A stretch of 61,902 bases of DNA, taken from a virus. Positions 1-61,902 of this stretch are shown one piece after another (position 1 is the first letter of the stretch; each line of letters starts with the position of its first letter). The notes below the pieces were generated by a model that saw only the letters and a list, made by a program, of their open reading frames with translations, was not told the origin of the DNA and ran no database searches. The stretch lies in the IMG/VR virus record IMGVR_UViG_3300048597_000042, positions 1-61,902 of that record; one strand, 5' to 3'. The translations under genes and the position numbers were made by a program.

Positions 1-1916
1 TCCCTGAGCGCTGTAGAGGCTGTCCTTTACGAGGCATGGTCAACAGTCCGATAGCCGGAGCTAGAAAGGTTTCCAAATCGGACCCTTTAGATATAAATGC
101 CCTGTTTGCTTCAAACTCAGGGTATTACGAAACTGAGGAGACCGACACTACAATTCGCGTAGGGAGCTATGAAATACTGAGACCGCCAGCGCCGTTCTTC
201 TTCAAGGACAACGGCATCTACACTACGATTGGCGAGAACATTAAGCGGATATTTGACTTTGCGGTAATGCCACTTAGCCGGTCCAAAGACGAATACACCG
301 GCCAAGAAATGGTGGAGATAGTAGCGGCGTTTCCTAAAGACGAACCGCGTGTTATACGTATGCCCATGAGTCTGACAGCGGACGACAGAAAGATGGGTAC
401 GTTTCTTGCAGATTATGGTGTGATACCAGATCGCGGTATGGCTCCACACTTCTACAGGTACATAGTCGCGCATATCAGGATGCTACAGAACGCCAAGGCA
501 GCTACCCGTCAATATTCTCAATTAGGCTGGCGCTTTCCTAACGTTAACGATATCCGTGATTGCGAGTTCGTACTTGGAGACGTGGTGTATTCTCGGGGCA
601 GGTGGTTGCAGAACACAAGCATAAGCCCGTCGCTTATACCGTCGAAGCCGTCCGCATGTGCAGCAGGGACTATAGAAGCATGGAGGAATGCGTTCAATAT
701 CTTGAACGATATCAACGACGCAGAACCTTTGATAGTCGGCGCGCTTATGGGTTTCGCTGCCCCACTTATTGAGTTCACTCCGTACAGCGGGGTGCTTGTC
801 AACTTGTATGGCGGGTCGGGGCGAGGCAAGTCTACCGCCCAAAGGTTTGCGACAAGTATATGGGGCGTACCCAACGAGCGCATGATTCTTACGCAAGACA
901 ATAGAATACCTATGCTTAACAGATTAGGTTCGATGAAGAACCTGCCTGTTACTTTCGACGAGCTTACAGAAATGGAGCCAGAAGCTCTTGGCACTCTGCT
1001 ATACGAGATATCTGGCGGGCGAGGTAAAGAGCGAGCCAACATCCAAGGCGTTACGAAGGTCAACGAAGCTACGTGGAAAACCATAGTTCTTGGCAGCTCA
1101 AACACGTCTATATACAGCAAGATAGCCAGATTGCGAACTGGTAACAATGGGCAGGCGTATCGGGTTTTAGAGTTTGAGGTATCGCCAGCAGCGCCGGAGT
1201 ACGCAGTTGCTATAGATGCAGCTAAAGCCATACTAGATTCTAACTACGGGTATGCTGGCCGGATGTACGCCGAGCGTATAGCCAACGAGGTTGTTGCCAT
1301 AAAGAATCGACTCACTGACGAAATCCCTAAACTTATGGTAGGGCTTAAAGCCCAGCCAGCGGAACGGTTTTGGGTGGCCGCTATTGCCGCTTTCAAGGTC
1401 GGGGCGGGTATAGCTAAAGACATGGGTTTGCACGACTACCCGGTTGATAGGCTAGTGCACTGGCTATTCAGAGCAGCTAAGGAGGCGCGATCCGGAGTTG
1501 CTGAATCTTACGGCAACGCTCTCGATGCCATCGGAAACTTCCTGCTAGAGAACATCAGCAGTAGCATACGTGACGATGGTAAGAGTCTTATCGTACTGCC
1601 GGCCAACGTACGAACCATAGGTGTTAGGTACTACGGTGATTCAAAGAAAGTTGCCGAGGTTGCCGTAGCTAAGAAAGTCTTACTAGACTACTGCCGCAAG
1701 TCAAGAATAGAGTACGCATGGTTGATGTCGAACTTACGTTCTTCTGGCTGTTTGATTGGATCGCGTAGAGTCAATCTTATGGAACGCACAGGGATGCCAG
1801 ATATTGAAGTGGATTGTTTCATGCTAGATATGAAGTCTCTTGGTGATATGAACTTTCATGTGATAGAAGCTGCACATGCGAGTACTGCCAACAAAACGTC
1901 GCCTTACATAAATTGA
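1..1916 (+). CDS. Primase-helicase, C-terminal two thirds (continues from the right end of the window)
   Basis: This is the 3' part of the gene that begins at 60809; the frame is open from base 3 and matches the frame running off the right end, giving one protein of about 960 residues. The first ATG here (36) is internal. The part contains a Cys cluster (CRGC just before that ATG, with another Cys about 11 residues earlier) that may bind zinc. Around full-length residues 590-600 it has a P-loop, GGSGRGKST, followed by an acidic Walker B-like stretch (VTFDELTEM), as in DUF927-type superfamily 3-like helicases of phages and plasmids. It probably unwinds the fork while the N-terminal half primes. 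A 103-residue gene follows after 7 bases. The fold assignment rests on motifs, not alignment. Confidence 0.85.
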   Translation, partial: PERCRGCPLRGMVNSPIAGARKVSKSDPLDINALFASNSGYYETEETDTTIRVGSYEILRPPAPFFFKDNGIYTTIGENIKRIFDFAVMPLSRSKDEYTGQEMVEIVAAFPKDEPRVIRMPMSLTADDRKMGTFLADYGVIPDRGMAPHFYRYIVAHIRMLQNAKAATRQYSQLGWRFPNVNDIRDCEFVLGDVVYSRGRWLQNTSISPSLIPSKPSACAAGTIEAWRNAFNILNDINDAEPLIVGALMGFAAPLIEFTPYSGVLVNLYGGSGRGKSTAQRFATSIWGVPNERMILTQDNRIPMLNRLGSMKNLPVTFDELTEMEPEALGTLLYEISGGRGKERANIQGVTKVNEATWKTIVLGSSNTSIYSKIARLRTGNNGQAYRVLEFEVSPAAPEYAVAIDAAKAILDSNYGYAGRMYAERIANEVVAIKNRLTDEIPKLMVGLKAQPAERFWVAAIAAFKVGAGIAKDMGLHDYPVDRLVHWLFRAAKEARSGVAESYGNALDAIGNFLLENISSSIRDDGKSLIVLPANVRTIGVRYYGDSKKVAEVAVAKKVLLDYCRKSRIEYAWLMSNLRSSGCLIGSRRVNLMERTGMPDIEVDCFMLDMKSLGDMNFHVIEAAHASTANKTSPYIN

Positions 1917-1923
1917 GGTCAAC

Positions 1924-2235
1924 ATGGACAGGCTCATAGCTTTTCGTGTAACTATAGCTCCAGATTTTATAAGCGCTTTCGGCGGTAAAGATAGCCCAAT
2001 GATTCTTCTGATACGCGCTACCGATTTTATATACGAGCACGAAAGCAGTCCCGTACCGATGGTGACTTTTCAAGTCGAATACCTTACCGAGTCAGAAGAT
2101 GGCGAAGCGCCGGATTTAGACTACGTAACTGTAGCGTCTATACCTACTCGGGCGGTGGCGCTAATAGAGCGGACGTATGTTCTCGGGGACGTAGAGACTT
2201 ACTATAATAGTGTAGTAGAGAAAACACTCAGATAG
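1924..2235 (+). CDS. Hypothetical protein, 103 aa
   Basis: I do not recognise this protein. It is soluble-looking and acidic in the middle (ESEDGEAPDLD), with alternating hydrophobic stretches that suggest a small beta-rich fold. It starts 7 bases after the primase-helicase stop, with GAGG just upstream of the ATG, and ends 8 bases before the ligase gene, so it is very likely cotranscribed with replication genes. Confidence 0.7.
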   Translation: MDRLIAFRVTIAPDFISAFGGKDSPMILLIRATDFIYEHESSPVPMVTFQVEYLTESEDGEAPDLDYVTVASIPTRAVALIERTYVLGDVETYYNSVVEKTLR

Positions 2236-2243
2236 GCAAAGCC

Positions 2244-3125
2244 ATGATACCTTACAGCTTTAAACCCACTCTTGCAGTTAACTACGAAAAAGTAAAGTCT
2301 CAGCCGCAGACTAGATTCTGTAGCGAAAAAATAGACGGCGTTCGCGTTATATTTTTTGACGGAGTTGCATACAGTCGCGCTCTTAAACCTTTACCTAACA
2401 CTAAGCTCCAGCAGTTTGCTGCGGCCAACAAACGCGTAGTAGACGGCCTTGACGGAGAATTTGTTGTTGGCGATCTGTATGATCCAAGGCTTCTACAGAA
2501 AAGTGTGTCGGCAGCTATGTCGGTTTATGACACTAGCGATTTTTTTATACACGTCTTTGATCGATACGAAGTCCATTCGACGTGGTTTGAACGGTACTGT
2601 GCAATATCTACTATGCGCTTGCCGTCGTGCATGAACGTGCTTCCGCACTACGAAATGACGGAAGACTTTGATTTGGAGAGCTTCGAGAAACGCATTCTAG
2701 ACTTAGGCGGTGAAGGGGTAATGATCCGCAATGCTGCGGCACGCTACAAATGTGGACGTAGCGGCGTGATTAACCCCGAGTTGCAGAAGGTTAAGCGTTT
2801 TGTTGACGAAGAGTTTACAGTAGTAAACTACGCTGCACTTGAGCGTAACGATAACGAGCCCACAGTAAACGAGCTGGGGTACACTTCACGTAGTAGCAGC
2901 AAAGAAGGCAAGGTATCGCAGGAACTTTTAGGTAGTCTGGAGCTAGCGCTCCCTGACGGGCGTACATTTTGGGTAGGTTCTGGATTCACCGAAGAGCAGC
3001 GTGGGTTCTACTGGCCTGTTGCTAAAACCCTTGTCGGGCAGCGCGCTACTGTTAAGTACTTCAAAAAATCTGCTGACGGCGTACCGCTGCTTCCTTCATT
3101 TAGGACTATAAGAGGTGTGACATGA
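2244..3125 (+). CDS. ATP-dependent DNA ligase
   Basis: This 293-residue protein should seal nicks in phage DNA. It carries the nucleotidyltransferase signature EKIDGVR at residues 28-34, where Lys29 would be adenylylated, then an FIHVFD motif near residue 95, EGVMIRN near residues 157-163 and LQKVKRF near residues 181-187 (motif V). The remaining 100 residues match an OB-fold domain in size (GSLELALPDGRTFWVGSGF is typical of short T7-type ligases). The length is near that of minimal phage ligases. It lies directly downstream of the primase-helicase gene, in keeping with Okazaki fragment joining. Its stop overlaps the ATG of a tiny downstream frame (ATGA). Confidence 0.9.
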   Translation: MIPYSFKPTLAVNYEKVKSQPQTRFCSEKIDGVRVIFFDGVAYSRALKPLPNTKLQQFAAANKRVVDGLDGEFVVGDLYDPRLLQKSVSAAMSVYDTSDFFIHVFDRYEVHSTWFERYCAISTMRLPSCMNVLPHYEMTEDFDLESFEKRILDLGGEGVMIRNAAARYKCGRSGVINPELQKVKRFVDEEFTVVNYAALERNDNEPTVNELGYTSRSSSKEGKVSQELLGSLELALPDGRTFWVGSGFTEEQRGFYWPVAKTLVGQRATVKYFKKSADGVPLLPSFRTIRGVT

Positions 3126-3184
3126 TCGAGTTATGGTGTTGTGTATCAATTTCTGTGCTGGTTTTTTGTTTGGTTTCTTTTTAA
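3122..3184 (+). CDS. Possible 20-aa membrane peptide
   Basis: The ATG overlaps the ligase stop as ATGA, the junction style used throughout this genome. The 20-codon frame encodes an almost wholly hydrophobic peptide (one helix, two adjacent Cys). Its size makes chance likely, so it is a candidate only. Confidence 0.35.
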   Translation: MIELWCCVSISVLVFCLVSF

Positions 3185-3301
3185 TCTCGTTTGTGGGCAG
3201 CTTGAGAAAGCGACGCTAAGACAGGAAAGCTAGAGCTATACTAGCTGCTCGTGTAAGTTCGGTAGAGAATTGAATCAAAAACTACTTAAAGGAGAATAGA
3301 T

Positions 3302-3505
3302 ATGCCGAAGTATACTTTGAACTGCGTAGTCACGGTTAGCGCGTATACGATAGTAGAAGCCGACACGTTAGAGGACGCAATCGAGCAGGCGGGCGAACGT
3401 ACCGTTGAACTTGGATTCGACGGCAGCGGAAATGATCCAGAAAACGTTTGGTGCATTGAAGAAGCGGATGGGATACCAGAAGACATTACAGGCTACGAAG
3501 AGTGA
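3302..3505 (+). CDS. Hypothetical acidic protein, 67 aa
   Basis: A strong Shine-Dalgarno (AAAGGAGAA) precedes the ATG. The protein begins with a beta strand (KYTLNCVVTVS), has a likely helix (LEDAIEQAGE) and an acidic C-terminus. This is a strand-helix arrangement common in small phage proteins of unknown role. The 120 bases upstream contain a short inverted repeat (AGCTAG/CTAGCT, 3228-3246) that could be a regulatory hairpin. Function unknown. Confidence 0.75.
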   Translation: MPKYTLNCVVTVSAYTIVEADTLEDAIEQAGERTVELGFDGSGNDPENVWCIEEADGIPEDITGYEE

Positions 3506-3550
3506 GTATAGGCTGGCAGCACGGTTTCTAACGGAGAATCGATTCTAGCT

Positions 3551-3790
3551 ATGTCAACTAACAATGCTAAATTCGGCACCGCCACCGAAGCTGGCGACCG
3601 AAGACGAAACAAAAAGCCCAGTAACTACCGACAGGCTCTACTTAAAGTAGATGGCCGTGCTATGACCTTAGAAGAAGTCGAAGCGGCTGTAGGCGTTGAA
3701 GTGTCGCTCACTAAACTTCGCGCTCTAGGAGGAAAGCGGCCTTTGACTCTTGAGAGGATACGAAATGCATACCTCGTTTCTAGTGACTGA
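3551..3790 (+). CDS. Hypothetical small basic protein, possible helix-turn-helix
   Basis: The 79-residue product has a basic N-terminus (GDRRRNKKPSNYR) and then a region resembling a short helical DNA-binding unit (MTLEEVEAAVGVEVSLTKLRALGG). It could be a DNA-binding regulator, but no family is recognised. Its end overlaps the next small gene, which starts inside it. It sits at the end of the rightward replication operon. Confidence 0.6.
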   Translation: MSTNNAKFGTATEAGDRRRNKKPSNYRQALLKVDGRAMTLEEVEAAVGVEVSLTKLRALGGKRPLTLERIRNAYLVSSD

Positions 3791-3902
3791 TGCAGAGAAT
3801 GCGGCCATACGCGCTAAATACGAAGCAGCAGGTTACGAAGTAACTCACATAGAAAAAGTGCTTTGCGACTGGAAGTTCACACCGTCATTAGGTGCTTACT
3901 AG
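3765..3902 (+). CDS. Small hypothetical protein, 45 aa
   Basis: The ATG lies inside the end of the preceding gene and is preceded by GAGAGG. The frame is open for 45 codons and the translation has normal composition (TDAENAAIRAKYEAAGYEV, then KVLCDWKF), like a strand-helix-strand mini-fold. It is the last plus-strand gene before the convergent late operon. No function recognised. Confidence 0.55.
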   Translation: MHTSFLVTDAENAAIRAKYEAAGYEVTHIEKVLCDWKFTPSLGAY

Positions 3903-3951
3903 AAGACGCGTACGGCAACGTTAAAGTTGTTCTGTTTTGCGCGACAACACT

Positions 3952-6900
3952 TTAGTTAAGTAGCGCGTCTGCTTGCCGCATAAGCCTAGTACGGCTACTG
4001 CGGTACTGGTTAGTCAGGGCGACCATTCTGCTTCGCTTTACTTCATCAGACATAAGTCTGTTGTCGCGTATGGCGTTAGCGTCTGCGTTGAAATCGCGGT
4101 TCAACTTATCAATCTGCGAATCTAAGTTGGCTAGCCTACGTACAGACTCCGGCAGTTGGTTTGCAGTACCGGCTATCTCCGCCTGCTTAAGCTGGAAACT
4201 AAACTTATTCAACTCCCTACGTAAAGCGTTGAACTCCACGTTATCTGAGAACTGCATATCCCGCACTGTCACTACATTTGTGACAGTCTGACTTAACGAA
4301 GCTAGGTCCGCACCGACACCGCCCACGCGCGGCTCTGAAAAGTTTTCCACATCGCCAACCATCTGCTGGTTGCGAGCATCTTCCTTCATTACAGAAGTTA
4401 TGCTACGGCCTACACCGCCCAACCAAGAGTCTACGCCGAACTGAAAAACTTCTGGCGGTACATCAAGGCCAGTGCTGTCGTACAAGCCTTCGCTCATAGA
4501 TGTGAAGAACTCGGGAGTGCCTAACTTGGGCGACGAAAACCACGGAACGCCAGCGTCTTTATACTGGTTGTAAATACTACCGACGCCGAATCGCGGGCGA
4601 TTAGCGGCTATGCCTATAGCTGTATCAGTGAGCGGATTAAACCCAGCCGCGCCCAACAACTGCGACTTTATGAAGTCGTTAGCGTCTGCTTGCGCTGGTA
4701 TGGTATACGGCTGGATAGGCGTAGTGTTTTTCTGGACATGGGTGGCTAGCTGATACGCCGCATCTTCAGGCGTTATGTAGCCTTGCATTGCCATATACCC
4801 GACAACTCCTATAGCCGGCAATAGTTGGGGCATTCCGTAACCTAACGGAATCTTATACGGCTCTCCATCTGCCGACTTTATAGGCAGTATCATGTTCATC
4901 ATGGCAGTCTCGGCCTGAACCTTGCTCAGGAGAGGCTCGTCGTCGTCGTCATCATCACCCAGCGCGCCGTCCAGTAATGCCATCCAGAGGAAGCCCATGG
5001 TAGCTCCCCAGCCTAGCAGAGCGATAGCTTTCTGCTGATTGAACGTACCGTCGGGATTCCTAGTGACTGTATAGAGCCTATCTGCGCCGGTCATGGCAGC
5101 ACGCCAGAATGGAACAAGCGAAGCGAAGTTCGCCGCTTCAGTACCAGACTGAGTAAAGTTCTGTAAGTTGCGAGAATACGTAGCAGCTTCCTGATCCCCG
5201 AGGTCTTTGCGAAGAGTATTAAATACTGCTATACGGGCGCCGTATTCTGCCATAGTGCCCATTGAGTCTAGCACCTTGACACCTAAATCGCCAAGGTTGC
5301 CAAGTCCTCTAACCAGTTTGTTAGACTTTAGCCTAGCAAGCCTTGGGTTAGTGTTAAGTTCTTCAGCGAACGACGACATCACTCCGTAGAAGTCTGCAAA
5401 CTGCGACGCTCCGCCTGCGTCTTCAAACGCAACTATATCTTGTGCGGCCTTATCACCTTTGGCTGCAAACTCTCGCATCTTCTGCGGACTAGCAAATGCC
5501 CCTTCTAGCGCAAGGTTAACGTATCGGAAGTACCCGCCGCTAGACACGTAGTTGCCTATAAATTCTACTGACTTGCCCATACCGTGGTCTATGGCAAGCA
5601 TAGTAGGCGCGTAGTTAAAGTCACGGAGTGCTTGCGTAACCAGCATGAAAACCGGGTAAGCCCATGTTTGTGCGCGCGAGTACCACCGTGTTACCGGAGC
5701 CATGTACCTGAGCAGATACTCATTCGGCGGGCGGTATTGCGTATTGATGAACGCTTGCGTCAGCGAATCGTTTTCCCCCATGTCGAAGATTATCGCCGTG
5801 CCGTCGTCTCTACGCCACAGCATCTTAAACTTATTCTTTTCTTTGTAGAGCGTCTGCCCCATAGGGAAGTCTGCGCTTGTCTCACGCTCTGTTATCCCCA
5901 GCTTAAGCTCCCCCGCCAGCCCGATCATTTGAGGCCCGAGCTGGTTCATCATCTGCGCAAACTGCATTTGCTTTACTGACCTAGCAAACTCGCGTTCTAG
6001 GTTGAGCAGCGGATTCTCAGGCGGCGTTGTACGCCCTTGCATGGGAATAACCGTACCCGTTGTAGGTAACGTTTCGTCCGAAGCTGGTTCATCAGTTGCA
6101 CTCTTGATGTCGCGGCTCGCGCGCAGCGGGACCCACCATTCAAAGTTATACGAATCGAACCGGCGCATTTGCTCCGGCGATATGTTAGAAGCGTATATGT
6201 TTGATTTTATTTGATCGGCAACCGCTTTAAGCGCAGGCTTAAGCGGCGCTATATCTTGCATAGTGATGCCCATTTCCTTAGACAGGGAATCGAACACCAC
6301 CTGTAAGTCAGCCGACCCTGCACCGGAGTAGTTCTCACCTCTCCAATTAGCTTCAGTTGCGTGTTCATCAGCTATAGCAAATAACTGACTGCGAAACTCT
6401 TCCGCAGTCATAGCGCCTTCTTTTTCGTAGGCTTCTATAAGCAAGTCTCTAAGTTGCGAACCTTCAACAGTCAAGTTAGTGTTTCGCGCAGACAGCATAG
6501 CATTGCGCTCTATACCGTGCAGCGCCCAAATCATACTGCCAAGAAAATCTACAAACTGTTTGTTGTCTTTTAGTTTGCTTTTGCCGTGTAGATCGTGTAT
6601 AATTTCTTCTACAGGACGCAGTACTTGTTCGCTTTGCACAGCGACAGTACCGGCAATTTTAGCTTTAAAATCCCCAAACGTGTTTTCAAACCGCGTCTTA
6701 AAGCCGAGCGAAACCATCACCTCGTCTACCTTGCGCGCAGGTAGAAACTCAGCGGCGGTCTTTTCCCAAAACTTCCGCAGTCCGGAAACGTTTTCTCTAC
6801 TGAACTCGTTAGGCTGTTGCGGGTTTCGTATTTGTTTTAGTATTTGCTCAGCTCTATTTTTAGGCTGTTCGATCTCGTCAGTATCTACGCTTAAGTAGCT

Positions 6901-9900
6901 AATGTTTTTGTTATTGGCATCCCACGTGCCTCTCTTGTCCACAACTTTCGAGTCGCCGAACCAAGCGCGAAACTCAGGCGAGTTAGTCTGCTCTTCAGAC
7001 AGTGCGCCTTCTTGGGTTGGCGTGTTGGGTCCGAATAAAAACGTCTTTGCTGTTACGCTGTTTGCCGTCTCATCTACAGACATGTCGAGCAAAGAGTCCG
7101 CCGTACGTAGCAGTTCTTCCAGTGCGCTCTTATATGAGCGCCCAAGCCCGAAAATACTCGCGACGATTTCTACAAACCGATCCCACAGAGTTTTTTCTCC
7201 GAGGTTTATATCGGCTAAGAAAACCTGCATTTCTCTATCGGTTAAGCCCCAAGCCAGTACCTCGTCTGGAGTTCTCAGGGCGTTTATAGACCTATTGTAT
7301 ATGTTCTTTTCAAAGTCAGTGAGGGTCCCAGCTTTTACTCTGCCGTTGAAATATTTTACTACTTCATTACGTAGGTCATTAAGTGCCTTAACTGCTGGCG
7401 AGTCTTTATTAAAAAATATATCTAAGGCGGTTGCCGCATGAAGTAGTTCATGGAGCACAGTCTGATAGCGCATACCGGAAGGGTACCCGCTCTGGTTTTC
7501 AATAACGGCAGCCCCATTGAGCGTCAGAGTTAGTACTGGCGCTTTGCTTTTTGAAACTGCCCAGTGGAGTAAGCCCCTCGCACTATACATTTTAACCAGA
7601 CGCCGTTCGCCCGATTGAAGGTCGAACACAAACTCGACACCGCGTTTTTGCATGGCATCGAGCTTGTTTTGTACCTTAGTAGCTATCTCTTTAACGTACT
7701 CGTTAGGCGCGTTATCCACCGCCCACTGGGCTAACTCGGCAAAAGTCTTGCCGGTAAGCTCGCGTTCTATACGCTGCTCTTCGGGGTCGATAGACCAACC
7801 GCCCCCTTCTGCGGCGGCTTGAAGTGTGTTGCTAGAATCACTCCCGTCGCTAGGGCGCAAGCTATTCTCACCCTCCTGCGCGGGGAGAGCTTCAGTTAAA
7901 GCTGCTTCTACTTGAGCTTCGCTGATTCCGTTCTTTACAGCAGCTTGCTTTATAGCTTCTACCCTAAGCCGAGCATAGGCTGGCTTGTTTTTAAGCAGCG
8001 CAAACTTCACTTTCGCAGAAAAAGCGTTTTTCTTAGCCTCTATATCTGTGAGCTTAGCTGCTTTATCCACCCACTTGTCGATACCAGCAGAAGTCAAATC
8101 GATAGCTTTAGGTAGCATAGCGTTCACTTGCCTAAAGTAGTCTGCCGCTACGTCAGGAGCTATGTCTGTTTCGGCGGGTGGCGCACTAGGCGTTGTCGCC
8201 GCAGTTTCGCGCGCAGGTTCCACAGGCGTAGCGGGAGCCGGGGCGGGAGCCGGGGCGGGAGCCGGGGCGGGAGCCGGGGCGGGAGCCGGGGCGGGAGCCG
8301 GGGCGGGCCGGGCTTGCGTAGGCGCGGCAGTGCGAAGAACGTCAGCCCTAGCTTGGGCTGTTTGTGTTTTTGCGGACTCAAAAGCGTTGACTATATCAAG
8401 CAACTGGGTAGCAAGCCCGCCTTGCGTTTTAGCTAGATTGTTTTGCGGTACGCCAAGAGCTGCGCCGACAAAGGCTACTTCTTCTGGAGTTACCAGATCA
8501 GGCTCTTTTGCAAGATTCTTAGCCGCATTAGCGACTCTTTCTGTCAACTCGTTTTGGGCTACTGCTCCAAGTATAGCTGGCCTAACGGCAGTCGGTCTTT
8601 TTTCGTACGCTCGCAGCAGTAATGCTTCCGCACTTAAAGAAGGCGAAGCAAGTCCGTACTTACGCAAGTTAAGGTCGTTAATCAAATTTATGGTTTCATT
8701 AAGCCCTGCTATTGTTTGCTGTAACTCAGACTCAACTTGCTTACGCGGGTCTGCCTTAGACGCTTTAAAAGCCAAAGGATTGCCTGTACCCGCAACCGTA
8801 GTAGGCGATACATTAACAAGCCGAGTAGCAAGAACGTCAGAAAGCTCTTCTATTGTACGAACTCTCTGCGTTGGCGTATTTACGTCTGTCTCTTCGCCTG
8901 AAGTTTGATCCGAAGGAGCGGCGGCTGGCGCTATAGATTCAGCACCGCTCGGGGCCGTAGCATCCACGGCAGCACTGTCAGAAGGCGGCTGTACTGTGGC
9001 ATTCCCAGTAGGAGCAGTAGGCTGCGCAGGAGGTTGTGTAGTAGGCGAGGTTTGCTGAACTGCTTCAGGCTGCGCCATAATCCCTCGGATGCCACCAGCG
9101 CCAGCACCCACTGTGCCGCCAGCCAGAGCGCCCACCAGCGCATTGAAACCGGGACGCACCTCCGCAGCCTGCTGGTCGAAGCCGCCTGCCAGTAATGCGT
9201 TCTGCGTGGCCTGAGCCTGACCGAACTCAGCCGGACCTTCCTGTGCCGCTTCGAGCGGCGCGGTAATTGCTGCTCCTTTCACGCCACGGGCAAGGGCATT
9301 CCCTCCCATCACCATTCGGTTAACATCCATCACTTTTTCAGCAATGGGGACTGCTCCGAGTACTCCGGCGCCTATTGCCAGCGGATCGGTGGTTGCGGCG
9401 CGTGCTACAGTAGTGGCTTGTTCAGGAGTAGCACCTTCTGCGATAGCTCGCTCGTAGGCTTCAATACCAGCCTGTCCGGGAATTGACGCGCCTTCAAGAA
9501 CTGCGGCCCCGGTACCAGCGCGGTTTGATATAGCTTGTCCAACTGAACCTAATGCTTTTACGCGACCAAGAACTTTTAAAGCAAGCGCTGGGCCTACGAA
9601 ACCTGCGCCCATGCCGGCAAGTTCTGACAATACGATAGGGTCAGAAATCAACGTAGCAGCGGCTGTTCCGTAGTTACCAGCATCATACTCTTGAAGGGCT
9701 TTTTGCCACGTAGCATCACGCGCTGCTTTTTCTGCCGGATCGCGGTATTGAAATAACTGCTCTCCAAACTTGTCCACCGCTGCGCCGGCAGACGGCGACA
9801 CAAGGCCGGCTATACCGCCAACAGTAGATACGCCAGCTTGCCCTGCGCTACGCAAGACATTAACGCCCATATCAATAAGGCCAAAATCGTCTCGTGCGGC

Positions 9901-10272
9901 TTGGTTCTGCGCTTCCGGAGTTTGCTCTGGTGCTTGCATACTAGGACTGCCAAGGACAGCCTGCGCAGCGTTGTTGCGACCGAAGGCATACCACTCCGAC
10001 ATAGCACGATTAGTGATGTCAGCTTGCGTGGTATTGTAAAACTGCGCTAGCGTACCAGAGCTTACGTCTCGAAGATACTCCCCGAACAGAGTATCAAACT
10101 CCGGGCTTTGGACAAACAACTGTACCGACGCTGGGTCTTGAAAGCCCTGTAGCTTAAGCCGCTGTTTAGCAAAATCCGTAAATGAAGTTAATTGCGGCGG
10201 CTGTGCAGGAGGCGCAGCTTGAGGCTGCAACTCAGGGTACAAAGACAGCGGGTCAACCGGAGGCCGAATCAT
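3952..10272 (-). CDS. Giant internal virion / polyvalent ejection protein, 2106 aa
   Basis: At 2,106 residues this is the largest gene and the last of the late operon, the place where podoviruses carry proteins that are packaged and ejected ahead of DNA. The N-terminus is proline-rich and then predicted helical. An Ala-Pro repeat lies near residues 655-680. A zinc-peptidase signature, VLHELLHAAT, lies near residues 939-948. The segment SPEFRAWFGDSKVVD near residue 1100 is the usual lead-in to ADP-ribosyltransferase-like domains of phage polyvalent proteins, but I do not see the ART core after it. Around residues 1480-1750 there is a long aromatic and amphipathic section (TRWYSRAQTWAYPVFMLVTQALRDF) like the polyvalent-associated LPD38 type. 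An acidic run (GDDDDDDEP) follows a hydrophobic segment near residue 1765. The assignments come from motif recognition only. Confidence 0.8.
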   Translation of the reverse strand: MIRPPVDPLSLYPELQPQAAPPAQPPQLTSFTDFAKQRLKLQGFQDPASVQLFVQSPEFDTLFGEYLRDVSSGTLAQFYNTTQADITNRAMSEWYAFGRNNAAQAVLGSPSMQAPEQTPEAQNQAARDDFGLIDMGVNVLRSAGQAGVSTVGGIAGLVSPSAGAAVDKFGEQLFQYRDPAEKAARDATWQKALQEYDAGNYGTAAATLISDPIVLSELAGMGAGFVGPALALKVLGRVKALGSVGQAISNRAGTGAAVLEGASIPGQAGIEAYERAIAEGATPEQATTVARAATTDPLAIGAGVLGAVPIAEKVMDVNRMVMGGNALARGVKGAAITAPLEAAQEGPAEFGQAQATQNALLAGGFDQQAAEVRPGFNALVGALAGGTVGAGAGGIRGIMAQPEAVQQTSPTTQPPAQPTAPTGNATVQPPSDSAAVDATAPSGAESIAPAAAPSDQTSGEETDVNTPTQRVRTIEELSDVLATRLVNVSPTTVAGTGNPLAFKASKADPRKQVESELQQTIAGLNETINLINDLNLRKYGLASPSLSAEALLLRAYEKRPTAVRPAILGAVAQNELTERVANAAKNLAKEPDLVTPEEVAFVGAALGVPQNNLAKTQGGLATQLLDIVNAFESAKTQTAQARADVLRTAAPTQARPAPAPAPAPAPAPAPAPAPAPAPAPATPVEPARETAATTPSAPPAETDIAPDVAADYFRQVNAMLPKAIDLTSAGIDKWVDKAAKLTDIEAKKNAFSAKVKFALLKNKPAYARLRVEAIKQAAVKNGISEAQVEAALTEALPAQEGENSLRPSDGSDSSNTLQAAAEGGGWSIDPEEQRIERELTGKTFAELAQWAVDNAPNEYVKEIATKVQNKLDAMQKRGVEFVFDLQSGERRLVKMYSARGLLHWAVSKSKAPVLTLTLNGAAVIENQSGYPSGMRYQTVLHELLHAATALDIFFNKDSPAVKALNDLRNEVVKYFNGRVKAGTLTDFEKNIYNRSINALRTPDEVLAWGLTDREMQVFLADINLGEKTLWDRFVEIVASIFGLGRSYKSALEELLRTADSLLDMSVDETANSVTAKTFLFGPNTPTQEGALSEEQTNSPEFRAWFGDSKVVDKRGTWDANNKNISYLSVDTDEIEQPKNRAEQILKQIRNPQQPNEFSRENVSGLRKFWEKTAAEFLPARKVDEVMVSLGFKTRFENTFGDFKAKIAGTVAVQSEQVLRPVEEIIHDLHGKSKLKDNKQFVDFLGSMIWALHGIERNAMLSARNTNLTVEGSQLRDLLIEAYEKEGAMTAEEFRSQLFAIADEHATEANWRGENYSGAGSADLQVVFDSLSKEMGITMQDIAPLKPALKAVADQIKSNIYASNISPEQMRRFDSYNFEWWVPLRASRDIKSATDEPASDETLPTTGTVIPMQGRTTPPENPLLNLEREFARSVKQMQFAQMMNQLGPQMIGLAGELKLGITERETSADFPMGQTLYKEKNKFKMLWRRDDGTAIIFDMGENDSLTQAFINTQYRPPNEYLLRYMAPVTRWYSRAQTWAYPVFMLVTQALRDFNYAPTMLAIDHGMGKSVEFIGNYVSSGGYFRYVNLALEGAFASPQKMREFAAKGDKAAQDIVAFEDAGGASQFADFYGVMSSFAEELNTNPRLARLKSNKLVRGLGNLGDLGVKVLDSMGTMAEYGARIAVFNTLRKDLGDQEAATYSRNLQNFTQSGTEAANFASLVPFWRAAMTGADRLYTVTRNPDGTFNQQKAIALLGWGATMGFLWMALLDGALGDDDDDDEPLLSKVQAETAMMNMILPIKSADGEPYKIPLGYGMPQLLPAIGVVGYMAMQGYITPEDAAYQLATHVQKNTTPIQPYTIPAQADANDFIKSQLLGAAGFNPLTDTAIGIAANRPRFGVGSIYNQYKDAGVPWFSSPKLGTPEFFTSMSEGLYDSTGLDVPPEVFQFGVDSWLGGVGRSITSVMKEDARNQQMVGDVENFSEPRVGGVGADLASLSQTVTNVVTVRDMQFSDNVEFNALRRELNKFSFQLKQAEIAGTANQLPESVRRLANLDSQIDKLNRDFNADANAIRDNRLMSDEVKRSRMVALTNQYRSSRTRLMRQADALLN
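8233..8304 (-). repeat. 12-bp tandem repeat encoding Ala-Pro linker
   Basis: Six exact tandem copies of GGGAGCCGGGGC (plus-strand reading) lie inside the 2,106-codon gene and continue as degenerate units on both sides. On the coding strand they give an (AP)n stretch, a stiff extended linker between the N-terminal third and the peptidase-like region. Copy number is expected to vary by slippage. Confidence 0.9.
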
Positions 10273-10625
10273 TAGACAGTATCCACAAGATCACGTAAGA
10301 ATTGACGTACTTGCGCTTTATCGATTTGCATTAGCTCAGTACGCGGGCTGTACTCCATCGGGTTGTATGCTACATAAGTAGCCCCCTCCGGGTCAAGAAC
10401 AACGCCCATCCGGTCAAGTCCGTACTTCGCTATGGCTGACGGTTCTTTGTAACGCGGTTTTTTAGGGTCGTTTGTGACCTCATACCGCAAGACTAGTTCA
10501 TCGTCAGCAAGGGCCTCTTGCGTCGCTTGTTCGTAAAACTCTTTCTGCTCTCGCGCGTTTTCTGTGAGAGTGTCATTTCCGTACAGCTTTACATAGTCCA
10601 TAAATAACTCACTGATACATAGCAA
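10272..10625 (-). CDS. Hypothetical late protein, 117 aa
   Basis: The stop is adjacent to the start of the giant ejection protein, and the start overlaps the end of the transglycosylase gene. The product is acidic, mostly helical, and contains KYGLDRMGVVLDPEGATYVAYNP. The frame may start a few codons inside (MDYVKLYGNDT). It is probably a minor virion or chaperone-like protein of the ejection module; no family recognised. Confidence 0.7.
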   Translation of the reverse strand: MLCISELFMDYVKLYGNDTLTENAREQKEFYEQATQEALADDELVLRYEVTNDPKKPRYKEPSAIAKYGLDRMGVVLDPEGATYVAYNPMEYSPRTELMQIDKAQVRQFLRDLVDTV

Positions 10626-11805
10626 GAGCTGCGCGAACTTTAGGTATGTAGTTTCTAGTTTCTTCGTTCAAAAGCTCTGGCATAAGCCTACCGTTATTGC
10701 TTTGCAGATGCCGCATAGTAGCAGCCGGACCCATGTTATACGCCGCTAGAGCAGTATCTAAGTCGCCGCCGAACTTTTGCAGCATGGCATTTAAGTACGC
10801 CATTCCGTACTCTTGGTTTATGACGGGATCACGTAGAAGAGCAGTTGCTGTTGCCATATCCCGAGACGGAACTTGTACTCCAAGGCTTTCTGCAAAAGTG
10901 AATATGTCGGGTAGCTGATACCCTGGGTCCATAGCCGTGCTAGGCAATATCTGCATCATACCTACTGCGCCTTTCTGACTCACCGCATTCGGGTTTCCGG
11001 CGCTTTCGACTTTAGTTATAGCTTGCCTAAGCATTTCAGGAGTGAAGTTTTCTATAGAAGCGTTAGGCTGAATTTTAAACGCACTTACATCATCCATAGT
11101 TAACTCTGGCCCACGCGGTTGGCCCACAGCGCTGCTAAGTCTGGCCATGTCAGCATTTGTGGCTGGCGTCACAGGTGCCGCAGGTGCCGCAGGTGCCGGC
11201 ATAGAGCCAGCGCTGTTACCAAGCATAGATTGCATCAAACTAGGTATTCCGGCACTGCCGGAAGCCGCCGAGTTAATGCGTGCTCCAGTCAGAGCGCGCT
11301 GCATCGCCATTTCTTGAATTACTGGATTGCTCATATTAAGCTCGTCATACCGAACAAGAGTCGGCATACCGTCGCTTCCAGTAATTACAAGGCCGTCAGG
11401 ATTCGGCGTGGCCTGCATACCCCGCGCACTAAAGAAATCTACAAGCCCTTGAAAAGAGCCTGTAGTCGCGCTCTCTCGCAAAGCGTAGTTAAGCTGGCTA
11501 TCAAGGTTTTGAAGCTCTGTATTTTGCAAAGAGCTTTCAGCCATTCGACGTGCCGGCGCGCCTTGTGGGAGCGCACTATCTTCGCCCATGCGCCAGCGTT
11601 CAAGTGCGTCTTGGTTTAAAGCAGCGTTTACTCTAAGTGGGTTTATCTGACTGTTATAGTCGTAAGACTGCTGAGTGATAGCCCTATTAAGTTCTGCTGT
11701 GCGCAGATCAGATTTTAACCGCTTGTCGCGATCTAGCATGTCATCCGCCATAGCGTACCCACTGAGGTAGCTGCTCACGGGATTTGCGTATATATTGCGG
11801 CTCAT
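10609..11805 (-). CDS. Internal virion protein with lytic transglycosylase domain
   Basis: The 398-residue protein has a helical, low-complexity N-terminal region (Gln/Asn/Ala-rich) and a C-terminal soluble lytic transglycosylase domain: AITKVESAGNPNAV with the probable catalytic Glu near residue 267, then KGAVGMMQILPSTA, and ALAAYNMGP near residue 350. These are the ES, GLMQ and AYN signatures of the SLT (GH23) fold. It would cut peptidoglycan locally to let the ejected tail or DNA cross the wall during infection, not for lysis. It overlaps both neighbours in a tight late operon. Confidence 0.88.
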   Translation of the reverse strand: MSRNIYANPVSSYLSGYAMADDMLDRDKRLKSDLRTAELNRAITQQSYDYNSQINPLRVNAALNQDALERWRMGEDSALPQGAPARRMAESSLQNTELQNLDSQLNYALRESATTGSFQGLVDFFSARGMQATPNPDGLVITGSDGMPTLVRYDELNMSNPVIQEMAMQRALTGARINSAASGSAGIPSLMQSMLGNSAGSMPAPAAPAAPVTPATNADMARLSSAVGQPRGPELTMDDVSAFKIQPNASIENFTPEMLRQAITKVESAGNPNAVSQKGAVGMMQILPSTAMDPGYQLPDIFTFAESLGVQVPSRDMATATALLRDPVINQEYGMAYLNAMLQKFGGDLDTALAAYNMGPAATMRHLQSNNGRLMPELLNEETRNYIPKVRAALAMYQ

Positions 11806-12461
11806 GTCGATTCCTCTCGCATACGCCTGTTAAATCCGATAGCCTGCCCGAAACCCGAACGCAAAGCTCGGAACGAATTCTGCACTTGCCTCATGGAGTT
11901 TACCGAACTAGCCGTAGCTTGACCAAAACCCGCCATGGCTTCATTCCCTGCCTGCAATCCAACATTTACAGCAGAAGCCCTTCGCGCTATGCGTCTGATA
12001 TTTTCACGCTCAGCATAAGCATAATTTACTCTGTACGCACCGACATATCCCGTGGCACGAATAAGCATCTGCTGTTTACGGCTTTCAAAGTCTATCCGCC
12101 AGCGGCGTCCGATGTGCCAAGGAGGCAGTTTATCAAGTGCACTTTGCGTTTGCTTTAAAATAGGGGGCAACCCGAAAACTTCGGCGCCTAAGTTCTCGCT
12201 GTAGTTCGGAAGAACTTCAGGTATAGCAAACGCTTCGTTTTTGAAATCGACTTCTTTGTCTTGGTATTTTGCTTTCCAAAAATCAAAGTCGCGTTTGGCA
12301 AGATCGAAATATTCTTTAGCTGTTTGTCTTTGTTTCTGTATAAGTAGAAACTCAGCAGCGCTAGCCGCAACGTAGCCGGCAACATGCAAGCCGCCGAACG
12401 ACGCGCGTTCAGTCGCGTTAAACGGTATTCCATTAGGCGGCAAAGTTTTTTGTAGCTTCAT
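11802..12461 (-). CDS. Internal virion (core-like) protein, 219 aa
   Basis: The protein is helical with a small hydrophobic Ala-rich stretch near residue 30, and has several basic and aromatic heptad-like segments (AYRVNYAYAERENIRRIARRA). Its size and composition resemble those of the 231-residue product just upstream, and both lie between tail genes and the transglycosylase, where podoviruses encode internal core proteins. It overlaps the next gene by 4 bases (ATGA). Confidence 0.7.
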   Translation of the reverse strand: MKLQKTLPPNGIPFNATERASFGGLHVAGYVAASAAEFLLIQKQRQTAKEYFDLAKRDFDFWKAKYQDKEVDFKNEAFAIPEVLPNYSENLGAEVFGLPPILKQTQSALDKLPPWHIGRRWRIDFESRKQQMLIRATGYVGAYRVNYAYAERENIRRIARRASAVNVGLQAGNEAMAGFGQATASSVNSMRQVQNSFRALRSGFGQAIGFNRRMREEST

Positions 12462-13156
12462 TACGGCGGCATTCTGTTGACTACTAACGAACTTTTGTTT
12501 GCAATACTTGGGGCTTCTTTTGATACGCGCCCTATTAAATCAGGGTCGAATTTCTTGTCACGGCTTCTGGTGTCTAACCGACGATTGAAGCCAGCTATTG
12601 CGCTAAACTCATCGCTTACAGAGGCTAAAGCATCTGCACTATTACCTATAGTATTGTCCATAAAATCTACGGATATACTCATTCTGTTTCTTACATCTGA
12701 GGCTACGCCTAGACCTATGTTTAGCGCATTGGCCCTGTACTCCCAGCGGCGGTCATCTTCAACCCGAACCCGCTCTTCTTCAAACGCAAATAAGTAGTTA
12801 CCTATGTCCGCGTAGAGTCGGGCTTGCAGCATTACTAGTTCTGAATACTCACTAGCTTGCTCTGGATTAAGCATGTTAGCTGAACCCGGCATTGGACCTA
12901 TAAACGGATTATAGGGTATTCGATTCCGTTGTCCTATGAAGTCAAACGTCGGTGTCGGTAGTGCCCATATGTCATCTACGTAAAGCGTTTCTGCTCCGAG
13001 TTTAAATTGATTGTAATAGTGCGTTTCTTTTTCTTTATACAACTCTGCGTAGTCTTGGGAAATCTCTGCCATGCGTATAGATTCGTTTATGCTTACTACC
13101 GCAGCAAGCCCAGCAGCAAGTTCTATAGCATTGATTATCGTGGCATCGACACCCAT
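12461..13156 (-). CDS. Internal virion (core-like) protein, 231 aa
   Basis: The protein starts with a hydrophobic segment (AIELAAGLAAVVSINESIRMA) followed by a charged helical region and a middle loop rich in Pro and Gly. The second half is helical (RRWEYRANALNIGLGVASDVRNRMS). It shares its plan with the 219-residue product downstream, so the two may be distant paralogues of the ejection apparatus. Stop and next start share one base. Confidence 0.7.
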   Translation of the reverse strand: MGVDATIINAIELAAGLAAVVSINESIRMAEISQDYAELYKEKETHYYNQFKLGAETLYVDDIWALPTPTFDFIGQRNRIPYNPFIGPMPGSANMLNPEQASEYSELVMLQARLYADIGNYLFAFEEERVRVEDDRRWEYRANALNIGLGVASDVRNRMSISVDFMDNTIGNSADALASVSDEFSAIAGFNRRLDTRSRDKKFDPDLIGRVSKEAPSIANKSSLVVNRMPP

Positions 13157-13159
13157 AAA

Positions 13160-13651
13160 TCACCCAAAAAGCAGTTTATGCATTTCTTTCTTAGCGTTGA
13201 CGCCGTGGTTTGTAGCTAACGGATAACCGCCAAGTGCGTAAAGTATGACACTGTACACGTCTAGTATAGCTACTTTATTGACCGCAATCAAGCCCTCGGC
13301 CTGCTGATTTTTATTTGGGAAATCAGCATCCATCGTGTGGGCTTCGTTCATTTTCAAGAGCGCATTGGCAAACACAGGACTTACAAGAGCGTTTGCTTTA
13401 CGCCAGAACAAATTATCAGACATCCCACCGCATAGTATATAAAGAAGTGACGCCCGCGTGTTAGCCCGCGTAGGGTCCATGTACGCTTTAGCTATAACAG
13501 ATAACTGCACCCATATTTCGGTGGCGGCAACAGCGTCTGCCATGTATCCGGCGTCTTCGCGTAGTTCCTGCGGCTGCAAGTATTTAGTAGCTATCTCGCG
13601 AGCTTCGGCTACAAAAGTAAGATACTGTACGTTAGGGTCATTGTGCATCAT
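13160..13651 (-). CDS. Hypothetical late protein, 163 aa
   Basis: All-helical composition with no transmembrane segment. It lies between the tail-nozzle-type protein (14-base overlap) and the core-like proteins, so it is probably a virion or assembly protein. No recognised motif. Confidence 0.7.
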   Translation of the reverse strand: MMHNDPNVQYLTFVAEAREIATKYLQPQELREDAGYMADAVAATEIWVQLSVIAKAYMDPTRANTRASLLYILCGGMSDNLFWRKANALVSPVFANALLKMNEAHTMDADFPNKNQQAEGLIAVNKVAILDVYSVILYALGGYPLATNHGVNAKKEMHKLLFG

Positions 13652-15485
13652 TGTTATACGATTCCGTAAGTTCTTCTGTGCTAGTTGCTAGATGTATTTC
13701 TTCAACTACAGACTGGCCGCAAAGTTCTATTTCCCATTCAATACCTTTTCTACTTCGCGGCAATCTAAATGGTTTGCTGTGCGAAACTTCGCGGTTGTAG
13801 GCTAAGCGCCCATCTACGTACAAGTTCATAACTAACTGCCCGCTGCCGTCGTGTACAATCTTAGCTGCACTGAAAGCGGTAGGACCCGGCATTACGAATT
13901 TTTTGGACCGCCACTTAAATGTAGATAAAACAGCCGGTCTAGCCATAGCACTAGAAAAGCCGGCGTTCCTGTGCGTTTCGTATACTCCTTCATCAAAAAC
14001 ACAATACACACCGGATGGCTGAGGCAAAGCGCAAAACGGACGTTTTACCGGCGGGCGTGTTACCGCAGGGTGCGTGAACGTAGAGACTTGCCCAAAATCT
14101 ACAGTGTGTTCTTCTTTATTTATCTGTACGCATAGTCCTGTAGTGCTGTTCAATAGTCCAACTATATAGTACCTACCGTCCCAGTAGTACGCGTACTGCG
14201 GCATTTTTCTATAAGAAGGCGTCCAAAGATCGGCACCGAATTCAAACAGCTCGCTGCTAAAAACAGACGCAGCGTTTTGGTTTACTATTACTACTCCAGA
14301 ATAACTAGTGTATATGGCCCCAAAGGGTGTACTACACAGAGTATTTGGAACGCACGGTTGGTCTATGTCTAGCTCAATAAAATCTAACATGGATGAGCTG
14401 CTAGCGCTATCGCTCACGCTTACTATTAGAGGCTTATAAGAAGTGCCTACTATTACGTTGTCTCTATAAGAAACTGCGTCAGTTACGTAGGTTGTAGATA
14501 CTGAAGCTGCTCTGAATCTTTCTAAGTTAGGTAGGTTATGCGGTGACAAAACTATCGCCGCATCTTTAGGCCATACATACTTACTGAATACGCTAGAGAC
14601 TTGGAGCACAGTGTTGTATTGAGTCGAGCCAGTATTTGGATCGACTCGGATAGCCCAATACCTACCGTTGTTTAGTTTTCCTATTGAAGTGAACACTCCC
14701 TTGGGAGCTGCATACTCTGAGCTAGTTATAGCTTTATGCTGTAGGCTTCTATCGCTGTAGCTATCTATAAAAGAGAAGGTTCTTATCCCACTTACAGGTG
14801 CAGATAGCTCCCCCATACTAACTTCTCTAACAAGCAAGAAGTCATTTAAAAGATCGTATTCTACTTGCTCTCCAGTCCGGGGCTTGCTTACAGTCCTATA
14901 CACGTTTATGTAGTTAGCTACAGAAGCTACGTCGTCTCTTATAGCACAAGACAGGGTAAGGATGTCCCCTTCAAAAAACGGCGTGTTTGAACCACCGTTC
15001 TCCACATCTAAAAGCACTGGCGGCGACTCGCCTTGGGCGGTCATTACTGTCAAAGCGTAAGCTCTCACAGTAGGGGTGTTAGTGATAAAAGTCCTAGTCC
15101 TAGTTTCTGAAACTACCGCAGCCCAAGAACTATTAGGCGGTATTGACGCAAAATCGTACACAGGTACAGGCTTAAAGACGTTACCGAAATCGGCTAAATA
15201 CTCGAATATATTGCTACCGTTTACCGATTGGCTAGATAAGCACAGATCGTTGCTTCTAGCGTACGTGTACACAGGGTTGCTACTCGGGCTACCTATGACG
15301 CCAAACAGCGTGTCTCTAAGCCCTACAAAATTGCCCGCTTGAGTTTCAGCCCAGCCGAAACTGGGGCGTAATTTGCCGTCGCGCAGGCGCACATTTTCCG
15401 CAATTTGAGCTTCGTTGTTTTGTAACAACTTCGCGCTGATTTTCGGACGTATACCGCTAAAGCTATTTATGCGGATTGAAGCCAT
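13638..15485 (-). CDS. Tail nozzle / tail tubular B-like protein, 615 aa
   Basis: The N-terminus (INSFSGIRPKISAKLL...AQIAENVRLRDGKLRP) is the opening found in large beta-propeller-type tail proteins of many podoviruses, which form the tail tip or nozzle below the adaptor ring. The rest is strand-rich with many Tyr, Ser and Thr, as expected. It lies immediately downstream of the fibre-like 490-residue gene, the stop and start sharing one base. Position and opening motif support the role; no alignment was run. Confidence 0.75.
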   Translation of the reverse strand: MASIRINSFSGIRPKISAKLLQNNEAQIAENVRLRDGKLRPSFGWAETQAGNFVGLRDTLFGVIGSPSSNPVYTYARSNDLCLSSQSVNGSNIFEYLADFGNVFKPVPVYDFASIPPNSSWAAVVSETRTRTFITNTPTVRAYALTVMTAQGESPPVLLDVENGGSNTPFFEGDILTLSCAIRDDVASVANYINVYRTVSKPRTGEQVEYDLLNDFLLVREVSMGELSAPVSGIRTFSFIDSYSDRSLQHKAITSSEYAAPKGVFTSIGKLNNGRYWAIRVDPNTGSTQYNTVLQVSSVFSKYVWPKDAAIVLSPHNLPNLERFRAASVSTTYVTDAVSYRDNVIVGTSYKPLIVSVSDSASSSSMLDFIELDIDQPCVPNTLCSTPFGAIYTSYSGVVIVNQNAASVFSSELFEFGADLWTPSYRKMPQYAYYWDGRYYIVGLLNSTTGLCVQINKEEHTVDFGQVSTFTHPAVTRPPVKRPFCALPQPSGVYCVFDEGVYETHRNAGFSSAMARPAVLSTFKWRSKKFVMPGPTAFSAAKIVHDGSGQLVMNLYVDGRLAYNREVSHSKPFRLPRSRKGIEWEIELCGQSVVEEIHLATSTEELTESYNNDAQ

Positions 15486-16957
15486 CAGTCTTTAACCAGT
15501 ATATGCGTTAACTGCGCTGTACTTGGAGTAAACCCTGCACCTAGTATCGTATGCCTCAGTTCTATAGTTCGGAGAGGCGATGGGCTTGACGCTATACGGG
15601 CCATCAGAGTATGCGTATTACCCGGAACAATTCGAGTTGAAGTAACTACTGTACCGTCTACAAACACAGCCATACCAAATTCGCCGACTGATGTAGTAGG
15701 CGTGGTGCTGTGGACAACTGTCATAGTGGCTAAAATCAGAAGGCTTTCTCCGGCGTTTACGTTTGTTGCCGTAGAAGCAGCAGTCACAGTATAAGCGCTA
15801 GGGCTTTCGCCTGTAGATGTACCAACAAGTCCGTTTGGGGGCGTAGGTCGCAGAGCGACCAGTGCGGCGTCTAGCCCAGCGGGGGACACCGCGCGAGTGC
15901 TGTCTCCAGCGTCCCTCGTCTCGGGCAAAGTAGGTGCGGCGAGTCGTACCACACCCCACCCGTCCGGGGCCGTAGAAGCGGCTTGCGCGCGCAATGTTAC
16001 GGTGTGTCCGGCTCTCGAAAGACTGATCGAGCCTAGCGTCTGTTGGTCACTGAACAGGGCTAAAGCCATTACTGGCCCGGAGTCCGTGCCGGGAGCGACC
16101 GGCATAGCCGTTATCCGCCCTTGGGCATCAACAGCAAAACCAGCGTAGTTACCAGATACCACACCTGTATTAGTTAAACTTACCACCGGCGTAGATGTAG
16201 GTATGCCAGTAATCGATATGCCAGCCGATCCACTGACAGATAGCACAGTTCCCGGACTACCTACAGTTCCTGTGTAGGATATAACAAAGTTAGGGTAGCT
16301 ACCGCTGACCGCTATGTTAGGACCGCCAGATATGGTAATAGGAGCGAAGTCTATGTTGTATGCTCCCGAAAGCGGATCATACGTAACATTCGCCGCTCCG
16401 CTGCCTGTGATTAACTCTCCTGACTCTAGCGGAGGTGGCTCAGGCGCTGGCGCGTTACCACAGTTAGCTCCAAGGGCACTACGGTCTAGTGCTATGCAAA
16501 AATTAGGAAACGCTCCTAGCACCTGAATAGCTTCTTCGCCTTCACAAGGCGCAATACTTACAGGAGGTGTGGTAACTACAAAATTTCTAGGCGTAGGCTG
16601 CGTGACAGTAGTAGCACCTGCGCCGGCTATAGATAGTGAGTTGTTTACCCCCGCTTGTGTTACTAGATCGAGTACAGCACTTGGGCCTAAGACAGAAACA
16701 AAGCAGTCGTTAGTGTTCCAAGTACGCGCTGTAGTACCGTCAACGCCACGGACTATGGAAGCGTTGTTTCCTGAAACAGCAGTTATGCGCACAACTTCGC
16801 GATACGAGTCTTCAGCAAAAGCCACGTATGTCCATGCTCCGCCGCTTAACTGTGCCGCAAGAAACGCGGCATCCGTAGGCGAGAGTTGCATAGTAGTAGT
16901 TGCTAGGGGTAATGTAGCAACTAGTCTGGCGGAGAACTGAGGTATAAACTTGTACAT
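15485..16957 (-). CDS. Tail fibre/spike-like structural protein, 490 aa
   Basis: The protein is Ser/Thr/Gly/Pro-rich with repeating short units of the type GPNIAVSGSYPNFVISYTG and GAGATTVTQPTPRNFVV, suggesting a trimeric beta-structured shaft. The N-terminal 110 residues (TTMQLSPTDAAFLAA... VVRITAVSGNNASIVRGVDGTTA) look like a phage attachment domain that binds the tail. The C-terminal 110 residues form a compact beta domain (LLILATMTVVHSTTP). It probably projects from the tail tip and takes part in adsorption. Confidence 0.72.
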   Translation of the reverse strand: MYKFIPQFSARLVATLPLATTTMQLSPTDAAFLAAQLSGGAWTYVAFAEDSYREVVRITAVSGNNASIVRGVDGTTARTWNTNDCFVSVLGPSAVLDLVTQAGVNNSLSIAGAGATTVTQPTPRNFVVTTPPVSIAPCEGEEAIQVLGAFPNFCIALDRSALGANCGNAPAPEPPPLESGELITGSGAANVTYDPLSGAYNIDFAPITISGGPNIAVSGSYPNFVISYTGTVGSPGTVLSVSGSAGISITGIPTSTPVVSLTNTGVVSGNYAGFAVDAQGRITAMPVAPGTDSGPVMALALFSDQQTLGSISLSRAGHTVTLRAQAASTAPDGWGVVRLAAPTLPETRDAGDSTRAVSPAGLDAALVALRPTPPNGLVGTSTGESPSAYTVTAASTATNVNAGESLLILATMTVVHSTTPTTSVGEFGMAVFVDGTVVTSTRIVPGNTHTLMARIASSPSPLRTIELRHTILGAGFTPSTAQLTHILVKD

Positions 16958-17364
16958 TATTCACAGCCCTCGCACAAAGAGGCTTGGTTATTTGCAATAC
17001 TGAACCCTATCGCCTCAAGCGATTCGTCGTAGTCAAACTCAATGTACCCTACTTGCGTCTGGCCCGTAAACACTTTGCCTTGATACCTTCCGTACGGAAG
17101 GTTGTACAAAAGCTCGTCTATCGGAAAACATAGCGTATTGTGGTCTATAGAGTACTGGGAGTATTTAACTATTGGCCCCGCTATACGCGCATTTTCCACC
17201 GTAAACTTATGTACAAATAATGCAGTCTCGTCGTCACTGCAAACGATTGTTTCACAAACTTGCGATGGCCCGTTCTGCGCCGCTTTCACATTACGCACTG
17301 ACAGAGTGACGCACAGCCGCATTGTGCGGCTAGTGATTGTCGGTATTGTAAACTGCCTTATCAC
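16957..17364 (-). CDS. Hypothetical tail-region protein, 135 aa
   Basis: Beta-rich sequence beginning MIRQFTIPTITSRTMRLCVTLS, typical of small phage proteins placed between tail adaptor and fibre genes. It ends with two Cys pairs (SLCEGCE). It overlaps its upstream neighbour by ATGA and its stop shares a base with the next start. Role unknown; likely virion-associated. Confidence 0.68.
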   Translation of the reverse strand: MIRQFTIPTITSRTMRLCVTLSVRNVKAAQNGPSQVCETIVCSDDETALFVHKFTVENARIAGPIVKYSQYSIDHNTLCFPIDELLYNLPYGRYQGKVFTGQTQVGYIEFDYDESLEAIGFSIANNQASLCEGCE

Positions 17365-17954
17365 ACAAACCTCGGCGCTTTCATAACCATAGATTTTTCG
17401 CTGCCTTTCTTAAGCTCGCGAGTTCTAGCTAAATTTACCGCAGAACGGAACTCACGGTCCCGCATTACAGCTATGTCTAACGAAGTAAAGATTTGATCCG
17501 GTAGTTTGTGCGCTTCTGCTAAAGCTCCAGCAGCAATGTCTTTTGCGTGGAGTTCATAAAGAGAATCTTCTAACAAAAAACAGTCTTGGTTAGGTACTAC
17601 AATAAGCTCGACTTGCCCATGCTGCTTCGTACCTACGCTTCGTGACAAACGTATGTGGTTAGGTGGGTTAAACTCTATTTTAGGGTTGATGCAATCTTTT
17701 GCAAAAGTAACCCCAACAACTCTGTCTATAACGTATAGACTCGTCGTGTGCACGTTGTAGTCTAAAACGTTGGGTTCTGCGTTTATAGTGGCTATGTCTC
17801 GAAGAACTCCCGTGTCGCGAGTAAAGCGGATAGTAGCCTGACGAACAAACTCGATAGCGAGTTCTTCTGGAAGAGTGTGCGCAAACGGCATCACATACGG
17901 GAGCACATCCGCATACGTTCTAGTCGGAGTGGAAATGTAGACTACAGACTGCAT
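17361..17954 (-). CDS. Tail tubular A / head-tail adaptor-like protein, 197 aa
   Basis: The middle section alternates short strands and helices (IEFVRQATIRFTRDTGVLRDIATI... VIDRVVGV) and ends in a helical basic tail (EFRSAVNLARTRELKKGSEKS). The size and the position between an adaptor-like protein and fibre genes fit the gatekeeper/tail-tube A class of short-tailed phages. Evidence is positional and compositional. Confidence 0.6.
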   Translation of the reverse strand: MQSVVYISTPTRTYADVLPYVMPFAHTLPEELAIEFVRQATIRFTRDTGVLRDIATINAEPNVLDYNVHTTSLYVIDRVVGVTFAKDCINPKIEFNPPNHIRLSRSVGTKQHGQVELIVVPNQDCFLLEDSLYELHAKDIAAGALAEAHKLPDQIFTSLDIAVMRDREFRSAVNLARTRELKKGSEKSMVMKAPRFV

Positions 17955-17955
17955 G

Positions 17956-18663
17956 TTACGCTCTCACCTTCGGGTCGCCCTTTTGTCCAGCGTACCAACC
18001 GCTATTAGCCCTAGACCGTTGCCTGTATTCAGCATCTAGCAGCCCCAAGAAATCGCGCATGTGGCTACGCGCTGCTTCTTTAGAGAGCTGAGACTCTGTG
18101 TTAAGTTCTTCTGCTCGCTTAAGCATGTAGCTTACTATAGGTGCTAAGTACTTAGCATCGAACACAACAGGCAAATCCCAATCAGCAAGACTAAAACCAA
18201 CCACTACTGGACGATGCCGTATCTTTACTGTGGGGGTACTTCCAATAGGAACTGGAGGCCAAACAAAAAACACGTTAGGGTCAGTAGTGTTGTAAGACAC
18301 ACTGCTTACTACATACTCCAACACGTTGCCGTCGCAGTCTAGCCTTTGCGGTATCGGGCAACAAGAGTCTTTCCTGTAGGCAGACGCTAAGACAGCATCT
18401 GCTGTTCTAACTTGTCTTCCATCGCCGCCGTCGATAATAGTGACAAACTCACCTAACTCTGGAGGGAGTTGCTGAAGGCGTCCGGGCACTAGCTGAAAAG
18501 AAGAAACGACGCTAATCGCGTCTGGACGAAGGCTCGCCAAGGCGGATATAGCGTCGTTGTAATAGTTTACAAGAAGTTGTCTAGACCACCGGGCATATTC
18601 ATACCCCGGCTCTTGGTCATTAAGCTGCTCCGAAACGTACTTTACCAATTCGCGAAGTAGCAC
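17956..18663 (-). CDS. Phage adaptor protein, 235 aa
   Basis: The first helix (LRELVKYVSEQLNDQEPGYEYARWSRQLLVNYYNDAIS) and the following LRPDAISVVSSFQLVPGRLQQLP pattern are typical of the small adaptor proteins that dock on portals in podovirus-like phages. The C-terminus is a helical segment that would insert among portal subunits. It precedes the 197-residue adaptor/gatekeeper-like gene by one base. Confidence 0.68.
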   Translation of the reverse strand: MLLRELVKYVSEQLNDQEPGYEYARWSRQLLVNYYNDAISALASLRPDAISVVSSFQLVPGRLQQLPPELGEFVTIIDGGDGRQVRTADAVLASAYRKDSCCPIPQRLDCDGNVLEYVVSSVSYNTTDPNVFFVWPPVPIGSTPTVKIRHRPVVVGFSLADWDLPVVFDAKYLAPIVSYMLKRAEELNTESQLSKEAARSHMRDFLGLLDAEYRQRSRANSGWYAGQKGDPKVRA

Positions 18664-18681
18664 GTCGGGTTCCCATAGTTG

Positions 18682-18900
18682 TTATTCGAGTGGAGGCAGT
18701 TTGATTGTAGTAGTAGGAGGCCGTTTTATTTCATTGAGGTTTTGCGGCTTTTGGTCCACAGAAATCTCGACTTTTGCAACATCGGAACCGTCGTGAACAA
18801 AAGCCACTATTCCCGGCCTGTTTAGAAGAGCTGGAGTGGCTTGGTAAATCAAGCCACTCGCAAGCACCTTAACGTACTGGACGCCTTTAACAAGTTTCAT
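18682..18900 (-). CDS. Small late protein, 72 aa
   Basis: The chosen ATG (MKLVKGVQYVKVL) lies one base after the stop of the upstream gene; a longer reading from 18927 would overlap that gene by 26 bases and starts with a less likely Arg/Trp-rich leader. The protein is basic and strand-rich with a proline/threonine tail. Function unknown. Confidence 0.65.
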   Translation of the reverse strand: MKLVKGVQYVKVLASGLIYQATPALLNRPGIVAFVHDGSDVAKVEISVDQKPQNLNEIKRPPTTTIKLPPLE

Positions 18901-18901
18901 C

Positions 18902-19507
18902 TTACGGACCACCCGCCAGCGGCGCAATTATGATCGGCGATATGCGTATGCGAGTGTCTTTAGTGAAAGCCCCGCCGAACTCGTTAGTGCCATTGCGTGC
19001 TGTAATACGCAAATCAAGAACGTTAGCAACAGGGAAATACTTAGGGCAGCAGCCCGTATCAGCATAGTCTGTCGATTGCGTCGCGTCTAAGATAGAACCG
19101 TCAGACGTTACAACAAATGACGTAGGCGTAGCTAAACTAAATGCATTTTGCTCGAACTGAGGCTGGCTTGCACTGGTGTTCCGAATGCGCAAAACGCCAG
19201 TAGCGCCGGGAGTGCCGCCAAGGATATCAACGTGGATAGCGTAAAGCAGCGTCTTTTCAGGAATAACGACCACACCTAGGTCGTCGTTGACAGCAACAGT
19301 CCGACTGGCGAAATATTGTCGAAGACTAACGCCGCCTTCTCGCTCTTTGTCGAAATGGAAATCTCGACTAAGACTAAACATAACGCTGCCACGATGGCCC
19401 GCCACCGCCGACTTAACGGCGGGGTTGAATGCGGGCATTGGGAACATTTGCCCAACTGGGTTAGTCGTGTTAGCGGGACCGCCAACGTAAAGCTCATGAA
19501 TTGCCAT
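18902..19507 (-). CDS. Probable head decoration or minor capsid protein, 201 aa
   Basis: Gly/Thr/Pro-rich, strand-dominated protein with a long beta region (LLYAIHVDILGGTPGATGVLRIRN) and a C-terminal half containing a CC pair. It has a strong ribosome site (AGGAGAAAG) and lies immediately downstream of the major capsid gene, separated by 28 bases. In many phages this place encodes a capsid-binding protein, hence the suggestion; the sequence itself is not diagnostic. Confidence 0.6.
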   Translation of the reverse strand: MAIHELYVGGPANTTNPVGQMFPMPAFNPAVKSAVAGHRGSVMFSLSRDFHFDKEREGGVSLRQYFASRTVAVNDDLGVVVIPEKTLLYAIHVDILGGTPGATGVLRIRNTSASQPQFEQNAFSLATPTSFVVTSDGSILDATQSTDYADTGCCPKYFPVANVLDLRITARNGTNEFGGAFTKDTRIRISPIIIAPLAGGP

Positions 19508-19535
19508 ATTACTTTCTCCTAGTAGTTAGGTTCTA

Positions 19536-20462
19536 TTAGCCTGCGGTAACGTAGGCAACGGCGAGCCGCTCAGGGTAAAGAACCTTAGTGCCCCACAAAG
19601 CGAGACCTTGGAACAAAACGCCGAAGTAGTCTGCACTAGTGGCGTCACGAGTCTTATCTAGCTGAGCCGTAAACCCAGTAGCCGACTTAGAGCCAGCAAT
19701 GATCCACCAAGCCTGTTGGTTGACGCCTACATCCAAAACAGTCGGAACGTGGTTAGAGACGTAGACCTCAAAACCAGCGACCTTTGGTGGGGTGTAGCCT
19801 TCGATGAGCGGAGACCAAGTGGTGCAGGTCGTAAAGCAGTTCGCCAATTCCGAAGTCATCAAAAGCAACTCGATTCGAGGCGGAACGATTACGAAAAGAT
19901 CGTCTTCAGGGATACAGGCTTCCTTAAGCACCATCTTCATAGACAGCAGCAGATTGAGGATGTTTTCGCTGTCCAGTGGGAACGGCGACCCCGTTTCTCC
20001 GAGGTTGTACGCACCAGTACGCGAACCTGCGTTAGGGCCTTGGTTCTCCGGAGCGACCTCAGTAAACTGGGTTCCCATAACCTGCTCGTCGATGGTAACA
20101 CCAATCTTATAAGCCGCACGACGGAAGATTGTGTCCTGCAACTGCGAAGAGTTGCAGATTTGCTTCATGTCTACATCGTCCATCTTGACCGAGAAGTAGT
20201 AACTCTGGTCAATGTTCATGGTGACAGTAGACGTATCCGGCGTAGTATGCTCAAGCTGCTGATTCTTGACATACGGACGGATTTCAACGTCTGGCTCTTT
20301 TCGGAATATAGCCTGCGTACCGCAGTTGCTAAGTTCCGCGCGAGTCTCCGAAATATTCGGATAGATAGTAGCGCAGTAAGTCAAGTCGAGAAACTTATCG
20401 ACGTAGACTGGATCGGTAAAAACGTTAGTTAATTGCGGATAACCACTTGCTGCGGGGATCAT
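19536..20462 (-). CDS. Major capsid protein (HK97-fold type expected)
   Basis: The 308-residue protein begins YPQLTNVFTDPVYVDKFLDLTYCATIYP and contains an early extended segment followed by QSYYFSVKMDDVDMKQ. This is the E-loop/long-helix order of HK97-fold capsids that begin with a short arm: strand pair, helix with Cys, then DDLFVIVPPRIELLLM and a C-terminal P-domain-like strand (TKVLYPERLAVAYV). The segment APENQGPNAGSRTGAYN is loop-like. Neighbouring scaffold and decoration-type genes and a good ribosome site (AAAGGAA) support the role. Confidence 0.85.
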   Translation of the reverse strand: MIPAASGYPQLTNVFTDPVYVDKFLDLTYCATIYPNISETRAELSNCGTQAIFRKEPDVEIRPYVKNQQLEHTTPDTSTVTMNIDQSYYFSVKMDDVDMKQICNSSQLQDTIFRRAAYKIGVTIDEQVMGTQFTEVAPENQGPNAGSRTGAYNLGETGSPFPLDSENILNLLLSMKMVLKEACIPEDDLFVIVPPRIELLLMTSELANCFTTCTTWSPLIEGYTPPKVAGFEVYVSNHVPTVLDVGVNQQAWWIIAGSKSATGFTAQLDKTRDATSADYFGVLFQGLALWGTKVLYPERLAVAYVTAG

Positions 20463-20474
20463 AGACAGGTTCCT

Positions 20475-21443
20475 TTATTGGCCACGGATTATGCGGCCTT
20501 CTCTGACCGCCTCTTCTAACAACGCACGACGCTTTTTATACACCGTAAGGTCGATCTTTCCAGATCGAAAATCTTCGCTTAGACGCTTACTGTCAGATTC
20601 TTTAAAGAAAGGCTTCTTACCTTGCACTAATCGAGTAGACGCCGTAACTTGAGGGTTTGCTGCGGTAGTACTAGGCCCGCGCATTGAAGCTGTAGCATCG
20701 GGGACTTCAGCATTAAACCCTTCAAATATACTTACGACAGCTTCAAGATCACGGTTTTCGTGCGCAAGGTCGAAGATTTGTTTACGGCTTAAACCAGTTC
20801 CGGGAACCCGCTCGCTCAGATACCTCACAAAAGCAGGATCTTTCGTGAGAGCCCTAGCGTTTGTAACTTTAGACTGGACAGAGTTAATGAACGCTGCCAT
20901 ATCATTCTTACTAGTAACGTTAGCCAGCTCTTTAAGCTGCCCGTCAAACTGAGACCCAAATTCTTTCAGGTGTTTCTTAACTATCTTTTCAATGACAGGC
21001 AAAGATTCGCCGTACACTTGACGCTCAGCGTCAGACAGCTCAATGTCTTTGTCACTAATTTCGAGCTTTTTAGACGTAACTTGCGTTTCTTTAGCAGTCG
21101 AAAGTTTGTCTATTTTTTCGTTTAACTCAAGAATAAGTTCCGTCAGTTCACGGTTTCGCTTACGCTGATCCGCAAGCTCGGCTACGTAATCAGGAACGCT
21201 TGTAGGAGGAACAGGAGGCGCGGCAGGAGAGGCGGCGACAGGAGCAGCGGCAGGGGCCGCTGGCGCTGGCGGAGTCTCAGTAATGGCTTCAGCAGCAGCC
21301 CATGGGTCTTCATCCGGGGTCGGGGCCTCGGTAGGCGGCGTTTCCGTAATCGCGGCCTTTGGCTCTTCCTCGGTCTTCGGTTGAACCGGAGTCATTGGCG
21401 AAAGAGTCCGCATATTTCTGATTGTCGCTGGTTTACCTGCCAT
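20475..21443 (-). CDS. Scaffolding protein
   Basis: The 322-residue protein has an N-terminal low-complexity Pro/Ala/Glu/Thr region to about residue 90, a long charged coiled-coil segment (ELADQRKRNRELTELILELNEKIDKLSTAKE), a helical core, and a basic C-terminus (KRRALLEEAVREGRIIRGQ) that could bind the capsid lattice. This plan and the place directly upstream of the capsid gene mark it as the scaffold for procapsid assembly. It overlaps the preceding gene by 11 bases. Confidence 0.85.
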   Translation of the reverse strand: MAGKPATIRNMRTLSPMTPVQPKTEEEPKAAITETPPTEAPTPDEDPWAAAEAITETPPAPAAPAAAPVAASPAAPPVPPTSVPDYVAELADQRKRNRELTELILELNEKIDKLSTAKETQVTSKKLEISDKDIELSDAERQVYGESLPVIEKIVKKHLKEFGSQFDGQLKELANVTSKNDMAAFINSVQSKVTNARALTKDPAFVRYLSERVPGTGLSRKQIFDLAHENRDLEAVVSIFEGFNAEVPDATASMRGPSTTAANPQVTASTRLVQGKKPFFKESDSKRLSEDFRSGKIDLTVYKKRRALLEEAVREGRIIRGQ

Positions 21444-21627
21444 TTGATAACTCTTTTTTCATCTCGTCTAAGATCTGAGCTTTACCTTGTATTGATTGTA
21501 TAACCTTATCGCCTGCGTACTTCCAGCCATCGAGCTTGGCTTCTTTATACGATAGATACTCTAAAAAAGATTTTAGACTTGGCGACCGTCTCAATTCGTT
21601 TACAAGATCTTGCTCTTTAGTATTCAT
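21433..21627 (-). CDS. Small helical protein next to scaffold, 64 aa
   Basis: Charged all-helical protein (QDLVNELRRSPSLKSFLEYLSYKEAKLDGW... ILDEMKKELSNGR). Its start overlaps the stop of the Cys-containing gene (ATGA) and its end overlaps the scaffold gene. Possibly an assembly cofactor; function unknown. Confidence 0.75.
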   Translation of the reverse strand: MNTKEQDLVNELRRSPSLKSFLEYLSYKEAKLDGWKYAGDKVIQSIQGKAQILDEMKKELSNGR

Positions 21628-21782
21628 CCCTTACGCTTACCGCAAGATTTGCAGCCACCACCCGACTTCATGCTTGAAGCCTTAGACTGAGCTGCACCGT
21701 GGCTGAAAAGGCTATGCTTCATCGGCGTTGCATGTCCTGCCGTATTCGTCTTAGCTTCTTTCTTTTTGTCACCGTACTTCAT
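21624..21782 (-). CDS. Small Lys-rich protein with C-x2-C, 52 aa
   Basis: This gene runs from the ATG at 21782 to a TGA that overlaps the next ATG. The product is strongly basic at both ends (KYGDKKKEAK and GCKSCGKRKG) with several His and Ser and one C-x2-C pair near the C-terminus. The tight overlap on both sides supports translation. It may bind nucleic acid or metal during assembly, but no family is recognised. Confidence 0.7.
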   Translation of the reverse strand: MKYGDKKKEAKTNTAGHATPMKHSLFSHGAAQSKASSMKSGGGCKSCGKRKG

Positions 21783-21783
21783 A

Positions 21784-22194
21784 TTAAGTCCCATAGTTAG
21801 TGGTTGGTTTTGAATGCCGCAGTAAATCAGAAGGGTACGCGTCTACATAGACTTCTCCGACTCGTCCGGTCAGCACGGCCCTGTAGCGACCGCTTACGGA
21901 TAGCATATGCGATGGTCGCGATGGAGTCAATACAATAGCTGCTCCCTCGGGCGTTACCGCAGGAGCGTAGTAGGTACCGGACCCCGACCCCGCGACCATT
22001 TGCAGGGCTACTTGTTCTCCAGAGAGTAAGTTAAACGCACGCACAGTGTACGGCTTATTAACTACAGCAAACACATGCGATGACAGCTCTGTACTGTCAG
22101 GACCGAACAGAATACGAGAGTCGCCGTTTAGTGCTTCTTCCGCAATTGATAGCGAGCCACCCGGCAGTGAATTAACAATCTGTCCAATACTCAT
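21784..22194 (-). CDS. Structural protein with SGRYR beta domain, 136 aa
   Basis: The 136-residue protein contains VFAVVNKPYTVRAFNLLSGEQVALQMV and then TPSRPSHMLSVSGRYRAVLTGRVGEVYVDAYP. The same order (VDREPVKI-AFGL, LTS-NELVL-SGRYRL) forms the N-terminal domain of the two large fibre proteins at 26426-30619, so this appears to be a free-standing copy of that domain. A role as a virion surface or fibre-attachment module is inferred. Confidence 0.7.
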   Translation of the reverse strand: MSIGQIVNSLPGGSLSIAEEALNGDSRILFGPDSTELSSHVFAVVNKPYTVRAFNLLSGEQVALQMVAGSGSGTYYAPAVTPEGAAIVLTPSRPSHMLSVSGRYRAVLTGRVGEVYVDAYPSDLLRHSKPTTNYGT

Positions 22195-22204
22195 ACTGCA
22201 ATCC

Positions 22205-22699
22205 TTAAGTAAGGTCCGTAACTACTGCTACGCGCTCGCTACCGTCCATAGTAGCTGTTACTCTGTTTTTCGCATCTATTAAATCTCTAAACCTTACTAC
22301 AGGGCTTGGGCCGCTTGTATCTATTACAGTCTTGCCTGCTGCTACTGAAACTAGAACGCGAAGCACTTGCTTTAGCGATACACCCGGTTCTATTTCAGCT
22401 TCTAGCACAGCACCTGTGACATCGGTTTGAGAAAGACTATTTACTTTACCTACGGCTCCCATTGTCGCTATAGCTTGCATTCTTGCTAAAGGACTAAAAG
22501 CTACGGATGCTCCTACAGCAAAAATCTTTCTGCCTTGAGTAGCCCTAGCTAGCGGACTAAAAGCAACCGCTGTACCTACCGCATCTAACCTAGCTAGTGC
22601 GCGCATTTCCGCAGGAATGGACGGCGCTATGTACGTACCTACTGCTGTCGCGCAGGCGGGACCATAAAACTGTAATGCAAATGTAGACGCCAGCGGCAT
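22205..22699 (-). CDS. Hypothetical structural protein with internal repeat, 164 aa
   Basis: Small-residue-rich protein with a direct repeat, VAFSPLARATQG and VAFSPLARMQAI about 28 residues apart, preceded each time by VG-rich strands. The C-terminal half (LEAEIEPGVSLKQVLRVLVSVAAGKTV...VRFRDLIDAKNRV) resembles the small phage proteins often found among tail-fibre genes. It overlaps the upstream start by one base. Confidence 0.68.
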   Translation of the reverse strand: MPLASTFALQFYGPACATAVGTYIAPSIPAEMRALARLDAVGTAVAFSPLARATQGRKIFAVGASVAFSPLARMQAIATMGAVGKVNSLSQTDVTGAVLEAEIEPGVSLKQVLRVLVSVAAGKTVIDTSGPSPVVRFRDLIDAKNRVTATMDGSERVAVVTDLT

Positions 22700-23319
22700 T
22701 AGTCAGCTTCTACTGCAAAATCGATAATCCACGTTAAAGCTCCTACGGTACCGGCACCGACTTGCTTAACTGCTACGCCTTGATCCGGACGCAGCGCCAT
22801 CGGACGGCTGTAAGGGTGCAAAGCCGGAAGAATGTTTTTATGATGCAAGTACATATTTGTATTCGTCGCCACCGCCGTATTTTCTTCTGACGATTGCACT
22901 AGCGGTAGGATTATAGTCGAGTCTGTTAATCCGGCTGTTGCGGTGTGGCCTGCAATTACATTGGCAAGTGCCGGATCGTCGCTATTGAAAGCATACGGAG
23001 TAATTGCAGTCAGAGTAGGTGTTCCAGTAACACGACGAAAATCGAATTGGTTAATGACGCCGGTAACAGAAGTTACGTTAACGTTCATCATGTACAGCCC
23101 AAGCAAGTATAGAGTTTGTGCACTGCCTGAGTTATTACGTAAGACGATATGGTACTTGTTAGCGGCTGGGACTATGTTAGCGGCGAGCACTCTGAATGTC
23201 GGCAAGCCGTCAAAAAACACGCCTTGGCTATGCAACGTATCCGATCCGGCAACGTAAGTACGCATTGCCAGTTTATCGCCAATAGAATCAGGTGGGACTT
23301 GTGTGAATGAACGGCCCAT
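22699..23319 (-). CDS. Hypothetical structural protein, 206 aa
   Basis: Beta-rich protein with few charged residues, including YHIVLRNNSGSAQTLYLLGLYMMNVN and LTWIIDFAVEAD at the end. It overlaps neighbours by one base on both sides within the structural cluster. Most likely virion or fibre-associated; no family recognised. Confidence 0.68.
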   Translation of the reverse strand: MGRSFTQVPPDSIGDKLAMRTYVAGSDTLHSQGVFFDGLPTFRVLAANIVPAANKYHIVLRNNSGSAQTLYLLGLYMMNVNVTSVTGVINQFDFRRVTGTPTLTAITPYAFNSDDPALANVIAGHTATAGLTDSTIILPLVQSSEENTAVATNTNMYLHHKNILPALHPYSRPMALRPDQGVAVKQVGAGTVGALTWIIDFAVEAD

Positions 23320-23762
23320 TAATCCTCCGCAAAAACTAAAGTGCCTGCTGGAAACAGCGGTGTAATGAGCGCCGCTACTACTATAGGCACTGATAGCGAC
23401 GTTTTTCGTAGTATCTGTCCAGTACTAGGGCTACTAGTGGAGACGTGCGTTATAGTTTCTGTTCCTACAAAAGCCGGATCACATTCTGGAAACGTTATCT
23501 GCGCGGTATTTTTGTAGGCGCTACCTGTAGGACTAGCTGCGTACGGTACAGTACTGTCTGAAATAGTCCAGCCAGCGGCGTCACGAGAGACTAACACAGA
23601 TGTATACCCAAGATACGTCGCTGCGCTAGTAGCAGGTGTGCCTGCTTCGCCCGGATCGGCAGTATGTAAGTTTACCTGAAGGTTAGCCCCGTATGCCGGC
23701 ATAGCAACGGCGTTAGCTTCAAACTTAACAAAGTCGTTTTCAGTAGCGTTCGACTTACTCAT
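23319..23762 (-). CDS. Phage tail/structural protein of the LHTADPGEAG type, 147 aa
   Basis: The ATG at 23762 follows the upstream stop by one base and is preferred over a start four codons earlier. The segment NLHTADPGEAGTPATSAATYLGYTSVLVSRDAAGWTIS followed by ITFPECD and a C-terminal FPAGTLVFAED is a pattern I know from small structural proteins of many siphoviruses and podoviruses, of unknown exact role. It probably forms part of the virion surface or fibre base. Confidence 0.72.
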   Translation of the reverse strand: MSKSNATENDFVKFEANAVAMPAYGANLQVNLHTADPGEAGTPATSAATYLGYTSVLVSRDAAGWTISDSTVPYAASPTGSAYKNTAQITFPECDPAFVGTETITHVSTSSPSTGQILRKTSLSVPIVVAALITPLFPAGTLVFAED

Positions 23763-23763
23763 G

Positions 23764-24018
23764 TTACCATCCACTAGGAAAATAAGAATTACTACTGCCG
23801 CCGGTACCGGCTGTTACAGACACCACGGTTTTAGTAGGCGAATCGGAAACAGTCACGCCAGAGCCGGTAAAATTAATTACCGGCCTAGACGGCAGTGGAA
23901 CGTCGTTAAACTGTATATCATGCCCGGAAAAACTGAGAGGTAACGACAGTTTACAAAGCTCTACCAAGACATCGTAGTCTAGATTGTATGTTTTTGCTAG
24001 AGCCCGTATATCTGCCAC
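23764..24018 (-). CDS. Hypothetical small structural protein, 84 aa
   Basis: The N-terminal helix (DIRALAKTYNLDYDVLVELCKLS) is followed by a glycine-serine-rich strand region (VINFTGSGVTVSDSPTKTVVSVT) like the G-x-G-I-x-V hairpins seen in the fibre proteins nearby. Probably a short fibre or connector component. Confidence 0.65.
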   Translation of the reverse strand: MADIRALAKTYNLDYDVLVELCKLSLPLSFSGHDIQFNDVPLPSRPVINFTGSGVTVSDSPTKTVVSVTAGTGGSSNSYFPSGW

Positions 24019-24024
24019 AACAAA

Positions 24025-24285
24025 TTACTCCCAAATTATGTCTAAAATACGTTGCCACTTTGACTGTAACTGTTTTACATCTTCTTTATTTTTATGCGCT
24101 CGCTTACGAGCCGCTGCAACCTCAGAAGGTATAAACAATAAAGGCACCATAGCGCCAGATGTCTCTCGCAAATACGCACTAACGAGTACGTCGCTAGAAA
24201 ACAAAACTGGCGGAGCTTTATCGCTATCGACGGGTACGAACTTGTTAGGTATTGTGTCTCGTATGTCTATCACACTGCGGCTCAT
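24025..24285 (-). CDS. Hypothetical small protein, 86 aa
   Basis: The protein has a strand-rich N-terminal two thirds (SRSVIDIRDTIPNKFVPVDSDKAPPVLFSSDVLVSAYL) and a basic helical C-terminus (EVAAARKRAHKNKEDVKQLQSKWQ). Located between a YadA-repeat fibre gene and small structural genes. Role unknown. Confidence 0.65.
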   Translation of the reverse strand: MSRSVIDIRDTIPNKFVPVDSDKAPPVLFSSDVLVSAYLRETSGAMVPLLFIPSEVAAARKRAHKNKEDVKQLQSKWQRILDIIWE

Positions 24286-24288
24286 AAG

Positions 24289-25341
24289 TCACCTATGAAT
24301 GCGCCCACCAAAGAATTCACCAAACCAGTCTATTTCGGTTGCGGCGATGCCAACAACGCTTATGTCTGCGCGGCCTTCAGTTGTGTTAGCTTGAAGAGTG
24401 CAAGTTACGCCGCTCAGCCCCGCTTCTATGTTCGACGCTATTGTAGTTGAATGCACAAGACTCGTTGTGCTTGGGCCTGCGCCGCGCTTGAATACACACC
24501 AAAAAAGCCACCCGGCAGTTTCCCCTGTAGAGCTACGAGCTACAACCCATACAAGGCCAGACCACGTACTATTGTCTAACAAACCGTTAGTGTTTACGAC
24601 GATTTCGTCCGGCAAAAGCCTGTCACTCGTCAAGACGGTAGGTGTTGTGTCGTTAGTTTGTTTTTGGACCGGCAATCCGAAATGCTGATTATCTCCTGAT
24701 ACCGTTCGGAATGCTCCAGACCATGCGTGTGCGTGTGCGGTGTTGCCTGTTTGGGCATTAAATCCACCGGGTACCCAACTACCTACGCCTCCCGCACTGT
24801 TGAAAGCACCGCCGCTAACTGTTGCGTAGTTTCCGATAGCGGTATTATTGTAGCCGCCACCAACTGTACTAGACAAACTAGTGGCTGAGTTATTGGTGCC
24901 CCCACTAACAGTGCTGGTGTTGCCTACAGCGGCGTTGCTACTGCCGCCACCGACAGTAGCGGCAGTGTTGTTGGCAAGATTACTAAAACCTCCACCAACG
25001 GTGCTGCCGGAATCACTGGCAGTGTTAGAGCCGCCGCCGCCGACGGTGCTCCCGAAGCCGCTGGCGGTGTTGGTTTGGCCGCCGCCGACGGTGCTGAGTG
25101 GGCCGCTGGCGGTGTTTTCGGAACCGCCCGCAACAGTGGTGCTGTCGCCGCTGGCGGTGTTGTCGAAGCCGCCGCCGACGGTGCTCCAACTACCGCTGAC
25201 GGTGTTTTCGGAACCGCCACTTACGACAGCGCATTCGCCCGTGGCAGTATTGCCTTCGCAGACGCCGGGACCAAACTCGTCAGTTCCTTCGCCACCCTCG
25301 CCACCGGGATTATATATTACGCCTTTTTGAGAGACTGACAT
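24289..25341 (-). CDS. Fibre with YadA-type head repeats, 350 aa
   Basis: After a 30-residue leader, about 150 residues are built of 14-15-residue units of the form (N)TASG-x-x-STVGGG-x-x, the left-handed beta-roll repeat of trimeric autotransporter heads (YadA/Hep_Hag type). The final 150 residues form a non-repetitive globular beta domain (HAWSGAFRTVSGDNQ... LLPDEIVVNTNG...). I infer a trimeric tail or capsid fibre whose C-terminal domain contacts the host surface. There is no signal peptide or autotransporter anchor, as expected for a virion protein. Confidence 0.82.
   Translation of the reverse strand: MSVSQKGVIYNPGGEGGEGTDEFGPGVCEGNTATGECAVVSGGSENTVSGSWSTVGGGFDNTASGDSTTVAGGSENTASGPLSTVGGGQTNTASGFGSTVGGGGSNTASDSGSTVGGGFSNLANNTAATVGGGSSNAAVGNTSTVSGGTNNSATSLSSTVGGGYNNTAIGNYATVSGGAFNSAGGVGSWVPGGFNAQTGNTAHAHAWSGAFRTVSGDNQHFGLPVQKQTNDTTPTVLTSDRLLPDEIVVNTNGLLDNSTWSGLVWVVARSSTGETAGWLFWCVFKRGAGPSTTSLVHSTTIASNIEAGLSGVTCTLQANTTEGRADISVVGIAATEIDWFGEFFGGRIHR
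24800..25235 (-). repeat. Degenerate 42-48 bp repeats encoding YadA-type units
   Basis: GC-rich direct repeats containing GCCGCCGCCGACGGTGCT and close variants (plus-strand reading) occur about ten times. They encode the TVGGG-x-x-NTASG units. The downstream units are more diverged and AT-richer than the central ones, which suggests recent expansion in the middle. Confidence 0.8.
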
Positions 25342-25694
25342 TATTTACTCTCCACAGATGTGCCAAGTACTACGCCAGCTTGCATATCTATATTCCAATC
25401 GCCATGGACCGCGGCGCGTACTTGCCATTCTCCGCCTAGTTCTATTGTGCCAGAAAACCCATTTTCGGTTTGCGTGCTTTCAGTAAACCAACCTGCTTCG
25501 TTGTCAGGCCATGGTTCGCCGTCAAAATTAAAATACGGACGGATTTGTAAGGCTACTGCGGCAGGCAGAGCTGTATACACACCCCCGACAGGTAAACCAG
25601 CAGCAAACAAAGTGGCCTGCCCGTTCACTAGCCTTAGAGGTTTTGTAGCTCGATTAGCGAGGGAGATAATTTCGTAGCTTTCATTACTGGACAT
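25341..25694 (-). CDS. Hypothetical structural protein, 117 aa
   Basis: The start at 25694 (MSSNESYEIISL) is chosen because AAAGGAAAC lies just before it; a longer reading from 25784 would overlap the glycosyltransferase gene and has no such site. The protein is beta-rich (LRLVNGQATLFAAGLPVGGVYTALP, GTIELGGEWQVRAAVHGDWNI) and may be a fibre-associated domain. Confidence 0.68.
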   Translation of the reverse strand: MSSNESYEIISLANRATKPLRLVNGQATLFAAGLPVGGVYTALPAAVALQIRPYFNFDGEPWPDNEAGWFTESTQTENGFSGTIELGGEWQVRAAVHGDWNIDMQAGVVLGTSVESK

Positions 25695-25704
25695 GTAGTT
25701 TCCT

Positions 25705-26292
25705 TTATAGTAGGTTGGTAAGATTACGCAAATTGTTCCTTTTAAAGTCTCGTATAGGTAACGTAGTAGTAGCGTTACCCCCATGCAAACTGCGGTGCAG
25801 GAGTTGTTCTTTTACTATTGTTCCTGTATGGTGCTTAGTAAGAGCCAGCCATAAAATTGCATCTTCCATGTATCGCGTTTTATTTAAGATAGGGTAGTAC
25901 TGTTCTACTACTTTTCTTTTTACTATTTTAAACCCTTGAAAGTAGCGTAGTCTTTTTCTAGCTATACTGTAGTTTAGCGAGTCCGGTATAATGCCTACTT
26001 CTGGAAAATTTCCGTCTATACTGTACGCAGATATTGCAAAATCGTTGTCGCCTATAGCGTCTAGTATAGTGTCTACTGCCCCCGGATAGAGGTAGTCGTC
26101 GTCATCTAAAAAAGTTACGTACTTATTACGCCCTTTAGAAAAACCCTGAACTCTTAGTTCACCAAAATGCGGGTCTTTACGCCCAGTAACTACATGGATA
26201 TTTACTTTAGGGTGTCTTAGTGAATCCGCGCATCTTTCAAACAGCTCAGGTTTAGATAACGAATGGTACCGTATTACGTGCGCGTCGATCAT
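25705..26292 (-). CDS. GT2-like glycosyltransferase, 195 aa
   Basis: The protein opens HVIRYHSLSKPELFERCADSLRHP, with the strand-helix layout of the nucleotide-sugar-binding half of GT-A glycosyltransferases, and has an acidic DXD-type cluster YVTFLDDDDYLYPG at residues 58-71 that would bind metal and sugar nucleotide. Its ATG overlaps the stop of the small hydrophobic gene upstream (ATGA), which fixes this start over a longer TTG reading. It is short, so the acceptor domain is minimal. Placed between fibre genes, it may glycosylate a virion protein or alter host surface sugars; the acceptor is unknown. Confidence 0.8.
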   Translation of the reverse strand: MIDAHVIRYHSLSKPELFERCADSLRHPKVNIHVVTGRKDPHFGELRVQGFSKGRNKYVTFLDDDDYLYPGAVDTILDAIGDNDFAISAYSIDGNFPEVGIIPDSLNYSIARKRLRYFQGFKIVKRKVVEQYYPILNKTRYMEDAILWLALTKHHTGTIVKEQLLHRSLHGGNATTTLPIRDFKRNNLRNLTNLL

Positions 26293-26423
26293 ACTCTTGC
26301 AGTGCAAAAACCTAAAAAGAACATCATCACTAAACACAAAGTTATGCGCCAGCCTATACAAACAGCGCAGTCTGTACCTATAGTAAAGAAGTTATACGCT
26401 AAAACTCCGATTTTATTTAGCAT
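26289..26423 (-). CDS. Small hydrophobic protein coupled to glycosyltransferase, 44 aa
   Basis: The frame begins 2 bases after the stop of the 541-residue fibre gene and ends in an ATGA overlap with the glycosyltransferase start. It encodes one probable transmembrane helix (ITLCLVMMFFLGFC) after a Cys-containing N-terminal part. Perfect packing between two genes argues for translation. It could anchor the glycosyltransferase at the membrane, which is inference. Confidence 0.6.
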   Translation of the reverse strand: MLNKIGVLAYNFFTIGTDCAVCIGWRITLCLVMMFFLGFCTARV

Positions 26424-26425
26424 AA

Positions 26426-28051
26426 TTAAGGTGTCACAGTACCAGTTAATGTCACAGAGTTGTTTGCTGGATCGGCGTCGCCAGCACCCCACACTAAATC
26501 CTGCACACTAAACGATTGCGACCAAGGGTCTGTGTCAATACTTCGGCCCACGACTGGCATACGTATAAACACTTGTCCACCGGGCGGAATTGGCAAGAGA
26601 GTGTAAACGCCGGCAAAATCGCCGTAAGGAACAGAGACTGTAGCGCCCGTCCAACTGTACGTAACAAAGACTACCGGGCTTACGTCCGGATGTGGGTCTA
26701 AATACGGTATCGGTGCTACTGCGGATATTTGCGGTTGTGTAGCTGTGTTGTTGCCAAAGTTTGTAACTACGAAGTTAAATTCGCTTACATCAGTAGCAGC
26801 AATAGCTGCCGGATAGCTTAAAGTAACTATTGCCAAATCCAAGTAATTCACGCCAACAAACACGGTCGCGGATGCTGTGCGGTTTCCCGTAACTGTGTAT
26901 ATGTCTGGAGGCGTCGCAGTGACTACGTTATCGAAACTACCTAAAGCGCTAGAGCCGAAAGTCGTAGTGATCTGCACGGACCCGCCCGATGGGATATCAA
27001 CAAAAAACCCTCTCGAAAGCTGGTTCCTGTTGACCGTAGCAGGGCCAGATGCGCCGCCAGAGTATACTACTGGGAAAGGGCCAAACCCAACAAACGATGC
27101 CGGTATTACATCCGTAACTAAACAGTCGGTTAGTAAATCAGGCCCGCTGTTTCCTATAGTTATAGTATACGTAATCGCTTGGCCTTGAATGACCACTGGC
27201 GTATTAGCGACCTTAGTTACAGTCAGCGCAACTTCAGGAGTGCAGTCAGCAGTGCAGATATACTGCGCTACTGCATCCATGTCTACGTAGGTTAGACAGT
27301 TATCGGGGTCTAAAGCAACTAAACGTAAAGGCAGCGGATCGCGCGTTTGCTGTATATTAGCACCTAAACCACACGCAGTAAGCTCAGAACTTAGGTTAAC
27401 GTAAAGCCCGTCCGGCCTAGCTTCAACTAAGTTGCCTTCATAGCCTGATATTTTAACAGCCGATAACAGATACCGCACAACACTTGGCGGTGATGGATCA
27501 GCAACTGTATGGTCTATAGTAGTTGAATCAGAGGCATTTATTATGCCGGCGTTCGTTATTCTCCAAGTCACCCCATTGAGCTGGTTGACTTGTATGCCCG
27601 GACCGGCGACTAGCCCAAAAGGCGGGGGCTGTAAGCACTCACACAATTTACGCAAACCTTCAGCTAGGACTTCATTTGCCCACTCGTGGGTCATGCTAAA
27701 CTGCCACCAAAAGCAGTGCATGTTTCCGTGCGTGCCTTCAAACCGCAGTCTATACCTACCTGACTTACCTAAAACTAATTCATTTTTATCGGATGTAAGC
27801 CGCAAGCTACCATCGAGCGGTTTGTAGGCTTCAAAATTATCGCCCGAGCTTTCGCCGACAAGATGCAGAACTTCTATGAACTCGTCTGTGTCAAGCCCAA
27901 ACGCGATTATTTTAACCGGCTCTCTGTCTACTGCTATGTTTGCAGAAAACTCAGAGGTTGAGTTTGGCGAAAACGCCATAGCAAACGGCTGGCGTTCTGC
28001 GCCAGCCGCATACACAGTAGATGTAGGGAACGTAGACTTAGGGTTAGCCAT
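26426..28051 (-). CDS. Fibre-like protein with DUF11-type repeats, 541 aa
   Basis: Residues 1-170 form a domain also found in the 852-residue neighbour (VDREPVKI-AFGL, LTSDKNELVLGKSGRYRLRF, FWWQFSMTHEW, GPGIQVNQLNGVTWRITNAG). Then come two Ig-like repeats of DUF11 type: EVALTVTKVANTPVVIQGQAI with ITIGNSGPD, and LDLAIVTLSYPAAIAATDV with FVVTNFGNN. DUF11 repeats are usually found in bacterial surface proteins, so this is probably a long adhesin-like fibre or capsid protrusion. It is the paralogue of the next upstream gene. Confidence 0.8.
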   Translation of the reverse strand: MANPKSTFPTSTVYAAGAERQPFAMAFSPNSTSEFSANIAVDREPVKIIAFGLDTDEFIEVLHLVGESSGDNFEAYKPLDGSLRLTSDKNELVLGKSGRYRLRFEGTHGNMHCFWWQFSMTHEWANEVLAEGLRKLCECLQPPPFGLVAGPGIQVNQLNGVTWRITNAGIINASDSTTIDHTVADPSPPSVVRYLLSAVKISGYEGNLVEARPDGLYVNLSSELTACGLGANIQQTRDPLPLRLVALDPDNCLTYVDMDAVAQYICTADCTPEVALTVTKVANTPVVIQGQAITYTITIGNSGPDLLTDCLVTDVIPASFVGFGPFPVVYSGGASGPATVNRNQLSRGFFVDIPSGGSVQITTTFGSSALGSFDNVVTATPPDIYTVTGNRTASATVFVGVNYLDLAIVTLSYPAAIAATDVSEFNFVVTNFGNNTATQPQISAVAPIPYLDPHPDVSPVVFVTYSWTGATVSVPYGDFAGVYTLLPIPPGGQVFIRMPVVGRSIDTDPWSQSFSVQDLVWGAGDADPANNSVTLTGTVTP

Positions 28052-28060
28052 TGTGCTACC

Positions 28061-30619
28061 TTAGCAAGCCGCTTGAAGTATAGACCAGTTAAACGCTATT
28101 TGCTGAGGCGTTTTGCTGTTGGATATGTACTGTCCTGAAGCATCAACGCATCCACCGGTAACGGTTAGGTCTACGTCTATTAGTTCTGGAGGTTCTGGAT
28201 TACACGAACTTGCTTGCATAATTACAGTTACTCGCAAAGAGTTTATATTTGCAGTCCAGAAATCTACACCTCCAACACCGGGGTTAACGCCCGGAGGAAG
28301 CGGACTTCCGTCACCTCTAGCAAACGAAACACTTTGCAAAGTAAACCTTCCAGCGATATTAAACACCGGGGCCGGTATTGGATCTAAACGCAAACGGCAA
28401 GCCTGAGTTGGGGTGTTTGAAGTTATAGTTCCAACAAGCGTGACTTGACCACCTACAGGTATCGGGAACGCAGAATATTGTGGCGTTGCCTGTGTAGATT
28501 GGAAATTGCAACAATTTGGGTTTCCTACTACGCCAGTTACAGCAGGAAAGGTTAAGTTTGTTGGAAACTCCCGCGTGGAGTTTGCTATAGGAACTCCAAG
28601 ATTGTTGACGCACAAAGCTCTTACAAGCCAGTCTACGCTAACCGAGCTTTCGGTCAAAGCCGTAGCTAAGAAGGTGTACGTTGTAGTAAACTGAGTTATG
28701 TTGTTTACAAAGAAATCTATTTCCGTAGCTGTAGTATCCAGCACAGGAACTGTATCAGTTACGCTTGATATAGCCCAGCCAGCGGGTACAGCAGGCGACC
28801 CTAATGGGAATGTTCTAGTTCTGTTGTTTACGTTATTGCTGCCGAACACAGTAACAGCAAGCGTGAACGTGCTGCCGACTATAACTGGAGCCGTGGGTGG
28901 GGTAAGCACAAACTGAACGTTTATGCCGCAGTCAGCAGGTGGGGGTGGCTCACCATCGCAGTTTAACGTTACTGCTGGGAAAACTACAGGCGCGCTACCA
29001 TCTACAAACGAATCAGGCAGTTGGTTTACGAAGCTGTTAAAACACGCTCCTTGGACTGTAAGCGTCCTAGTGGCACCCGGATCGCAACTATTTGCTTTAA
29101 GGTTTATAGTGCTAGTTATGCTAGTAAGCCCGGCAGCGTTGTGGTTTATGCCAGTGCTTAACGTTTGCCCCGGTGCGGTAGAAGACAAGCTATCTACAAC
29201 CCAGCCGGTACCAGCAACGAGCGCGTTTAAAGCGGCTGTATCGACTACAAACAGACGCCCGTGGCAAGCGCTGTCAGCACGCGCTACAGATACCACTTCT
29301 ATAGTAGCTGTTTGGCCTACACTTACCGGCGCTGCTGGAAAACTAGTTGTAACAGCTATGTTCAGCCCACAGCATCCACCGGGCGGCGGAGGGAGGACAA
29401 CAGCGCAGTCTTCTGTAATAGCCGGTAGAGTAACGTTGATCGGATACACTACTCCCGATCCTTCGATAGTCTGACCGAACGCGTTCCTACAGTTACCGTC
29501 TAACGTCATAGACAGTACGCGCCCTGAAGGGTTGCAGGCTTCTGCGCTAAATATAAGGTCTAGAGTCCACGACGTGACGTTTGAAGTAAAGAAGTCTGTG
29601 TTAGTGAACGGGTTGACCCCACTAAACACAGAGTCTAAAAACCGCCAGCCGTTTACAGTCCCGAGTATGTTTGCTACGCTGACACCGTTCGTGAACGCGC
29701 GGCAAGCCGCTAAGTTGCTTCCAGTAGCGGTTATCCTAAGAGTTATCGTATCGCCAAGACCATATGGCCCTGACCCTATAACGCTGTGCGTGAACTGTAG
29801 ATTGCAGCAGTTAGATGGCGGCGGAGTTTCTTCGCAGTCAAACTCGCACATATAGTTTGCAAACGAACGTGCACGAACCCAGCGCAAGCAGTTGTTGCTA
29901 TCTAAGACTACGAACTTTAACTGGGAAACCGGCGCGCTGGCTGGCTGAACTAAAGCTCCGAGATTACACGGCGCGTTGGGGTCTGATATCGCGGCATAAA
30001 GCCCGTCATCACGAGCAAATAGCTCATTACCGGGGTCTTCTGACAGTTTAACGTGCGAATTAAGTACGCCATCTGTGATTTCATGTGCTACTGTCGGAGA
30101 CTCAAAAACTCCAAAAAGCCCGGCGTTAGAAACGCGCCAACTACCGCTACCTAGATTCTGGATTGTTATGCCGGGGCCGGCGACTATTTGAACATCTTGT
30201 GGGCTAACGCAAGTGCATAAGAACCGCAGCGCTTCTGCGATTTCATCATACCACTCATGCGTCATACTAAACGGCCACCAGAATGCTTTTACTGGGCCTT
30301 CTATGTCTGACGCCGCTAGCCTGTAGCGGCCTGATCTATGCAGAACTACTTCATTGCGCTCAGAAGTAAGCGCTATTTCTTCTCCGTTAGGTCTGTACTC
30401 TTCCGATATTTCAGAACTTCCAACATCGGCTACTTGAAGTACGGTTAATCGAGAGTCTCCTGTAAGGCCGAACGCCGCTATTTTTACAGGCTCTCGATCG
30501 ACTACGATAACAGGCGAGCTGTCTTGTACAGTAGGCGAAAACGCCGCGCTAGACAAAAGCACCGTAGACTGGCCGGAAGCCAGCGTTGGAGTAGGGCTTT
30601 TAGATATTGGGTTTGCCAT
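28061..30619 (-). CDS. Large fibre-like protein with four Ig/DUF11-like repeats, 852 aa
   Basis: The N-terminal 180 residues match the first domain of the 541-residue protein downstream (VDREPVKIAAFGL, SGRYRLA, FWWPFSMTHEW, GPGITIQNLGSGSWRVSNAG). The rest holds four repeats of about 120-140 residues, each opening with a Cys pair or Cys (CCNLQF, CCGLNI, DCGINV, CCNFQS), a G/Q-rich turn and strands, with conserved later Cys that could form disulphides. It is probably a multi-domain receptor-binding or surface fibre. The Cys content is unusual for a protein assembled in the cytoplasm. Confidence 0.78.
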   Translation of the reverse strand: MANPISKSPTPTLASGQSTVLLSSAAFSPTVQDSSPVIVVDREPVKIAAFGLTGDSRLTVLQVADVGSSEISEEYRPNGEEIALTSERNEVVLHRSGRYRLAASDIEGPVKAFWWPFSMTHEWYDEIAEALRFLCTCVSPQDVQIVAGPGITIQNLGSGSWRVSNAGLFGVFESPTVAHEITDGVLNSHVKLSEDPGNELFARDDGLYAAISDPNAPCNLGALVQPASAPVSQLKFVVLDSNNCLRWVRARSFANYMCEFDCEETPPPSNCCNLQFTHSVIGSGPYGLGDTITLRITATGSNLAACRAFTNGVSVANILGTVNGWRFLDSVFSGVNPFTNTDFFTSNVTSWTLDLIFSAEACNPSGRVLSMTLDGNCRNAFGQTIEGSGVVYPINVTLPAITEDCAVVLPPPPGGCCGLNIAVTTSFPAAPVSVGQTATIEVVSVARADSACHGRLFVVDTAALNALVAGTGWVVDSLSSTAPGQTLSTGINHNAAGLTSITSTINLKANSCDPGATRTLTVQGACFNSFVNQLPDSFVDGSAPVVFPAVTLNCDGEPPPPADCGINVQFVLTPPTAPVIVGSTFTLAVTVFGSNNVNNRTRTFPLGSPAVPAGWAISSVTDTVPVLDTTATEIDFFVNNITQFTTTYTFLATALTESSVSVDWLVRALCVNNLGVPIANSTREFPTNLTFPAVTGVVGNPNCCNFQSTQATPQYSAFPIPVGGQVTLVGTITSNTPTQACRLRLDPIPAPVFNIAGRFTLQSVSFARGDGSPLPPGVNPGVGGVDFWTANINSLRVTVIMQASSCNPEPPELIDVDLTVTGGCVDASGQYISNSKTPQQIAFNWSILQAAC

Positions 30620-30621
30620 AA

Positions 30622-30903
30622 TTACGCCGTAAAGATCGCGTTGTGGAGGCTAGTTTTGATCTGAGTAAACAAAGCCCACCTAGCATTATCTTTAGGCACC
30701 GGCAGTGCGTCAGTAGGGTCGCGCCAATACAGCGTCTTACGGTTAAAATTGCCTACTCCTTGCAGTGTATACCCTACAAATCGCTGGCCAAATCTAACAA
30801 CAAATCGCTGTTCTACGGGCTTTAGCTCGACTACCGTACCGGGTCCATACGCCACGTCATGGACACTATCGCCTAAAACTAGAGTGCTATTGTCAAATTG
30901 CAT
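30622..30903 (-). CDS. Small KOW/SH3-like phage protein, 93 aa
   Basis: The sequence GDSVHDVAYGPGTVVELKPVEQRFVVRFGQ is a KOW/SH3-like barrel pattern that occurs in a family of small phage proteins next to portals. It lies two bases from the 852-residue fibre gene and three bases downstream of the portal stop. A structural or assembly role is likely; function not established. Confidence 0.7.
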   Translation of the reverse strand: MQFDNSTLVLGDSVHDVAYGPGTVVELKPVEQRFVVRFGQRFVGYTLQGVGNFNRKTLYWRDPTDALPVPKDNARWALFTQIKTSLHNAIFTA

Positions 30904-30906
30904 GTG

Positions 30907-32898
30907 TCAAGCTCCCGTGGGCACGTTGACGGGTGTCGGAGCCGGAGGGTTAGTAGACGGCGGCTGGCTCTGCGGGGGTAATGATACAGGATTTGAAGCG
31001 CCTCTGTCGAGGCCGTTGACCACGCCGACTCTGCCAAGCGCCGATTGCAGATCGTTGATACGTTGAGGGTCTGGTATAATGTCGTCTACTGGCAAGCCTG
31101 TAGTTTTAAGTATCTCACGCAGGAGTGTTTTAATACTATCTGCATCAAGAACTCCTGCCTGAACGTAGGGCGTCAGCAAGTTTAGTATTTCTATTGTTCT
31201 AGTTTGAGCTAGTTCACGCTGCAATAAACCCGACGCGCCGCGCGCTACTATTTGCGCGTCAGCTTTTATGTCTTCTTCCTCGCCTACAGTCATGTTTAAA
31301 ACATAGTACGACTGTATCATCGGCTCGATGATGTCACGGTCAATGTTTAGAAGTACTTGCTTTATGCCCTTAGCGGCGTTGCCCATAAGCATAGACAACC
31401 CGCCGAGTGTACGGCCTGCGCCTGCTACTTGTGGGCTACCTAGTACATACGCCGGAACTTGGCTAAAGTCGTCCGCCAATTTCATGTAATAAGCAAAGGC
31501 TTCGAGTAACTGAGCTGCAACGTTGGGCACTAGCTTAAACTTAAGCGCCTCACCGTTCTGCCCTGAATAGTCTGGCTTAACGCTGTATATCCGAAAAGGT
31601 TCGACTTCTGTAGGATTTTCTCCTGCCTCAAACCGCTCTACTACTGCTTCTGCAATCGGACCTGCTGAATACGCAAAGTTACGTAAGGCAGCGCGCATAG
31701 ACGCGTTGGCCATGCGCTCAATATCGCGAACTAAATCTACAGTACCGTTACCGGCAAATGTGCCGGGTATCTTACTGAACGATGTACCATACACCGGCCT
31801 AACTAGTAGCGGGTGCGTGTTCAACACTGCACGTATGCATACGTCGTCTATAACCCATACTTCGCTTTCGTAATGCTGCTGAACATCTGGAATGATAACG
31901 CCGTTGTCAGCCAGTAATTCTCCCGGCACAAGACCATTCATTACAAGAACTTCAACTAAGTTGCCGCTAAAAAGCGTTTCTTCTTTCTCTTCAAGGTCGT
32001 CTCGACTGCTGTCTCCGTTAGCTTCTAACGAAAACCCGTGTCTATAACTATCGAGGACGTTTCTGATTGCTTCTTCATTGAAACCGGGGAGGCCGATACA
32101 ATTGTGCAACTGTGCGTGCCCCATCCGTGCCCGATGTATGAAATATTCACCATCCTGCGGATTTGTGGAGTCGGGGGACCAGAAACAGTCGAATGGAGAA
32201 ATTGCTTTGACACTCCATACGGGCTGTTGGGAAACTCTATACTTATCTCCGTCCCACCGTCCCACGGGCTTGGATGTAATGACAGGCGCGCGGAGTACCG
32301 AAAAGGGAAAGACAGTGAGGTTGTGTATGAACGCAGCAAACTCATTCCTCCAGCCGCCTTCAATAAGTTGGTCTTCGATATGCTTTTCCATACCAGAAGC
32401 CGCGCGCTCTGCCTGAGCTTGAGCGTACTTTAGCGTAGCGGTTTTAAGCTCTTTAGCTTTGTCTATTAGCATAGACATGTCTTGCATGTCGCCCATTGCG
32501 GCAAGCTCATCTTCAAGCATGTCTACTACTTGTTCTTTCATCCACTCAGGCAGCTCCGGAATCGGAGTAGTTTTGAGAGTGAACGGTTTATCTATAGAAC
32601 TCAGCAGGATATCAGTGATCCACGATTCCGCGCCTTTGCTTTTGAGGTCGCAGATTCCAACGTATATGTCTATCCCTTTGTGCAAGTCCAGCTCTTCTTG
32701 CGTATACTCCCGCTTTTTAGCGCGAAGGCATGCTTCGAGTCTACGCCCTAGCCCTATTTCAGTCCTGTGCTGCTCGGCTATATTAAACTTCTGCCGTACA
32801 TAACGTCCTAAAGCCTGCTCTATAGCAAGCTGAGATATGTGAGCATCATACGCCGAGAAGGCGTCATTCGACTCAGGGGTTTCGGACGTTTGCACCAT
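30907..32898 (-). CDS. Portal protein (head-tail connector), 663 aa
   Basis: Long helical protein with the N-terminal charged helix, a strand-rich wing/clip section and a C-terminal helical barrel region (LSMLMGNAAKGIKQVLLNIDRDIIEPMIQSYY), followed by a Pro/Gln/Ser tail (NPVSLPPQSQPPST). The length fits podovirus-type portals, including an extended barrel. Position between lysis genes and fibres, with terminase upstream, supports the call. Its first codons overlap the o-spanin gene by 26 bases. Confidence 0.85.
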   Translation of the reverse strand: MVQTSETPESNDAFSAYDAHISQLAIEQALGRYVRQKFNIAEQHRTEIGLGRRLEACLRAKKREYTQEELDLHKGIDIYVGICDLKSKGAESWITDILLSSIDKPFTLKTTPIPELPEWMKEQVVDMLEDELAAMGDMQDMSMLIDKAKELKTATLKYAQAQAERAASGMEKHIEDQLIEGGWRNEFAAFIHNLTVFPFSVLRAPVITSKPVGRWDGDKYRVSQQPVWSVKAISPFDCFWSPDSTNPQDGEYFIHRARMGHAQLHNCIGLPGFNEEAIRNVLDSYRHGFSLEANGDSSRDDLEEKEETLFSGNLVEVLVMNGLVPGELLADNGVIIPDVQQHYESEVWVIDDVCIRAVLNTHPLLVRPVYGTSFSKIPGTFAGNGTVDLVRDIERMANASMRAALRNFAYSAGPIAEAVVERFEAGENPTEVEPFRIYSVKPDYSGQNGEALKFKLVPNVAAQLLEAFAYYMKLADDFSQVPAYVLGSPQVAGAGRTLGGLSMLMGNAAKGIKQVLLNIDRDIIEPMIQSYYVLNMTVGEEEDIKADAQIVARGASGLLQRELAQTRTIEILNLLTPYVQAGVLDADSIKTLLREILKTTGLPVDDIIPDPQRINDLQSALGRVGVVNGLDRGASNPVSLPPQSQPPSTNPPAPTPVNVPTGA

Positions 32899-33148
32899 TT
32901 GCCTTTCTCTCTAAATCTTCTAAAGCGATTATGCAACTACGGTACGCCCCAGCGGCGTAGATGTAAAACATTATAGCTTCTTCGTCAGTCTTTGATCTGC
33001 TGACCGGAGGAAACGGCAACACTGGGTTGGCCACAACTGTCGGACAAGTTTTCTCCTCGGGCAATTCGTTCCGCTTGTTCCAGTATGCACAACTCGTCAG
33101 CATCAAGCTGGCGAGGCTCACGACTGATACCGCTGCTAATTTTCGCAT
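32873..33148 (-). CDS. o-spanin (Rz1-like lipoprotein)
   Basis: The start at 33148 (MRKLAAVSVV) gives a short lipoprotein signal ending in the lipobox LTSC, with Cys20 as the lipidation site, then a proline-containing periplasmic part (ANPVLPFPPV). It begins inside the i-spanin gene in another frame, the classic embedded Rz/Rz1 layout. It would sit in the outer membrane and join the i-spanin to fuse the membranes at lysis, which implies a Gram-negative host. Confidence 0.88.
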   Translation of the reverse strand: MRKLAAVSVVSLASLMLTSCAYWNKRNELPEEKTCPTVVANPVLPFPPVSRSKTDEEAIMFYIYAAGAYRSCIIALEDLERKANGANVRNP

Positions 33149-33428
33149 TCTGCACCGCCTGTTGTAAGACTCCAAACTGGGTAGCGTATTGCCTGTCGGA
33201 CTGCGCGTTGTTCTGAAGTATCCTATCTAGACTTTGTGATTTTTCAGACTCTAGCGTAGCTTTAAAGTTAGTAAACTCTATATCTTTTTTAAGCAGTCTT
33301 GCTTCGTACCTAATGTCTTGTATAGTCCAAGCACCAACAGCTCCTGCTAGAATTCCGACAGCAGCTAGGCCAGCGCAAAGTTTCTTCATCAGACCAGCAG
33401 TAGGTACTTTTGCGACTGTTGTTATCAC
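32985..33428 (-). CDS. i-spanin (Rz-like)
   Basis: An N-terminal membrane anchor (LCAGLAAVGILAGAVGAW, about residues 18-35) is followed by a coiled-coil region (EARLLKKDIEFTNFKATLESEK) typical of inner-membrane spanins. The last 55 codons overlap the o-spanin gene in another frame. It follows the endolysin by one base in the lysis cassette. Confidence 0.88.
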   Translation of the reverse strand: MITTVAKVPTAGLMKKLCAGLAAVGILAGAVGAWTIQDIRYEARLLKKDIEFTNFKATLESEKSQSLDRILQNNAQSDRQYATQFGVLQQAVQNAKISSGISREPRQLDADELCILEQAERIARGENLSDSCGQPSVAVSSGQQIKD

Positions 33429-33429
33429 G

Positions 33430-34143
33430 TTATACTCCCTTCTCTTTGTAGACTCTGAACCTGCCCCATGCAGCTAACGCAATGCCGGCAAGTGTCAAAA
33501 GCACAAAAACGGTTTGTATAAGTTCGCTCTTGTCCGCCAGAGGCGCCATCTGCGTTGCCATGGTGCTGGCTTCTGCGCCGAGAACGCCTACTGTAGTGAC
33601 CGCCAAGCCCGCATTAGTGGCAGACCTCACAGGGTAGCGGGGGTCTTGCTGCGGCGCGTCTCCAGACGGCTGTGGGGAGCCCATGGAGAGGAGCATGCCC
33701 TGCTCGAAGAGTCCTCGCTCTTTTGCGCGGCGAGCGACGAGACCCGGCGCGACTTCCATTTTCTTAGTGACAGGATTCCTGACATGTACCCAGCGGGTAA
33801 ACTGCTCAGCCGCTCCAACTAAATTACCAGCATTCAGTTTCTTCAATAGCGTAGAGGTAGTAAACTGCCCGCAGCCGAAATTGAACACGAAGCTAACCAG
33901 AGCATCGAATATTTGCTGGTTTATCTTTACGGTGACTTTATCGTTAACGCACTGTTCGCAGACTATTATGTCTCGGGACAGCAAGTTATCGGCCTGCTCT
34001 TGGTCTATCCGCATACCTTTCTTGGCGGTGCGAGTATGGCCGTACCCTATAGTCCATTTACCGCCCGGACACACGTACGCCGAGAGTCGCAACCCCTCGG
34101 CGTTTTTTATCATGTTACGAGCTATTTCGCTTGTTCTGTGCAT
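33430..34143 (-). CDS. GH24 endolysin with C-terminal transmembrane segment
   Basis: The first 150 residues are a T4/P1-type lysozyme: Glu16 in NAEGLRLSAY, Cys25 eight residues later and Thr31 in GKWTIGYGHT form the E-8-(D/C)-5-T catalytic spacing. It hydrolyses the glycan strands of peptidoglycan. After a Pro/Gly linker (SPQPSGDAPQQDP) and a second weakly hydrophobic stretch (residues about 175-190), there is a strong transmembrane helix (VFVLLTLAGIALAAWG) and a basic end. The C-terminal anchor is unusual for an endolysin and could also give holin-like activity. The start overlaps the end of the holin-like gene. Confidence 0.88.
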   Translation of the reverse strand: MHRTSEIARNMIKNAEGLRLSAYVCPGGKWTIGYGHTRTAKKGMRIDQEQADNLLSRDIIVCEQCVNDKVTVKINQQIFDALVSFVFNFGCGQFTTSTLLKKLNAGNLVGAAEQFTRWVHVRNPVTKKMEVAPGLVARRAKERGLFEQGMLLSMGSPQPSGDAPQQDPRYPVRSATNAGLAVTTVGVLGAEASTMATQMAPLADKSELIQTVFVLLTLAGIALAAWGRFRVYKEKGV

Positions 34144-34411
34144 GGCTTATCCCGTGGCTGCTGAGAACGCCTTCTAGGTTATTTACTAAACACTCAAGCT
34201 CGTTTATGTAGTCTTCCCGTTCTTTCAGCTTTTTGACAAGTTCGTCTCTAAGCATTGTGTTAACAGTGAGTGTAGTGCGTATCTCGTTGACTACTTGAAA
34301 CACAAACTTATACGTAATGTACAGTAGTCCAAGAGTGACTATCAGTAATGTCGTATTCAGTGGAGCCCGTGCTAAAAACTCCAGCCACTCAGCGATGTCG
34401 TTCGGTTCCAT
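34115..34411 (-). CDS. Holin-like membrane protein, 98 aa
   Basis: One transmembrane helix (LLIVTLGLLYITYKFVFQVV, residues about 22-41) with an N-terminal amphipathic segment and a long charged coiled-coil C-terminal half. Its place just before the endolysin suggests a holin or lysis regulator. No Shine-Dalgarno is visible before the ATG, and no alternative in-frame start exists before a stop. The upstream bases belong to a strong inverted repeat. Confidence 0.68.
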   Translation of the reverse strand: MEPNDIAEWLEFLARAPLNTTLLIVTLGLLYITYKFVFQVVNEIRTTLTVNTMLRDELVKKLKEREDYINELECLVNNLEGVLSSHGISHAQNKRNSS

Positions 34412-34573
34412 AGCGGGCTTGACGGCTGTCGTGGCGTAAGTATACTAACAACGGGGCTGCACGGCTACCACGGCTTGAGGACCTTTCCCCCCGTTCTCAG
34501 CCGGCCCGCAGGTGTTCAAGGCGCTAAGCCTATCAGGGCGGACACAAGAGTAGCGCCGGACGCGTAACCGGCA
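34412..34573 (-). ncRNA. Candidate structured leader or small RNA upstream of the lysis genes
   Basis: The 162-base gap is much richer in GC than its neighbours. Perfect or near-perfect inverted repeats nest inside it: GCGGGC/GCCCGC (34413-34418 with 34504-34509) stacked on CGGCTG/CAGCCG (34423-34428 with 34498-34503), enclosing AACGGGG/CCCCGTT (34450-34456 with 34489-34495). A separate hairpin GGCGCTA/TAGCGCC (34520-34526 with 34551-34557) and a competing GCCGG/CCGGC hairpin (34555-34559 with 34568-34572) follow. On the minus strand it would be the leader of the holin-like gene. No RNA family is recognised and the strand is inferred from the operon. Confidence 0.45.
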
Positions 34574-34807
34574 TTATTCGGCGTTTCTTTTCACGTCCGA
34601 TATGTCGTCTGCTATCACTTTAAGCACGCCCATATGGCCGAACGTGTAGCAGTCCCCAAGCACGTACGTAGTGAACCCTCCCACGTCCTCGACGATTAAC
34701 AGCACGCTTTCTGGTGCTCTTTCTCCTACATGCTCGCGCATTATATCCGTAACTTCTTCCGTAAAATCGCGTACTTTTGGATTCTTAAACTTGACGACGT
34801 TAGTCAC
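34574..34807 (-). CDS. Hypothetical protein, 77 aa
   Basis: The product has a helical N-terminus (KVRDFTEEVTDIMREHVG) and a strand-rich second half (SVLLIVEDVGGFTTYVLGD). It sits alone between TerL and the GC-rich leader. Likely a small soluble regulator or unknown late protein. Confidence 0.65.
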   Translation of the reverse strand: MTNVVKFKNPKVRDFTEEVTDIMREHVGERAPESVLLIVEDVGGFTTYVLGDCYTFGHMGVLKVIADDISDVKRNAE

Positions 34808-34847
34808 TACGAGCCCTCATTTGTGTATGCGAAGTGGTTGAAGCATA

Positions 34848-36332
34848 TCACGCCCAAGCGTAGCCCTGTGCAACCCGTTTTTCCCCGCCTCGCTGGTTAG
34901 GTACTCCCGCAAACCCGAACCTAATATACAAGCACAGGTACTGCAAGGCGTCAGCGATGTGCGAGTAGGGATTGAGTTTGTCTGGTTTTTCACGGTGCTG
35001 CGCAGAGTTCGATAGCTTGGCGTAACAATACCCCCCAGCAAGAGCCTCTCTAAGCATACGTAGTCTAGGATCGAGTATAACACCGCTAGTCCTATTGAGG
35101 AAATAGTCTACTGCTTCTTTGCGCGTCTGAAAAGCGTTATTGCCTATCGGACGTACCATGATTCCTCTAGAGCGCACCACGTCTAGCGGCGTTCGTTTGT
35201 CAAGACCTGAGCGCCCTCGTCCTGCCGGATCACCAACAGCCTCTATCTTAAACCCATTGTACTTATTACGTAACAGCGGCACTACGTAGTCGTCCATGAA
35301 CGACTCTAAGTCTTCGTTTTCAGGGCTAAACTCATCTAGTATGTGCAGTCTGCCCATTGGACTCAGTTGAGCCGCGACCATTGCTGGGTTTAGCCCCCAG
35401 TCAAACCCTAAAATCAGCGGTATTCCTCGGTTTGGTATCAGTGGTTCTTTAGCTACATGAAGCGATTCTTGATATTGCGGGAACACTGGCAAGCCATGCC
35501 GCACCATGCCGTACTCGTTGCCAAGAAAAACTCGGATTTCATCTTCAGACAGGCGTTTTAGCTGTTCGGTGTAGTAGTCATCCGGTAAATGGCCGAGGTT
35601 TTCTGCTTCAATGTTAGGAGTCCACGTTTTTGTCTCGTAGTCGTAGTACACCGCAGGCGGGTACTTGAACAGTTTGGAGACCTTCGGATTTGGTTTTTTG
35701 TTTTCAAACTCATCGTACAGCCAGTGGCTAGTTCTTGGCGGGTTTGTGTCAGCAATTACGCCTTTCCAAGTCGGTCCATAGAGCCGTTTTCCGTTCGCGT
35801 CTTTAACTGTTTGTGGAAAACGCAGGCGAGTAAATATTCTTTCAAAGATTGCTCGGTTAATTTCAGAGGCTTCGTTCAGCCATGCCCCTGTATATTCAGA
35901 CGAAAGCAGTTTGTTAGCGTCTTCTGGCCTATCAAGCGCCATGAATATAAAACGAGCGTCTATTTTCGTACCGTCTCCGGACGGATGAGGGCAGTTTATT
36001 CGCCCTTCAATGGGGTAGTCATACGTTATTTTACATATCGAAGGCGGTACCCACTTAACAAAGGTCTCAACTGTCGTCGATTCCAGCATTGGATACGTAT
36101 TTCGGACGATTAACCACTTGCTTTCGCGCACGTCGTTGGCGTTTGGCTCTTGCGCTAGTGCACGAAACAACAGTTCCATAACGCAAGCTACGGATTTACC
36201 GCATCCCACAGGGCCAAACAGGCACCGAAAGCCGGCATCAGAGTCGTGGAACTCTGATCCTGTGGGGGTTGCCGAGTAGTTTATGGAGTTTTCGACAGGC
36301 TTTTGCGCTACTGCGTGCTTAGGCTTCGCCAT
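34848..36332 (-). CDS. Terminase large subunit
   Basis: The 494-residue packaging motor has a Walker A motif GPVGCGKS at residues 40-47, a later acidic walker B-like region in FIFMALDRPED/EYTGAWLNEASEI (about residues 130-156), and a nuclease-domain aspartate in GFDWGLNPAMVA near residue 310 plus VGDPAGRGRSGLD near 365. It cuts concatemers and drives ATP-powered DNA translocation into the procapsid. The start overlaps the terS end by 14 bases. Confidence 0.92.
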   Translation of the reverse strand: MAKPKHAVAQKPVENSINYSATPTGSEFHDSDAGFRCLFGPVGCGKSVACVMELLFRALAQEPNANDVRESKWLIVRNTYPMLESTTVETFVKWVPPSICKITYDYPIEGRINCPHPSGDGTKIDARFIFMALDRPEDANKLLSSEYTGAWLNEASEINRAIFERIFTRLRFPQTVKDANGKRLYGPTWKGVIADTNPPRTSHWLYDEFENKKPNPKVSKLFKYPPAVYYDYETKTWTPNIEAENLGHLPDDYYTEQLKRLSEDEIRVFLGNEYGMVRHGLPVFPQYQESLHVAKEPLIPNRGIPLILGFDWGLNPAMVAAQLSPMGRLHILDEFSPENEDLESFMDDYVVPLLRNKYNGFKIEAVGDPAGRGRSGLDKRTPLDVVRSRGIMVRPIGNNAFQTRKEAVDYFLNRTSGVILDPRLRMLREALAGGYCYAKLSNSAQHREKPDKLNPYSHIADALQYLCLYIRFGFAGVPNQRGGEKRVAQGYAWA

Positions 36333-36855
36333 ATGCGTCCGCTTCTAAGTCTATCACGTTTTTCTCTTTGCGGTTAAACGAAACATTAAGCACAAAAGGT
36401 GCTGTAGTGGTGCCTTTTATTTCTCGGCGCTCGCTAAACAAGTCTTTGTTGTACGACTTGGCCATGAATCGCATATGCTCGGCCATTGCCGACGCGCGTG
36501 CAACGTCGGCTTTTGAGTGTATGTCGGCGTTTTCAAGGTCGTCAATAGCCTTAAATGCAAACTCTTCACCTGCTACTTCAAGCGCTAGGTTGTACGCTTC
36601 AAGTTTTTCAGGATCAGATTTTATCCACCTCTTCAGCGTTATAGGGCTGAGTTGTAGATAGTTTGACACGTCGCGGGTACTAACGCCATAAGCGAGCATT
36701 TCTGCTATACGGCCCATGGTGACTTCTTCTAAATACTGCTCTGGTATTAAGTGTCTAGCAGGGAAGTTATACAATCCTTCGGGCGCAAAGCCGCTTAACG
36801 TCACGTAGCTTGTGAGCGTTTTACTTGATCTGAGAGGGGCGAGTTGCTTAGCCAT
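36319..36855 (-). CDS. Terminase small subunit
   Basis: The 178-residue protein contains a helix-turn-helix (MLAYGVSTRDVSNYLQLSPITLKRWIKSDPEK, about residues 53-84) for recognising the packaging site, a helical oligomerisation region, and a strand-rich tail that would contact TerL. It starts the late operon and directly precedes terL. The composition-skewed DNA immediately upstream is a possible pac region. Confidence 0.82.
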   Translation of the reverse strand: MAKQLAPLRSSKTLTSYVTLSGFAPEGLYNFPARHLIPEQYLEEVTMGRIAEMLAYGVSTRDVSNYLQLSPITLKRWIKSDPEKLEAYNLALEVAGEEFAFKAIDDLENADIHSKADVARASAMAEHMRFMAKSYNKDLFSERREIKGTTTAPFVLNVSFNRKEKNVIDLEADAYGEA

Positions 36856-37205
36856 GGCGTTATATTACGCGGGCTGCTACAAAAAATCAATAGGGTAGGG
36901 TCGCGGTCCTTGTGGGGGGTAGGTTTAGTTGGTTGATGTTTACGGTGCCGTTTTCCGGGATGTCGGAGTTATAGGGGTGTGGGTGTTGGACGCCGGCGCG
37001 CCGGGGGTGCTTGGTCCGCATAGGGGTACCAGCCGCCACCCTACAAACCGCACCACAAACGACACAACAAACGACACAACAAAACCAGCAACCAGAACAT
37101 AAATTCAATAAAGTAAAATTCTGGAAACGTCATGGCACAATCCAATGCGATCCGGTTGCCAAATGCATAGCAATTCACGTAACAGAATTCAGGTATTCAG
37201 GCAAT
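36856..37205. other. Composition-skewed intergenic DNA beside terS (possible pac or late promoter region)
   Basis: No convincing gene lies here. From about 36895 to 37000 the plus strand is strongly G/T-rich (runs such as TGTGGGGGGTAGG), then from about 37030 to 37085 it is C/A-rich, with two tandem copies of ACAACAAACGAC. Between them is a 12-bp palindrome CCGGCGCGCCGG (36993-37004). The region must hold the leftward late promoter; a role in packaging initiation is suggested only by position next to terS. Confidence 0.5.
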
Positions 37206-37208
37206 AAA

Positions 37209-37241
37209 AAACCCGCGCCGAATTCGGCGCGGGTTTGGTTG
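37209..37241 (-). terminator. Intrinsic terminator of the lone minus-strand gene
   Basis: A 28-bp perfect inverted repeat (AAACCCGCGCCG and its complement around AATT, 37209-37236) is followed on the minus strand by a U run (plus-strand A run at 37205-37210). It lies 17 bases after the stop of the 143-residue gene. Confidence 0.9.
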
Positions 37242-37253
37242 AACTACTTGCCG

Positions 37254-37685
37254 TTAAATGCGAACGCCGAGGGACTTCTCGCCGGGAGCCGCTGCGATAA
37301 CGGCAGGCGGTTTGCCTTCAAGCAATGCTTGCTTGAAACGTCGTGCCAGAGCCAGAACAACGCGCTGCCGGTCCGGATCGATCATCGCGCGCCCCTTGAC
37401 GTAGATTTCGGGCTGATTGTCGGACGTGAGTGCATCGGCCAACATCAGCACGAAGCTACGCGGAGCGAGCATTGCGCCGGTCGGCGAACGCGGAAGCTTG
37501 TCATCAGCAGCATAAACCGACGGAAGCCACGCAGAACCGGCCAGGAAGCAGGCTTTGAAACCAGTGTTGCGCGATTCGCCGAGATTGACAGTCTTAGCAT
37601 CGATCAACTTTTGGAGATTGACAGCAAGGTCGATTGGCGGTTCGCCGTCTTTGGTAACGCGGGTGAGAGTAGCGCGAGCGTTCAT
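37254..37685 (-). CDS. Hypothetical 143-aa protein in its own transcription unit
   Basis: The product is a well-formed soluble protein (VNLQKLIDAKTVNLGESRNTGF, PRSFVLMLADALTSDN, RQRVVLALARRFKQALLEGK) of no recognised family. The start is supported by GAGGAT before the ATG. It is monocistronic, read away from the control region, with a strong terminator. Its GC content and codon use (GCG, CGC, CTG) are higher than the small plus-strand genes. That profile suits an abundant or separately regulated protein, possibly a regulator or a late-acquired cargo gene. Confidence 0.75.
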   Translation of the reverse strand: MNARATLTRVTKDGEPPIDLAVNLQKLIDAKTVNLGESRNTGFKACFLAGSAWLPSVYAADDKLPRSPTGAMLAPRSFVLMLADALTSDNQPEIYVKGRAMIDPDRQRVVLALARRFKQALLEGKPPAVIAAAPGEKSLGVRI

Positions 37686-37782
37686 GTTGACATCCTCAAC
37701 AGCGTGGCGGGATTGCCACGGAACAGACTTTACCAGAACGCGCTAGCGATGCAACAGGGAAGCAGAATCCGTTAAGCGTCTG

Positions 37783-37798
37783 TTCAGGAAGCTGAACC
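37783..37798. repeat. GTTCAG inverted repeat
   Basis: GTTCAGGAAGCTGAAC is a perfect 6-bp inverted repeat with a 4-base spacer, lying about 100 bp upstream of the orphan minus-strand gene. The same GTTCAG word is used as a tandem pair upstream of both early operons. Confidence 0.5.
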
Positions 37799-37950
37799 GC
37801 CATGGTTGGCGCAGTGCGCGACTTGTAGCCGCCTATAACGTATTACACAATGCACGCATACATATTACGCGTTATCGAAACTATACGGCAAAATTACAGC
37901 GTCATACCAGAAGTGCAGTTCGTCATTCACACACTGTTGCCGAGTCTTCA

Positions 37951-37968
37951 CATTACTTTAATGTAATG
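37951..37968. promoter_or_regulatory. Operator-like palindrome CATTAC-N6-GTAATG
   Basis: CATTACTTTAATGTAATG is a perfect inverted repeat with 6-base spacer built from the iterated TGTAAT unit. A dimeric DNA-binding protein is the natural reader. Confidence 0.55.
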
Positions 37969-37999
37969 CCTAACCGTAGCTGAACGGCGCAAGAGGCTG

Positions 38000-38030
38000 T
38001 GTAATGCCTATTGTAACTGTAATTGTAATA
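38000..38030. repeat. Tandem TGTAAY hexamers
   Basis: TGTAATG is followed by three directly abutting hexamers, TGTAAC, TGTAAT and TGTAAT, starting at 38012, 38018 and 38024. They are direct rather than inverted, unlike the two palindromes in the same region, as in iteron-type sites. Confidence 0.6.
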
Positions 38031-38371
38031 TTTATGCGTCTCTTTTAAACAACAGAAGTGCAGTACAGGCCCGCAACTTGTTGAATTTGTTCAGGAAAAA
38101 ATACATGAACTCAATTTCCCTACACGTTTCCAAGATAAACATTACATTCAGGTTCAAAATAGGCTTAAGGATCAAGTGGTTGGAAAAGTGTAATGCTTAA
38201 AAGTTGGAACACCCCCCTACATGAGCATGAAGTATTTTTCATATGATTTTTTCTTTGTCTTACTTACTATTCTATCTATAAAATTACAATAGACATTACT
38301 GGCCTCTCGGCCTCCAGCCCGCACCACTGCGCACTCGAAAATGAACAAATCCCCCACACTACGCTCATCAC

Positions 38372-38387
38372 TGTAATACCTATTACA
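38372..38387. promoter_or_regulatory. Operator-like palindrome TGTAATA-CC-TATTACA
   Basis: TGTAATACCTATTACA has two perfect 7-bp arms around two bases, the most symmetric copy of the iterated element. A related, degenerate copy, TGTAATGCCTATTGTAAC, lies at 38000. Confidence 0.6.
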
Positions 38388-38862
38388 CTCAACTCTCATC
38401 ACTCCCTTTGCGGCCCAAACTCACCCCGCTCCATCCTGTTGATTTCATTAGCATTCCATCTTCCGCGCCATCCAAGCACCGAACTCCACTTCCTACATCG
38501 TTTTCTGACGCACTCCACTTCCCATTTCCACGCGCTTTTCACACCACCTGCACATCTTCTTCACGCCCGCCGCATCTAACTCATTGATTCTATTGGCTCA
38601 CCCTTCCTCACAACTCTGGACACCTGTCTAATTCCCAATGGAGACCGAACTCGATTGCATCTGTTTGCCTAAGTCGTTGATTTCGTTGAAGTTATAGCAT
38701 TACAGTTCCAACTGGGAAATGGGACCGGAAATAGACTTCACATGAACCATGGACAACCTGATCCCGGCCTAACCCATTGATCTTGAACGCTTTCACATAT
38801 TTTTAACGCATTCTTAACGGAATACACGAACCAAACTTCGTGTTACAAAGCGCAACACCTCG

Positions 38863-38908
38863 CGCGCAGCGCGCGCTCGCGGGGCTGGCGTTCAGCCGCC
38901 GTTCAGCC
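38863..38908 (+). promoter_or_regulatory. GC palindrome and twin GTTCAGCC repeats before early operon 1
   Basis: A CGCGCG-CAG-CGCGCG inverted repeat is followed by GTTCAGCC at 38890-38897 and again at 38901-38908, an 11-bp period (one helical turn). The first early gene begins 73 bases later. The same arrangement occurs at 45580-45639. Confidence 0.55.
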
Positions 38909-38981
38909 AAGGTCTGGCAGGATTGCGGAGCCAGCCAATCCCTGTATAGGAAACTGTAATACAACCCACAAAGGAGCAGTC

Positions 38982-39236
38982 ATGCGTTTTTGCAATGAAC
39001 GCGTAGTCAAACACGCCACGATTAGCCCAGCTTATGGTAATGACTACTATAGTGAGCAGGACGCAATCAAGGCGTTTATGGACGGGTCTGGTTTTGTGGC
39101 ACACGATATTGACGGTACAGCGTGGATGGGTGCTTACGTCTGCGTAGCGGACTGCGATCTGGACGCGGTTATCGAGCTGCGCTACAATAAAATGAAATCG
39201 GTGACTGTGCTCTCACCCAAAGGAGTAACCAAATGA
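38982..39236 (+). CDS. First early-operon protein, 84 aa
   Basis: A clear ribosome site (AAAGGAGC) precedes the ATG. The protein is mixed strand and helix (YYSEQDAIKAFMDGSGFVAHDIDGTAWM, LDAVIELRYNK) and is better formed than the following small proteins. It overlaps the repeat protein by 4 bases (ATGA). Being promoter-proximal, it should be the most strongly expressed early product. Function unknown. Confidence 0.75.
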   Translation: MRFCNERVVKHATISPAYGNDYYSEQDAIKAFMDGSGFVAHDIDGTAWMGAYVCVADCDLDAVIELRYNKMKSVTVLSPKGVTK

Positions 39237-39580
39237 ACTCGCCGACACCTGAAGAGGTCGAACGTGGCTTAACGGACGAACATTTTTATGTTCGTTGCGC
39301 TTGGGTTCGCAAAACAGATTTCACTCCTACACTTGAACAAGTCGAACGCGGCTTAACTGACGAGCATCTTGGCGTTCGTCAGGCTTGGAGTTATAGAACA
39401 GATTTCACCCCAACACCCGAACAAGTCGAACGCGGCTTGACTGACGAACATTGGTTTGTTCGTTACGCTTGGGCTCTTAGGAAAGATTTCACTCCTACAC
39501 TTGAACAAGTCGAGCGTGGGTTGGCCGACAAAGACTGGCCGGTGCATCGAGCATGGCTTCGTAGAGCTGAGAACACATGA
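39233..39580 (+). CDS. Protein made of four 28-residue HEAT/LRV-like repeats, 115 aa
   Basis: The whole protein is four copies of a 28-residue unit: TPTPEQVERGLTDEHW, then a VR-AW segment and RKDF. The pattern EQVERGLTD-x3-VRxAW is that of helical variant leucine-rich or HEAT-like solenoids, which bind proteins. The DNA repeats are close enough (84-bp period) to change copy number by recombination. Overlaps both neighbours by 4 bases. Role unknown; perhaps a host-protein binding scaffold. Confidence 0.8.
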   Translation: MNSPTPEEVERGLTDEHFYVRCAWVRKTDFTPTLEQVERGLTDEHLGVRQAWSYRTDFTPTPEQVERGLTDEHWFVRYAWALRKDFTPTLEQVERGLADKDWPVHRAWLRRAENT

Positions 39581-39837
39581 CTAACAGGTTTGTATATCTG
39601 AACGATGCCGGCTGCGTAAGCAAAATATCTTGCCCAACAGACGATTGGGCAGCACTACGCGCATACAGTGCGCTTAAAGATTGTAGGAGACATGTGCGCG
39701 TAGTCGGCGTTATTACGTATCAGATAGGTTCAAATTTCCTGACTAATAGCTCAGACATAAGATCCCGCCATAATTCGAGCTTTATCCGCGCTCACTGGGC
39801 ATCCATAGCTTTCTATCGCACGGAGGTTATCTTCTAG
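39577..39837 (+). CDS. Small early protein, 86 aa (array member 1)
   Basis: It overlaps its neighbours by ATGA and TAGTG. It has an acidic N-terminal half (VYLNDAGCVSKISCPTDDWAALRAYSALKDC) and a Ser/Arg/Asn-rich second half, and lacks the clear RSW block of later members. It marks the left edge of the array. Function unknown. Confidence 0.6.
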   Translation: MTNRFVYLNDAGCVSKISCPTDDWAALRAYSALKDCRRHVRVVGVITYQIGSNFLTNSSDIRSRHNSSFIRAHWASIAFYRTEVIF

Positions 39838-40058
39838 TGAAGCATTCTGTGCGGTACGTGATATCTAGCTCTCCAATATCTACGGTTGATGCTTGGGCGT
39901 GGTGCAGTGTGCAATGGGAGGTAGGAGGCTCGTGCAGCGGCTGGGTCAAGTTCCACTGCTGTAGTGTAATAGAGATTAGGAAGCAAACACGCACAAACGC
40001 TGGTATTGAAGTAGGAGGTTTTTCTGTGTATGACTCGTCCCGTATGCCCCCGTACTAA
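39837..40058 (+). CDS. Small early protein, 73 aa (array member 2)
   Basis: A GTG start shares a base with the upstream TAG (TAGTG), and its TAA shares a base with the next ATG. Sequence is Ser/Cys/Trp-rich with short strands (VRYVISSSPISTVDAWAWCSVQWEV). Too diverged to align beyond the family's general composition. Confidence 0.55.
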   Translation: MKHSVRYVISSSPISTVDAWAWCSVQWEVGGSCSGWVKFHCCSVIEIRKQTRTNAGIEVGGFSVYDSSRMPPY

Positions 40059-40312
40059 TGAAAATACAAACGAAACCAGAGACAGAGACTAGGATAGTCA
40101 AGCAAGCGCGCGGTACAATTTCGGCTAGTTATCACTTAAATACCACATCTTGCATACTTCGCAACCAGAACCCGTACGCAACAAGGTCTTCAATAAGACA
40201 CGGGCGAACCACTTTCTTTACTTCATGCAGCAAACTTAAGTCAAGCATGGATACTTTGTATGGTTTCTCTTTTGGGTTCGATTTTTTCAATAAGACAAGG
40301 GTGAAGCCGTGA
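40058..40312 (+). CDS. Small early protein, 84 aa (array member 3)
   Basis: Basic, Ser/Thr/Asn/Arg-rich product (TISASYHLNTTSCILRNQNPYATRSSIRHG). Junctions TAATG upstream and GTGA downstream imply coupled translation. The opposite strand here also has a long open frame, but coupling and context favour this one. Confidence 0.5.
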   Translation: MKIQTKPETETRIVKQARGTISASYHLNTTSCILRNQNPYATRSSIRHGRTTFFTSCSKLKSSMDTLYGFSFGFDFFNKTRVKP

Positions 40313-40533
40313 AGTTCGCAGAGCCGATGGCTTATCAAGGCAGATTTTGCTTCGGAGTATCCAAGATAGGCAATAACCAACGATCCAGCGTCCTCGGCGT
40401 ACCGGCTGCTCACATGTCAAAAACAGGCTTTATATCATCGTGCGGGCCCGATATTACGTCTAAGTATGTGGAGCCAGTAGGCCACTACTATGGATATAGA
40501 TGGTTTAGGCAAGCGTGGATACTCTGTCGATGA
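40309..40533 (+). CDS. Small early protein, 74 aa (array member 4)
   Basis: A GTG start overlaps the preceding stop (GTGA). Gly- and aromatic-rich (YQGRFCFGVSKIGNNQRSSV... VGHYYGYRWFRQAW). The RWFRQAW end may be a degenerate version of the RSW block. Function unknown. Confidence 0.55.
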   Translation: MKFAEPMAYQGRFCFGVSKIGNNQRSSVLGVPAAHMSKTGFISSCGPDITSKYVEPVGHYYGYRWFRQAWILCR

Positions 40534-40766
40534 AGACACTCCATACTACATCGCTCAAGACAGGTTCGCACTCATCTGTTTGTGTAAGAAGTAGAATACG
40601 CTGTGACATAGATGGTAAACCTTTTGCTACTATAAGTAGCCAAGGCAGCGTAGGTCTGATCGCTGTAAAAAATCGATATCATATCTGCGGCCACATTAGT
40701 CTCGGTCGAAACTCCTTCAATCCCGCCCCCGTCTATGGCTATAGAAGGTCTTTGCAGAACGTATGA
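40530..40766 (+). CDS. Small early protein, 78 aa (array member 5)
   Basis: The ATG at 40530 overlaps the preceding TGA (ATGA), which is preferred to an earlier in-frame ATG at 40515. Ser/Arg/Val-rich strands (HSSVCVRSRIRCDIDGKPFATISSQGS) and a conserved-looking ICGHISLG stretch. Function unknown. Confidence 0.55.
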   Translation: MKTLHTTSLKTGSHSSVCVRSRIRCDIDGKPFATISSQGSVGLIAVKNRYHICGHISLGRNSFNPAPVYGYRRSLQNV

Positions 40767-41035
40767 AAGCTCCGCTTAAAATAGCCCACTATTTAACTTC
40801 AGAGAGTATTTCGTATGTAGGCTTTCACATACACGCCGGCATATATACGAAATGCGCTGCGCATGCTACAGAATCGGCAATATACACCCGCGTCAACCCG
40901 AATACAGAGTCGCGGGTTTTACAAGAAGACATAGGGTCTATTTGTTTAGGCGACGTAGGGCCGTATACACAGGGCCGTAGATTTGACGTAAGCGAGTTTG
41001 ATATCGGCGACAAGGGTGATCGCTATGCCGCATAA
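40763..41035 (+). CDS. Small early protein, 90 aa (array member 6)
   Basis: It starts at an ATGA junction and is acidic toward the end (FDVSEFDIGDKGD), with an N-terminal half of short strands (SYVGFHIHAGIYTKCAAHATESAIYTRV). This member reads like a complete domain and lacks the RSW block. Function unknown. Confidence 0.6.
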   Translation: MKAPLKIAHYLTSESISYVGFHIHAGIYTKCAAHATESAIYTRVNPNTESRVLQEDIGSICLGDVGPYTQGRRFDVSEFDIGDKGDRYAA

Positions 41036-41240
41036 GGGCTCTTCGTTTTCTACGAATATGGACGCCTCAAAAGGGTCTTATTCTTCAATAAAGGGGCATA
41101 GGCAGTCTCGCATTCATCATGTAAGTAGTGATGGAATGCATTTTCGTCGCAGCATCGTGCATGACAATTACCGTAGTTGGATAGACAATGAAGTCGTGGC
41201 AAGAATACGCCTAAAGTACAGGTCTACGATAAACCAGTGA
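41025..41240 (+). CDS. Small early protein, 71 aa (array member 7)
   Basis: The chosen ATG lies 11 bases inside the preceding gene. It is Ser/His/Arg-rich with YRSWIDNEVVARIRL near the C-terminus, the first clear instance of the family's RSW-I/V block. Function unknown. Confidence 0.55.
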   Translation: MPHKGSSFSTNMDASKGSYSSIKGHRQSRIHHVSSDGMHFRRSIVHDNYRSWIDNEVVARIRLKYRSTINQ

Positions 41241-41248
41241 GTAAGTAA

Positions 41249-41473
41249 ATGCGGAAACTTGAAGACTACCGCTCAGGAAGATTTACAGTACTTTTTCTAC
41301 ATAAAATTATGTGGGAGTACGAGACTTCTATATACTGCGGCGTGCATCAAGGGCACTACAATGAGTCTTGGATATCGGGAAACAGAAAAACGTGGTTAAT
41401 TTGCGACGGATTTACTGTTTTTGCCTCTGATTTACAAGGCGACCGCTCACATAGTTGCAGTAGGGTAGTATAA
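41249..41473 (+). CDS. Small early protein, 74 aa (array member 8)
   Basis: Starts 8 bases after the preceding stop. It has YNESWISGNRKTWLICDGFTVFASDL, resembling the family core in strand pattern but with a different sequence at the RSW position. Function unknown. Confidence 0.55.
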   Translation: MRKLEDYRSGRFTVLFLHKIMWEYETSIYCGVHQGHYNESWISGNRKTWLICDGFTVFASDLQGDRSHSCSRVV

Positions 41474-41474
41474 C

Positions 41475-41711
41475 ATGAAACTCGTTCTCTCAGAAGCGAA
41501 TTGCGGGGCGCTGCATGTGGTCTCGGGCATCACTTACGGGGACGGCACTATCAAGTTCCACAGACATGAGTCCCAAATACAAATAGGCCCAATAACGTCG
41601 TTAGTTTGCGCTAACATAAAAAGTAGTAGGTCAGGCAGCCGTTCATGGATACGATACCGCGATGTCACGCTAGTGCATCTGTGGGAGACTTCGGGTCTGA
41701 TGCATACGTAA
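41475..41711 (+). CDS. Small RSW-family protein, 78 aa (array member 9)
   Basis: Begins MKLVLSEANC, the N-terminal strand shared by most members, and contains SGSRSWIRYRDVTLVHLWETSG near the end, the family's C-terminal block. Ser/Arg-rich middle. Separated from the previous gene by one base. Confidence 0.65.
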   Translation: MKLVLSEANCGALHVVSGITYGDGTIKFHRHESQIQIGPITSLVCANIKSSRSGSRSWIRYRDVTLVHLWETSGLMHT

Positions 41712-41730
41712 GATTTCAGAGGTAAGTTGA

Positions 41731-41952
41731 GTGAAAATAGTACTGAGTACAGCTCGCCCGTTTAGCGTAAATAAATTTAGTACTGCTTCCGCCATCAAAA
41801 TAAGTAGAAGTATTATACTTTGCTATTCGTATAGGTCAGCACAAAAATCGCACTGCGGAAGCCATAGCAGATCGTGGGTATCAGATAGGGACCTGTGTCA
41901 GGTTGTCTCCAGTAATGGGCTTTGGGAGTCTTCGGGGATTGGCTACGTATGA
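41731..41952 (+). CDS. Small RSW-family protein, 73 aa (array member 10)
   Basis: A GTG start after AGGTAAG; begins MKIVLSTA and ends with HSRSWVSDRDLCQVVSSNGLWESSG, the family block. The stop overlaps the next ATG (ATGA). Ser, Lys and Tyr-rich middle strands. Confidence 0.65.
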   Translation: MKIVLSTARPFSVNKFSTASAIKISRSIILCYSYRSAQKSHCGSHSRSWVSDRDLCQVVSSNGLWESSGIGYV

Positions 41953-42170
41953 AACTGATCCTTAGAACGGCCGCAGGTGAGCCGCTGCCGCTGCGCGTGC
42001 GCGGTAGATCGTCCGTGCTCTATTACTCAGATTCTTGGGTGTTTGATGAGAACGGACTTGGATATATGGAAAAGTACTCTACCGCAGATTCCTATTCTAG
42101 AAGCCATATTAACGGTGCAGGTATAGTCAGTTTTAAGCTGATGGAAATATCAGAGGTAGATTGCGAATGA
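41949..42170 (+). CDS. Small RSW-family protein, 73 aa (array member 11)
   Basis: The ATG at 41949 overlaps the upstream TGA and gives MKLILRTA, whereas a longer reading from 41922 would break this pattern. The middle and end (SRSHINGAGIVSFKLMEISEVD) match the family, with SRS-H in place of RSW and the EISEV ending. Confidence 0.65.
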   Translation: MKLILRTAAGEPLPLRVRGRSSVLYYSDSWVFDENGLGYMEKYSTADSYSRSHINGAGIVSFKLMEISEVDCE

Positions 42171-42385
42171 AACTGATCCTTAAATCAACTATATCTCACG
42201 ACGGCTACTGTAGCTTTTCTCACATAAATACCAAGAGTAGAGTTTCTGTTTGGGCTACTGCGGATAGAAAAAGCTATTCGTATGTAATCAATCACATCCG
42301 GTCTTTTATCGGTTCTAGAGACACTACTTGTCTTGTAAAACACCCAAGAGACAGCCTGCTAGAAATATCAGAGATAGATTGCTAA
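42167..42385 (+). CDS. Small RSW-family protein, 72 aa (array member 12)
   Basis: Starts at an ATGA junction (42167) with MKLILKST and ends LLEISEIDC, clearly related to member 11 in its end. The RSFIGSRDTTCLV stretch corresponds to the RSWV-x3-D block. Its TAA shares a base with the next ATG. Confidence 0.65.
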   Translation: MKLILKSTISHDGYCSFSHINTKSRVSVWATADRKSYSYVINHIRSFIGSRDTTCLVKHPRDSLLEISEIDC

Positions 42386-42598
42386 TGAAACTGATTCTTA
42401 TATACAGCGCAGCAAGCAGAGGAAAACCGTTCTCATCAGCAAGCTACATGTCAGAAAGGCAGAGTTTACGCCGCTTCTGATATACGCAAGTGTAGCAACG
42501 GGCGATCTAGTAGGTCGTGGATCATTTTCGCAGACACGGCGTCTATCCAGCAGTCCGTGGGTTTCTATTTGGAAATCGGATCGGTAGAAAACATATGA
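42385..42598 (+). pseudogene. Frameshifted RSW-family copy
   Basis: An ATG sharing a base with the preceding TAA opens MKLILIYSAASRG, but the frame stops at about 42480. In the +1 frame, from about 42452, translation continues as QKGRVYAASDIRK and then RSSRSWIIFADTASIQQSVGFYLEIGSVENI, a complete family C-terminus ending at an ATGA junction with the next gene. A one-base indel near 42450 explains this. Programmed shifting or a sequencing error cannot be excluded. Confidence 0.7.
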
Positions 42599-42843
42599 AG
42601 TATATCCTTACAACATGCCTATCTGGTGACGGCATAGCTTTCTCTATATACTATACACTGAACATGCGCGCTAGTATGTCTATTAGGTCTACTATAAACA
42701 CTGGCAGCCGGATTCATACTGCTTCTGAGACCCGCAAAATTAATTACGCGCGACGAAGTAGATCGTGGGTTAGGTCCGCAGATATAGTGTCAGTTGTACA
42801 GGCCGGTTCTCGTCTGCAAATTAGCTCAATAAAAAACATATGA
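42595..42843 (+). CDS. Small RSW-family protein, 82 aa (array member 14)
   Basis: Start at the ATGA junction (42595), giving MKYILTTCLSGDG. The C-terminus RRSRSWVRSADIVSVVQAGSRLQISSIKNI is a full family block. Middle strands are Ser/Arg/Thr-rich (SMSIRSTINTGSRIHTASETRK). The next gene begins with nearly the same eight residues, so the two are recent duplicates at the 5' end. Confidence 0.7.
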   Translation: MKYILTTCLSGDGIAFSIYYTLNMRASMSIRSTINTGSRIHTASETRKINYARRSRSWVRSADIVSVVQAGSRLQISSIKNI

Positions 42844-43079
42844 AATATATCCTTGCAGCATGCCTATCTAATGGCATGGAGAAACGCTCCAACGTTAAAG
42901 TAAGAGACACATTTAATTCCATATCAATGATAAAGTGCGCATCTTCGTTTCACCGAGTGTCTAGATTAAATAAATTTTGCGGAAAACAGTACGATAGGTC
43001 GTGGGCTAGTTTCACAGACACAACAGGCATGCGAGTTTCGGGTTTTCGTTTAGAAATAAGCACGATGAAAGTAACATGA
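42840..43079 (+). CDS. Small RSW-family protein, 79 aa (array member 15)
   Basis: Opens MKYILAACLSNG, close to the previous member, and closes YDRSWASFTDTTGMRVSGFRLEISTMKVT. The middle is unrelated to the previous member's, so ends are conserved while the core diverges. ATGA junctions at both ends. Confidence 0.7.
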   Translation: MKYILAACLSNGMEKRSNVKVRDTFNSISMIKCASSFHRVSRLNKFCGKQYDRSWASFTDTTGMRVSGFRLEISTMKVT

Positions 43080-43315
43080 GCCTATATCTTGAGGCATTAT
43101 TGATGCGCGAAGCGAAGGCTTCTTCAGAACTGTACATAGGAACTACGCACTATCGTAGAGCAATACTAAAGACTCAACACGCATACCGCACCGTATCTAA
43201 GTTATGCACTCGTGGCGTAAAGATCTACGATAGGTCGTCGGCTGTTTCCACGGATACAGCAAGTATCAAAAGCAGCGGGTTCTGGATTTTAAGGCACTGC
43301 ACGATCATTTATTAG
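43076..43315 (+). CDS. Small RSW-family protein with altered C-terminus, 79 aa
   Basis: MSLYLEALL replaces the usual start strand. The block is YDRSSAVSTDTASIKSSGFWILRHC, with Ser for Trp in RSW. The end departs from LEISS, apparently where a remnant of another copy joins. It may be decaying. Confidence 0.55.
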   Translation: MSLYLEALLMREAKASSELYIGTTHYRRAILKTQHAYRTVSKLCTRGVKIYDRSSAVSTDTASIKSSGFWILRHCTIIY

Positions 43316-43396
43316 AACGTGGGTTAGTTTTCGGGATATTGTCGGTATATACGCCAATAGATTCTATGTAGAAATCAGCTCAGTGAAAATTGTATG
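43293..43396 (+). pseudogene. Headless remnant of an RSW-family gene
   Basis: In a frame different from the overlapping gene, the DNA encodes FIRTWVSFRDIVGIYANRFYVEISSVKIV and stops in an ATGA junction. This is a family C-terminal block without an N-terminal half or start codon, as left by a deletion or unequal crossover. Confidence 0.7.
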
Positions 43397-43633
43397 AAAC
43401 TTGTTATTAGTGGATGCGGAACAAACAGAGGAAGAACTTTTGCCGTGCTGTATATAGTAGGCAAACGCTTTTCTAAGTCTTCAGTAATGGTCGGCCCAAG
43501 AAGTTACGACTGTTCTCAACTGCGAAAATACAACGCACGTCCACGTAGTATATCCTGGGTTGATGTTACGGATGTTGTTGGCATGGAAGTAAATGGGTTT
43601 CTTTTAGAAATCAGCTCAGTGAGAATTGTATGA
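43394..43633 (+). CDS. Small RSW-family protein, 79 aa
   Basis: Begins MKLVISGC and ends SISWVDVTDVVGMEVNGFLLEISSVRIV, one of the clearest family members. The C-terminal codons TTTAGAAATCAGCTCAGTGA are shared almost base for base with the remnant upstream. ATGA junctions on both sides. Confidence 0.7.
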   Translation: MKLVISGCGTNRGRTFAVLYIVGKRFSKSSVMVGPRSYDCSQLRKYNARPRSISWVDVTDVVGMEVNGFLLEISSVRIV

Positions 43634-43869
43634 AACTAATTATAAAAAGAGCCGCACCCGCCGATGGAGAAACTTGTTCAAGAATCTGTACGTATTGGCT
43701 CGTATGCGATGAATCAATCATTACCACTAGGCAGATACATAGAGACGCTTGCCGGATACTAATATCTAACACAGCAGCATCGGATAGAACTTGGATACGT
43801 GGCATCGATACTTTAGCCATGCGTTTAGATCGTGGGTTACGGACAGAGATTTCATCGGTGAAAATATGA
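43630..43869 (+). CDS. Small RSW-family protein, 79 aa
   Basis: Begins MKLIIKRAAPADG and ends SDRTWIRGIDTLAMRLDRGLRTEISSVKI. The C-terminal DNA also holds the family word AGATCGTGGGTT in another frame, suggesting mosaic joining of two copies. Two Cys in the N-terminal half. Function unknown. Confidence 0.68.
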   Translation: MKLIIKRAAPADGETCSRICTYWLVCDESIITTRQIHRDACRILISNTAASDRTWIRGIDTLAMRLDRGLRTEISSVKI

Positions 43870-44102
43870 ACCCAGCGCTGAAAGAAGGCATGACAGGCTT
43901 TTCTGTAACGATTGAATCTTGGGTTTGTATAGACAAGCGTAAATTCTTATGGACTTCGAGCATAGGTCAACTACATGCGTCTGTCGCTAATGCGCGTTAC
44001 GCTGGGTATTACACGACGTATGTAGGCCGAAGTAAAACCGGTAGTTTTTTAGTTCGTAAGCACAAAACACCTATTATGGTTTGTGAAGTTTCGTGTGTTT
44101 AG
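43866..44102 (+). CDS. Small early protein, 78 aa (array member)
   Basis: Starts at the ATGA junction (43866); an earlier in-frame ATG at 43791 lies inside the previous gene. It has GMTGFSVTIESWVCIDKRKFLW and ends KTPIMVCEVSCV, similar in layout but without the RSW block. Followed by an AGGAGG site for a tiny membrane protein. Confidence 0.62.
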   Translation: MNPALKEGMTGFSVTIESWVCIDKRKFLWTSSIGQLHASVANARYAGYYTTYVGRSKTGSFLVRKHKTPIMVCEVSCV

Positions 44103-44114
44103 TAGGAGGCTTGT

Positions 44115-44219
44115 ATGCTAGACTTCTTGTGTAGTGTTCTAGGTTTCGTTTTCTACTTTATAGAATTTTTTGTAATGCTAGGGCTAGCACTCTGGCTTAT
44201 GCACAAAGAAGAGTTGTAA
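44115..44219 (+). CDS. Tiny membrane protein, 34 aa
   Basis: A strong ribosome site (AGGAGG) precedes the ATG, and almost the entire product is one transmembrane helix (LGFVFYFIEFFVMLGLALWLM) with a short charged end (HKEEL). It interrupts the family array. It could be a small inhibitor of a membrane protein or an early lysis or exclusion peptide; not determinable. Confidence 0.65.
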   Translation: MLDFLCSVLGFVFYFIEFFVMLGLALWLMHKEEL

Positions 44220-44225
44220 GCCGCT

Positions 44226-44459
44226 ATGAAAATGATATGTAAGTTCTACATAAGACGCGGATATCGTTTTTCTAAAGTAAACGACTGTAAAGATGTAGAC
44301 ATAATTGGTTTTAGCCACGGAGATTATACGTGGCGGACACGCAATTCGTTTAGAGGATGGGTTTGCCATCTTGACGCCAGAATCACTGACGTAACATCAC
44401 TGCAAATAAATGGAGAGTGGTTTGAATCGTCAAGCATTATCGAATACGATTACTTCTAA
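44226..44459 (+). CDS. Small RSW-related protein, 77 aa (last of array 1)
   Basis: Begins MKMICKFYIRRGYRFSKV and contains FRGWVCHLDARITDVTSLQINGEWFESSSIIE, a diverged version of the family's RSWV-x3-D-x-G-x2-LEISS block. Acidic and aromatic end. Array 1 stops here. Confidence 0.65.
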   Translation: MKMICKFYIRRGYRFSKVNDCKDVDIIGFSHGDYTWRTRNSFRGWVCHLDARITDVTSLQINGEWFESSSIIEYDYF

Positions 44460-44469
44460 GGAGATCGCT

Positions 44470-44661
44470 ATGGAAAACACAAGCAGTTTTGTTGTGGTAG
44501 AAAACGAGAGTTCTAACCTTGAGGTGTATCACGCATACGACAGTCTGTCTAAAGCCCGTACGGCGGCAAAGGAAGCCGCTGTAGAATTTCCTGGGCGTGA
44601 GTTTCGGGTCTATGAACTGAAGGCTACATTTTCTGCGGCGATCACAGTTAAGGAGACATGA
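44470..44661 (+). CDS. Hypothetical acidic protein, 63 aa
   Basis: The ATG at 44470 follows AAGGAG and is preferred to an upstream in-frame ATG within the preceding gene. Pattern: strand (SSFVVVENESSNLEVYHAY), helix (SLSKARTAAKEAAVEFPG), strand (EFRVYELKATFSA), a small alpha/beta fold often found in phage early genes. Function unknown. Confidence 0.75.
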   Translation: MENTSSFVVVENESSNLEVYHAYDSLSKARTAAKEAAVEFPGREFRVYELKATFSAAITVKET

Positions 44662-44662
44662 C

Positions 44663-45220
44663 GTGACTTACAGCCATGCAGAAAGCATAACTGTAGACGG
44701 CTTAGAATGCAATTTGCGTATATATCAATCCGATAACCGAAGCGTTGAGGACTACGCTTGCAAAACAAAAAGTAAGAAAGCATGCTACGAGGTAGTTATT
44801 GGAAAAGATCGCAGCGGTTCGTATGTTGTTGACGCCCGACAGATGGTTAGTGACTTTCGTGAAACGGGTATGTCTGGCTGGGAAGCGCACGTCGCAACAC
44901 TTAACCATATAAACTACCTCAAGGCTTTGTATAACGGCAACATAACAGAGTACATAATGCAGGCCGAATTTATCGACCCTCTACACAACGAGTTTATTTC
45001 AGACGATTCTGAGTTCTTTGAATACGGGCATTATTACTGCCTAGATGCGGAAGGTTTCGGTAGGACGGGGGAAGTCACGTATAACGAAAACAACGCCATC
45101 GCGCTATGCAAAGACGCGATAGGTAAAGCCATAAGAGACGCCATCGATAACAGAGCATGGCATTTATGCCACTGGTTTCGTGCCAAAATGGGCAACCGTA
45201 AATTTTTAGGATATCTATGA
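44663..45220 (+). CDS. Hypothetical early protein, 185 aa
   Basis: A GTG start lies 2 bases after the upstream stop with AAGGAG in range. The protein is mixed alpha/beta with several Tyr, Cys and acidic residues and no transmembrane segment (EVVIGKDRSGSYVVDARQMVSDFRETGM). It overlaps the next gene by ATGA. No family recognised. Confidence 0.75.
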   Translation: MTYSHAESITVDGLECNLRIYQSDNRSVEDYACKTKSKKACYEVVIGKDRSGSYVVDARQMVSDFRETGMSGWEAHVATLNHINYLKALYNGNITEYIMQAEFIDPLHNEFISDDSEFFEYGHYYCLDAEGFGRTGEVTYNENNAIALCKDAIGKAIRDAIDNRAWHLCHWFRAKMGNRKFLGYL

Positions 45221-45579
45221 AGACTTCAGCTAAAAAGGCATCCCGAGCTTTTCTGTTGCACAATTTGTTTGGCACTAAGCGGGACTCTTGCACTAGCAGA
45301 GGCAACGCACTCTATTCGTACACCACTGCAATAGCCGCATGGAAGGGGCCTATTCTGATAGTGAATGAATCGAAGTACAGCGCCACTACTTCGAGGCACC
45401 AACACGCCCTTCGTTTGGAACTATCCTATTCCGCTCCGGAATTAGTTATTAAGGTAAACGATATCAGGATGGGTTCCGACAGACACGACTTAATCAATGC
45501 AGCTCTGGAAGCCGTCGATAAGATGGACAGTAGTGCTTACGATGTAGACACGATTAAATATGACCTGATGAATGGATAA
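45217..45579 (+). CDS. Hypothetical early protein, 120 aa
   Basis: The start is at an ATGA overlap. The product has a basic N-terminus (MKTSAKKASRAFLLHNLFGTKRDSC) and strands near the middle (LRLELSYSAPELVIKVNDI) with a helical end. It closes early operon 1 before a GC-rich intergenic element. Function unknown. Confidence 0.7.
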   Translation: MKTSAKKASRAFLLHNLFGTKRDSCTSRGNALYSYTTAIAAWKGPILIVNESKYSATTSRHQHALRLELSYSAPELVIKVNDIRMGSDRHDLINAALEAVDKMDSSAYDVDTIKYDLMNG

Positions 45580-45703
45580 CGCGGGCTCGCGAGCGCGCTG
45601 CACGCAAGCGCGGGGCGTCGGTTCAGCGTCGGTTCAGGTGGTACGTGGGATGCTTGTCCGGTCGCTGCGGCGGCAGTAATCAACATAATCTGAGGAGATT
45701 AAT
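45580..45703 (+). promoter_or_regulatory. Control element before early operon 2 with twin GTTCAG
   Basis: GC-rich bases (GCGGGCTCGCGAGCGCGC) are followed by GTTCAGCG at 45621-45628 and GTTCAGGT at 45632-45639, the same 11-bp spacing as at 38890-38908. A promoter is expected here, and the ATG at 45704 has GAGGAG in front of it. Confidence 0.55.
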
Positions 45704-46057
45704 ATGCAGGTCTTTGTGATGGTTAGTGACGGCAGGTTTTTCTACAGCGGGTATTTTCGTCTTTCTGACGAATGGGTTGAAGAGGTCGAGATTGGCGGTA
45801 TTACCGACAAATTTGCCGCACTGCACTGCATCGGAAGTTCAGACAAAATCATACTAGAAAACGTTGCTGTACATGACACGGTTGCTGTACGGAAAGACGG
45901 GAAGTCTATCGGCAAAGTGACAATGCGCTTCGATAACATGGTAGTTAAAGCCTGTACAGCGACCACAGATTTTGAGCTGGTGTCTCACGAAGAGTTCGAT
46001 CAGATCCGTGACAGTTCGTATTCAACTACTTCAGAAGAGGGGAAGTTTCATGCTTAA
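45704..46057 (+). CDS. Hypothetical protein, 117 aa, coupled to MoxR-type ATPase
   Basis: A beta-rich protein with runs such as QVFVMVSDGRFFYSGYFRLSDEW and DTVAVRKDGKSIGKVTMRFDNMVVKA. Its end overlaps the start of the ATPase gene by 8 bases, so the two are translated together and may work together. Function unknown. Confidence 0.72.
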   Translation: MQVFVMVSDGRFFYSGYFRLSDEWVEEVEIGGITDKFAALHCIGSSDKIILENVAVHDTVAVRKDGKSIGKVTMRFDNMVVKACTATTDFELVSHEEFDQIRDSSYSTTSEEGKFHA

Positions 46058-47114
46058 TGATATCACAGGTCACGCGGCGCTTATTGAGCGTCTTATGGTT
46101 GCGGCTACGGCCTGCAAGTCGCTTATTATTGCCGGCCCTAACGGTGTTGGCAAGACCAGCGCAGTGCACCAGCTTGGTTCTTTGATGGGGCGTAATGTTG
46201 AGACGTTTCTTGGGCCGGCAATTAGCCCTGAGACGTTTGGCATGAACGTTCCCAGTAAGGGTTTCGATCAGTACCGGTACGTGTTCAACAATCGGTTCAT
46301 GGATGCGCCGGAAAACACGATCTTCCTGATTGACGAATACAGTTTTATGCCGCCAACAATCCAAGCGTTGACTGGCGAGTTGACCGCCAACAAGACCATC
46401 AATGGTAAGCCGCTGCCGAAAGGCTCGATGATTGTTCTTACCGCCAATCGGGTCGGCGACACTGCCGGTGTCCACCCTGTTAGTCGGCTTATCAACACCC
46501 GCTGTCCGACGATCACATACTACGGCCCTACTGAGGCTGAGTACATCGGCGACGACAAAACGGCGGGCTACATGCGAACCCACGGCCATCCGGCTGTTGT
46601 GACGGCGCTTTCCTACAATCCTGAAATGATCCATTTTCTTAAGGGAGCGTACCCGGCTGTTGAACAGAAGGCCGATAAGCTCCCTACGCATCGTGGATGG
46701 GTCGAATGCAGCGCGGAACTTAAAGCAGCCGAACTGCTGCTTGCTGCCGGTAAGATCAAGTCTCTCAATCGCATGGGAATTATTGCTAGCCATGTCGGGG
46801 ACAAGGCGGCAGCAAAGTGCGAAGCCATCATTCGTCTCTGGCAAGAACTTCCTGATTTCGGGAAGATTGAAGTTTCGGAGCTGGGCACGATGGCTATTCC
46901 GAAGAACGCCATTGTTCGTAGTTTGATTGTAAGTCAGGTAGTAGATTTGGCAAGAGAGCCCGTTGTTGAACGGCTCTCGCCATTTATTGGCCGGTTTCCG
47001 GCTGAGGAGCAGAAAGTGATGTGGACGCAGTTGATCGCCAAGTCTACTCACTTCAGTAGCACTAATGCGTTTCAGAAGTTCAGCAGTTCAGTTGGCCAGT
47101 ACCTCAATCACTAA
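46050..47114 (+). CDS. MoxR-type AAA+ ATPase, 354 aa
   Basis: The ATG at 46050 overlaps the upstream stop; an earlier reading from 45972 would run through another gene. Walker A is GPNGVGKTSA at about residues 29-38; Walker B is IFLIDEYS near residues 91-98, followed by GELTANKTINGK and sensor 1-like IVLTANRVGD; a helical lid region follows. Short AAA+ proteins of this kind usually act as metal-chelatase-like chaperones for a VWA partner, which is present two genes downstream. Phages with such pairs are known; the substrate is not. Confidence 0.85.
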   Translation: MLNDITGHAALIERLMVAATACKSLIIAGPNGVGKTSAVHQLGSLMGRNVETFLGPAISPETFGMNVPSKGFDQYRYVFNNRFMDAPENTIFLIDEYSFMPPTIQALTGELTANKTINGKPLPKGSMIVLTANRVGDTAGVHPVSRLINTRCPTITYYGPTEAEYIGDDKTAGYMRTHGHPAVVTALSYNPEMIHFLKGAYPAVEQKADKLPTHRGWVECSAELKAAELLLAAGKIKSLNRMGIIASHVGDKAAAKCEAIIRLWQELPDFGKIEVSELGTMAIPKNAIVRSLIVSQVVDLAREPVVERLSPFIGRFPAEEQKVMWTQLIAKSTHFSSTNAFQKFSSSVGQYLNH

Positions 47115-47151
47115 CGCAGTACCTCAACCACCAACGCAGGAGTACACAAAC

Positions 47152-47493
47152 ATGCTCAAGAACATCAACGTAGGCAACGTGCAAGAAGAGATCGGTCCAC
47201 TCAACGTCGGCGACCCGAACATCGGCGACTCGATCTGGATTGACACCGATCGGTTCTTTTACATCGGTCGTTACCGCGGTCGTAGTGAGGACGGTCAGTT
47301 CTGGATTCTTGACCGTGCCAGCATGGTGATCCAGATGGGCATTGTCACCAAGGCAACTACCGAAGGTACTTCGTCCCTTAACGAAGTCCATCCGTTTGCC
47401 ACGCCGTTCTATGCCGTCCGCTACAGCACCGTTACTGGCTGGCGGGTGTTCCCGCATGAGCTGCCGAGCCAACCAATCAGCCGAAGCTCGTAA
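47152..47493 (+). CDS. Hypothetical protein in the MoxR/VWA operon, 113 aa
   Basis: The ATG at 47152 has a good site (GCAGGAG); upstream in-frame codons overlap the ATPase gene. The protein is strand-rich (SIWIDTDRFFYIGRYRGRSEDGQFWIL). Codon use is GC-richer than in the tiny gene arrays, suggesting higher expression. It ends just before a perfect palindrome. Function unknown. Confidence 0.72.
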   Translation: MLKNINVGNVQEEIGPLNVGDPNIGDSIWIDTDRFFYIGRYRGRSEDGQFWILDRASMVIQMGIVTKATTEGTSSLNEVHPFATPFYAVRYSTVTGWRVFPHELPSQPISRSS

Positions 47494-47504
47494 GATCGTA
47501 GCCT

Positions 47505-47534
47505 GTATAGCGGGAGACTAGTCTCCCGCTATAC
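47505..47534 (+). terminator. 30-bp perfect palindrome between genes (weak terminator or processing hairpin)
   Basis: GTATAGCGGGAGACT and its exact complement abut (47505-47534). The RNA would form a very stable hairpin, but no U run follows; the next ribosome site starts within 5 bases. It may slow polymerase or serve as a stability or cleavage element. Confidence 0.5.
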
Positions 47535-47546
47535 TTCGGAGGACGC

Positions 47547-47792
47547 ATGTGGTATACTAGCGATATTGTAGTTGAAGATGACTTCGACGGTACTAAGGTA
47601 GCCTATTGCATGTCAGCTATCTGCTACAGCGTAGCTTCTGCGGTTTCTTTTATTAGAGCCTACGACGGACTCTGCGGGGAAGCCGTGCTCGTAGATGAAC
47701 GAGGCCAACTCGATGCGCCAATTCTAGCGAAGCAAGACAACCCAGTGCCGGCAACCGGCACCGGCATCACACGCATAAGATACTGGAGCTAG
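47547..47792 (+). CDS. Hypothetical protein, 81 aa
   Basis: ATG preceded by GGAGGA. Acidic start (TSDIVVEDDFDGTKVAYCM), hydrophobic helical middle (CYSVASAVSFIRAYD) and a Gly-rich end. Located between the palindrome and the VWA/peptidase gene, two bases upstream of the latter, so probably part of the same system. Confidence 0.68.
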   Translation: MWYTSDIVVEDDFDGTKVAYCMSAICYSVASAVSFIRAYDGLCGEAVLVDERGQLDAPILAKQDNPVPATGTGITRIRYWS

Positions 47793-47794
47793 TA

Positions 47795-48925
47795 ATGTAC
47801 AACGAATTTACTAAGGCTTTGTTTGCTGTGTTGCAGATCAACCCTGTCGTGTACGGGTTTTGTAAGCTGCTTCCGTTAGAAATGTCTGAGGACATTCCGA
47901 CTGCGGCCCTCAATGGCCGAGTTGTAAAAATCAACCCAAAATTCTGGAGCGATCTTGATACTGATTCAAGAGCGTTCGTCATTGCCCATGAAGCCATGCA
48001 TATCGCATGGGATTTCTTCGGGCGGTTAGGTATGCGGAACAAGATGATTTTTAATGCCGCACAAGACCTAGTCATTAACGAGTTTTTATCTGCCAACAAC
48101 TTCAAGTTCACAGGCAATTACGATTTAATTACAGCCAAAGATTTCCCTGACTTGCAGTACGACTCTAATCGGCATTCAAGCGAAGTTGTCTACGACTGGC
48201 TTATTCGCAACAGGCCGAATCTCGCGAAGCAGATGGCCGATAAGGTCTTGGATGGTTGTGGTCAAGAACCCCAGCCCGGTGATGGTGGCCCTCTCACCCC
48301 GCAGGAGGTCGAGGATTTGCGTATGGCGGTGCAGGGTGTTATCGTCGGTAGTCCTCCCGGAACGCTGCCTAGCGAGCTTGTACGGGCCGTAGAATCGGCA
48401 TGGGTGCCGGCCCACGACTGGCGCACTGAACTGTCCAGATACTTCAACCAGCTAGCGCCAGATGACTACAGCCTTAAAAAGTTCTCTATGAACAACCTAG
48501 CTGTGACAGGGGCGCTTACGCCTACGTTGAACACTCCCGGCCTTACTACTATCGGGGTTGTCTTCGATACCAGCGGGTCTATGTCAGACCTGTATAGCGA
48601 GGTAGTAGGCCATGTCCAAGAAATACTCAGTCAAATATCCGTGGCTAAAGTCATCCGGATTGACGCCGATACAAACGTCGCCTTTGAAGAAGAGACCACA
48701 GGCCCCGGCCTTGTGGCTACTGACTTTCGATTCCATGGAGGCGGCGGTACTTGTTTCAGAGAAGCTATCCAACGCATGGAGCATTATAGCCCTGACGTGG
48801 TGGTGTATATCACTGACGGTCACGGAACTTTTCCAGACAATCCTCCACCGTACCCGCTAGTCTGGCTCGACTTGTTGGGCACTGTTGAGTACCCATTCGG
48901 GGATGTGGTGCGATGCAAAACCTGA
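47795..48925 (+). CDS. VWA-like metallopeptidase domain protein (DUF2201-type), 376 aa
   Basis: The N-terminal part carries HEAMH (about residues 65-69), an HExxH-type zinc site following AFVI, and the C-terminal half has a VWA fold with MIDAS motif DTSGSM near residue 259 and later TDGHGTFPDN. This combination is the DUF2201 plan, found beside MoxR ATPases. The ATPase three genes upstream is the likely partner. Together they could remodel or inactivate a host protein. The catalytic state is not shown; the zinc motif is intact. Confidence 0.82.
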   Translation: MYNEFTKALFAVLQINPVVYGFCKLLPLEMSEDIPTAALNGRVVKINPKFWSDLDTDSRAFVIAHEAMHIAWDFFGRLGMRNKMIFNAAQDLVINEFLSANNFKFTGNYDLITAKDFPDLQYDSNRHSSEVVYDWLIRNRPNLAKQMADKVLDGCGQEPQPGDGGPLTPQEVEDLRMAVQGVIVGSPPGTLPSELVRAVESAWVPAHDWRTELSRYFNQLAPDDYSLKKFSMNNLAVTGALTPTLNTPGLTTIGVVFDTSGSMSDLYSEVVGHVQEILSQISVAKVIRIDADTNVAFEEETTGPGLVATDFRFHGGGGTCFREAIQRMEHYSPDVVVYITDGHGTFPDNPPPYPLVWLDLLGTVEYPFGDVVRCKT

Positions 48926-49128
48926 AGATGGTCATAATAGAATACGTTGTTCTGTTACTTGTGGGTATCTTTGCCTACGAAGCTGTCAACAGCTTCGTAG
49001 TAGCTGTTACAACTATGGTTGTTGTGGCTTTTCTAGGCGTGGCGCACTACCTTGACGGTCGAAGTAAAGGATTTCTTGCAGGGTACAACGAAGCAATTAA
49101 CGCCATAGAAAAGAAACTAGCTAGATAA
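48913..49128 (+). CDS. Membrane protein, 71 aa
   Basis: Two transmembrane helices are likely (VVLLLVGIFAYEAV and SFVVAVTTMVVVAFLGVA), followed by a charged end (DGRSKGFLAGYNEAINAIEKKLAR). It overlaps the VWA gene by 13 bases and is followed at once by a tRNA gene. It might localise the ATPase/VWA system or act as an early membrane effector. Confidence 0.7.
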   Translation: MQNLKMVIIEYVVLLLVGIFAYEAVNSFVVAVTTMVVVAFLGVAHYLDGRSKGFLAGYNEAINAIEKKLAR

Positions 49129-49132
49129 CGTA

Positions 49133-49208
49133 GGGCCTGTAGCTCAAGGGTTAGAGCGTCCGCCTCATAAGCGGTTGGTTCTCGGTTCAAGTCCGGGCAG
49201 GCCCACCA
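49133..49208 (+). tRNA. tRNA with CAU anticodon (Met, or Ile if lysidine-modified)
   Basis: A full cloverleaf: acceptor GGGCCTG/CAGGCCC, D stem GCTC/GAGC, anticodon loop CTCATAA, T arm with TTCAAGT, discriminator A and encoded CCA. The first pair of the anticodon stem is mismatched. An elongator Met tRNA is the default reading; tRNA-Ile2 reading AUA is possible, and AUA is common in the nearby small genes. Confidence 0.93.
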
Positions 49209-49218
49209 TAGGTGACAC

Positions 49219-49443
49219 ATGTTCGACTGCAAGCCACCGCATTTCAAAGTGATGCGTTCTGAAATAGTAAATTCGCGGGCTTGCACTGCGAGTTCAGTAT
49301 GTTTACGGGTATCTACAGACTATTGGGAAGAGCTATACCATTCAACAGTACGGCATCGACTAACAGGCAGCCTTGCTTCGCTTCCTACCGGTTTTAAGTC
49401 TATGATTTTTACAAGATCGGGGTCATGGATAACGTACTTATGA
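49219..49443 (+). CDS. Small protein MFDCKP type, 74 aa (array 2)
   Basis: Starts MFDCKPPHFKVMRSEIV, an opening repeated almost exactly by the next gene, so the two arose by duplication. Ser/Thr/Arg-rich with a final strand (GFKSMIFTRSGSWITYL) resembling the family's C-terminal GSW block. It immediately follows a tRNA gene. Function unknown. Confidence 0.6.
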   Translation: MFDCKPPHFKVMRSEIVNSRACTASSVCLRVSTDYWEELYHSTVRHRLTGSLASLPTGFKSMIFTRSGSWITYL

Positions 49444-49467
49444 CGATGCAGGTGTGAGGTAGGTACT

Positions 49468-49725
49468 ATGTTCGACTGCAAGCCGGCGCACTACAACGTC
49501 TTTCGGTCTAGTATACGACTACTGCATACAAGGTCTATTTCAAGTTGTGTGACTATAAAGACTGTTAGGCAGCTCATAGTATACGGGCACTATTCAGCGA
49601 TATTGTTTGATCCTCAAACGACCAGCGGTATATCAAACACTTATGCTGGCCTTAAAAGCATAATTGTTGGAACGAATGCATCATGGAAAGCAAGCAGGCT
49701 GCTGACTCCTCCCCGACACCGGTAG
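49468..49725 (+). CDS. Small protein MFDCKP type, 85 aa (array 2)
   Basis: MFDCKPAHYNVFRSSI is the duplicate opening. The middle diverges wholly and the end is basic (ASWKASRLLTPPRHR), with GLKSIIVGTNASW matching the first copy's GFKSMIFTRSGSW. A hairpin (ACCGGTA/TACCGGT, 49718-49740) overlaps its stop. Confidence 0.58.
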   Translation: MFDCKPAHYNVFRSSIRLLHTRSISSCVTIKTVRQLIVYGHYSAILFDPQTTSGISNTYAGLKSIIVGTNASWKASRLLTPPRHR

Positions 49726-49740
49726 GGTGCCTGTACCGGT
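49718..49740 (+). terminator. Hairpin at the end of the second MFDCKP gene
   Basis: ACCGGTA and TACCGGT pair around a 9-base loop. No U run follows, so it may be a processing or attenuating hairpin instead of a full terminator. Confidence 0.4.
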
Positions 49741-49746
49741 CACTAT

Positions 49747-49962
49747 ATGCCTACGGTTAAAGCGCTAGATGGGGCGTTCTTCAATGATTCACTACGGTCA
49801 GCACGCCTATCTGTATGGGTCACAAGCTACGCTTTCAACAGAAGGTACATGCTTTCAAAAGTAGACCAAGGATACACTAGAGGTAGCATAAAGCTCGTAG
49901 ACGGATTAATAGAGATAAGATCCGAAACCGACTACTCTCCGTGCACATGTATCTGCATATAA
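49747..49962 (+). CDS. Small hypothetical protein, 71 aa (array 2)
   Basis: Ser/Arg/Tyr-rich sequence with a strand pattern like the family (ARLSVWVTSYAFNRRYMLSKVDQ) and GLIEIRSETDY near the end, which recalls LEISS. Cys-rich tail (CTCICI). It lies between two hairpin/tRNA elements. Confidence 0.5.
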   Translation: MPTVKALDGAFFNDSLRSARLSVWVTSYAFNRRYMLSKVDQGYTRGSIKLVDGLIEIRSETDYSPCTCICI

Positions 49963-49967
49963 TCAAT

Positions 49968-50052
49968 GGGGCTGTGATGAAATCGGTAAACATAGCAGAC
50001 TTAAAATCTGCCGGCTCCCGCCTTGAGGGTTCGAGTCCCTCCAGCCCCACCA
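49968..50052 (+). tRNA. tRNA-Leu (UAA)
   Basis: An 85-base class II tRNA: acceptor GGGGCTG/CAGCCCC, anticodon stem GCAGA/TCTGC around CTTAAAA (anticodon UAA), a long variable arm (CGGCTCCCGCCTTGAG), a TTCGAGT T loop and encoded CCA. It would decode UUA. Confidence 0.94.
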
Positions 50053-50064
50053 CATAGGCGCTGT

Positions 50065-50340
50065 ATGAGAAGTCGGATAGTAAAGCGGAACGGCGATAAG
50101 TCCCTACCTTTCAGCATATTTCTAGAGAGTAGGGTTGTTGGGAAGCAAGAAACGCTTATTAAATTTCATAACGAGGAGCATTTCAGATGGCAATATCAGT
50201 ACATAGTTTCGAGGCTTTTAAACGAAGGGCCTCAGAAGCGTCGGACTCCAAGACGCTTGGGCAGAAATTTATGGAAGAGTTTTACGAAGCCGATCCGAGA
50301 GTTTGCAAAATGCGCGATGCGCAAGATGGGTCTAAGCTAG
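50065..50340 (+). CDS. Possible small basic protein, 91 aa, overlapping next gene
   Basis: An ATG 12 bases after the tRNA opens MRSRIVKRNGDK, followed by family-like strands (FSIFLESRVVGKQETLIKF). The second half overlaps a better-supported gene in another frame and is very Arg/Lys-rich, so only the first half may be ancestral. Uncertain. Confidence 0.35.
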   Translation: MRSRIVKRNGDKSLPFSIFLESRVVGKQETLIKFHNEEHFRWQYQYIVSRLLNEGPQKRRTPRRLGRNLWKSFTKPIREFAKCAMRKMGLS

Positions 50341-50432
50341 CAGACATACGGCGCGATATAGAAAACTGCACCAACCCAACGACTCTGTATTGGAAGTTAG
50401 TCTCAAACAATCTAGTAAGCATGGCAAGGTAA
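50187..50432 (+). CDS. Hypothetical helical protein, 81 aa
   Basis: GAGGAG lies at the right distance from the ATG. The protein is helical and charged (EAFKRRASEASDSKTLGQKFMEEFYEADPR) with normal composition, unlike the array proteins around it. Function unknown. Confidence 0.68.
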   Translation: MAISVHSFEAFKRRASEASDSKTLGQKFMEEFYEADPRVCKMRDAQDGSKLADIRRDIENCTNPTTLYWKLVSNNLVSMAR

Positions 50433-50434
50433 TT

Positions 50435-50692
50435 ATGGGCATTGTTTCGTTGTCAAGCTACAAAACTTCGGCAGGAGTTTTGAGGTACAGAACGTCTATA
50501 AAAAATACTAAGAGTCGCTACGCCTACTTTGTAAATTCGAGAGCGTCCGGCCATAGCTGCGCAACCCTAGCACCAAATAATAAAAGAAATACGAAGTCGG
50601 CGTCTGCTTTTATGTCTTGTGTGATACTATCAGACTTGACGTTGTACTCTAAGCAGTTAACTGCCCGCTATATAACGCAGATACGCCTATGA
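50435..50692 (+). CDS. Small Ser/Asn/Arg-rich protein, 85 aa (array 2)
   Basis: The ATG at 50435 follows the upstream stop by two bases. It is Ser/Thr/Asn/Lys-rich (TSIKNTKSRYAYFVNSRASGHSC), with the general texture of the RSW family but without a clear block. Overlaps the next ATG as ATGA. Confidence 0.55.
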   Translation: MGIVSLSSYKTSAGVLRYRTSIKNTKSRYAYFVNSRASGHSCATLAPNNKRNTKSASAFMSCVILSDLTLYSKQLTARYITQIRL

Positions 50693-50898
50693 TATTCTGG
50701 GTTTCAGAAACTAGCCGCCATAGTAAAACTCGCGTGATCTGCCACCCACAACTATCAGTGATTAACGGTACTATGATAAAAGATAGATTTCAACTGTCTC
50801 AGTTCGTTAAACACATGAACGGTGAGATCGGATTGCGTATGTTTCGTAAAAGTTTGTATCGGAAAACCGGCAGATTCACGACTTTATATACTTCATGA
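50689..50898 (+). CDS. Small basic protein, 69 aa (array 2)
   Basis: Starts at an ATGA junction and ends at another. Basic and aromatic, with FQLSQFVKHMNGEIGLRMFRKSLYRKTG. Function unknown. Confidence 0.55.
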   Translation: MIFWVSETSRHSKTRVICHPQLSVINGTMIKDRFQLSQFVKHMNGEIGLRMFRKSLYRKTGRFTTLYTS

Positions 50899-51266
50899 CA
50901 CAAGACATACCTTGGGTTGAGTGGTTGAAAAAACTAGGCGCTTGCCGCTCTTATGCGGATAACGCTGACGATTCTGTATCCAGCAGAACCGCTTGGGAAC
51001 TATGCACAGAACCGCATAGGGTAGCGTGGTTTGCTGCTCGTCTTGGATATGTGCGTACAGTCGAGCAGATAACGGCTCCTGTTACAGCATGGTTAAGTCC
51101 GCAACCAGTAGCGGGCCTAGATTACTTCAAGGCTGCGGAGGTGTTAGCTGTGGCAGTTGCGCGATCATACGGCAAACCCGGCTATTGGGAGATTACAGAA
51201 AAAATAAAGCAAGCCGTGTCTTACGAAGACCTACATACAGCGATGAGGAAACTGTGCGATGAGTGA
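50895..51266 (+). CDS. Hypothetical protein, 123 aa
   Basis: A helical protein rich in Trp and Ala (WVEWLKKLGACRSYADNADD, AWELCTEPHRVAWFAARLG, YWEITEKIKQAV), starting and ending in overlaps with its neighbours. It looks like a normal soluble protein, not an array member. The region CRSYADNADDSVSSRTAWELCTEP recalls helical effector-like domains, with no family assigned. Confidence 0.68.
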   Translation: MTQDIPWVEWLKKLGACRSYADNADDSVSSRTAWELCTEPHRVAWFAARLGYVRTVEQITAPVTAWLSPQPVAGLDYFKAAEVLAVAVARSYGKPGYWEITEKIKQAVSYEDLHTAMRKLCDE

Positions 51267-51576
51267 TGAAAGTATCGGCCCTGATACCCCTGTAATGATT
51301 GAGCCAGAAGCACTGGATGCTATGGTGTTTTTCATATGTACTGGCCTTACCCTTGCTGCGAAGCACAGGCAAGCGGGTAACGAGAGTCGAGCTTTGCAGC
51401 AGTTACAAGTGATAGCGGGCTGTATGGCGGCGTACTCTAAACTGATTCCAATAATTGTCTCAGACGGCACTATAACTTGGAGCGAAATGTCGTTTGTGAA
51501 AGAAGCGTTTGAAAGAGTTAATGGAATACTGGAGACGTTTGAAAATGACAAGCCTGATCCCTCCAGCGTACATTGA
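51259..51576 (+). CDS. Hypothetical helical protein, 105 aa
   Basis: Amphipathic helices (ALDAMVFFICTGLTLAAKHRQAG, RALQQLQVIAGCMAAYSKLIP) follow an acidic start. Its last 32 bases overlap the helicase gene. It may be a helicase partner; function unknown. Confidence 0.68.
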   Translation: MSDESIGPDTPVMIEPEALDAMVFFICTGLTLAAKHRQAGNESRALQQLQVIAGCMAAYSKLIPIIVSDGTITWSEMSFVKEAFERVNGILETFENDKPDPSSVH

Positions 51577-53173
51577 CGGCAAAATATGGATCGTAGCCGA
51601 GACTTTGAAGTATTTAGAAAAGCACTTCCTTATAAGTCGCATGTTGCCGCTAGAGGAGGTACTACCGTCTCAACTTTTCTCGACGGACTACACTATAAAA
51701 GCAGTGTCGCTCCTACATTCGGCCTTTGGCATGTCACAGGAAGTATACAAGTCTCTTCCAACATTATGCGGTGTGTATCAGTCTCAACAGTTATGGACAA
51801 CCTCTGGTTCCGAACCGCCAATGGCGCATCAGAAAGTTACTTTGGAGTATATAACTCTTTATGACGATATATTTATCTTCAACGATCCCGGTACCGGAAA
51901 AACTCGCGCAGTAATTTGGGCGATAGATTTCCTCCAAAAGTTTGGCAACGTCAAAAAAGTCCTTATAGCAAGCCCAATATCTGTACAGCCAGAGTGGATG
52001 CGGGAGTTCTTCGTAGCAGCTCCGCATATACGAGTCGCTAATCTGTTCGGAGACAAGCAAGCTAAGCTGAAAGCTCTTGGCATAAACGCGGACGTAGACG
52101 TTATCAACCATCATGGACTTGCTGTCTTAAAAGACAAACTGATAGCAAAACAATACGATATGCTGGTGATTGATGAAGCCACCCGCAACTTTAAGTCCAC
52201 TAGAACAAACGTATACAAAGCAGCAATAGCTATAAGAAAGTCGAAGCCTATGCGTACTGTTTTAATGACAGGTACCCCCATGGCTAATAGCGTCTTGGAT
52301 GCATACCCTCTGCTCCACATGATGTACCCCACGTTACCAGTTGCGCGCAACAAGGATGCGTTTCAAAATGCGTTCATGCATAAGCAAGGGCCGTTTAAGT
52401 GGGTGCCAAAATTAGGAGCCATAGAGCAGATTCAAACTCTACTACATCCGGCTGTTAGATTCTCTACTCAAGAATGTCTTGATCTACCGGAAGTGGTGTA
52501 CGTCAACCGGCATGCAGAGTTGACTAAACAACAACGCGAATCGTACAATGAAATGTACGATAAGCTGGTAATAGAGTACGATAACGGCACGGTCAAAGCG
52601 AGCACAGCGGCAGTCAAGGCAACAAAACTTTTACAGATTCTAGCCGGTGCAGTGAAGCTATCCGACCAATCGGGCGGTGCTATAACACTACTGCCTGAAC
52701 CGAGACTAAACGTAGTGCTCGATATCTTGGAAGCTACAAACGGCCAAGTGTTGATCTTCTCGCCATTCGTTGCTACTATACCTCTGCTGCTGCAAGCCCT
52801 GCACAGCGCAGGATACGAAGCCAAGTCGGTCTACGGTGCCACAAGCGCCGGAGAGAGAGCGACTATCTTCAATGACTTTCGTAACGGGATGTATAAAGCG
52901 CTGGTGTGCCACCCCGATGTCGCTAGCCATGGGTTGACTTTAGTTAATGCAAAAGCTACAGTATGGTACTGCCCTGTCTATAACCAAGAGACATACGCAC
53001 AGGCCAACAAACGTATGCACCGTAAAGGGCAGACGGAGCGTACGGTAGTGTACAATGTCGGTGCCCATCCACTAGAATGGAGAGTGTATGATGCGTTGAA
53101 AAAGAAAGAGGCTGTTCAGCAAGAACTGTTTGACTTATTTCACACTTTTAAAGAGGAACTAAACAATGTATAA
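51545..53173 (+). CDS. SNF2-type DEAD-like helicase, 542 aa
   Basis: The ATG at 51545 is preceded by GGAGACG; an earlier ATG (51509) lies deep in the upstream gene. Motif I is FNDPGTGKTRA near residues 112-122, motif II is DEAT near residue 210, followed by MTGTPMANS; the C-terminal lobe has LIFSPF, YKALVCHPDVASHGLTL and HRKGQTERTVV near residue 493. These are superfamily 2, SNF2-like signatures. It would translocate on DNA during replication, recombination or recoding of host transcription. The N-terminal 100 residues are not recognised. Confidence 0.88.
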   Translation: MTSLIPPAYIDGKIWIVAETLKYLEKHFLISRMLPLEEVLPSQLFSTDYTIKAVSLLHSAFGMSQEVYKSLPTLCGVYQSQQLWTTSGSEPPMAHQKVTLEYITLYDDIFIFNDPGTGKTRAVIWAIDFLQKFGNVKKVLIASPISVQPEWMREFFVAAPHIRVANLFGDKQAKLKALGINADVDVINHHGLAVLKDKLIAKQYDMLVIDEATRNFKSTRTNVYKAAIAIRKSKPMRTVLMTGTPMANSVLDAYPLLHMMYPTLPVARNKDAFQNAFMHKQGPFKWVPKLGAIEQIQTLLHPAVRFSTQECLDLPEVVYVNRHAELTKQQRESYNEMYDKLVIEYDNGTVKASTAAVKATKLLQILAGAVKLSDQSGGAITLLPEPRLNVVLDILEATNGQVLIFSPFVATIPLLLQALHSAGYEAKSVYGATSAGERATIFNDFRNGMYKALVCHPDVASHGLTLVNAKATVWYCPVYNQETYAQANKRMHRKGQTERTVVYNVGAHPLEWRVYDALKKKEAVQQELFDLFHTFKEELNNV

Positions 53174-53531
53174 CTTCCAGCTTTTCAGCGGTATCGAGGT
53201 CCCGAAGGTTCATCGTGATACTACCCACCTGACTGGTGGTGGCCGTAAGTCCGCGTATCCATTTGCTCAGGTTGACGAACCCGGCAAGGCGGCTTTCATC
53301 CCGCTGGCCGATTCAAAGGGTCTCAAGGCGGTTCAGAGTGCGGCCAATGCCTACTCGAAGCGTACGAAGCATTATCTGTATATTCGAGTCATCGACGAAG
53401 AGCTTGCGAGCCGAGACGCTAATGCGGCTCACATTTTCAACCACTTCGGCGCGCCGCAAATCGGAATCTTCTACCGCGATCCGGCAACTGTCAAGCCACG
53501 GAAGCCCCGTACACCCAAGGCTGATGTCTGA
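53166..53531 (+). CDS. Hypothetical protein, 121 aa
   Basis: Overlaps the helicase end by 8 bases. Basic C-terminal tail (VKPRKPRTPKADV) after a compact alpha/beta body (AAFIPLADSKGLKAVQSAANAY, KHYLYIRVIDEEL). The GC-rich codon use suggests high expression. A DNA- or RNA-binding role is possible; not recognised. Confidence 0.7.
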   Translation: MYNFQLFSGIEVPKVHRDTTHLTGGGRKSAYPFAQVDEPGKAAFIPLADSKGLKAVQSAANAYSKRTKHYLYIRVIDEELASRDANAAHIFNHFGAPQIGIFYRDPATVKPRKPRTPKADV

Positions 53532-53601
53532 TACGCCTTACGGGGCAGAGAAACTACGGCGCCGCAGCGTAGCTACAACTGCGGCTTTACTTTGCAGGTA
53601 G
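53524..53601 (+). CDS. Possible 25-aa basic peptide
   Basis: An ATG overlapping the previous stop opens 25 codons ending two bases before the next ATG. The peptide is Arg-rich (EKLRRRSV). Only the tight packing supports it. Confidence 0.3.
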   Translation: MSDTPYGAEKLRRRSVATTAALLCR

Positions 53602-53603
53602 AT

Positions 53604-53951
53604 ATGGAAAGACCTGTGAGACTTAGTGGCAAGACGTACAAGCTGCGTTCGCCATACGTTCAAGGGGCAGTTTACGTCACTATAAACAACGACAGTGACG
53701 GCAAGCCTATAGAGTTGTTTGCTAATACCAAAAATGCAGATAGTGTAGCTTGGCTTAACGCCGTTACGCGGCTAGCAACAATGGCTCTAAAACTAGGTGC
53801 AGACCCTAATCAAGTAGCCGAAGAACTTAGAGCCTCGTTTGACCCGCGCGGTGGTTACATGGGCATGGGCGGTAATATGTCGCTGTCGCTTGTGTCTGAA
53901 CTCGGTATCGTTATGCGACGCCACATTGGAGAAGACAATGAACGACCTTAG
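53604..53951 (+). CDS. TSCPD-domain protein, 115 aa
   Basis: ATG at 53604 (GCAGG upstream). The sequence AVYVTINNDSDGKPIELFANTKNADSVAWLNAVTRLATMALKLGADPNQVAEEL is the TSCPD-like domain found at the end of some ribonucleotide reductases and as a free-standing protein in phages. The domain's Cys residues seen in reductase fusions are absent here. A role in nucleotide metabolism is not shown. Confidence 0.72.
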   Translation: MERPVRLSGKTYKLRSPYVQGAVYVTINNDSDGKPIELFANTKNADSVAWLNAVTRLATMALKLGADPNQVAEELRASFDPRGGYMGMGGNMSLSLVSELGIVMRRHIGEDNERP

Positions 53952-54492
53952 CAATCCTAGTAATGCTGCTATTATGCAGCGTCTTAACGAAATCGAAGCG
54001 AACCTTACGTCTCAGCTTAAGGAGCTTTGCGGAAGTCCTGTCGAGAACCAAGTTCCTGAATATCTTTCAGCGGTGCTAGGTGAGGGTGGGCTTTACTCGC
54101 CAAGCTATTTGACGCAACTGAACAATCTGGTTAGGGAAAAACATCCTTCTGGTTTTCTTATCCCAGCGCATTCCCATCACATAAACAACTCGCCTATCAC
54201 TCTGATCGGCGGTATTTACTGGTGGAAGATTTTTGAAGACCGCGATGATATTTCGCTCGATGCTATCGTGGCGTTCAAGGAACTCAAGACCGATACGTGG
54301 GGTACAGCCCAACAGTACTACGCTTCCAACACATTCTTGATTCCTGTCGGCGGTACTGCTCCAGCTCCTTTCGCGCTGTACACTGCTATTTGTCCCGGCC
54401 AGTACGCGCCGAATACAGAGCCGCCAGTCCAGACTGATGCCGAACTCGAAGCCCAAATCCGTAGGCTGTACGAACGGCACGGGTACCTGTGA
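53938..54492 (+). CDS. Hypothetical protein, 184 aa
   Basis: Start at 53938 overlaps the upstream end by 14 bases. The N-terminal 60 residues are helical and charged (RLNEIEANLTSQLKELC), and the rest is mixed, with several Pro/Tyr-rich strands and a helical end (ELEAQIRRLYERHGYL). It is followed by a perfect palindrome, which probably ends this operon segment. Not recognised. Confidence 0.7.
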   Translation: MNDLSNPSNAAIMQRLNEIEANLTSQLKELCGSPVENQVPEYLSAVLGEGGLYSPSYLTQLNNLVREKHPSGFLIPAHSHHINNSPITLIGGIYWWKIFEDRDDISLDAIVAFKELKTDTWGTAQQYYASNTFLIPVGGTAPAPFALYTAICPGQYAPNTEPPVQTDAELEAQIRRLYERHGYL

Positions 54493-54505
54493 TCTAGTAG
54501 CTAAT

Positions 54506-54531
54506 GTACGGGGCGGAATTCCGCCCCGTAC
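54506..54531 (+). terminator. 26-bp perfect palindrome after the 184-aa gene
   Basis: GTACGGGGCGGAA and its exact complement abut. The hairpin is very stable but no U run follows. Similar in type to the element at 47505-47534. Confidence 0.5.
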
Positions 54532-54563
54532 TACACTGACACTCACTTAATAAGGAATCAGAA

Positions 54564-54719
54564 ATGTCAAACAGCGTTAACAGCAGTGGTGGTATCGGGG
54601 TACTGGGTTTACTTGGCGTCGTGTTTGTAGTTTTGAAGTTGACAGGTGTCATCGACTGGTCATGGTGGGTGACGCTTCCGTTTTGGGTGGGTTTGCTGTG
54701 TTCATTATTCTATTTCTAG
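54564..54719 (+). CDS. Small membrane protein of the Fragile-X-F type, 51 aa
   Basis: Ribosome site AAGGAA precedes the ATG. The sequence GIGVLGLLGVVFVVLKLTGVIDWSWWVTLPFWV is the transmembrane Fragile-X-F-like pattern (two hydrophobic helices with DWSWWW) found in many phages and plasmids. Its role is unknown; it is probably an inner-membrane protein. Confidence 0.82.
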   Translation: MSNSVNSSGGIGVLGLLGVVFVVLKLTGVIDWSWWVTLPFWVGLLCSLFYF

Positions 54720-54775
54720 TCTTCTATTGCATAGTTGTGTTTACTGCTAGCGGGCCGAACCGATGGAAGCTGTAA
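54698..54775 (+). CDS. Possible 25-aa membrane peptide
   Basis: A GTG within the end of the preceding gene opens a frame of one hydrophobic helix (FIILFLVFYCIVVF) and a short basic end. It could be real by overlap style, but there is no good ribosome site. Confidence 0.35.
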   Translation: MFIILFLVFYCIVVFTASGPNRWKL

Positions 54776-54796
54776 GCAAACTGGTTGGAGGGTTAA

Positions 54797-55087
54797 ATGC
54801 CACGACGAAAAGCGCCGGTAACTTTACCGGCACGGATAGCTAACTACCTACGTGTCATAAAGCATCGAATCACTAAAGGCGAAATACTACTGCCTATTAT
54901 TTTGTATATAGATAGTAACGGAACAAAGGTATCCACAATGAACTACAACGGCTGGAAGCCGTTAGTGCAAGTAAGAAGCACTGAAGATATAGACTTTGAA
55001 GTACTAGCGTATGACGTGGCTGTTATACGGAACGAAAGTATCCCATCGGCTAGGGAGGCCGTACCCAGTGCAGTGTTTAGTGGTTGA
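54797..55087 (+). CDS. Hypothetical basic protein, 96 aa
   Basis: GGAGGG precedes the ATG. Basic N-terminal third (PRRKAPVTLPARIANYLRVIKHRITKG) and then strands (LLPIILYIDSNGTKVSTMNYNGWKPLVQV). It overlaps the start of the DNA polymerase, so may act with it. Not recognised. Confidence 0.68.
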   Translation: MPRRKAPVTLPARIANYLRVIKHRITKGEILLPIILYIDSNGTKVSTMNYNGWKPLVQVRSTEDIDFEVLAYDVAVIRNESIPSAREAVPSAVFSG

Positions 55088-56921
55088 CTTTGAAACTTAC
55101 TACGATGACAGGTACTCGCTCAAATCGTTAGCTACACAAGAGTACGTTCACTCAGATAAGTTTCACATACATGGCGTTGGCGTAGCTCTGATAGATCTAT
55201 TCAGCAAGTCTGAAATAGAAACATACTACTTCCATAACGCTGATCTTGACGGATTCAAAACCATTCTGCAAACGCTTAAGTCCGAAGGCCGCCTATACGT
55301 TATATGCCATAACGCGATATTTGAGGGGAACATACTAGCTAAGTTAGGGTATGTTCCGGACTTAGTTATAGATACCGCTTCTATGTCCCGCGCTCTATTG
55401 GGCAATACGCAGCGACGGCATAGCCTTGACGCTGTGGCTACTAGACTACTAGGTTACACAAAAACAGACGGGCTTGCTGCGACGAAGGGATTACAGGTAC
55501 TACCGCCAGACATTGCGCATAAGCTGGCAGAATATTGCATGCGTGACGTAGAGCTTACGGCTAAGATAGCTAGAAAGCTAGCTCCGTTTTTTCCGACAAA
55601 AGAGTTTGTAGTGTGCGATATGGTGTCGCGCATGGCTTACGATAACAGCATCCAGCTTGATGCCGAACGTATACAGAATTACTATAGCACTGTAGTAGAG
55701 CGTAAGAAAACCGCGCTTGTACGGGCCGGCATACAAGACGCTAAAGAACTTCGTAGCCGGGGGAAGTTTGCTGAAACGCTACTTAAGTTTGGCGTAGTAC
55801 CGCCGACTAAGATATCCCCTAGGACAGGCAAAGAGACCTACGCTTTTGCTAAGAACGATAAAGAAATAAAAGCATTGCTGGAGCACCCGAATCCTGACAT
55901 CCAAGCTCTAGTAGCTGCCAAGCTAGAAGCGTCTTCCACCATCGAAGAAACAAGAGCCGCGCGGTTTGTGAGACTGGCGCAGTTCAGCCAGCTCGGAGTA
56001 CCCTACCGCTATTCTGGCGCTGTCCAGACCCACAGGATCAGCGGGACCGACAGCCTGAACATGCAGAACCTTCCCCGTGGTGGCGGGCTCAGAGGGGCTA
56101 TCAGGGCTCCTTCCGGGCATTCGCTGGTTGTGTCTGACTTGTCGCAGATCGAGCTTAGGATCACTCTGGCCATGGCTGGGCACGACGACGCATTGGATAT
56201 TTTGCGGAGAGGACAGGACTTGTACTGTTGGTTTGCAAGTAAGATGTACGGGAAAGATATAAACGAGAAGGACCATCCGGATGAGCGACAGGTTGCTAAA
56301 TCAGCGGTCCTCGGCTGTGGTTTCGGTATGGGAGCCGCAAGATTCATGGAGTACGCTAGCTCCATGGGAGTTAAGATTACGCAAAGTGAAGCAGATGCAA
56401 TCGTCGCAAGTTTTCGTACCACATTTGGCAGGATACCTAAGCTCTGGAAGAATCTTGAAAGACTATTCACTCAAGCAAGCACCGGATCGTACGATTCGAT
56501 TCCTGTTACATTCGGCTTTTCAGACGGACCAGACAGAAGTTGTTCTGAATCCTACGGTTTCACGTTACCATGTGGTTTACGAGTGCAGTATCCAGAACTC
56601 CAAACCGGGCAAACCGGTATGCGGTTTACCACCGCAATGGGAACAGAACATTTGTTCGGCGGTAAGATCACAGAAAATTTAGCGCAAGCCCTTGCGCGCA
56701 ACGTTCTGTTTGATAAAGCCTATGAGATAGCACTGATTGCGCGTGAAGCAAAACTAAGTATGACGACGCATGACGAACTTGTATACGTCGTTCCGAACTC
56801 TGTGCTGGAAGAGACGGCACAGGCTATCGACTCTGTTATGAACAAGTCGGTTGAGTGGTGGCCCAGCATACCGCTGGCGTCGAAGACGAAGTATGGACTC
56901 TACTACGGAGATATAAAATGA
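55068..56921 (+). CDS. Family A DNA polymerase, 617 aa
   Basis: The GTG at 55068 has GGGAGG upstream and gives the exonuclease start MQCLVVDFETYYDD, whereas an ATG at 55011 lies inside the previous gene. The N-terminal third is a 3'-5' exonuclease (DFETYY; YVICHNAIFEGNIL; YCMRDVELT). The polymerase has motif A DLSQIELRITLA near residue 357, the O-helix region RQVAKSAVLGCGFGMG near 407, and motif C MTTHDELVYVV near 565. This is the replicative enzyme. No 5' nuclease domain is present. T7-like phages have a similar-sized enzyme. Confidence 0.92.
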   Translation: MQCLVVDFETYYDDRYSLKSLATQEYVHSDKFHIHGVGVALIDLFSKSEIETYYFHNADLDGFKTILQTLKSEGRLYVICHNAIFEGNILAKLGYVPDLVIDTASMSRALLGNTQRRHSLDAVATRLLGYTKTDGLAATKGLQVLPPDIAHKLAEYCMRDVELTAKIARKLAPFFPTKEFVVCDMVSRMAYDNSIQLDAERIQNYYSTVVERKKTALVRAGIQDAKELRSRGKFAETLLKFGVVPPTKISPRTGKETYAFAKNDKEIKALLEHPNPDIQALVAAKLEASSTIEETRAARFVRLAQFSQLGVPYRYSGAVQTHRISGTDSLNMQNLPRGGGLRGAIRAPSGHSLVVSDLSQIELRITLAMAGHDDALDILRRGQDLYCWFASKMYGKDINEKDHPDERQVAKSAVLGCGFGMGAARFMEYASSMGVKITQSEADAIVASFRTTFGRIPKLWKNLERLFTQASTGSYDSIPVTFGFSDGPDRSCSESYGFTLPCGLRVQYPELQTGQTGMRFTTAMGTEHLFGGKITENLAQALARNVLFDKAYEIALIAREAKLSMTTHDELVYVVPNSVLEETAQAIDSVMNKSVEWWPSIPLASKTKYGLYYGDIK

Positions 56922-57283
56922 TTAAAGCCAAGCCTAGACCGAAGAATACCCCCAAGCGTGAGCCCAAGCCAACTGTTTCGGAAGCGTTAAACGCGCTTCG
57001 CGAATCGATACCGGAGTTTGACCCTAACGACTATGCACAGAAGCCGCTTCTAGAACTTAATGTCAAAGTTCAGGCGTTTGATTGTATTGCAGGCACAAGT
57101 CCTAACTCGTACGAAGCGGTTTCGATTCAGACCGAAGGCCGAGTTCTTGCTTTGATTAGGCACACTTTTGGCGATGGGTTATGGCGCTGCGAGAATAGGG
57201 TGTACAACACCAAGGAAGCAGCCACCGAACATGAAATGGGGCGCCTTTTAGCTAAAGCATTTGACGACCATTGCATTGTCTGA
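56918..57283 (+). CDS. Hypothetical basic protein, 121 aa
   Basis: Starts in an ATGA overlap with the polymerase. Strongly basic start (KAKPRPKNTPKREPKP) then a small alpha/beta body ending LLAKAFDDHCIV. It could bind DNA beside the polymerase. Not recognised. Confidence 0.7.
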   Translation: MIKAKPRPKNTPKREPKPTVSEALNALRESIPEFDPNDYAQKPLLELNVKVQAFDCIAGTSPNSYEAVSIQTEGRVLALIRHTFGDGLWRCENRVYNTKEAATEHEMGRLLAKAFDDHCIV

Positions 57284-57284
57284 T

Positions 57285-57962
57285 ATGAAGAAGCCGCTCG
57301 CTTACTCGTACAGTCTGTTCAACGCATTTGAAACCTGCCCGCGTCAGTGCAACGAAGTTCGTGTCTTAAAGAACTTTGTAGAACCGGAGACAGAGTATTC
57401 ACGTTGGGGCAACTATGTACACAAATGCATGGAGGACCGTGTAGGTAAGCGGGCGGCGCTTCCTGAGAACGTGCGGCACCTTGAGAGTTTAGCGGCGTAT
57501 TTAGAATCGTTACCGGGTACTAACTATGTGGAGCTTGCTTTAGGTATCGACGAAGATTTTGCGCCGGTAGACTTTTTTGCAAAGAACGTATGGTTCCGGG
57601 GTAAGGTAGACTTACTTCATAAAGAACCGTGTCAGACTATTGGCACAGCCTACGACTATAAAACAGGTAAGCCAGTTAAAGATTCAGTTCAACTAATGGA
57701 CATGGCTTTGCTCTCATTCATCCACTATCCGGAACTTGAGACTATCAAAGCTGTTTTTGTATTCTTGAAATTCGACGACGTAGCTACGGAAGTGTTTAAA
57801 AGAAGCGACATGCCGCATATGATGGACAGTTTAATGCAAAGAACTAAAGCCTTCAAGAAAGCGTTTGACAGCAATACTTGGTACCCAAGACCCAGCGGAC
57901 TATGCAAGAGGCATTGCGTCGTTACGACTTGCGAGTACAACGGAAGAAGGACACCGCTGTAG
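57285..57962 (+). CDS. PD-(D/E)XK nuclease, RecB/Cas4-like with possible Fe-S cluster, 225 aa
   Basis: The N-terminus has YSYSLFNAFETCPRQCN, followed by the conserved G-x2-VH of this family (WGNYVHKCMEDRV), an acidic and DYKTGKP segment near residue 128 (the D-x15-EXK-type core), and the tail LCKRHCVVTTCEYNG. With the early Cys pair and the late Cys triplet, a 4Fe-4S cluster as in Cas4/AddB-type nucleases is likely. It would process DNA ends or recombination intermediates. The start is fixed by position after the previous stop. Confidence 0.85.
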   Translation: MKKPLAYSYSLFNAFETCPRQCNEVRVLKNFVEPETEYSRWGNYVHKCMEDRVGKRAALPENVRHLESLAAYLESLPGTNYVELALGIDEDFAPVDFFAKNVWFRGKVDLLHKEPCQTIGTAYDYKTGKPVKDSVQLMDMALLSFIHYPELETIKAVFVFLKFDDVATEVFKRSDMPHMMDSLMQRTKAFKKAFDSNTWYPRPSGLCKRHCVVTTCEYNGRRTPL

Positions 57963-57981
57963 CCAAAACAAGGATCAGGTT

Positions 57982-58218
57982 ATGGTATTTAATTTACCGA
58001 AAGCCGAATCATCTACGCATCGCTACGACGTTAACGCAAAGGACTTAGGGATAGCCCGTGAGAAATTAGCGATACGTGGGCACGATGTAAGCAAAGTGCT
58101 GAAGATTGATAGGATTTTGTCAGAGAGCGAACACGCGCCAGACCATCCGGTGACTAGGGTGCTTTGGGAGTCGCCTACGGGCGAGCGATACTTGACCTTT
58201 GTTGATACAGGAGAGTAA
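57982..58218 (+). CDS. Hypothetical protein, 78 aa
   Basis: The ATG is preceded by AAGGATCAGG. Basic and charged (KLAIRGHDVSKVLKIDRILSES) with a strand-rich end (RVLWESPTGERYLTFVD). Not recognised. Confidence 0.68.
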   Translation: MVFNLPKAESSTHRYDVNAKDLGIAREKLAIRGHDVSKVLKIDRILSESEHAPDHPVTRVLWESPTGERYLTFVDTGE

Positions 58219-58219
58219 C

Positions 58220-58411
58220 GTGAGTGATGTATGTCCGTGTTGCGGCAAGAAAATCGAACTGCACCAAGTAGCCATAGCGTATTTAGCCCGACATCTTAAC
58301 CCTGTAAACGCTAGGACTAATTGTTGCAACAAGATAGTTCGAGTAGTTCCTAGAATAGTTTTAGACTACTTGGCACAGCCCGATAAAGACACAGATAGTT
58401 GGGGACAGTGA
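58220..58411 (+). CDS. Zinc-ribbon-like protein, 63 aa
   Basis: GTG start with AGGAGAG upstream. CPCCGKK near the start and NCCNK later give four Cys suitable for zinc, and the rest is helical. A nucleic-acid or protein contact role is typical of such small proteins. Its end overlaps the next ATG by one base. Confidence 0.75.
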   Translation: MSDVCPCCGKKIELHQVAIAYLARHLNPVNARTNCCNKIVRVVPRIVLDYLAQPDKDTDSWGQ

Positions 58412-58668
58412 TGGCTAGTTGGAAGCAGCTTGTGCTATCTAGGATGGCAGCGGAAAGTGAATGCTTAAGCGACATAGTATCTAGCACTCTCAGTGAGGAA
58501 GAGTTTAATTTAGATTTTAATGACGGCCCCGGATTGCCGTACGGCACACCGTTCACGATATGGACTACAAACAGAGTGTACTTTCCTGTTACGCACGCTG
58601 GTCTAGAATGGGTCGAAAGTGTTGCCCGCAATCCTGACGGGAAACCGACAGAACATAAAGGGTACTGA
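58411..58668 (+). CDS. Hypothetical protein, 85 aa
   Basis: TGATG overlap with the upstream gene. Acidic and mixed (SEEEFNLDFNDGPGLPYGTPFTI). Not recognised; placed between small zinc and nuclease genes. Confidence 0.68.
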   Translation: MASWKQLVLSRMAAESECLSDIVSSTLSEEEFNLDFNDGPGLPYGTPFTIWTTNRVYFPVTHAGLEWVESVARNPDGKPTEHKGY

Positions 58669-58670
58669 TC

Positions 58671-58979
58671 GTGAGTGAGAAAGACGTTAAAGATAAAATA
58701 AAAAAGCTGTTAGATTCGTTTGCGCCTGACGTTTGGTATTTCATGCCGTATATGTCGGGCATGGGTAGAGCCGGGATTCCAGACATAATCATATGCTGCC
58801 GTGGTTTGTTCATTGCAGTTGAAGTTAAAGCAGACCCTAAGAAGAAAACAACAGTGCTCCAAGACCGGGAGCTTGCCGCCATCCGCGCTGCTGATGGCGA
58901 AGCCAGCGTGGTCCATTCAGAGAGCATTCAGGAACTGTCCGCTATGCTCCATGCGATTCTAGCGAAGGAGTACCCATGA
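58671..58979 (+). CDS. VRR-NUC-type nuclease, 102 aa
   Basis: A GTG start 2 bases after the previous stop. The order YMSGMGRAGIPDIIICCRGLFIAVEVKADPKKK is the VRR-NUC core, with Asp in PDII, Glu and Lys in EVK. It is a minimal PD-(D/E)XK enzyme, likely a Holliday-junction or flap-type nuclease in phage replication or recombination. The length fits free-standing phage members. Confidence 0.88.
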   Translation: MSEKDVKDKIKKLLDSFAPDVWYFMPYMSGMGRAGIPDIIICCRGLFIAVEVKADPKKKTTVLQDRELAAIRAADGEASVVHSESIQELSAMLHAILAKEYP

Positions 58980-59170
58980 AATTCAGATTCTATATAATAG
59001 ACCTGCCTGAAGGCTACGTTAAAGGAACTAACTCTATGAGAATCGCAGAAGAATATAGCGCTATTGAAGACTATTTCGTAGTAGACGCTGAGTTAGGTCA
59101 GTGGCTGACAGTTTCTGGAGATTACTGCGATGTAATAGAAGCCTTTGGTTTTTCTGCTGAGGGACGCTAA
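58976..59170 (+). CDS. Hypothetical acidic protein, 64 aa
   Basis: ATGA junction with the nuclease gene. It is an acidic, mixed-fold small protein (FRFYIIDLPEGYVKG, EEYSAIEDYFVVDAE). Not recognised. Confidence 0.7.
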   Translation: MKFRFYIIDLPEGYVKGTNSMRIAEEYSAIEDYFVVDAELGQWLTVSGDYCDVIEAFGFSAEGR

Positions 59171-59172
59171 TC

Positions 59173-59565
59173 ATGACAAACGAAGTTTCTACCGACGAAT
59201 TGATTAGTGCTTTCATTGATCTTCGCGGCATTCGATCCGATCTTAAGAAGAAGTTTGAGGCTGACGATGCGGTGTACCGCGCTCAGATGGAAACTATAGA
59301 GACCGAACTACATCGCCGCTTGTTAGCTGAGAACATTAAGAGTTTCGGCGGTACTCGTGGTACTACTTACCTTGAGCTTAAAACTCGGGCTAAGGCCGAA
59401 GACTGGGGCCTCGCTCACCAGTTCATGGCCGAGCATGGCAGACTGGACATGCTGCAACGTAGGTTAAGCGACGCTGCTATAAAACAGTTTATTGAAGACA
59501 CCGGTATGACACCGCCGGGTATTTCGGTGTTCCAAGAGTACGAAGTCGTAGTGAGGGTCAAATGA
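59173..59565 (+). CDS. Conserved phage protein with coiled coil, 130 aa
   Basis: Helical charged first half (LIDLRGIRSDLKKKFEADD-type pattern) then AEDWGLAHQFMAEHGRLDMLQRRLSDAAIKQFIEDTGMTPPGI, a C-terminal module I have seen in T7-like and other lytic phages near ssDNA-binding genes. Role unknown; perhaps replication-associated. Confidence 0.72.
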   Translation: MTNEVSTDELISAFIDLRGIRSDLKKKFEADDAVYRAQMETIETELHRRLLAENIKSFGGTRGTTYLELKTRAKAEDWGLAHQFMAEHGRLDMLQRRLSDAAIKQFIEDTGMTPPGISVFQEYEVVVRVK

Positions 59566-59744
59566 CATACAGCAACAAGGTTGTGCGAAGCAAGAGTATT
59601 ACAAACGGATTTATTGTTGAAATATGCGGCGATGTGGTGGACGAGAAGGGTGTTGTCCACTATGTTACTAACGAAGTATTCTGCAAAGATATCGAGCAAG
59701 TATGTAGTGTTACTACGCAGTTTCTTGATGGAGAAAACCGATGA
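59562..59744 (+). CDS. Hypothetical protein, 60 aa
   Basis: ATGA junctions at both ends. Strand-rich (GFIVEICGDVVDEKGVVHYVTNEVF) with an acidic end. Not recognised. Confidence 0.68.
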   Translation: MTYSNKVVRSKSITNGFIVEICGDVVDEKGVVHYVTNEVFCKDIEQVCSVTTQFLDGENR

Positions 59745-60724
59745 GCGATATGACTTTGTTTGATCCGGGTAACGCAATCGCGCTGCCTGACTACCTGAAT
59801 TTTGATGTTAAGCCTATTGCTCGTGAGCTTGTTCCGGCTCAGGGTGCAGACTACATAAGTCTGAAAGGTAGCAGGTTTCGTTGTGTTGTTGGGGGTCAAG
59901 AACTTGATCCGTTCGATACGACGTATCTCGATGTCGTTATTATAGGGACTGCGCCTTCGATTAGTCGAGTCTACTACGCTAGTAAGTACGATCCTAACGC
60001 CGATGCTGTTGCCCCAACCTGTTACAGCTCCGATGGTAAGAAGCCAGCCGACAACGTAGTCAACAAGCAAGCGACTCAGTGCGACCTGTGTCCGCAGAAT
60101 GTCAAAGGCTCTTCTCTTAATGGAGACGGAGTAGGTAAGGCTTGCGGCTACTTCCACCGGTTGGCTGTCATGCTTGTTGGCGACCCTGAAGGTCGCATAT
60201 GGCGTATGGACGTTAAGTCCATGGGGCTGTACGGAGCTTCGTATGCACAGGCTAGGAAGTTCAACCTGAACGACTACGCTCGTGCTGTGTCTCGCACCCA
60301 GTTCGAGTTTCAGCAACTGGTAACTCGACTTTCGTTTGACTCAAACGAGTCTGTACCTAAGCTGTTGTTTGAAGCTCGTAGCGTAATCGGGCCGGATACT
60401 GCGGAGCTTGTCAAGCGTACTTTGACAAACTACACTGTAGTCGAGGATGCATACAAAGTCGAGTACGGATCAGGCAAAGCGGCGGCTCTCCCTGCGCCCG
60501 CTGCGGTGCCCAGTGCCCCGGCCAAAGTTGTAGTAATGCAAACTCCAGCCCCGGTTGCGGCCCCGGTTGCGGCCCCGGTACCGGTCCAGACGCCGCTTCC
60601 GCTTGCAGTGCCCGCACAGCCTGCTACTATACCAGTCCAGCCTTCCTCCGGGCCGGCTGCTGGCACGACTGCAAACATCCAAGCTATACTCAGTAAACTC
60701 CATAGCGCTAAGCAATCTGGTTAA
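59741..60724 (+). CDS. ssDNA-binding-like protein, 327 aa
   Basis: The body has YISLKGSRFRCVVGGQELD, LDVVIIGTAPSISRVYYASKYDPNADAVAPTCYSSDG, and CDLCPQN with two later Cys (KACGYF), a conserved phage type that binds single-stranded DNA with an OB-like fold and zinc site. The last 90 residues are an Ala/Pro/Val linker and tail (VAAPVAAPVPVQTPLPL). Codon use is GC-rich as for an abundant protein. Fit to the replication operon is good; the binding activity is inferred. Confidence 0.72.
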   Translation: MSDMTLFDPGNAIALPDYLNFDVKPIARELVPAQGADYISLKGSRFRCVVGGQELDPFDTTYLDVVIIGTAPSISRVYYASKYDPNADAVAPTCYSSDGKKPADNVVNKQATQCDLCPQNVKGSSLNGDGVGKACGYFHRLAVMLVGDPEGRIWRMDVKSMGLYGASYAQARKFNLNDYARAVSRTQFEFQQLVTRLSFDSNESVPKLLFEARSVIGPDTAELVKRTLTNYTVVEDAYKVEYGSGKAAALPAPAAVPSAPAKVVVMQTPAPVAAPVAAPVPVQTPLPLAVPAQPATIPVQPSSGPAAGTTANIQAILSKLHSAKQSG

Positions 60725-60729
60725 GTACA

Positions 60730-60790
60730 GTTCGGCGTACCCTCCCGCGTCGTTTGCCCCCCGACGTGCCGAACATGGGGGCTTTTCTTT
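60730..60790 (+). terminator. Terminator after the ssDNA-binding gene with a competing hairpin
   Basis: GCCCCC (60756-60761) pairs with GGGGGC (60777-60782), followed by UUUUCUUU. GTTCGGC (60730-60736) can instead pair with GCCGAAC (60768-60774), which lies in the loop. The two hairpins could coexist only as a pseudoknot. Partial read-through into the primase-helicase gene is expected. Confidence 0.75.
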
Positions 60791-60808
60791 GCGACAGGGA
60801 CGCAAAGC

Positions 60809-61902
60809 ATGGACTTTTTTGAATCTGTATTGCCCACGAAGGGCTTGTATTGCCTTGCAAGTGCTACATACAATAGGCTACTTAAGAACCTGTCTAATGT
60901 AAAGCACTATAAGTTCAACACGCTCCAAGAACTTGTAGAAGGCGCTAACGAACTTATACGTACAAACGACGGCTTAGAGCTGTACGTATCACCTAGCTCA
61001 TACGCTACGTGTAAGACTCCCAACAAAGGGTTTCGCGCGTCGAAGAACTGTGCGTGGGTGAAAAGTCTGTTTATCGACGTAGACATTAGGTCGCTTCCTC
61101 AGTATTGCCAGTCAGTAGAAGAAGCTCTAGAAGAGCTTAATAAACTGTGCGCTAGTACTAACTGGCCTAGCCCTTGGGTAATCAACTCGGGTGGGGGTCT
61201 GCACTTATATTGGCCTCTTACAGAAGATACTGAGCCAGAAGCATGGCACAGTATGGCTACAAAATTTCTAGACGTTGTAGCTACGTACGCTCCAAAACTG
61301 GTTGCGGATTCTGCTCGGACCAAAGACCGCGCCGCTCTATTGCGTTTGCCTGCTTCGTTCAACCACAAGCGGCTTCCCCCTACCCAAGTCCAGATAGTAT
61401 CAGAAGCTACTGGCACCCTCGATCCTTCGATACTCGACTCCGATCTTGCAAGGCGGCTAGAAGTAGACCGCGAGATACCATGCGGAGAAGTCAAGGATAA
61501 AGATAAAATCCACATTGACGATGTAGTTACTTCGTGCAATTGGATGCGCCAGTACGTAGAAAACCAAGAGAACGCATCAGAGCCGGAGTGGTACGCGGCT
61601 ATGTCTCTTGCGCGGTTTATATACATCGACCACCCGTCAGAGAAAGCTAACACTGCGGGCGTTGCTCTGTCACTTGGGCATCCGGGCTATTCACCGTCTG
61701 GAGTTGAGAAGAAGATAGCTCAACTAGAAAAGCAAGCTATAGGGCCTGCTACATGCCATCGGCTTAGCGGTATGTTCCCTGAGCGCTGTAGAGGCTGTCC
61801 TTTACGAGGCATGGTCAACAGTCCGATAGCCGGAGCTAGAAAGGTTTCCAAATCGGACCCTTTAGATATAAATGCCCTGTTTGCTTCAAACTCAGGGTAT
61901 TA
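60809..61902 (+). CDS. Primase-helicase, N-terminal part (continues at the left end)
   Basis: The ATG at 60809 has a weak site (GACAGGGACG). The frame is open to the window end and continues into bases 1-1916. The first 190 residues hold archaeo-eukaryotic primase motifs: LFIDVDI with Asp90 and Asp92, NSGGGLHLYWPL with His132, and DSARTKDRAALLRLPASFNHK with Arg179 and the NHK end. These form the catalytic site of Prim-Pol type enzymes. A linker to about residue 310 and a Cys cluster follow before the DUF927-type ATPase region. It makes primers and unwinds DNA in one chain. Confidence 0.87.
   Translation, partial: MDFFESVLPTKGLYCLASATYNRLLKNLSNVKHYKFNTLQELVEGANELIRTNDGLELYVSPSSYATCKTPNKGFRASKNCAWVKSLFIDVDIRSLPQYCQSVEEALEELNKLCASTNWPSPWVINSGGGLHLYWPLTEDTEPEAWHSMATKFLDVVATYAPKLVADSARTKDRAALLRLPASFNHKRLPPTQVQIVSEATGTLDPSILDSDLARRLEVDREIPCGEVKDKDKIHIDDVVTSCNWMRQYVENQENASEPEWYAAMSLARFIYIDHPSEKANTAGVALSLGHPGYSPSGVEKKIAQLEKQAIGPATCHRLSGMFPERCRGCPLRGMVNSPIAGARKVSKSDPLDINALFASNSGY
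61776..61902. repeat. 127-bp terminal duplicate of window bases 1-127
   Basis: Bases 61776-61902 equal bases 1-127 exactly. Both lie within the primase-helicase gene, so this is the overlap of a circularly closed assembly, not a biological end. The same gene reads through in one frame across the join. Confidence 0.95.

Follow-up and report, generated by a model that had tools for sequence, protein, structure and literature searches.

A tandem array of tiny, coupled and strongly diverged genes at the head of a phage operon

Introduction

The phage genome of IMG/VR record IMGVR_UViG_3300048597_000042 was analyzed as a single window, the whole stretch of 61,902 nucleotides, and carries a run of tiny genes at positions 39577-44459. 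Such a run raises the questions of whether the frames are translated, whether they descend from one gene and what the phage might gain from them. The original prediction, made from the sequence alone, described about 20 coupled paralogues, called the RSW family, with conserved ends and diverged cores, and compared them to banks of counter-defence or host-range genes.

Phage gene amplification against host defence is known mainly as a recent gain in copy number. TifA of T4 is a small RNA-binding phage protein that inhibits a defence RNase, with tandem amplification under selection (PMC9391042, PMC10853763). In T6, SegB drives the amplification of tRNA and anti-defence loci (PMC13096335).

The array and its setting

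The array is real. It comprises 21 tiny units within 39577-44459, 19 of them full-length open frames. The ORFs are about 70-90 codons long, all lie on the plus strand, and follow one another across 39577-44102, with a further one at 44226-44459. The ATGA, TAATG or one-base junctions noted in the original prediction are found along the array: most are ATGA or GTGA junctions, at 39577, 40309, 40530, 40763, 41949, 42167, 42595, 42840, 43076, 43394, 43630 and 43866, and one-base TAATG or TAGTG junctions occur at 39837, 40058 and 42385. The longest chain consists of 12 ORFs of at least 60 codons, or 14 if the genes at 38982 and 39233 are counted. The maximum reached by chance in 2000 first-order Markov sequences is 3, and that of the minus strand is 1, in a test that takes the ORFs as independent although the units are homologous. 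Given this homology, the case for the units staying open rests on the tests of frame, dN/dS and neutral drift given below, rather than on the Markov test.

The array sits at the head of a rightward operon that is preceded by an intergenic region of 1.3 kb. The first gene of the operon (38982-39236, plus strand), recognized as an ORF and by codon score, encodes an acidic protein of 84 amino acids with no assigned function, and has normal codon usage and a Shine-Dalgarno sequence. The next gene (39233-39580, plus strand) encodes a HEAT-like protein of about four 28-residue repeats, which matches Pfam HEAT at its cut-off; the repeats correspond to an 84-bp tandem repeat in the DNA, and the stop codon couples to the array. 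Good Shine-Dalgarno sequences are absent from the array genes. The strand of the array is that of the replication and early genes, the virion genes run leftward and lie elsewhere, and tRNA genes are found 5 kb from the main array. The coupled array stops at 44102. It is followed by a gene for a membrane peptide of about 34 residues (44115-44220, plus strand), with a strong AGGAGG and syntenic counterparts in the related phages L003 and L005, and past that gene by the single separate unit at 44226. Farther along the same operon, the small early gene at 45217-45579 belongs to the SYxTAIA...YSxTTSKHQ family (phrog_4264, phrog_5643). The RSW genes were considered as a branch of that family given a motif likeness seen by eye, but the hhalign probability is 0.1% and the candidate was rejected.

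Membership of the RSW family

Membership required a significant profile match with the common MK[LY][IV][IL] start, the RSW...D...GF.LEISS end, or both. A profile was built from the five seeds of the original prediction, at 41475-41711 (78 aa), 42595-42843 (82 aa), 42840-43079, 43394-43633 and 43630-43869 (79 aa each), and its iteration adds seven further units. Two of these were found in the first pass: 41731-41952 (73 aa, GTG start, E ~1e-4) and 43076-43315 (79 aa, diverged end, E=4e-5), the latter also aligning to 42840 as DNA. The unit at 42167-42385 (72 aa, C-terminal LEISEIDC) and the separate unit at 44226-44459 (77 aa) are recovered by the iterated profile. The match of the diverged unit at 41949-42170 (73 aa, C-terminal EISEVDCE) is weak in the iterated profile, and this unit shares with 42167 a 30-bp 3' end that is 87% identical and in the same codon phase. 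The remaining two are broken, a point on which the original prediction was silent. The copy at 42385-42598 is frameshifted, such that its first part stops at 42480 and its second part continues in another frame at 42395-42595; that second part has a profile E-value of 7.5e-11, and the copy aligns to 42595 and 43394 as DNA. The unit at 43315-43397 is a 5'-truncated remnant without a start, consisting of the 3' third of an RSW copy (profile E=2e-7). At the level of sequence, the profiles prove common ancestry of the 12 units across 41475-44459. The MK[LY][IV][IL] start and the R-S-W-x4-D...G-F-x-L-E-I-S-S end block are common to members, as predicted, with the RSW...D...GF.LEISS signature retained by most copies, and most members have a pI of 9-11.

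The ORFs at 39577-41473 and at 43866 have no significant match to the RSW profile; individually they are at noise level, with hhalign probabilities below 3% each. Those recognized by the chain test are 39577-39837 (86 aa), 39837-40058 (73 aa, GTG start, TAGTG junction, no similarity found), 40058-40312 (84 aa, TAATG junction), 40309-40533 (74 aa, GTGA junction), 40530-40766 (78 aa, ATGA junction) and 40763-41035 (90 aa, ATGA junction). The last coupled ORF, 43866-44102 (78 aa), is not RSW-like. A shuffle-based profile test gives a weak, group-level signal that links some of the upstream ORFs to RSW. With the RSW profile, p=0.037 for 40763, p=0.004 against class-preserving shuffles for 41025-41240 (71 aa, overlapping 40763 by 11 bases) and p=0.07 for 41249-41473 (74 aa). 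With the profile of the sister array described below, p=0.008 for 39577, a weak likeness, 0.010 for 40058 and 0.007 for 40763. Therefore, of the roughly 20 coupled RSW paralogues first described, the coupled chain of tiny ORFs stands, but demonstrable RSW membership is restricted to 12 units.

Translation and selection

Ungapped DNA matches between units, sought blind to frame, fall in the same codon phase in 10 of 10 cases, and that phase is the predicted one. The predicted frame also gives the highest amino-acid similarity and the fewest stops. Across alignable blocks, dN/dS is 0.60 in this frame (95% CI 0.38-0.96), whereas the two remaining plus frames give 1.26 and 1.12. Conserved serine positions draw on both codon classes, AGY and TCN. 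For neutral evolution to have kept 10 of the 12 units open at the estimated divergence, P = 2e-11. Judged by this frame-specific constraint, the units are shown to be translated in the predicted frame; likewise, these comparisons show that selection keeps them open.

The differences at the three codon positions are.46/.27/.52 for the start,.59/.55/.66 for the core and.55/.48/.66 for the end, and the cores are indeed the hardest part to align. The data do not establish the suggested fast selection, given that a dN/dS of 0.60 in the alignable blocks corresponds to weak purifying selection and that the cores are too diverged for testing.

Searches for known families and elements

The statement that no named system has this form was upheld, with no match above noise in Pfam, PHROG, PADLOC or PDB. 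In Pfam, PHROG and PDB, no member matches any established anti-defence family by sequence, and PADLOC, whose models describe defence rather than anti-defence, returned nothing relevant. No description of paralogous tiny-gene arrays in phages was found in the open-access literature. Matches by tblastn to Caulobacter and Salmonella SPFM12 phages have E-values of at least 3, the surroundings of the SPFM12 match lack an array, and both were rejected. A reverse transcriptase (PF00078), by which a diversity-generating retroelement would be recognized, is absent. AlphaFold2 models of two alignments, of 12 and 6 sequences, are of very low confidence (pLDDT 40.0 and 41.4).

Related phages

In the four records of two related phage types, the syntenic position is without the array, and the RSW profile finds no match in four related records. 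A direct search of IMG/VR with one RSW member also gave no match, and about 50 loci of distant relatives contain no cluster of at least three tiny ORFs. The phage L003 (IMGVR_UViG_3300044939_000015), which shares its terminase (83%), MoxR (64%) and SNF2-type helicase (71%) with this phage, carries a separate array, made up of seven tiny ORFs (L003:1184-2739), directly after tRNA genes. The two arrays are alike in gene size, head-to-tail packing and Ser/Arg/Ile-rich composition, but they lie at different loci and, apart from a weak signal at group level, neither their pairwise nor their profile similarity is significant. The paralogy, the broken copies, the absence of the array from the syntenic position in related phages and the different array of the sister phage make duplication followed by strong divergence well supported, in agreement with the original prediction.

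Tiny ORFs also lie among the tRNA genes of all three phages, and some are weakly like those of the RSW or L003 array. Order-dependent similarity exceeds that of class-preserving shuffles (Fisher p=1.6e-4 with the RSW profile and 8.8e-4 with the L003 profile), and controls are not enriched. When one phage is left out in turn, array-type ORFs rank 1 of about 1840 both ways, with best E-values of 0.006 and 0.03, none individually significant. In a wider profile search array-type ORFs were again first among 2932 ORFs, with no single match significant alone. These patterns of sequence similarity suggest that the tiny ORFs across phages and loci may form one hyper-diverged superfamily.

Possible function

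From the position of such genes at the rightward operon head and the tRNA cluster, and from their evolutionary pattern, we infer a counter-defence or host-range role. The explanation proposed, to which we give about an even chance of being right, is that the array serves as an early bank, evolving by birth and death, of proteins that are mostly basic and interact with the host, probably in counter-defence. Serial tandem duplication of one gene would have produced a bank of small basic proteins of about 75 amino acids, whose copies would then have diverged strongly, with some being lost. The whole array would be expressed early as a single operon with translational coupling, the early timing being suggested by its place at the head of the rightward operon after the long intergenic region. 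Because its genes have no good Shine-Dalgarno sequences, ribosomes would probably move from each stop to the overlapping start by reinitiation. Each copy would bind and block one host target, probably a nuclease used in defence or some other host protein that acts on RNA or DNA, and the bank of variants would cover a changing set of hosts.

The array proteins would act like TifA of T4. Both cases involve a small phage protein whose accessory gene is present in additional tandem copies, and RNA binding as in TifA would fit the basic array proteins. However, the tifA case is a recent gain in copy number in selected T4, whereas the array has about 12 old, strongly diverged copies that were retained. 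The SegB system of T6 is similar in that accessory genes are amplified in tandem, also at a tRNA cluster. In contrast to T6, this genome lacks a GIY-YIG endonuclease (PF01541; 12 of 14 control genomes were positive in the same search), and the array copies are diverged paralogues, not identical repeats.

An unlikely explanation is that the units are near-neutral coding filler, whose main reason for staying open is that translation protects a long early transcript from Rho-dependent termination, with passive duplication, a capsid that tolerates extra DNA and single proteins that do little. This would account for frequencies of several amino acids, namely Ala, Cys, His and Glu, that lie near random-DNA expectation, for weak codon bias and codon scores intermediate between coding and non-coding, low GC at first codon positions, little-constrained cores, the failure to obtain a folded model and the relatives that manage without the array. 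The random-like composition, intermediate codon scores and failed structure models also weigh against the proposed bank, as does the lack of any match to a known counter-defence protein, and would fit recently arisen or weakly functional proteins. Shielding requires open frames only, and therefore the end blocks conserved at the amino-acid level, with their in-frame dN/dS, AGY/TCN switches and retained signature, count against it. It is extremely improbable that the junction block acts instead as RNA or DNA, be it a structured RNA, a protein-binding repeat or a recombination site, with the ORFs as by-product. The best-conserved DNA does cross gene junctions (48 bp at 87%), but RNAalifold finds no shared pairs in 10 aligned junctions, Rfam has no match in the array, and enriched words such as TAGGTC, considered as DNA binding sites, were rejected since they fall mostly in one codon phase. 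Substitutions track the coding frame, a frame-specific constraint that largely refutes a nucleic-acid element.

The presence of tiny ORFs among tRNA genes in all three phages, some of them weakly array-like, together with the basic pI, could also mean that tRNA metabolism or host anticodon nucleases are the target of the superfamily. We find this doubtful, given that the main array lies 5 kb away from the tRNAs and that accessory genes of many kinds gather at tRNA clusters in general. Small beta proteins that assemble as hetero-oligomers or as surface decoration, in a modular structural or virion-associated set whose diversity mirrors assembly partners rather than host targets, would be consistent with the joint retention and co-translation of many paralogues and with the beta-rich secondary structure that appears in the unreliable models. 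That explanation is very unlikely: the array is on the replication and early strand, apart from the leftward virion genes, sister phages lack it, and no array member matches a tail or capsid family.

The array looks like a long-term outcome of amplification, with at least a dozen copies kept coupled in one operon and diverged almost past recognition, and a sister phage has a set of its own. Should the members be inhibitors, they would be a ready-made library of new anti-defence proteins, and comparison of such banks would reveal how phages quickly make new proteins. If they are not, the array would be a clear example from nature of a coding region kept open with little constraint on its content. 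Either way, standard annotation and family libraries miss it.

More tentatively, and with a rather low probability, this phage lineage may draw on one hyper-diverged superfamily to found, again and again, private banks of coupled tiny genes at an operon head or a tRNA cluster, as a fast-renewed repertoire of anti-defence inhibitors and an undescribed protein class. Related phages L004 and L005 differ by 8 SNPs in 12.5 kb, of which 3 fall in one 228-bp tiny ORF and all 3 are amino-acid changing, a clustering that is the sole sign of adaptive change, and a hint of it.

Organization and membership of the array

The array at 39577-44459 is a real, very probably translated and lineage-specific bank of tiny, diverged paralogues that represent an undescribed family. 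From 39,577 to 44,102, rightward tiny ORFs follow each other nearly without gaps, with overlaps that are mostly ATGA or GTGA. The tandem of coupled tiny ORFs described in the original prediction is borne out, in that the longest chain of ORFs of at least 60 codons contains 12, or 14 with the two preceding genes, versus at most 3 in 2000 composition-matched Markov sequences.

The original prediction assigned about 20 members to the RSW family, tiny paralogues named for their RSW-containing end block. A profile from the five seeds that it named (41475, 42595, 42840, 43394 and 43630) was run against all stop-to-stop frames of the genome and then iterated. The first pass added 42395-42595 (E=7.5e-11), 43293-43394 (2e-7), 43010-43312 (4e-5) and 41731 (7e-5), and iteration added 42167, 44226 and, weakly, 41949, which has DNA in common with 42167, in register. 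With these seven further units the family has 12 members. The eight ORFs in 39577-41473 and ORF 43866 showed no recognizable RSW membership by profile comparison. The array stands, with the count revised to 12 proven members and nine tiny companions. Two copies are broken: 42385 reaches a stop after 31 codons and continues in a different frame, and of the copy at 43315-43397 just the final third is left. The only match of Tandem Repeats Finder in the region was to the 84-bp repeats of gene 39233, directly before the array; none of the array copies is detected as a repeat, so they are far diverged.

Translation and selection

Codon usage says little about translation of the array, whose scores are intermediate between those of genuine genes and of wrong frames; comparison among the copies is more informative. 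Ten ungapped DNA matches between units, picked blind to frame, all fall in one codon phase, and the predicted phase has the highest residue likeness and the fewest stops. The dN/dS ratio is 0.60 in the predicted frame (0.38-0.96, an approximate interval given that pairs share units), whereas the two remaining plus frames give 1.26 and 1.12. Ten of 12 units are open, versus 6% expected per unit at the estimated neutral divergence. The conserved serines of the EISS block are encoded by AGC in some copies and by TCA or TCG in others, a switch that takes two base changes. Frame-specific constraint, open frames and serine codon switches together mean that the proteins are very probably made, and that their ends are very probably under weak purifying selection. 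The dN/dS estimate covers the alignable blocks; the cores are too diverged to reveal positive selection.

Tiny ORFs in related phages

Relatives were sought in IMG/VR by terminase, MoxR, VWA, helicase and polymerase, and all queries led to the same few close ones. These are of two types, each a nearly identical pair (L002/L003 and L004/L005). Upstream of MoxR, both types keep the membrane-peptide gene with the small gene that follows it, and in both the array before the membrane-peptide gene is absent. On the minus strand of L003, seven tiny ORFs lie head to tail at 1184-2739, directly after genes for tRNA-Met and tRNA-Leu (the latter nearest); 1184, 1404 and 1634 are clear paralogues. The window has tiny ORFs between and behind its own two tRNAs (49219-50898), including a paralogue pair, 49219 and 49468, that both open with MFDCKP. 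In L004, tiny ORFs are interspersed among four tRNAs. About 50 loci of more distant relatives yielded tiny tandem paralogues in pairs only, and no cluster of at least three.

Within 12.5 kb, L004 and L005 are distinguished by 8 sites. Of these, three fall in the 228-bp ORF at L004:7882-8109, between tRNA-Arg and tRNA-Leu, and all three change an amino acid, a possible sign of rapid change, small as the numbers are; the ORF contains an RSW-like NRSWI. A 60-bp inverted repeat (98%) lies at L004:6975-7034 and 7245-7304, and also in L005. Each arm encodes the start MIRKYSQSRIVSKGRIF, one on either strand, and inversion, itself not seen, would exchange the remainder of that small protein.

No single comparison between banks was significant. 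In a group test with shuffles that preserve residue class per position, the RSW profile placed 6/28 non-member tiny ORFs below 0.05 (Fisher p 1.6e-4), the L003 profile placed 6/21 (Fisher p 8.8e-4), and neighbouring ordinary genes, as a control, gave 0/11. With profiles built from two phages, the top rank among about 1840 ORFs went to a tiny ORF of the third phage in both directions tried, and among 2932 further ORFs the window-plus-L003 profile again put L004/L005 ORF 7882 at the top. These results are suggestive of one very diverged superfamily, with shared compositional habits as a less likely alternative.

Possible function

In the rightward operon the array has a head position, preceded by two genes and, before them, an intergenic region of 1.3 kb. 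Those two genes have good Shine-Dalgarno sequences and the array genes lack good ones, so ribosomes most likely would reinitiate at the stop/start overlaps. Most products are predicted to be basic (pI 9-11). The location of the genes, their size and turnover, and the fact that each phage has a set of its own suggest host-interaction proteins, a reading with perhaps an even chance. Its nearest worked example is TifA of T4, a small protein of the phage that binds both RNA and the RNase ToxN and undergoes tandem amplification under selection (PMC9391042, PMC10853763). SegB-driven amplification in T6 is a second example (PMC13096335). The resemblance is in behaviour, without family membership.

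It is unlikely, if still to be reckoned with, that the array is coding filler. In favour of filler, residues of the array are near random-DNA expectation for Ala, Cys, His and Glu, though they depart from it in Ser and Ile (up) and in Leu, Pro and Gln (down); against it stands the amino-acid conservation of the end blocks. A tRNA-linked action, with tiny ORFs beside tRNAs in the window and both relative types, is improbable, and a structural set, given a location outside the leftward virion genes, slightly more so. That the conserved repeat acts as a nucleic-acid element is very improbable, as ten array junctions have no common RNA structure, the array has no Rfam match, and its enriched DNA words keep mostly to one codon phase. 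The window has no reverse transcriptase, and a diversity-generating retroelement is therefore ruled out. A GIY-YIG endonuclease is also absent from the window.

Genome and neighbouring elements

With a direct terminal repeat of 127 bases, the record of 61,902 bases most likely represents an entire phage genome. The virion genes (those for terminase, portal-like and tail proteins) run leftward and span about 4-37 kb. From 38,982 on, genes run rightward. Besides the array they include a MoxR-type ATPase and DUF2201/VWA pair, two tRNAs, an SNF2-type helicase, a family-A DNA polymerase and a PD-(D/E)XK nuclease, and they continue across the record ends to a DNA ligase at 2.2-3.1 kb. The terminase and polymerase show distant kinship (about 29-37%) with phages of Proteobacteria, with Pseudomonas phages Rollin and KPP25 and Rhizobium phage RHph_TM3 among the named matches.

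The 28-aa HEAT-like repeat of gene 39233-39580 matches a repeat stretch in a very large protein of relatives L018 and L021 (L018:7364-15004, leftward strand, 2546 aa), the window counterpart of which has 2106 aa. At the corresponding operon head of the relatives, a small P-loop kinase-like gene is broken in L005 (3488-3830) by an in-frame stop and a deletion, and is intact in L004. Ahead of the rightward operon, in the divergent region, lies a repeated intergenic element, GCGAGACTATACGGCGAA, possibly a promoter or operator, with two or three copies in relatives (L003:7640-7810, L004:1037-1095, L005:2701-2760) and one degenerate copy in the window, near 37881. The MoxR-type AAA ATPase adjoins the DUF2201 metallopeptidase-like/VWA protein at 46056-48925, a pair kept in relatives. 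The small protein at 45217-45579 belongs to the SYxTAIA...YSxTTSKHQ family (phrog_4264, phrog_5643), and this motif also heads larger proteins of other phages (L009-L013).
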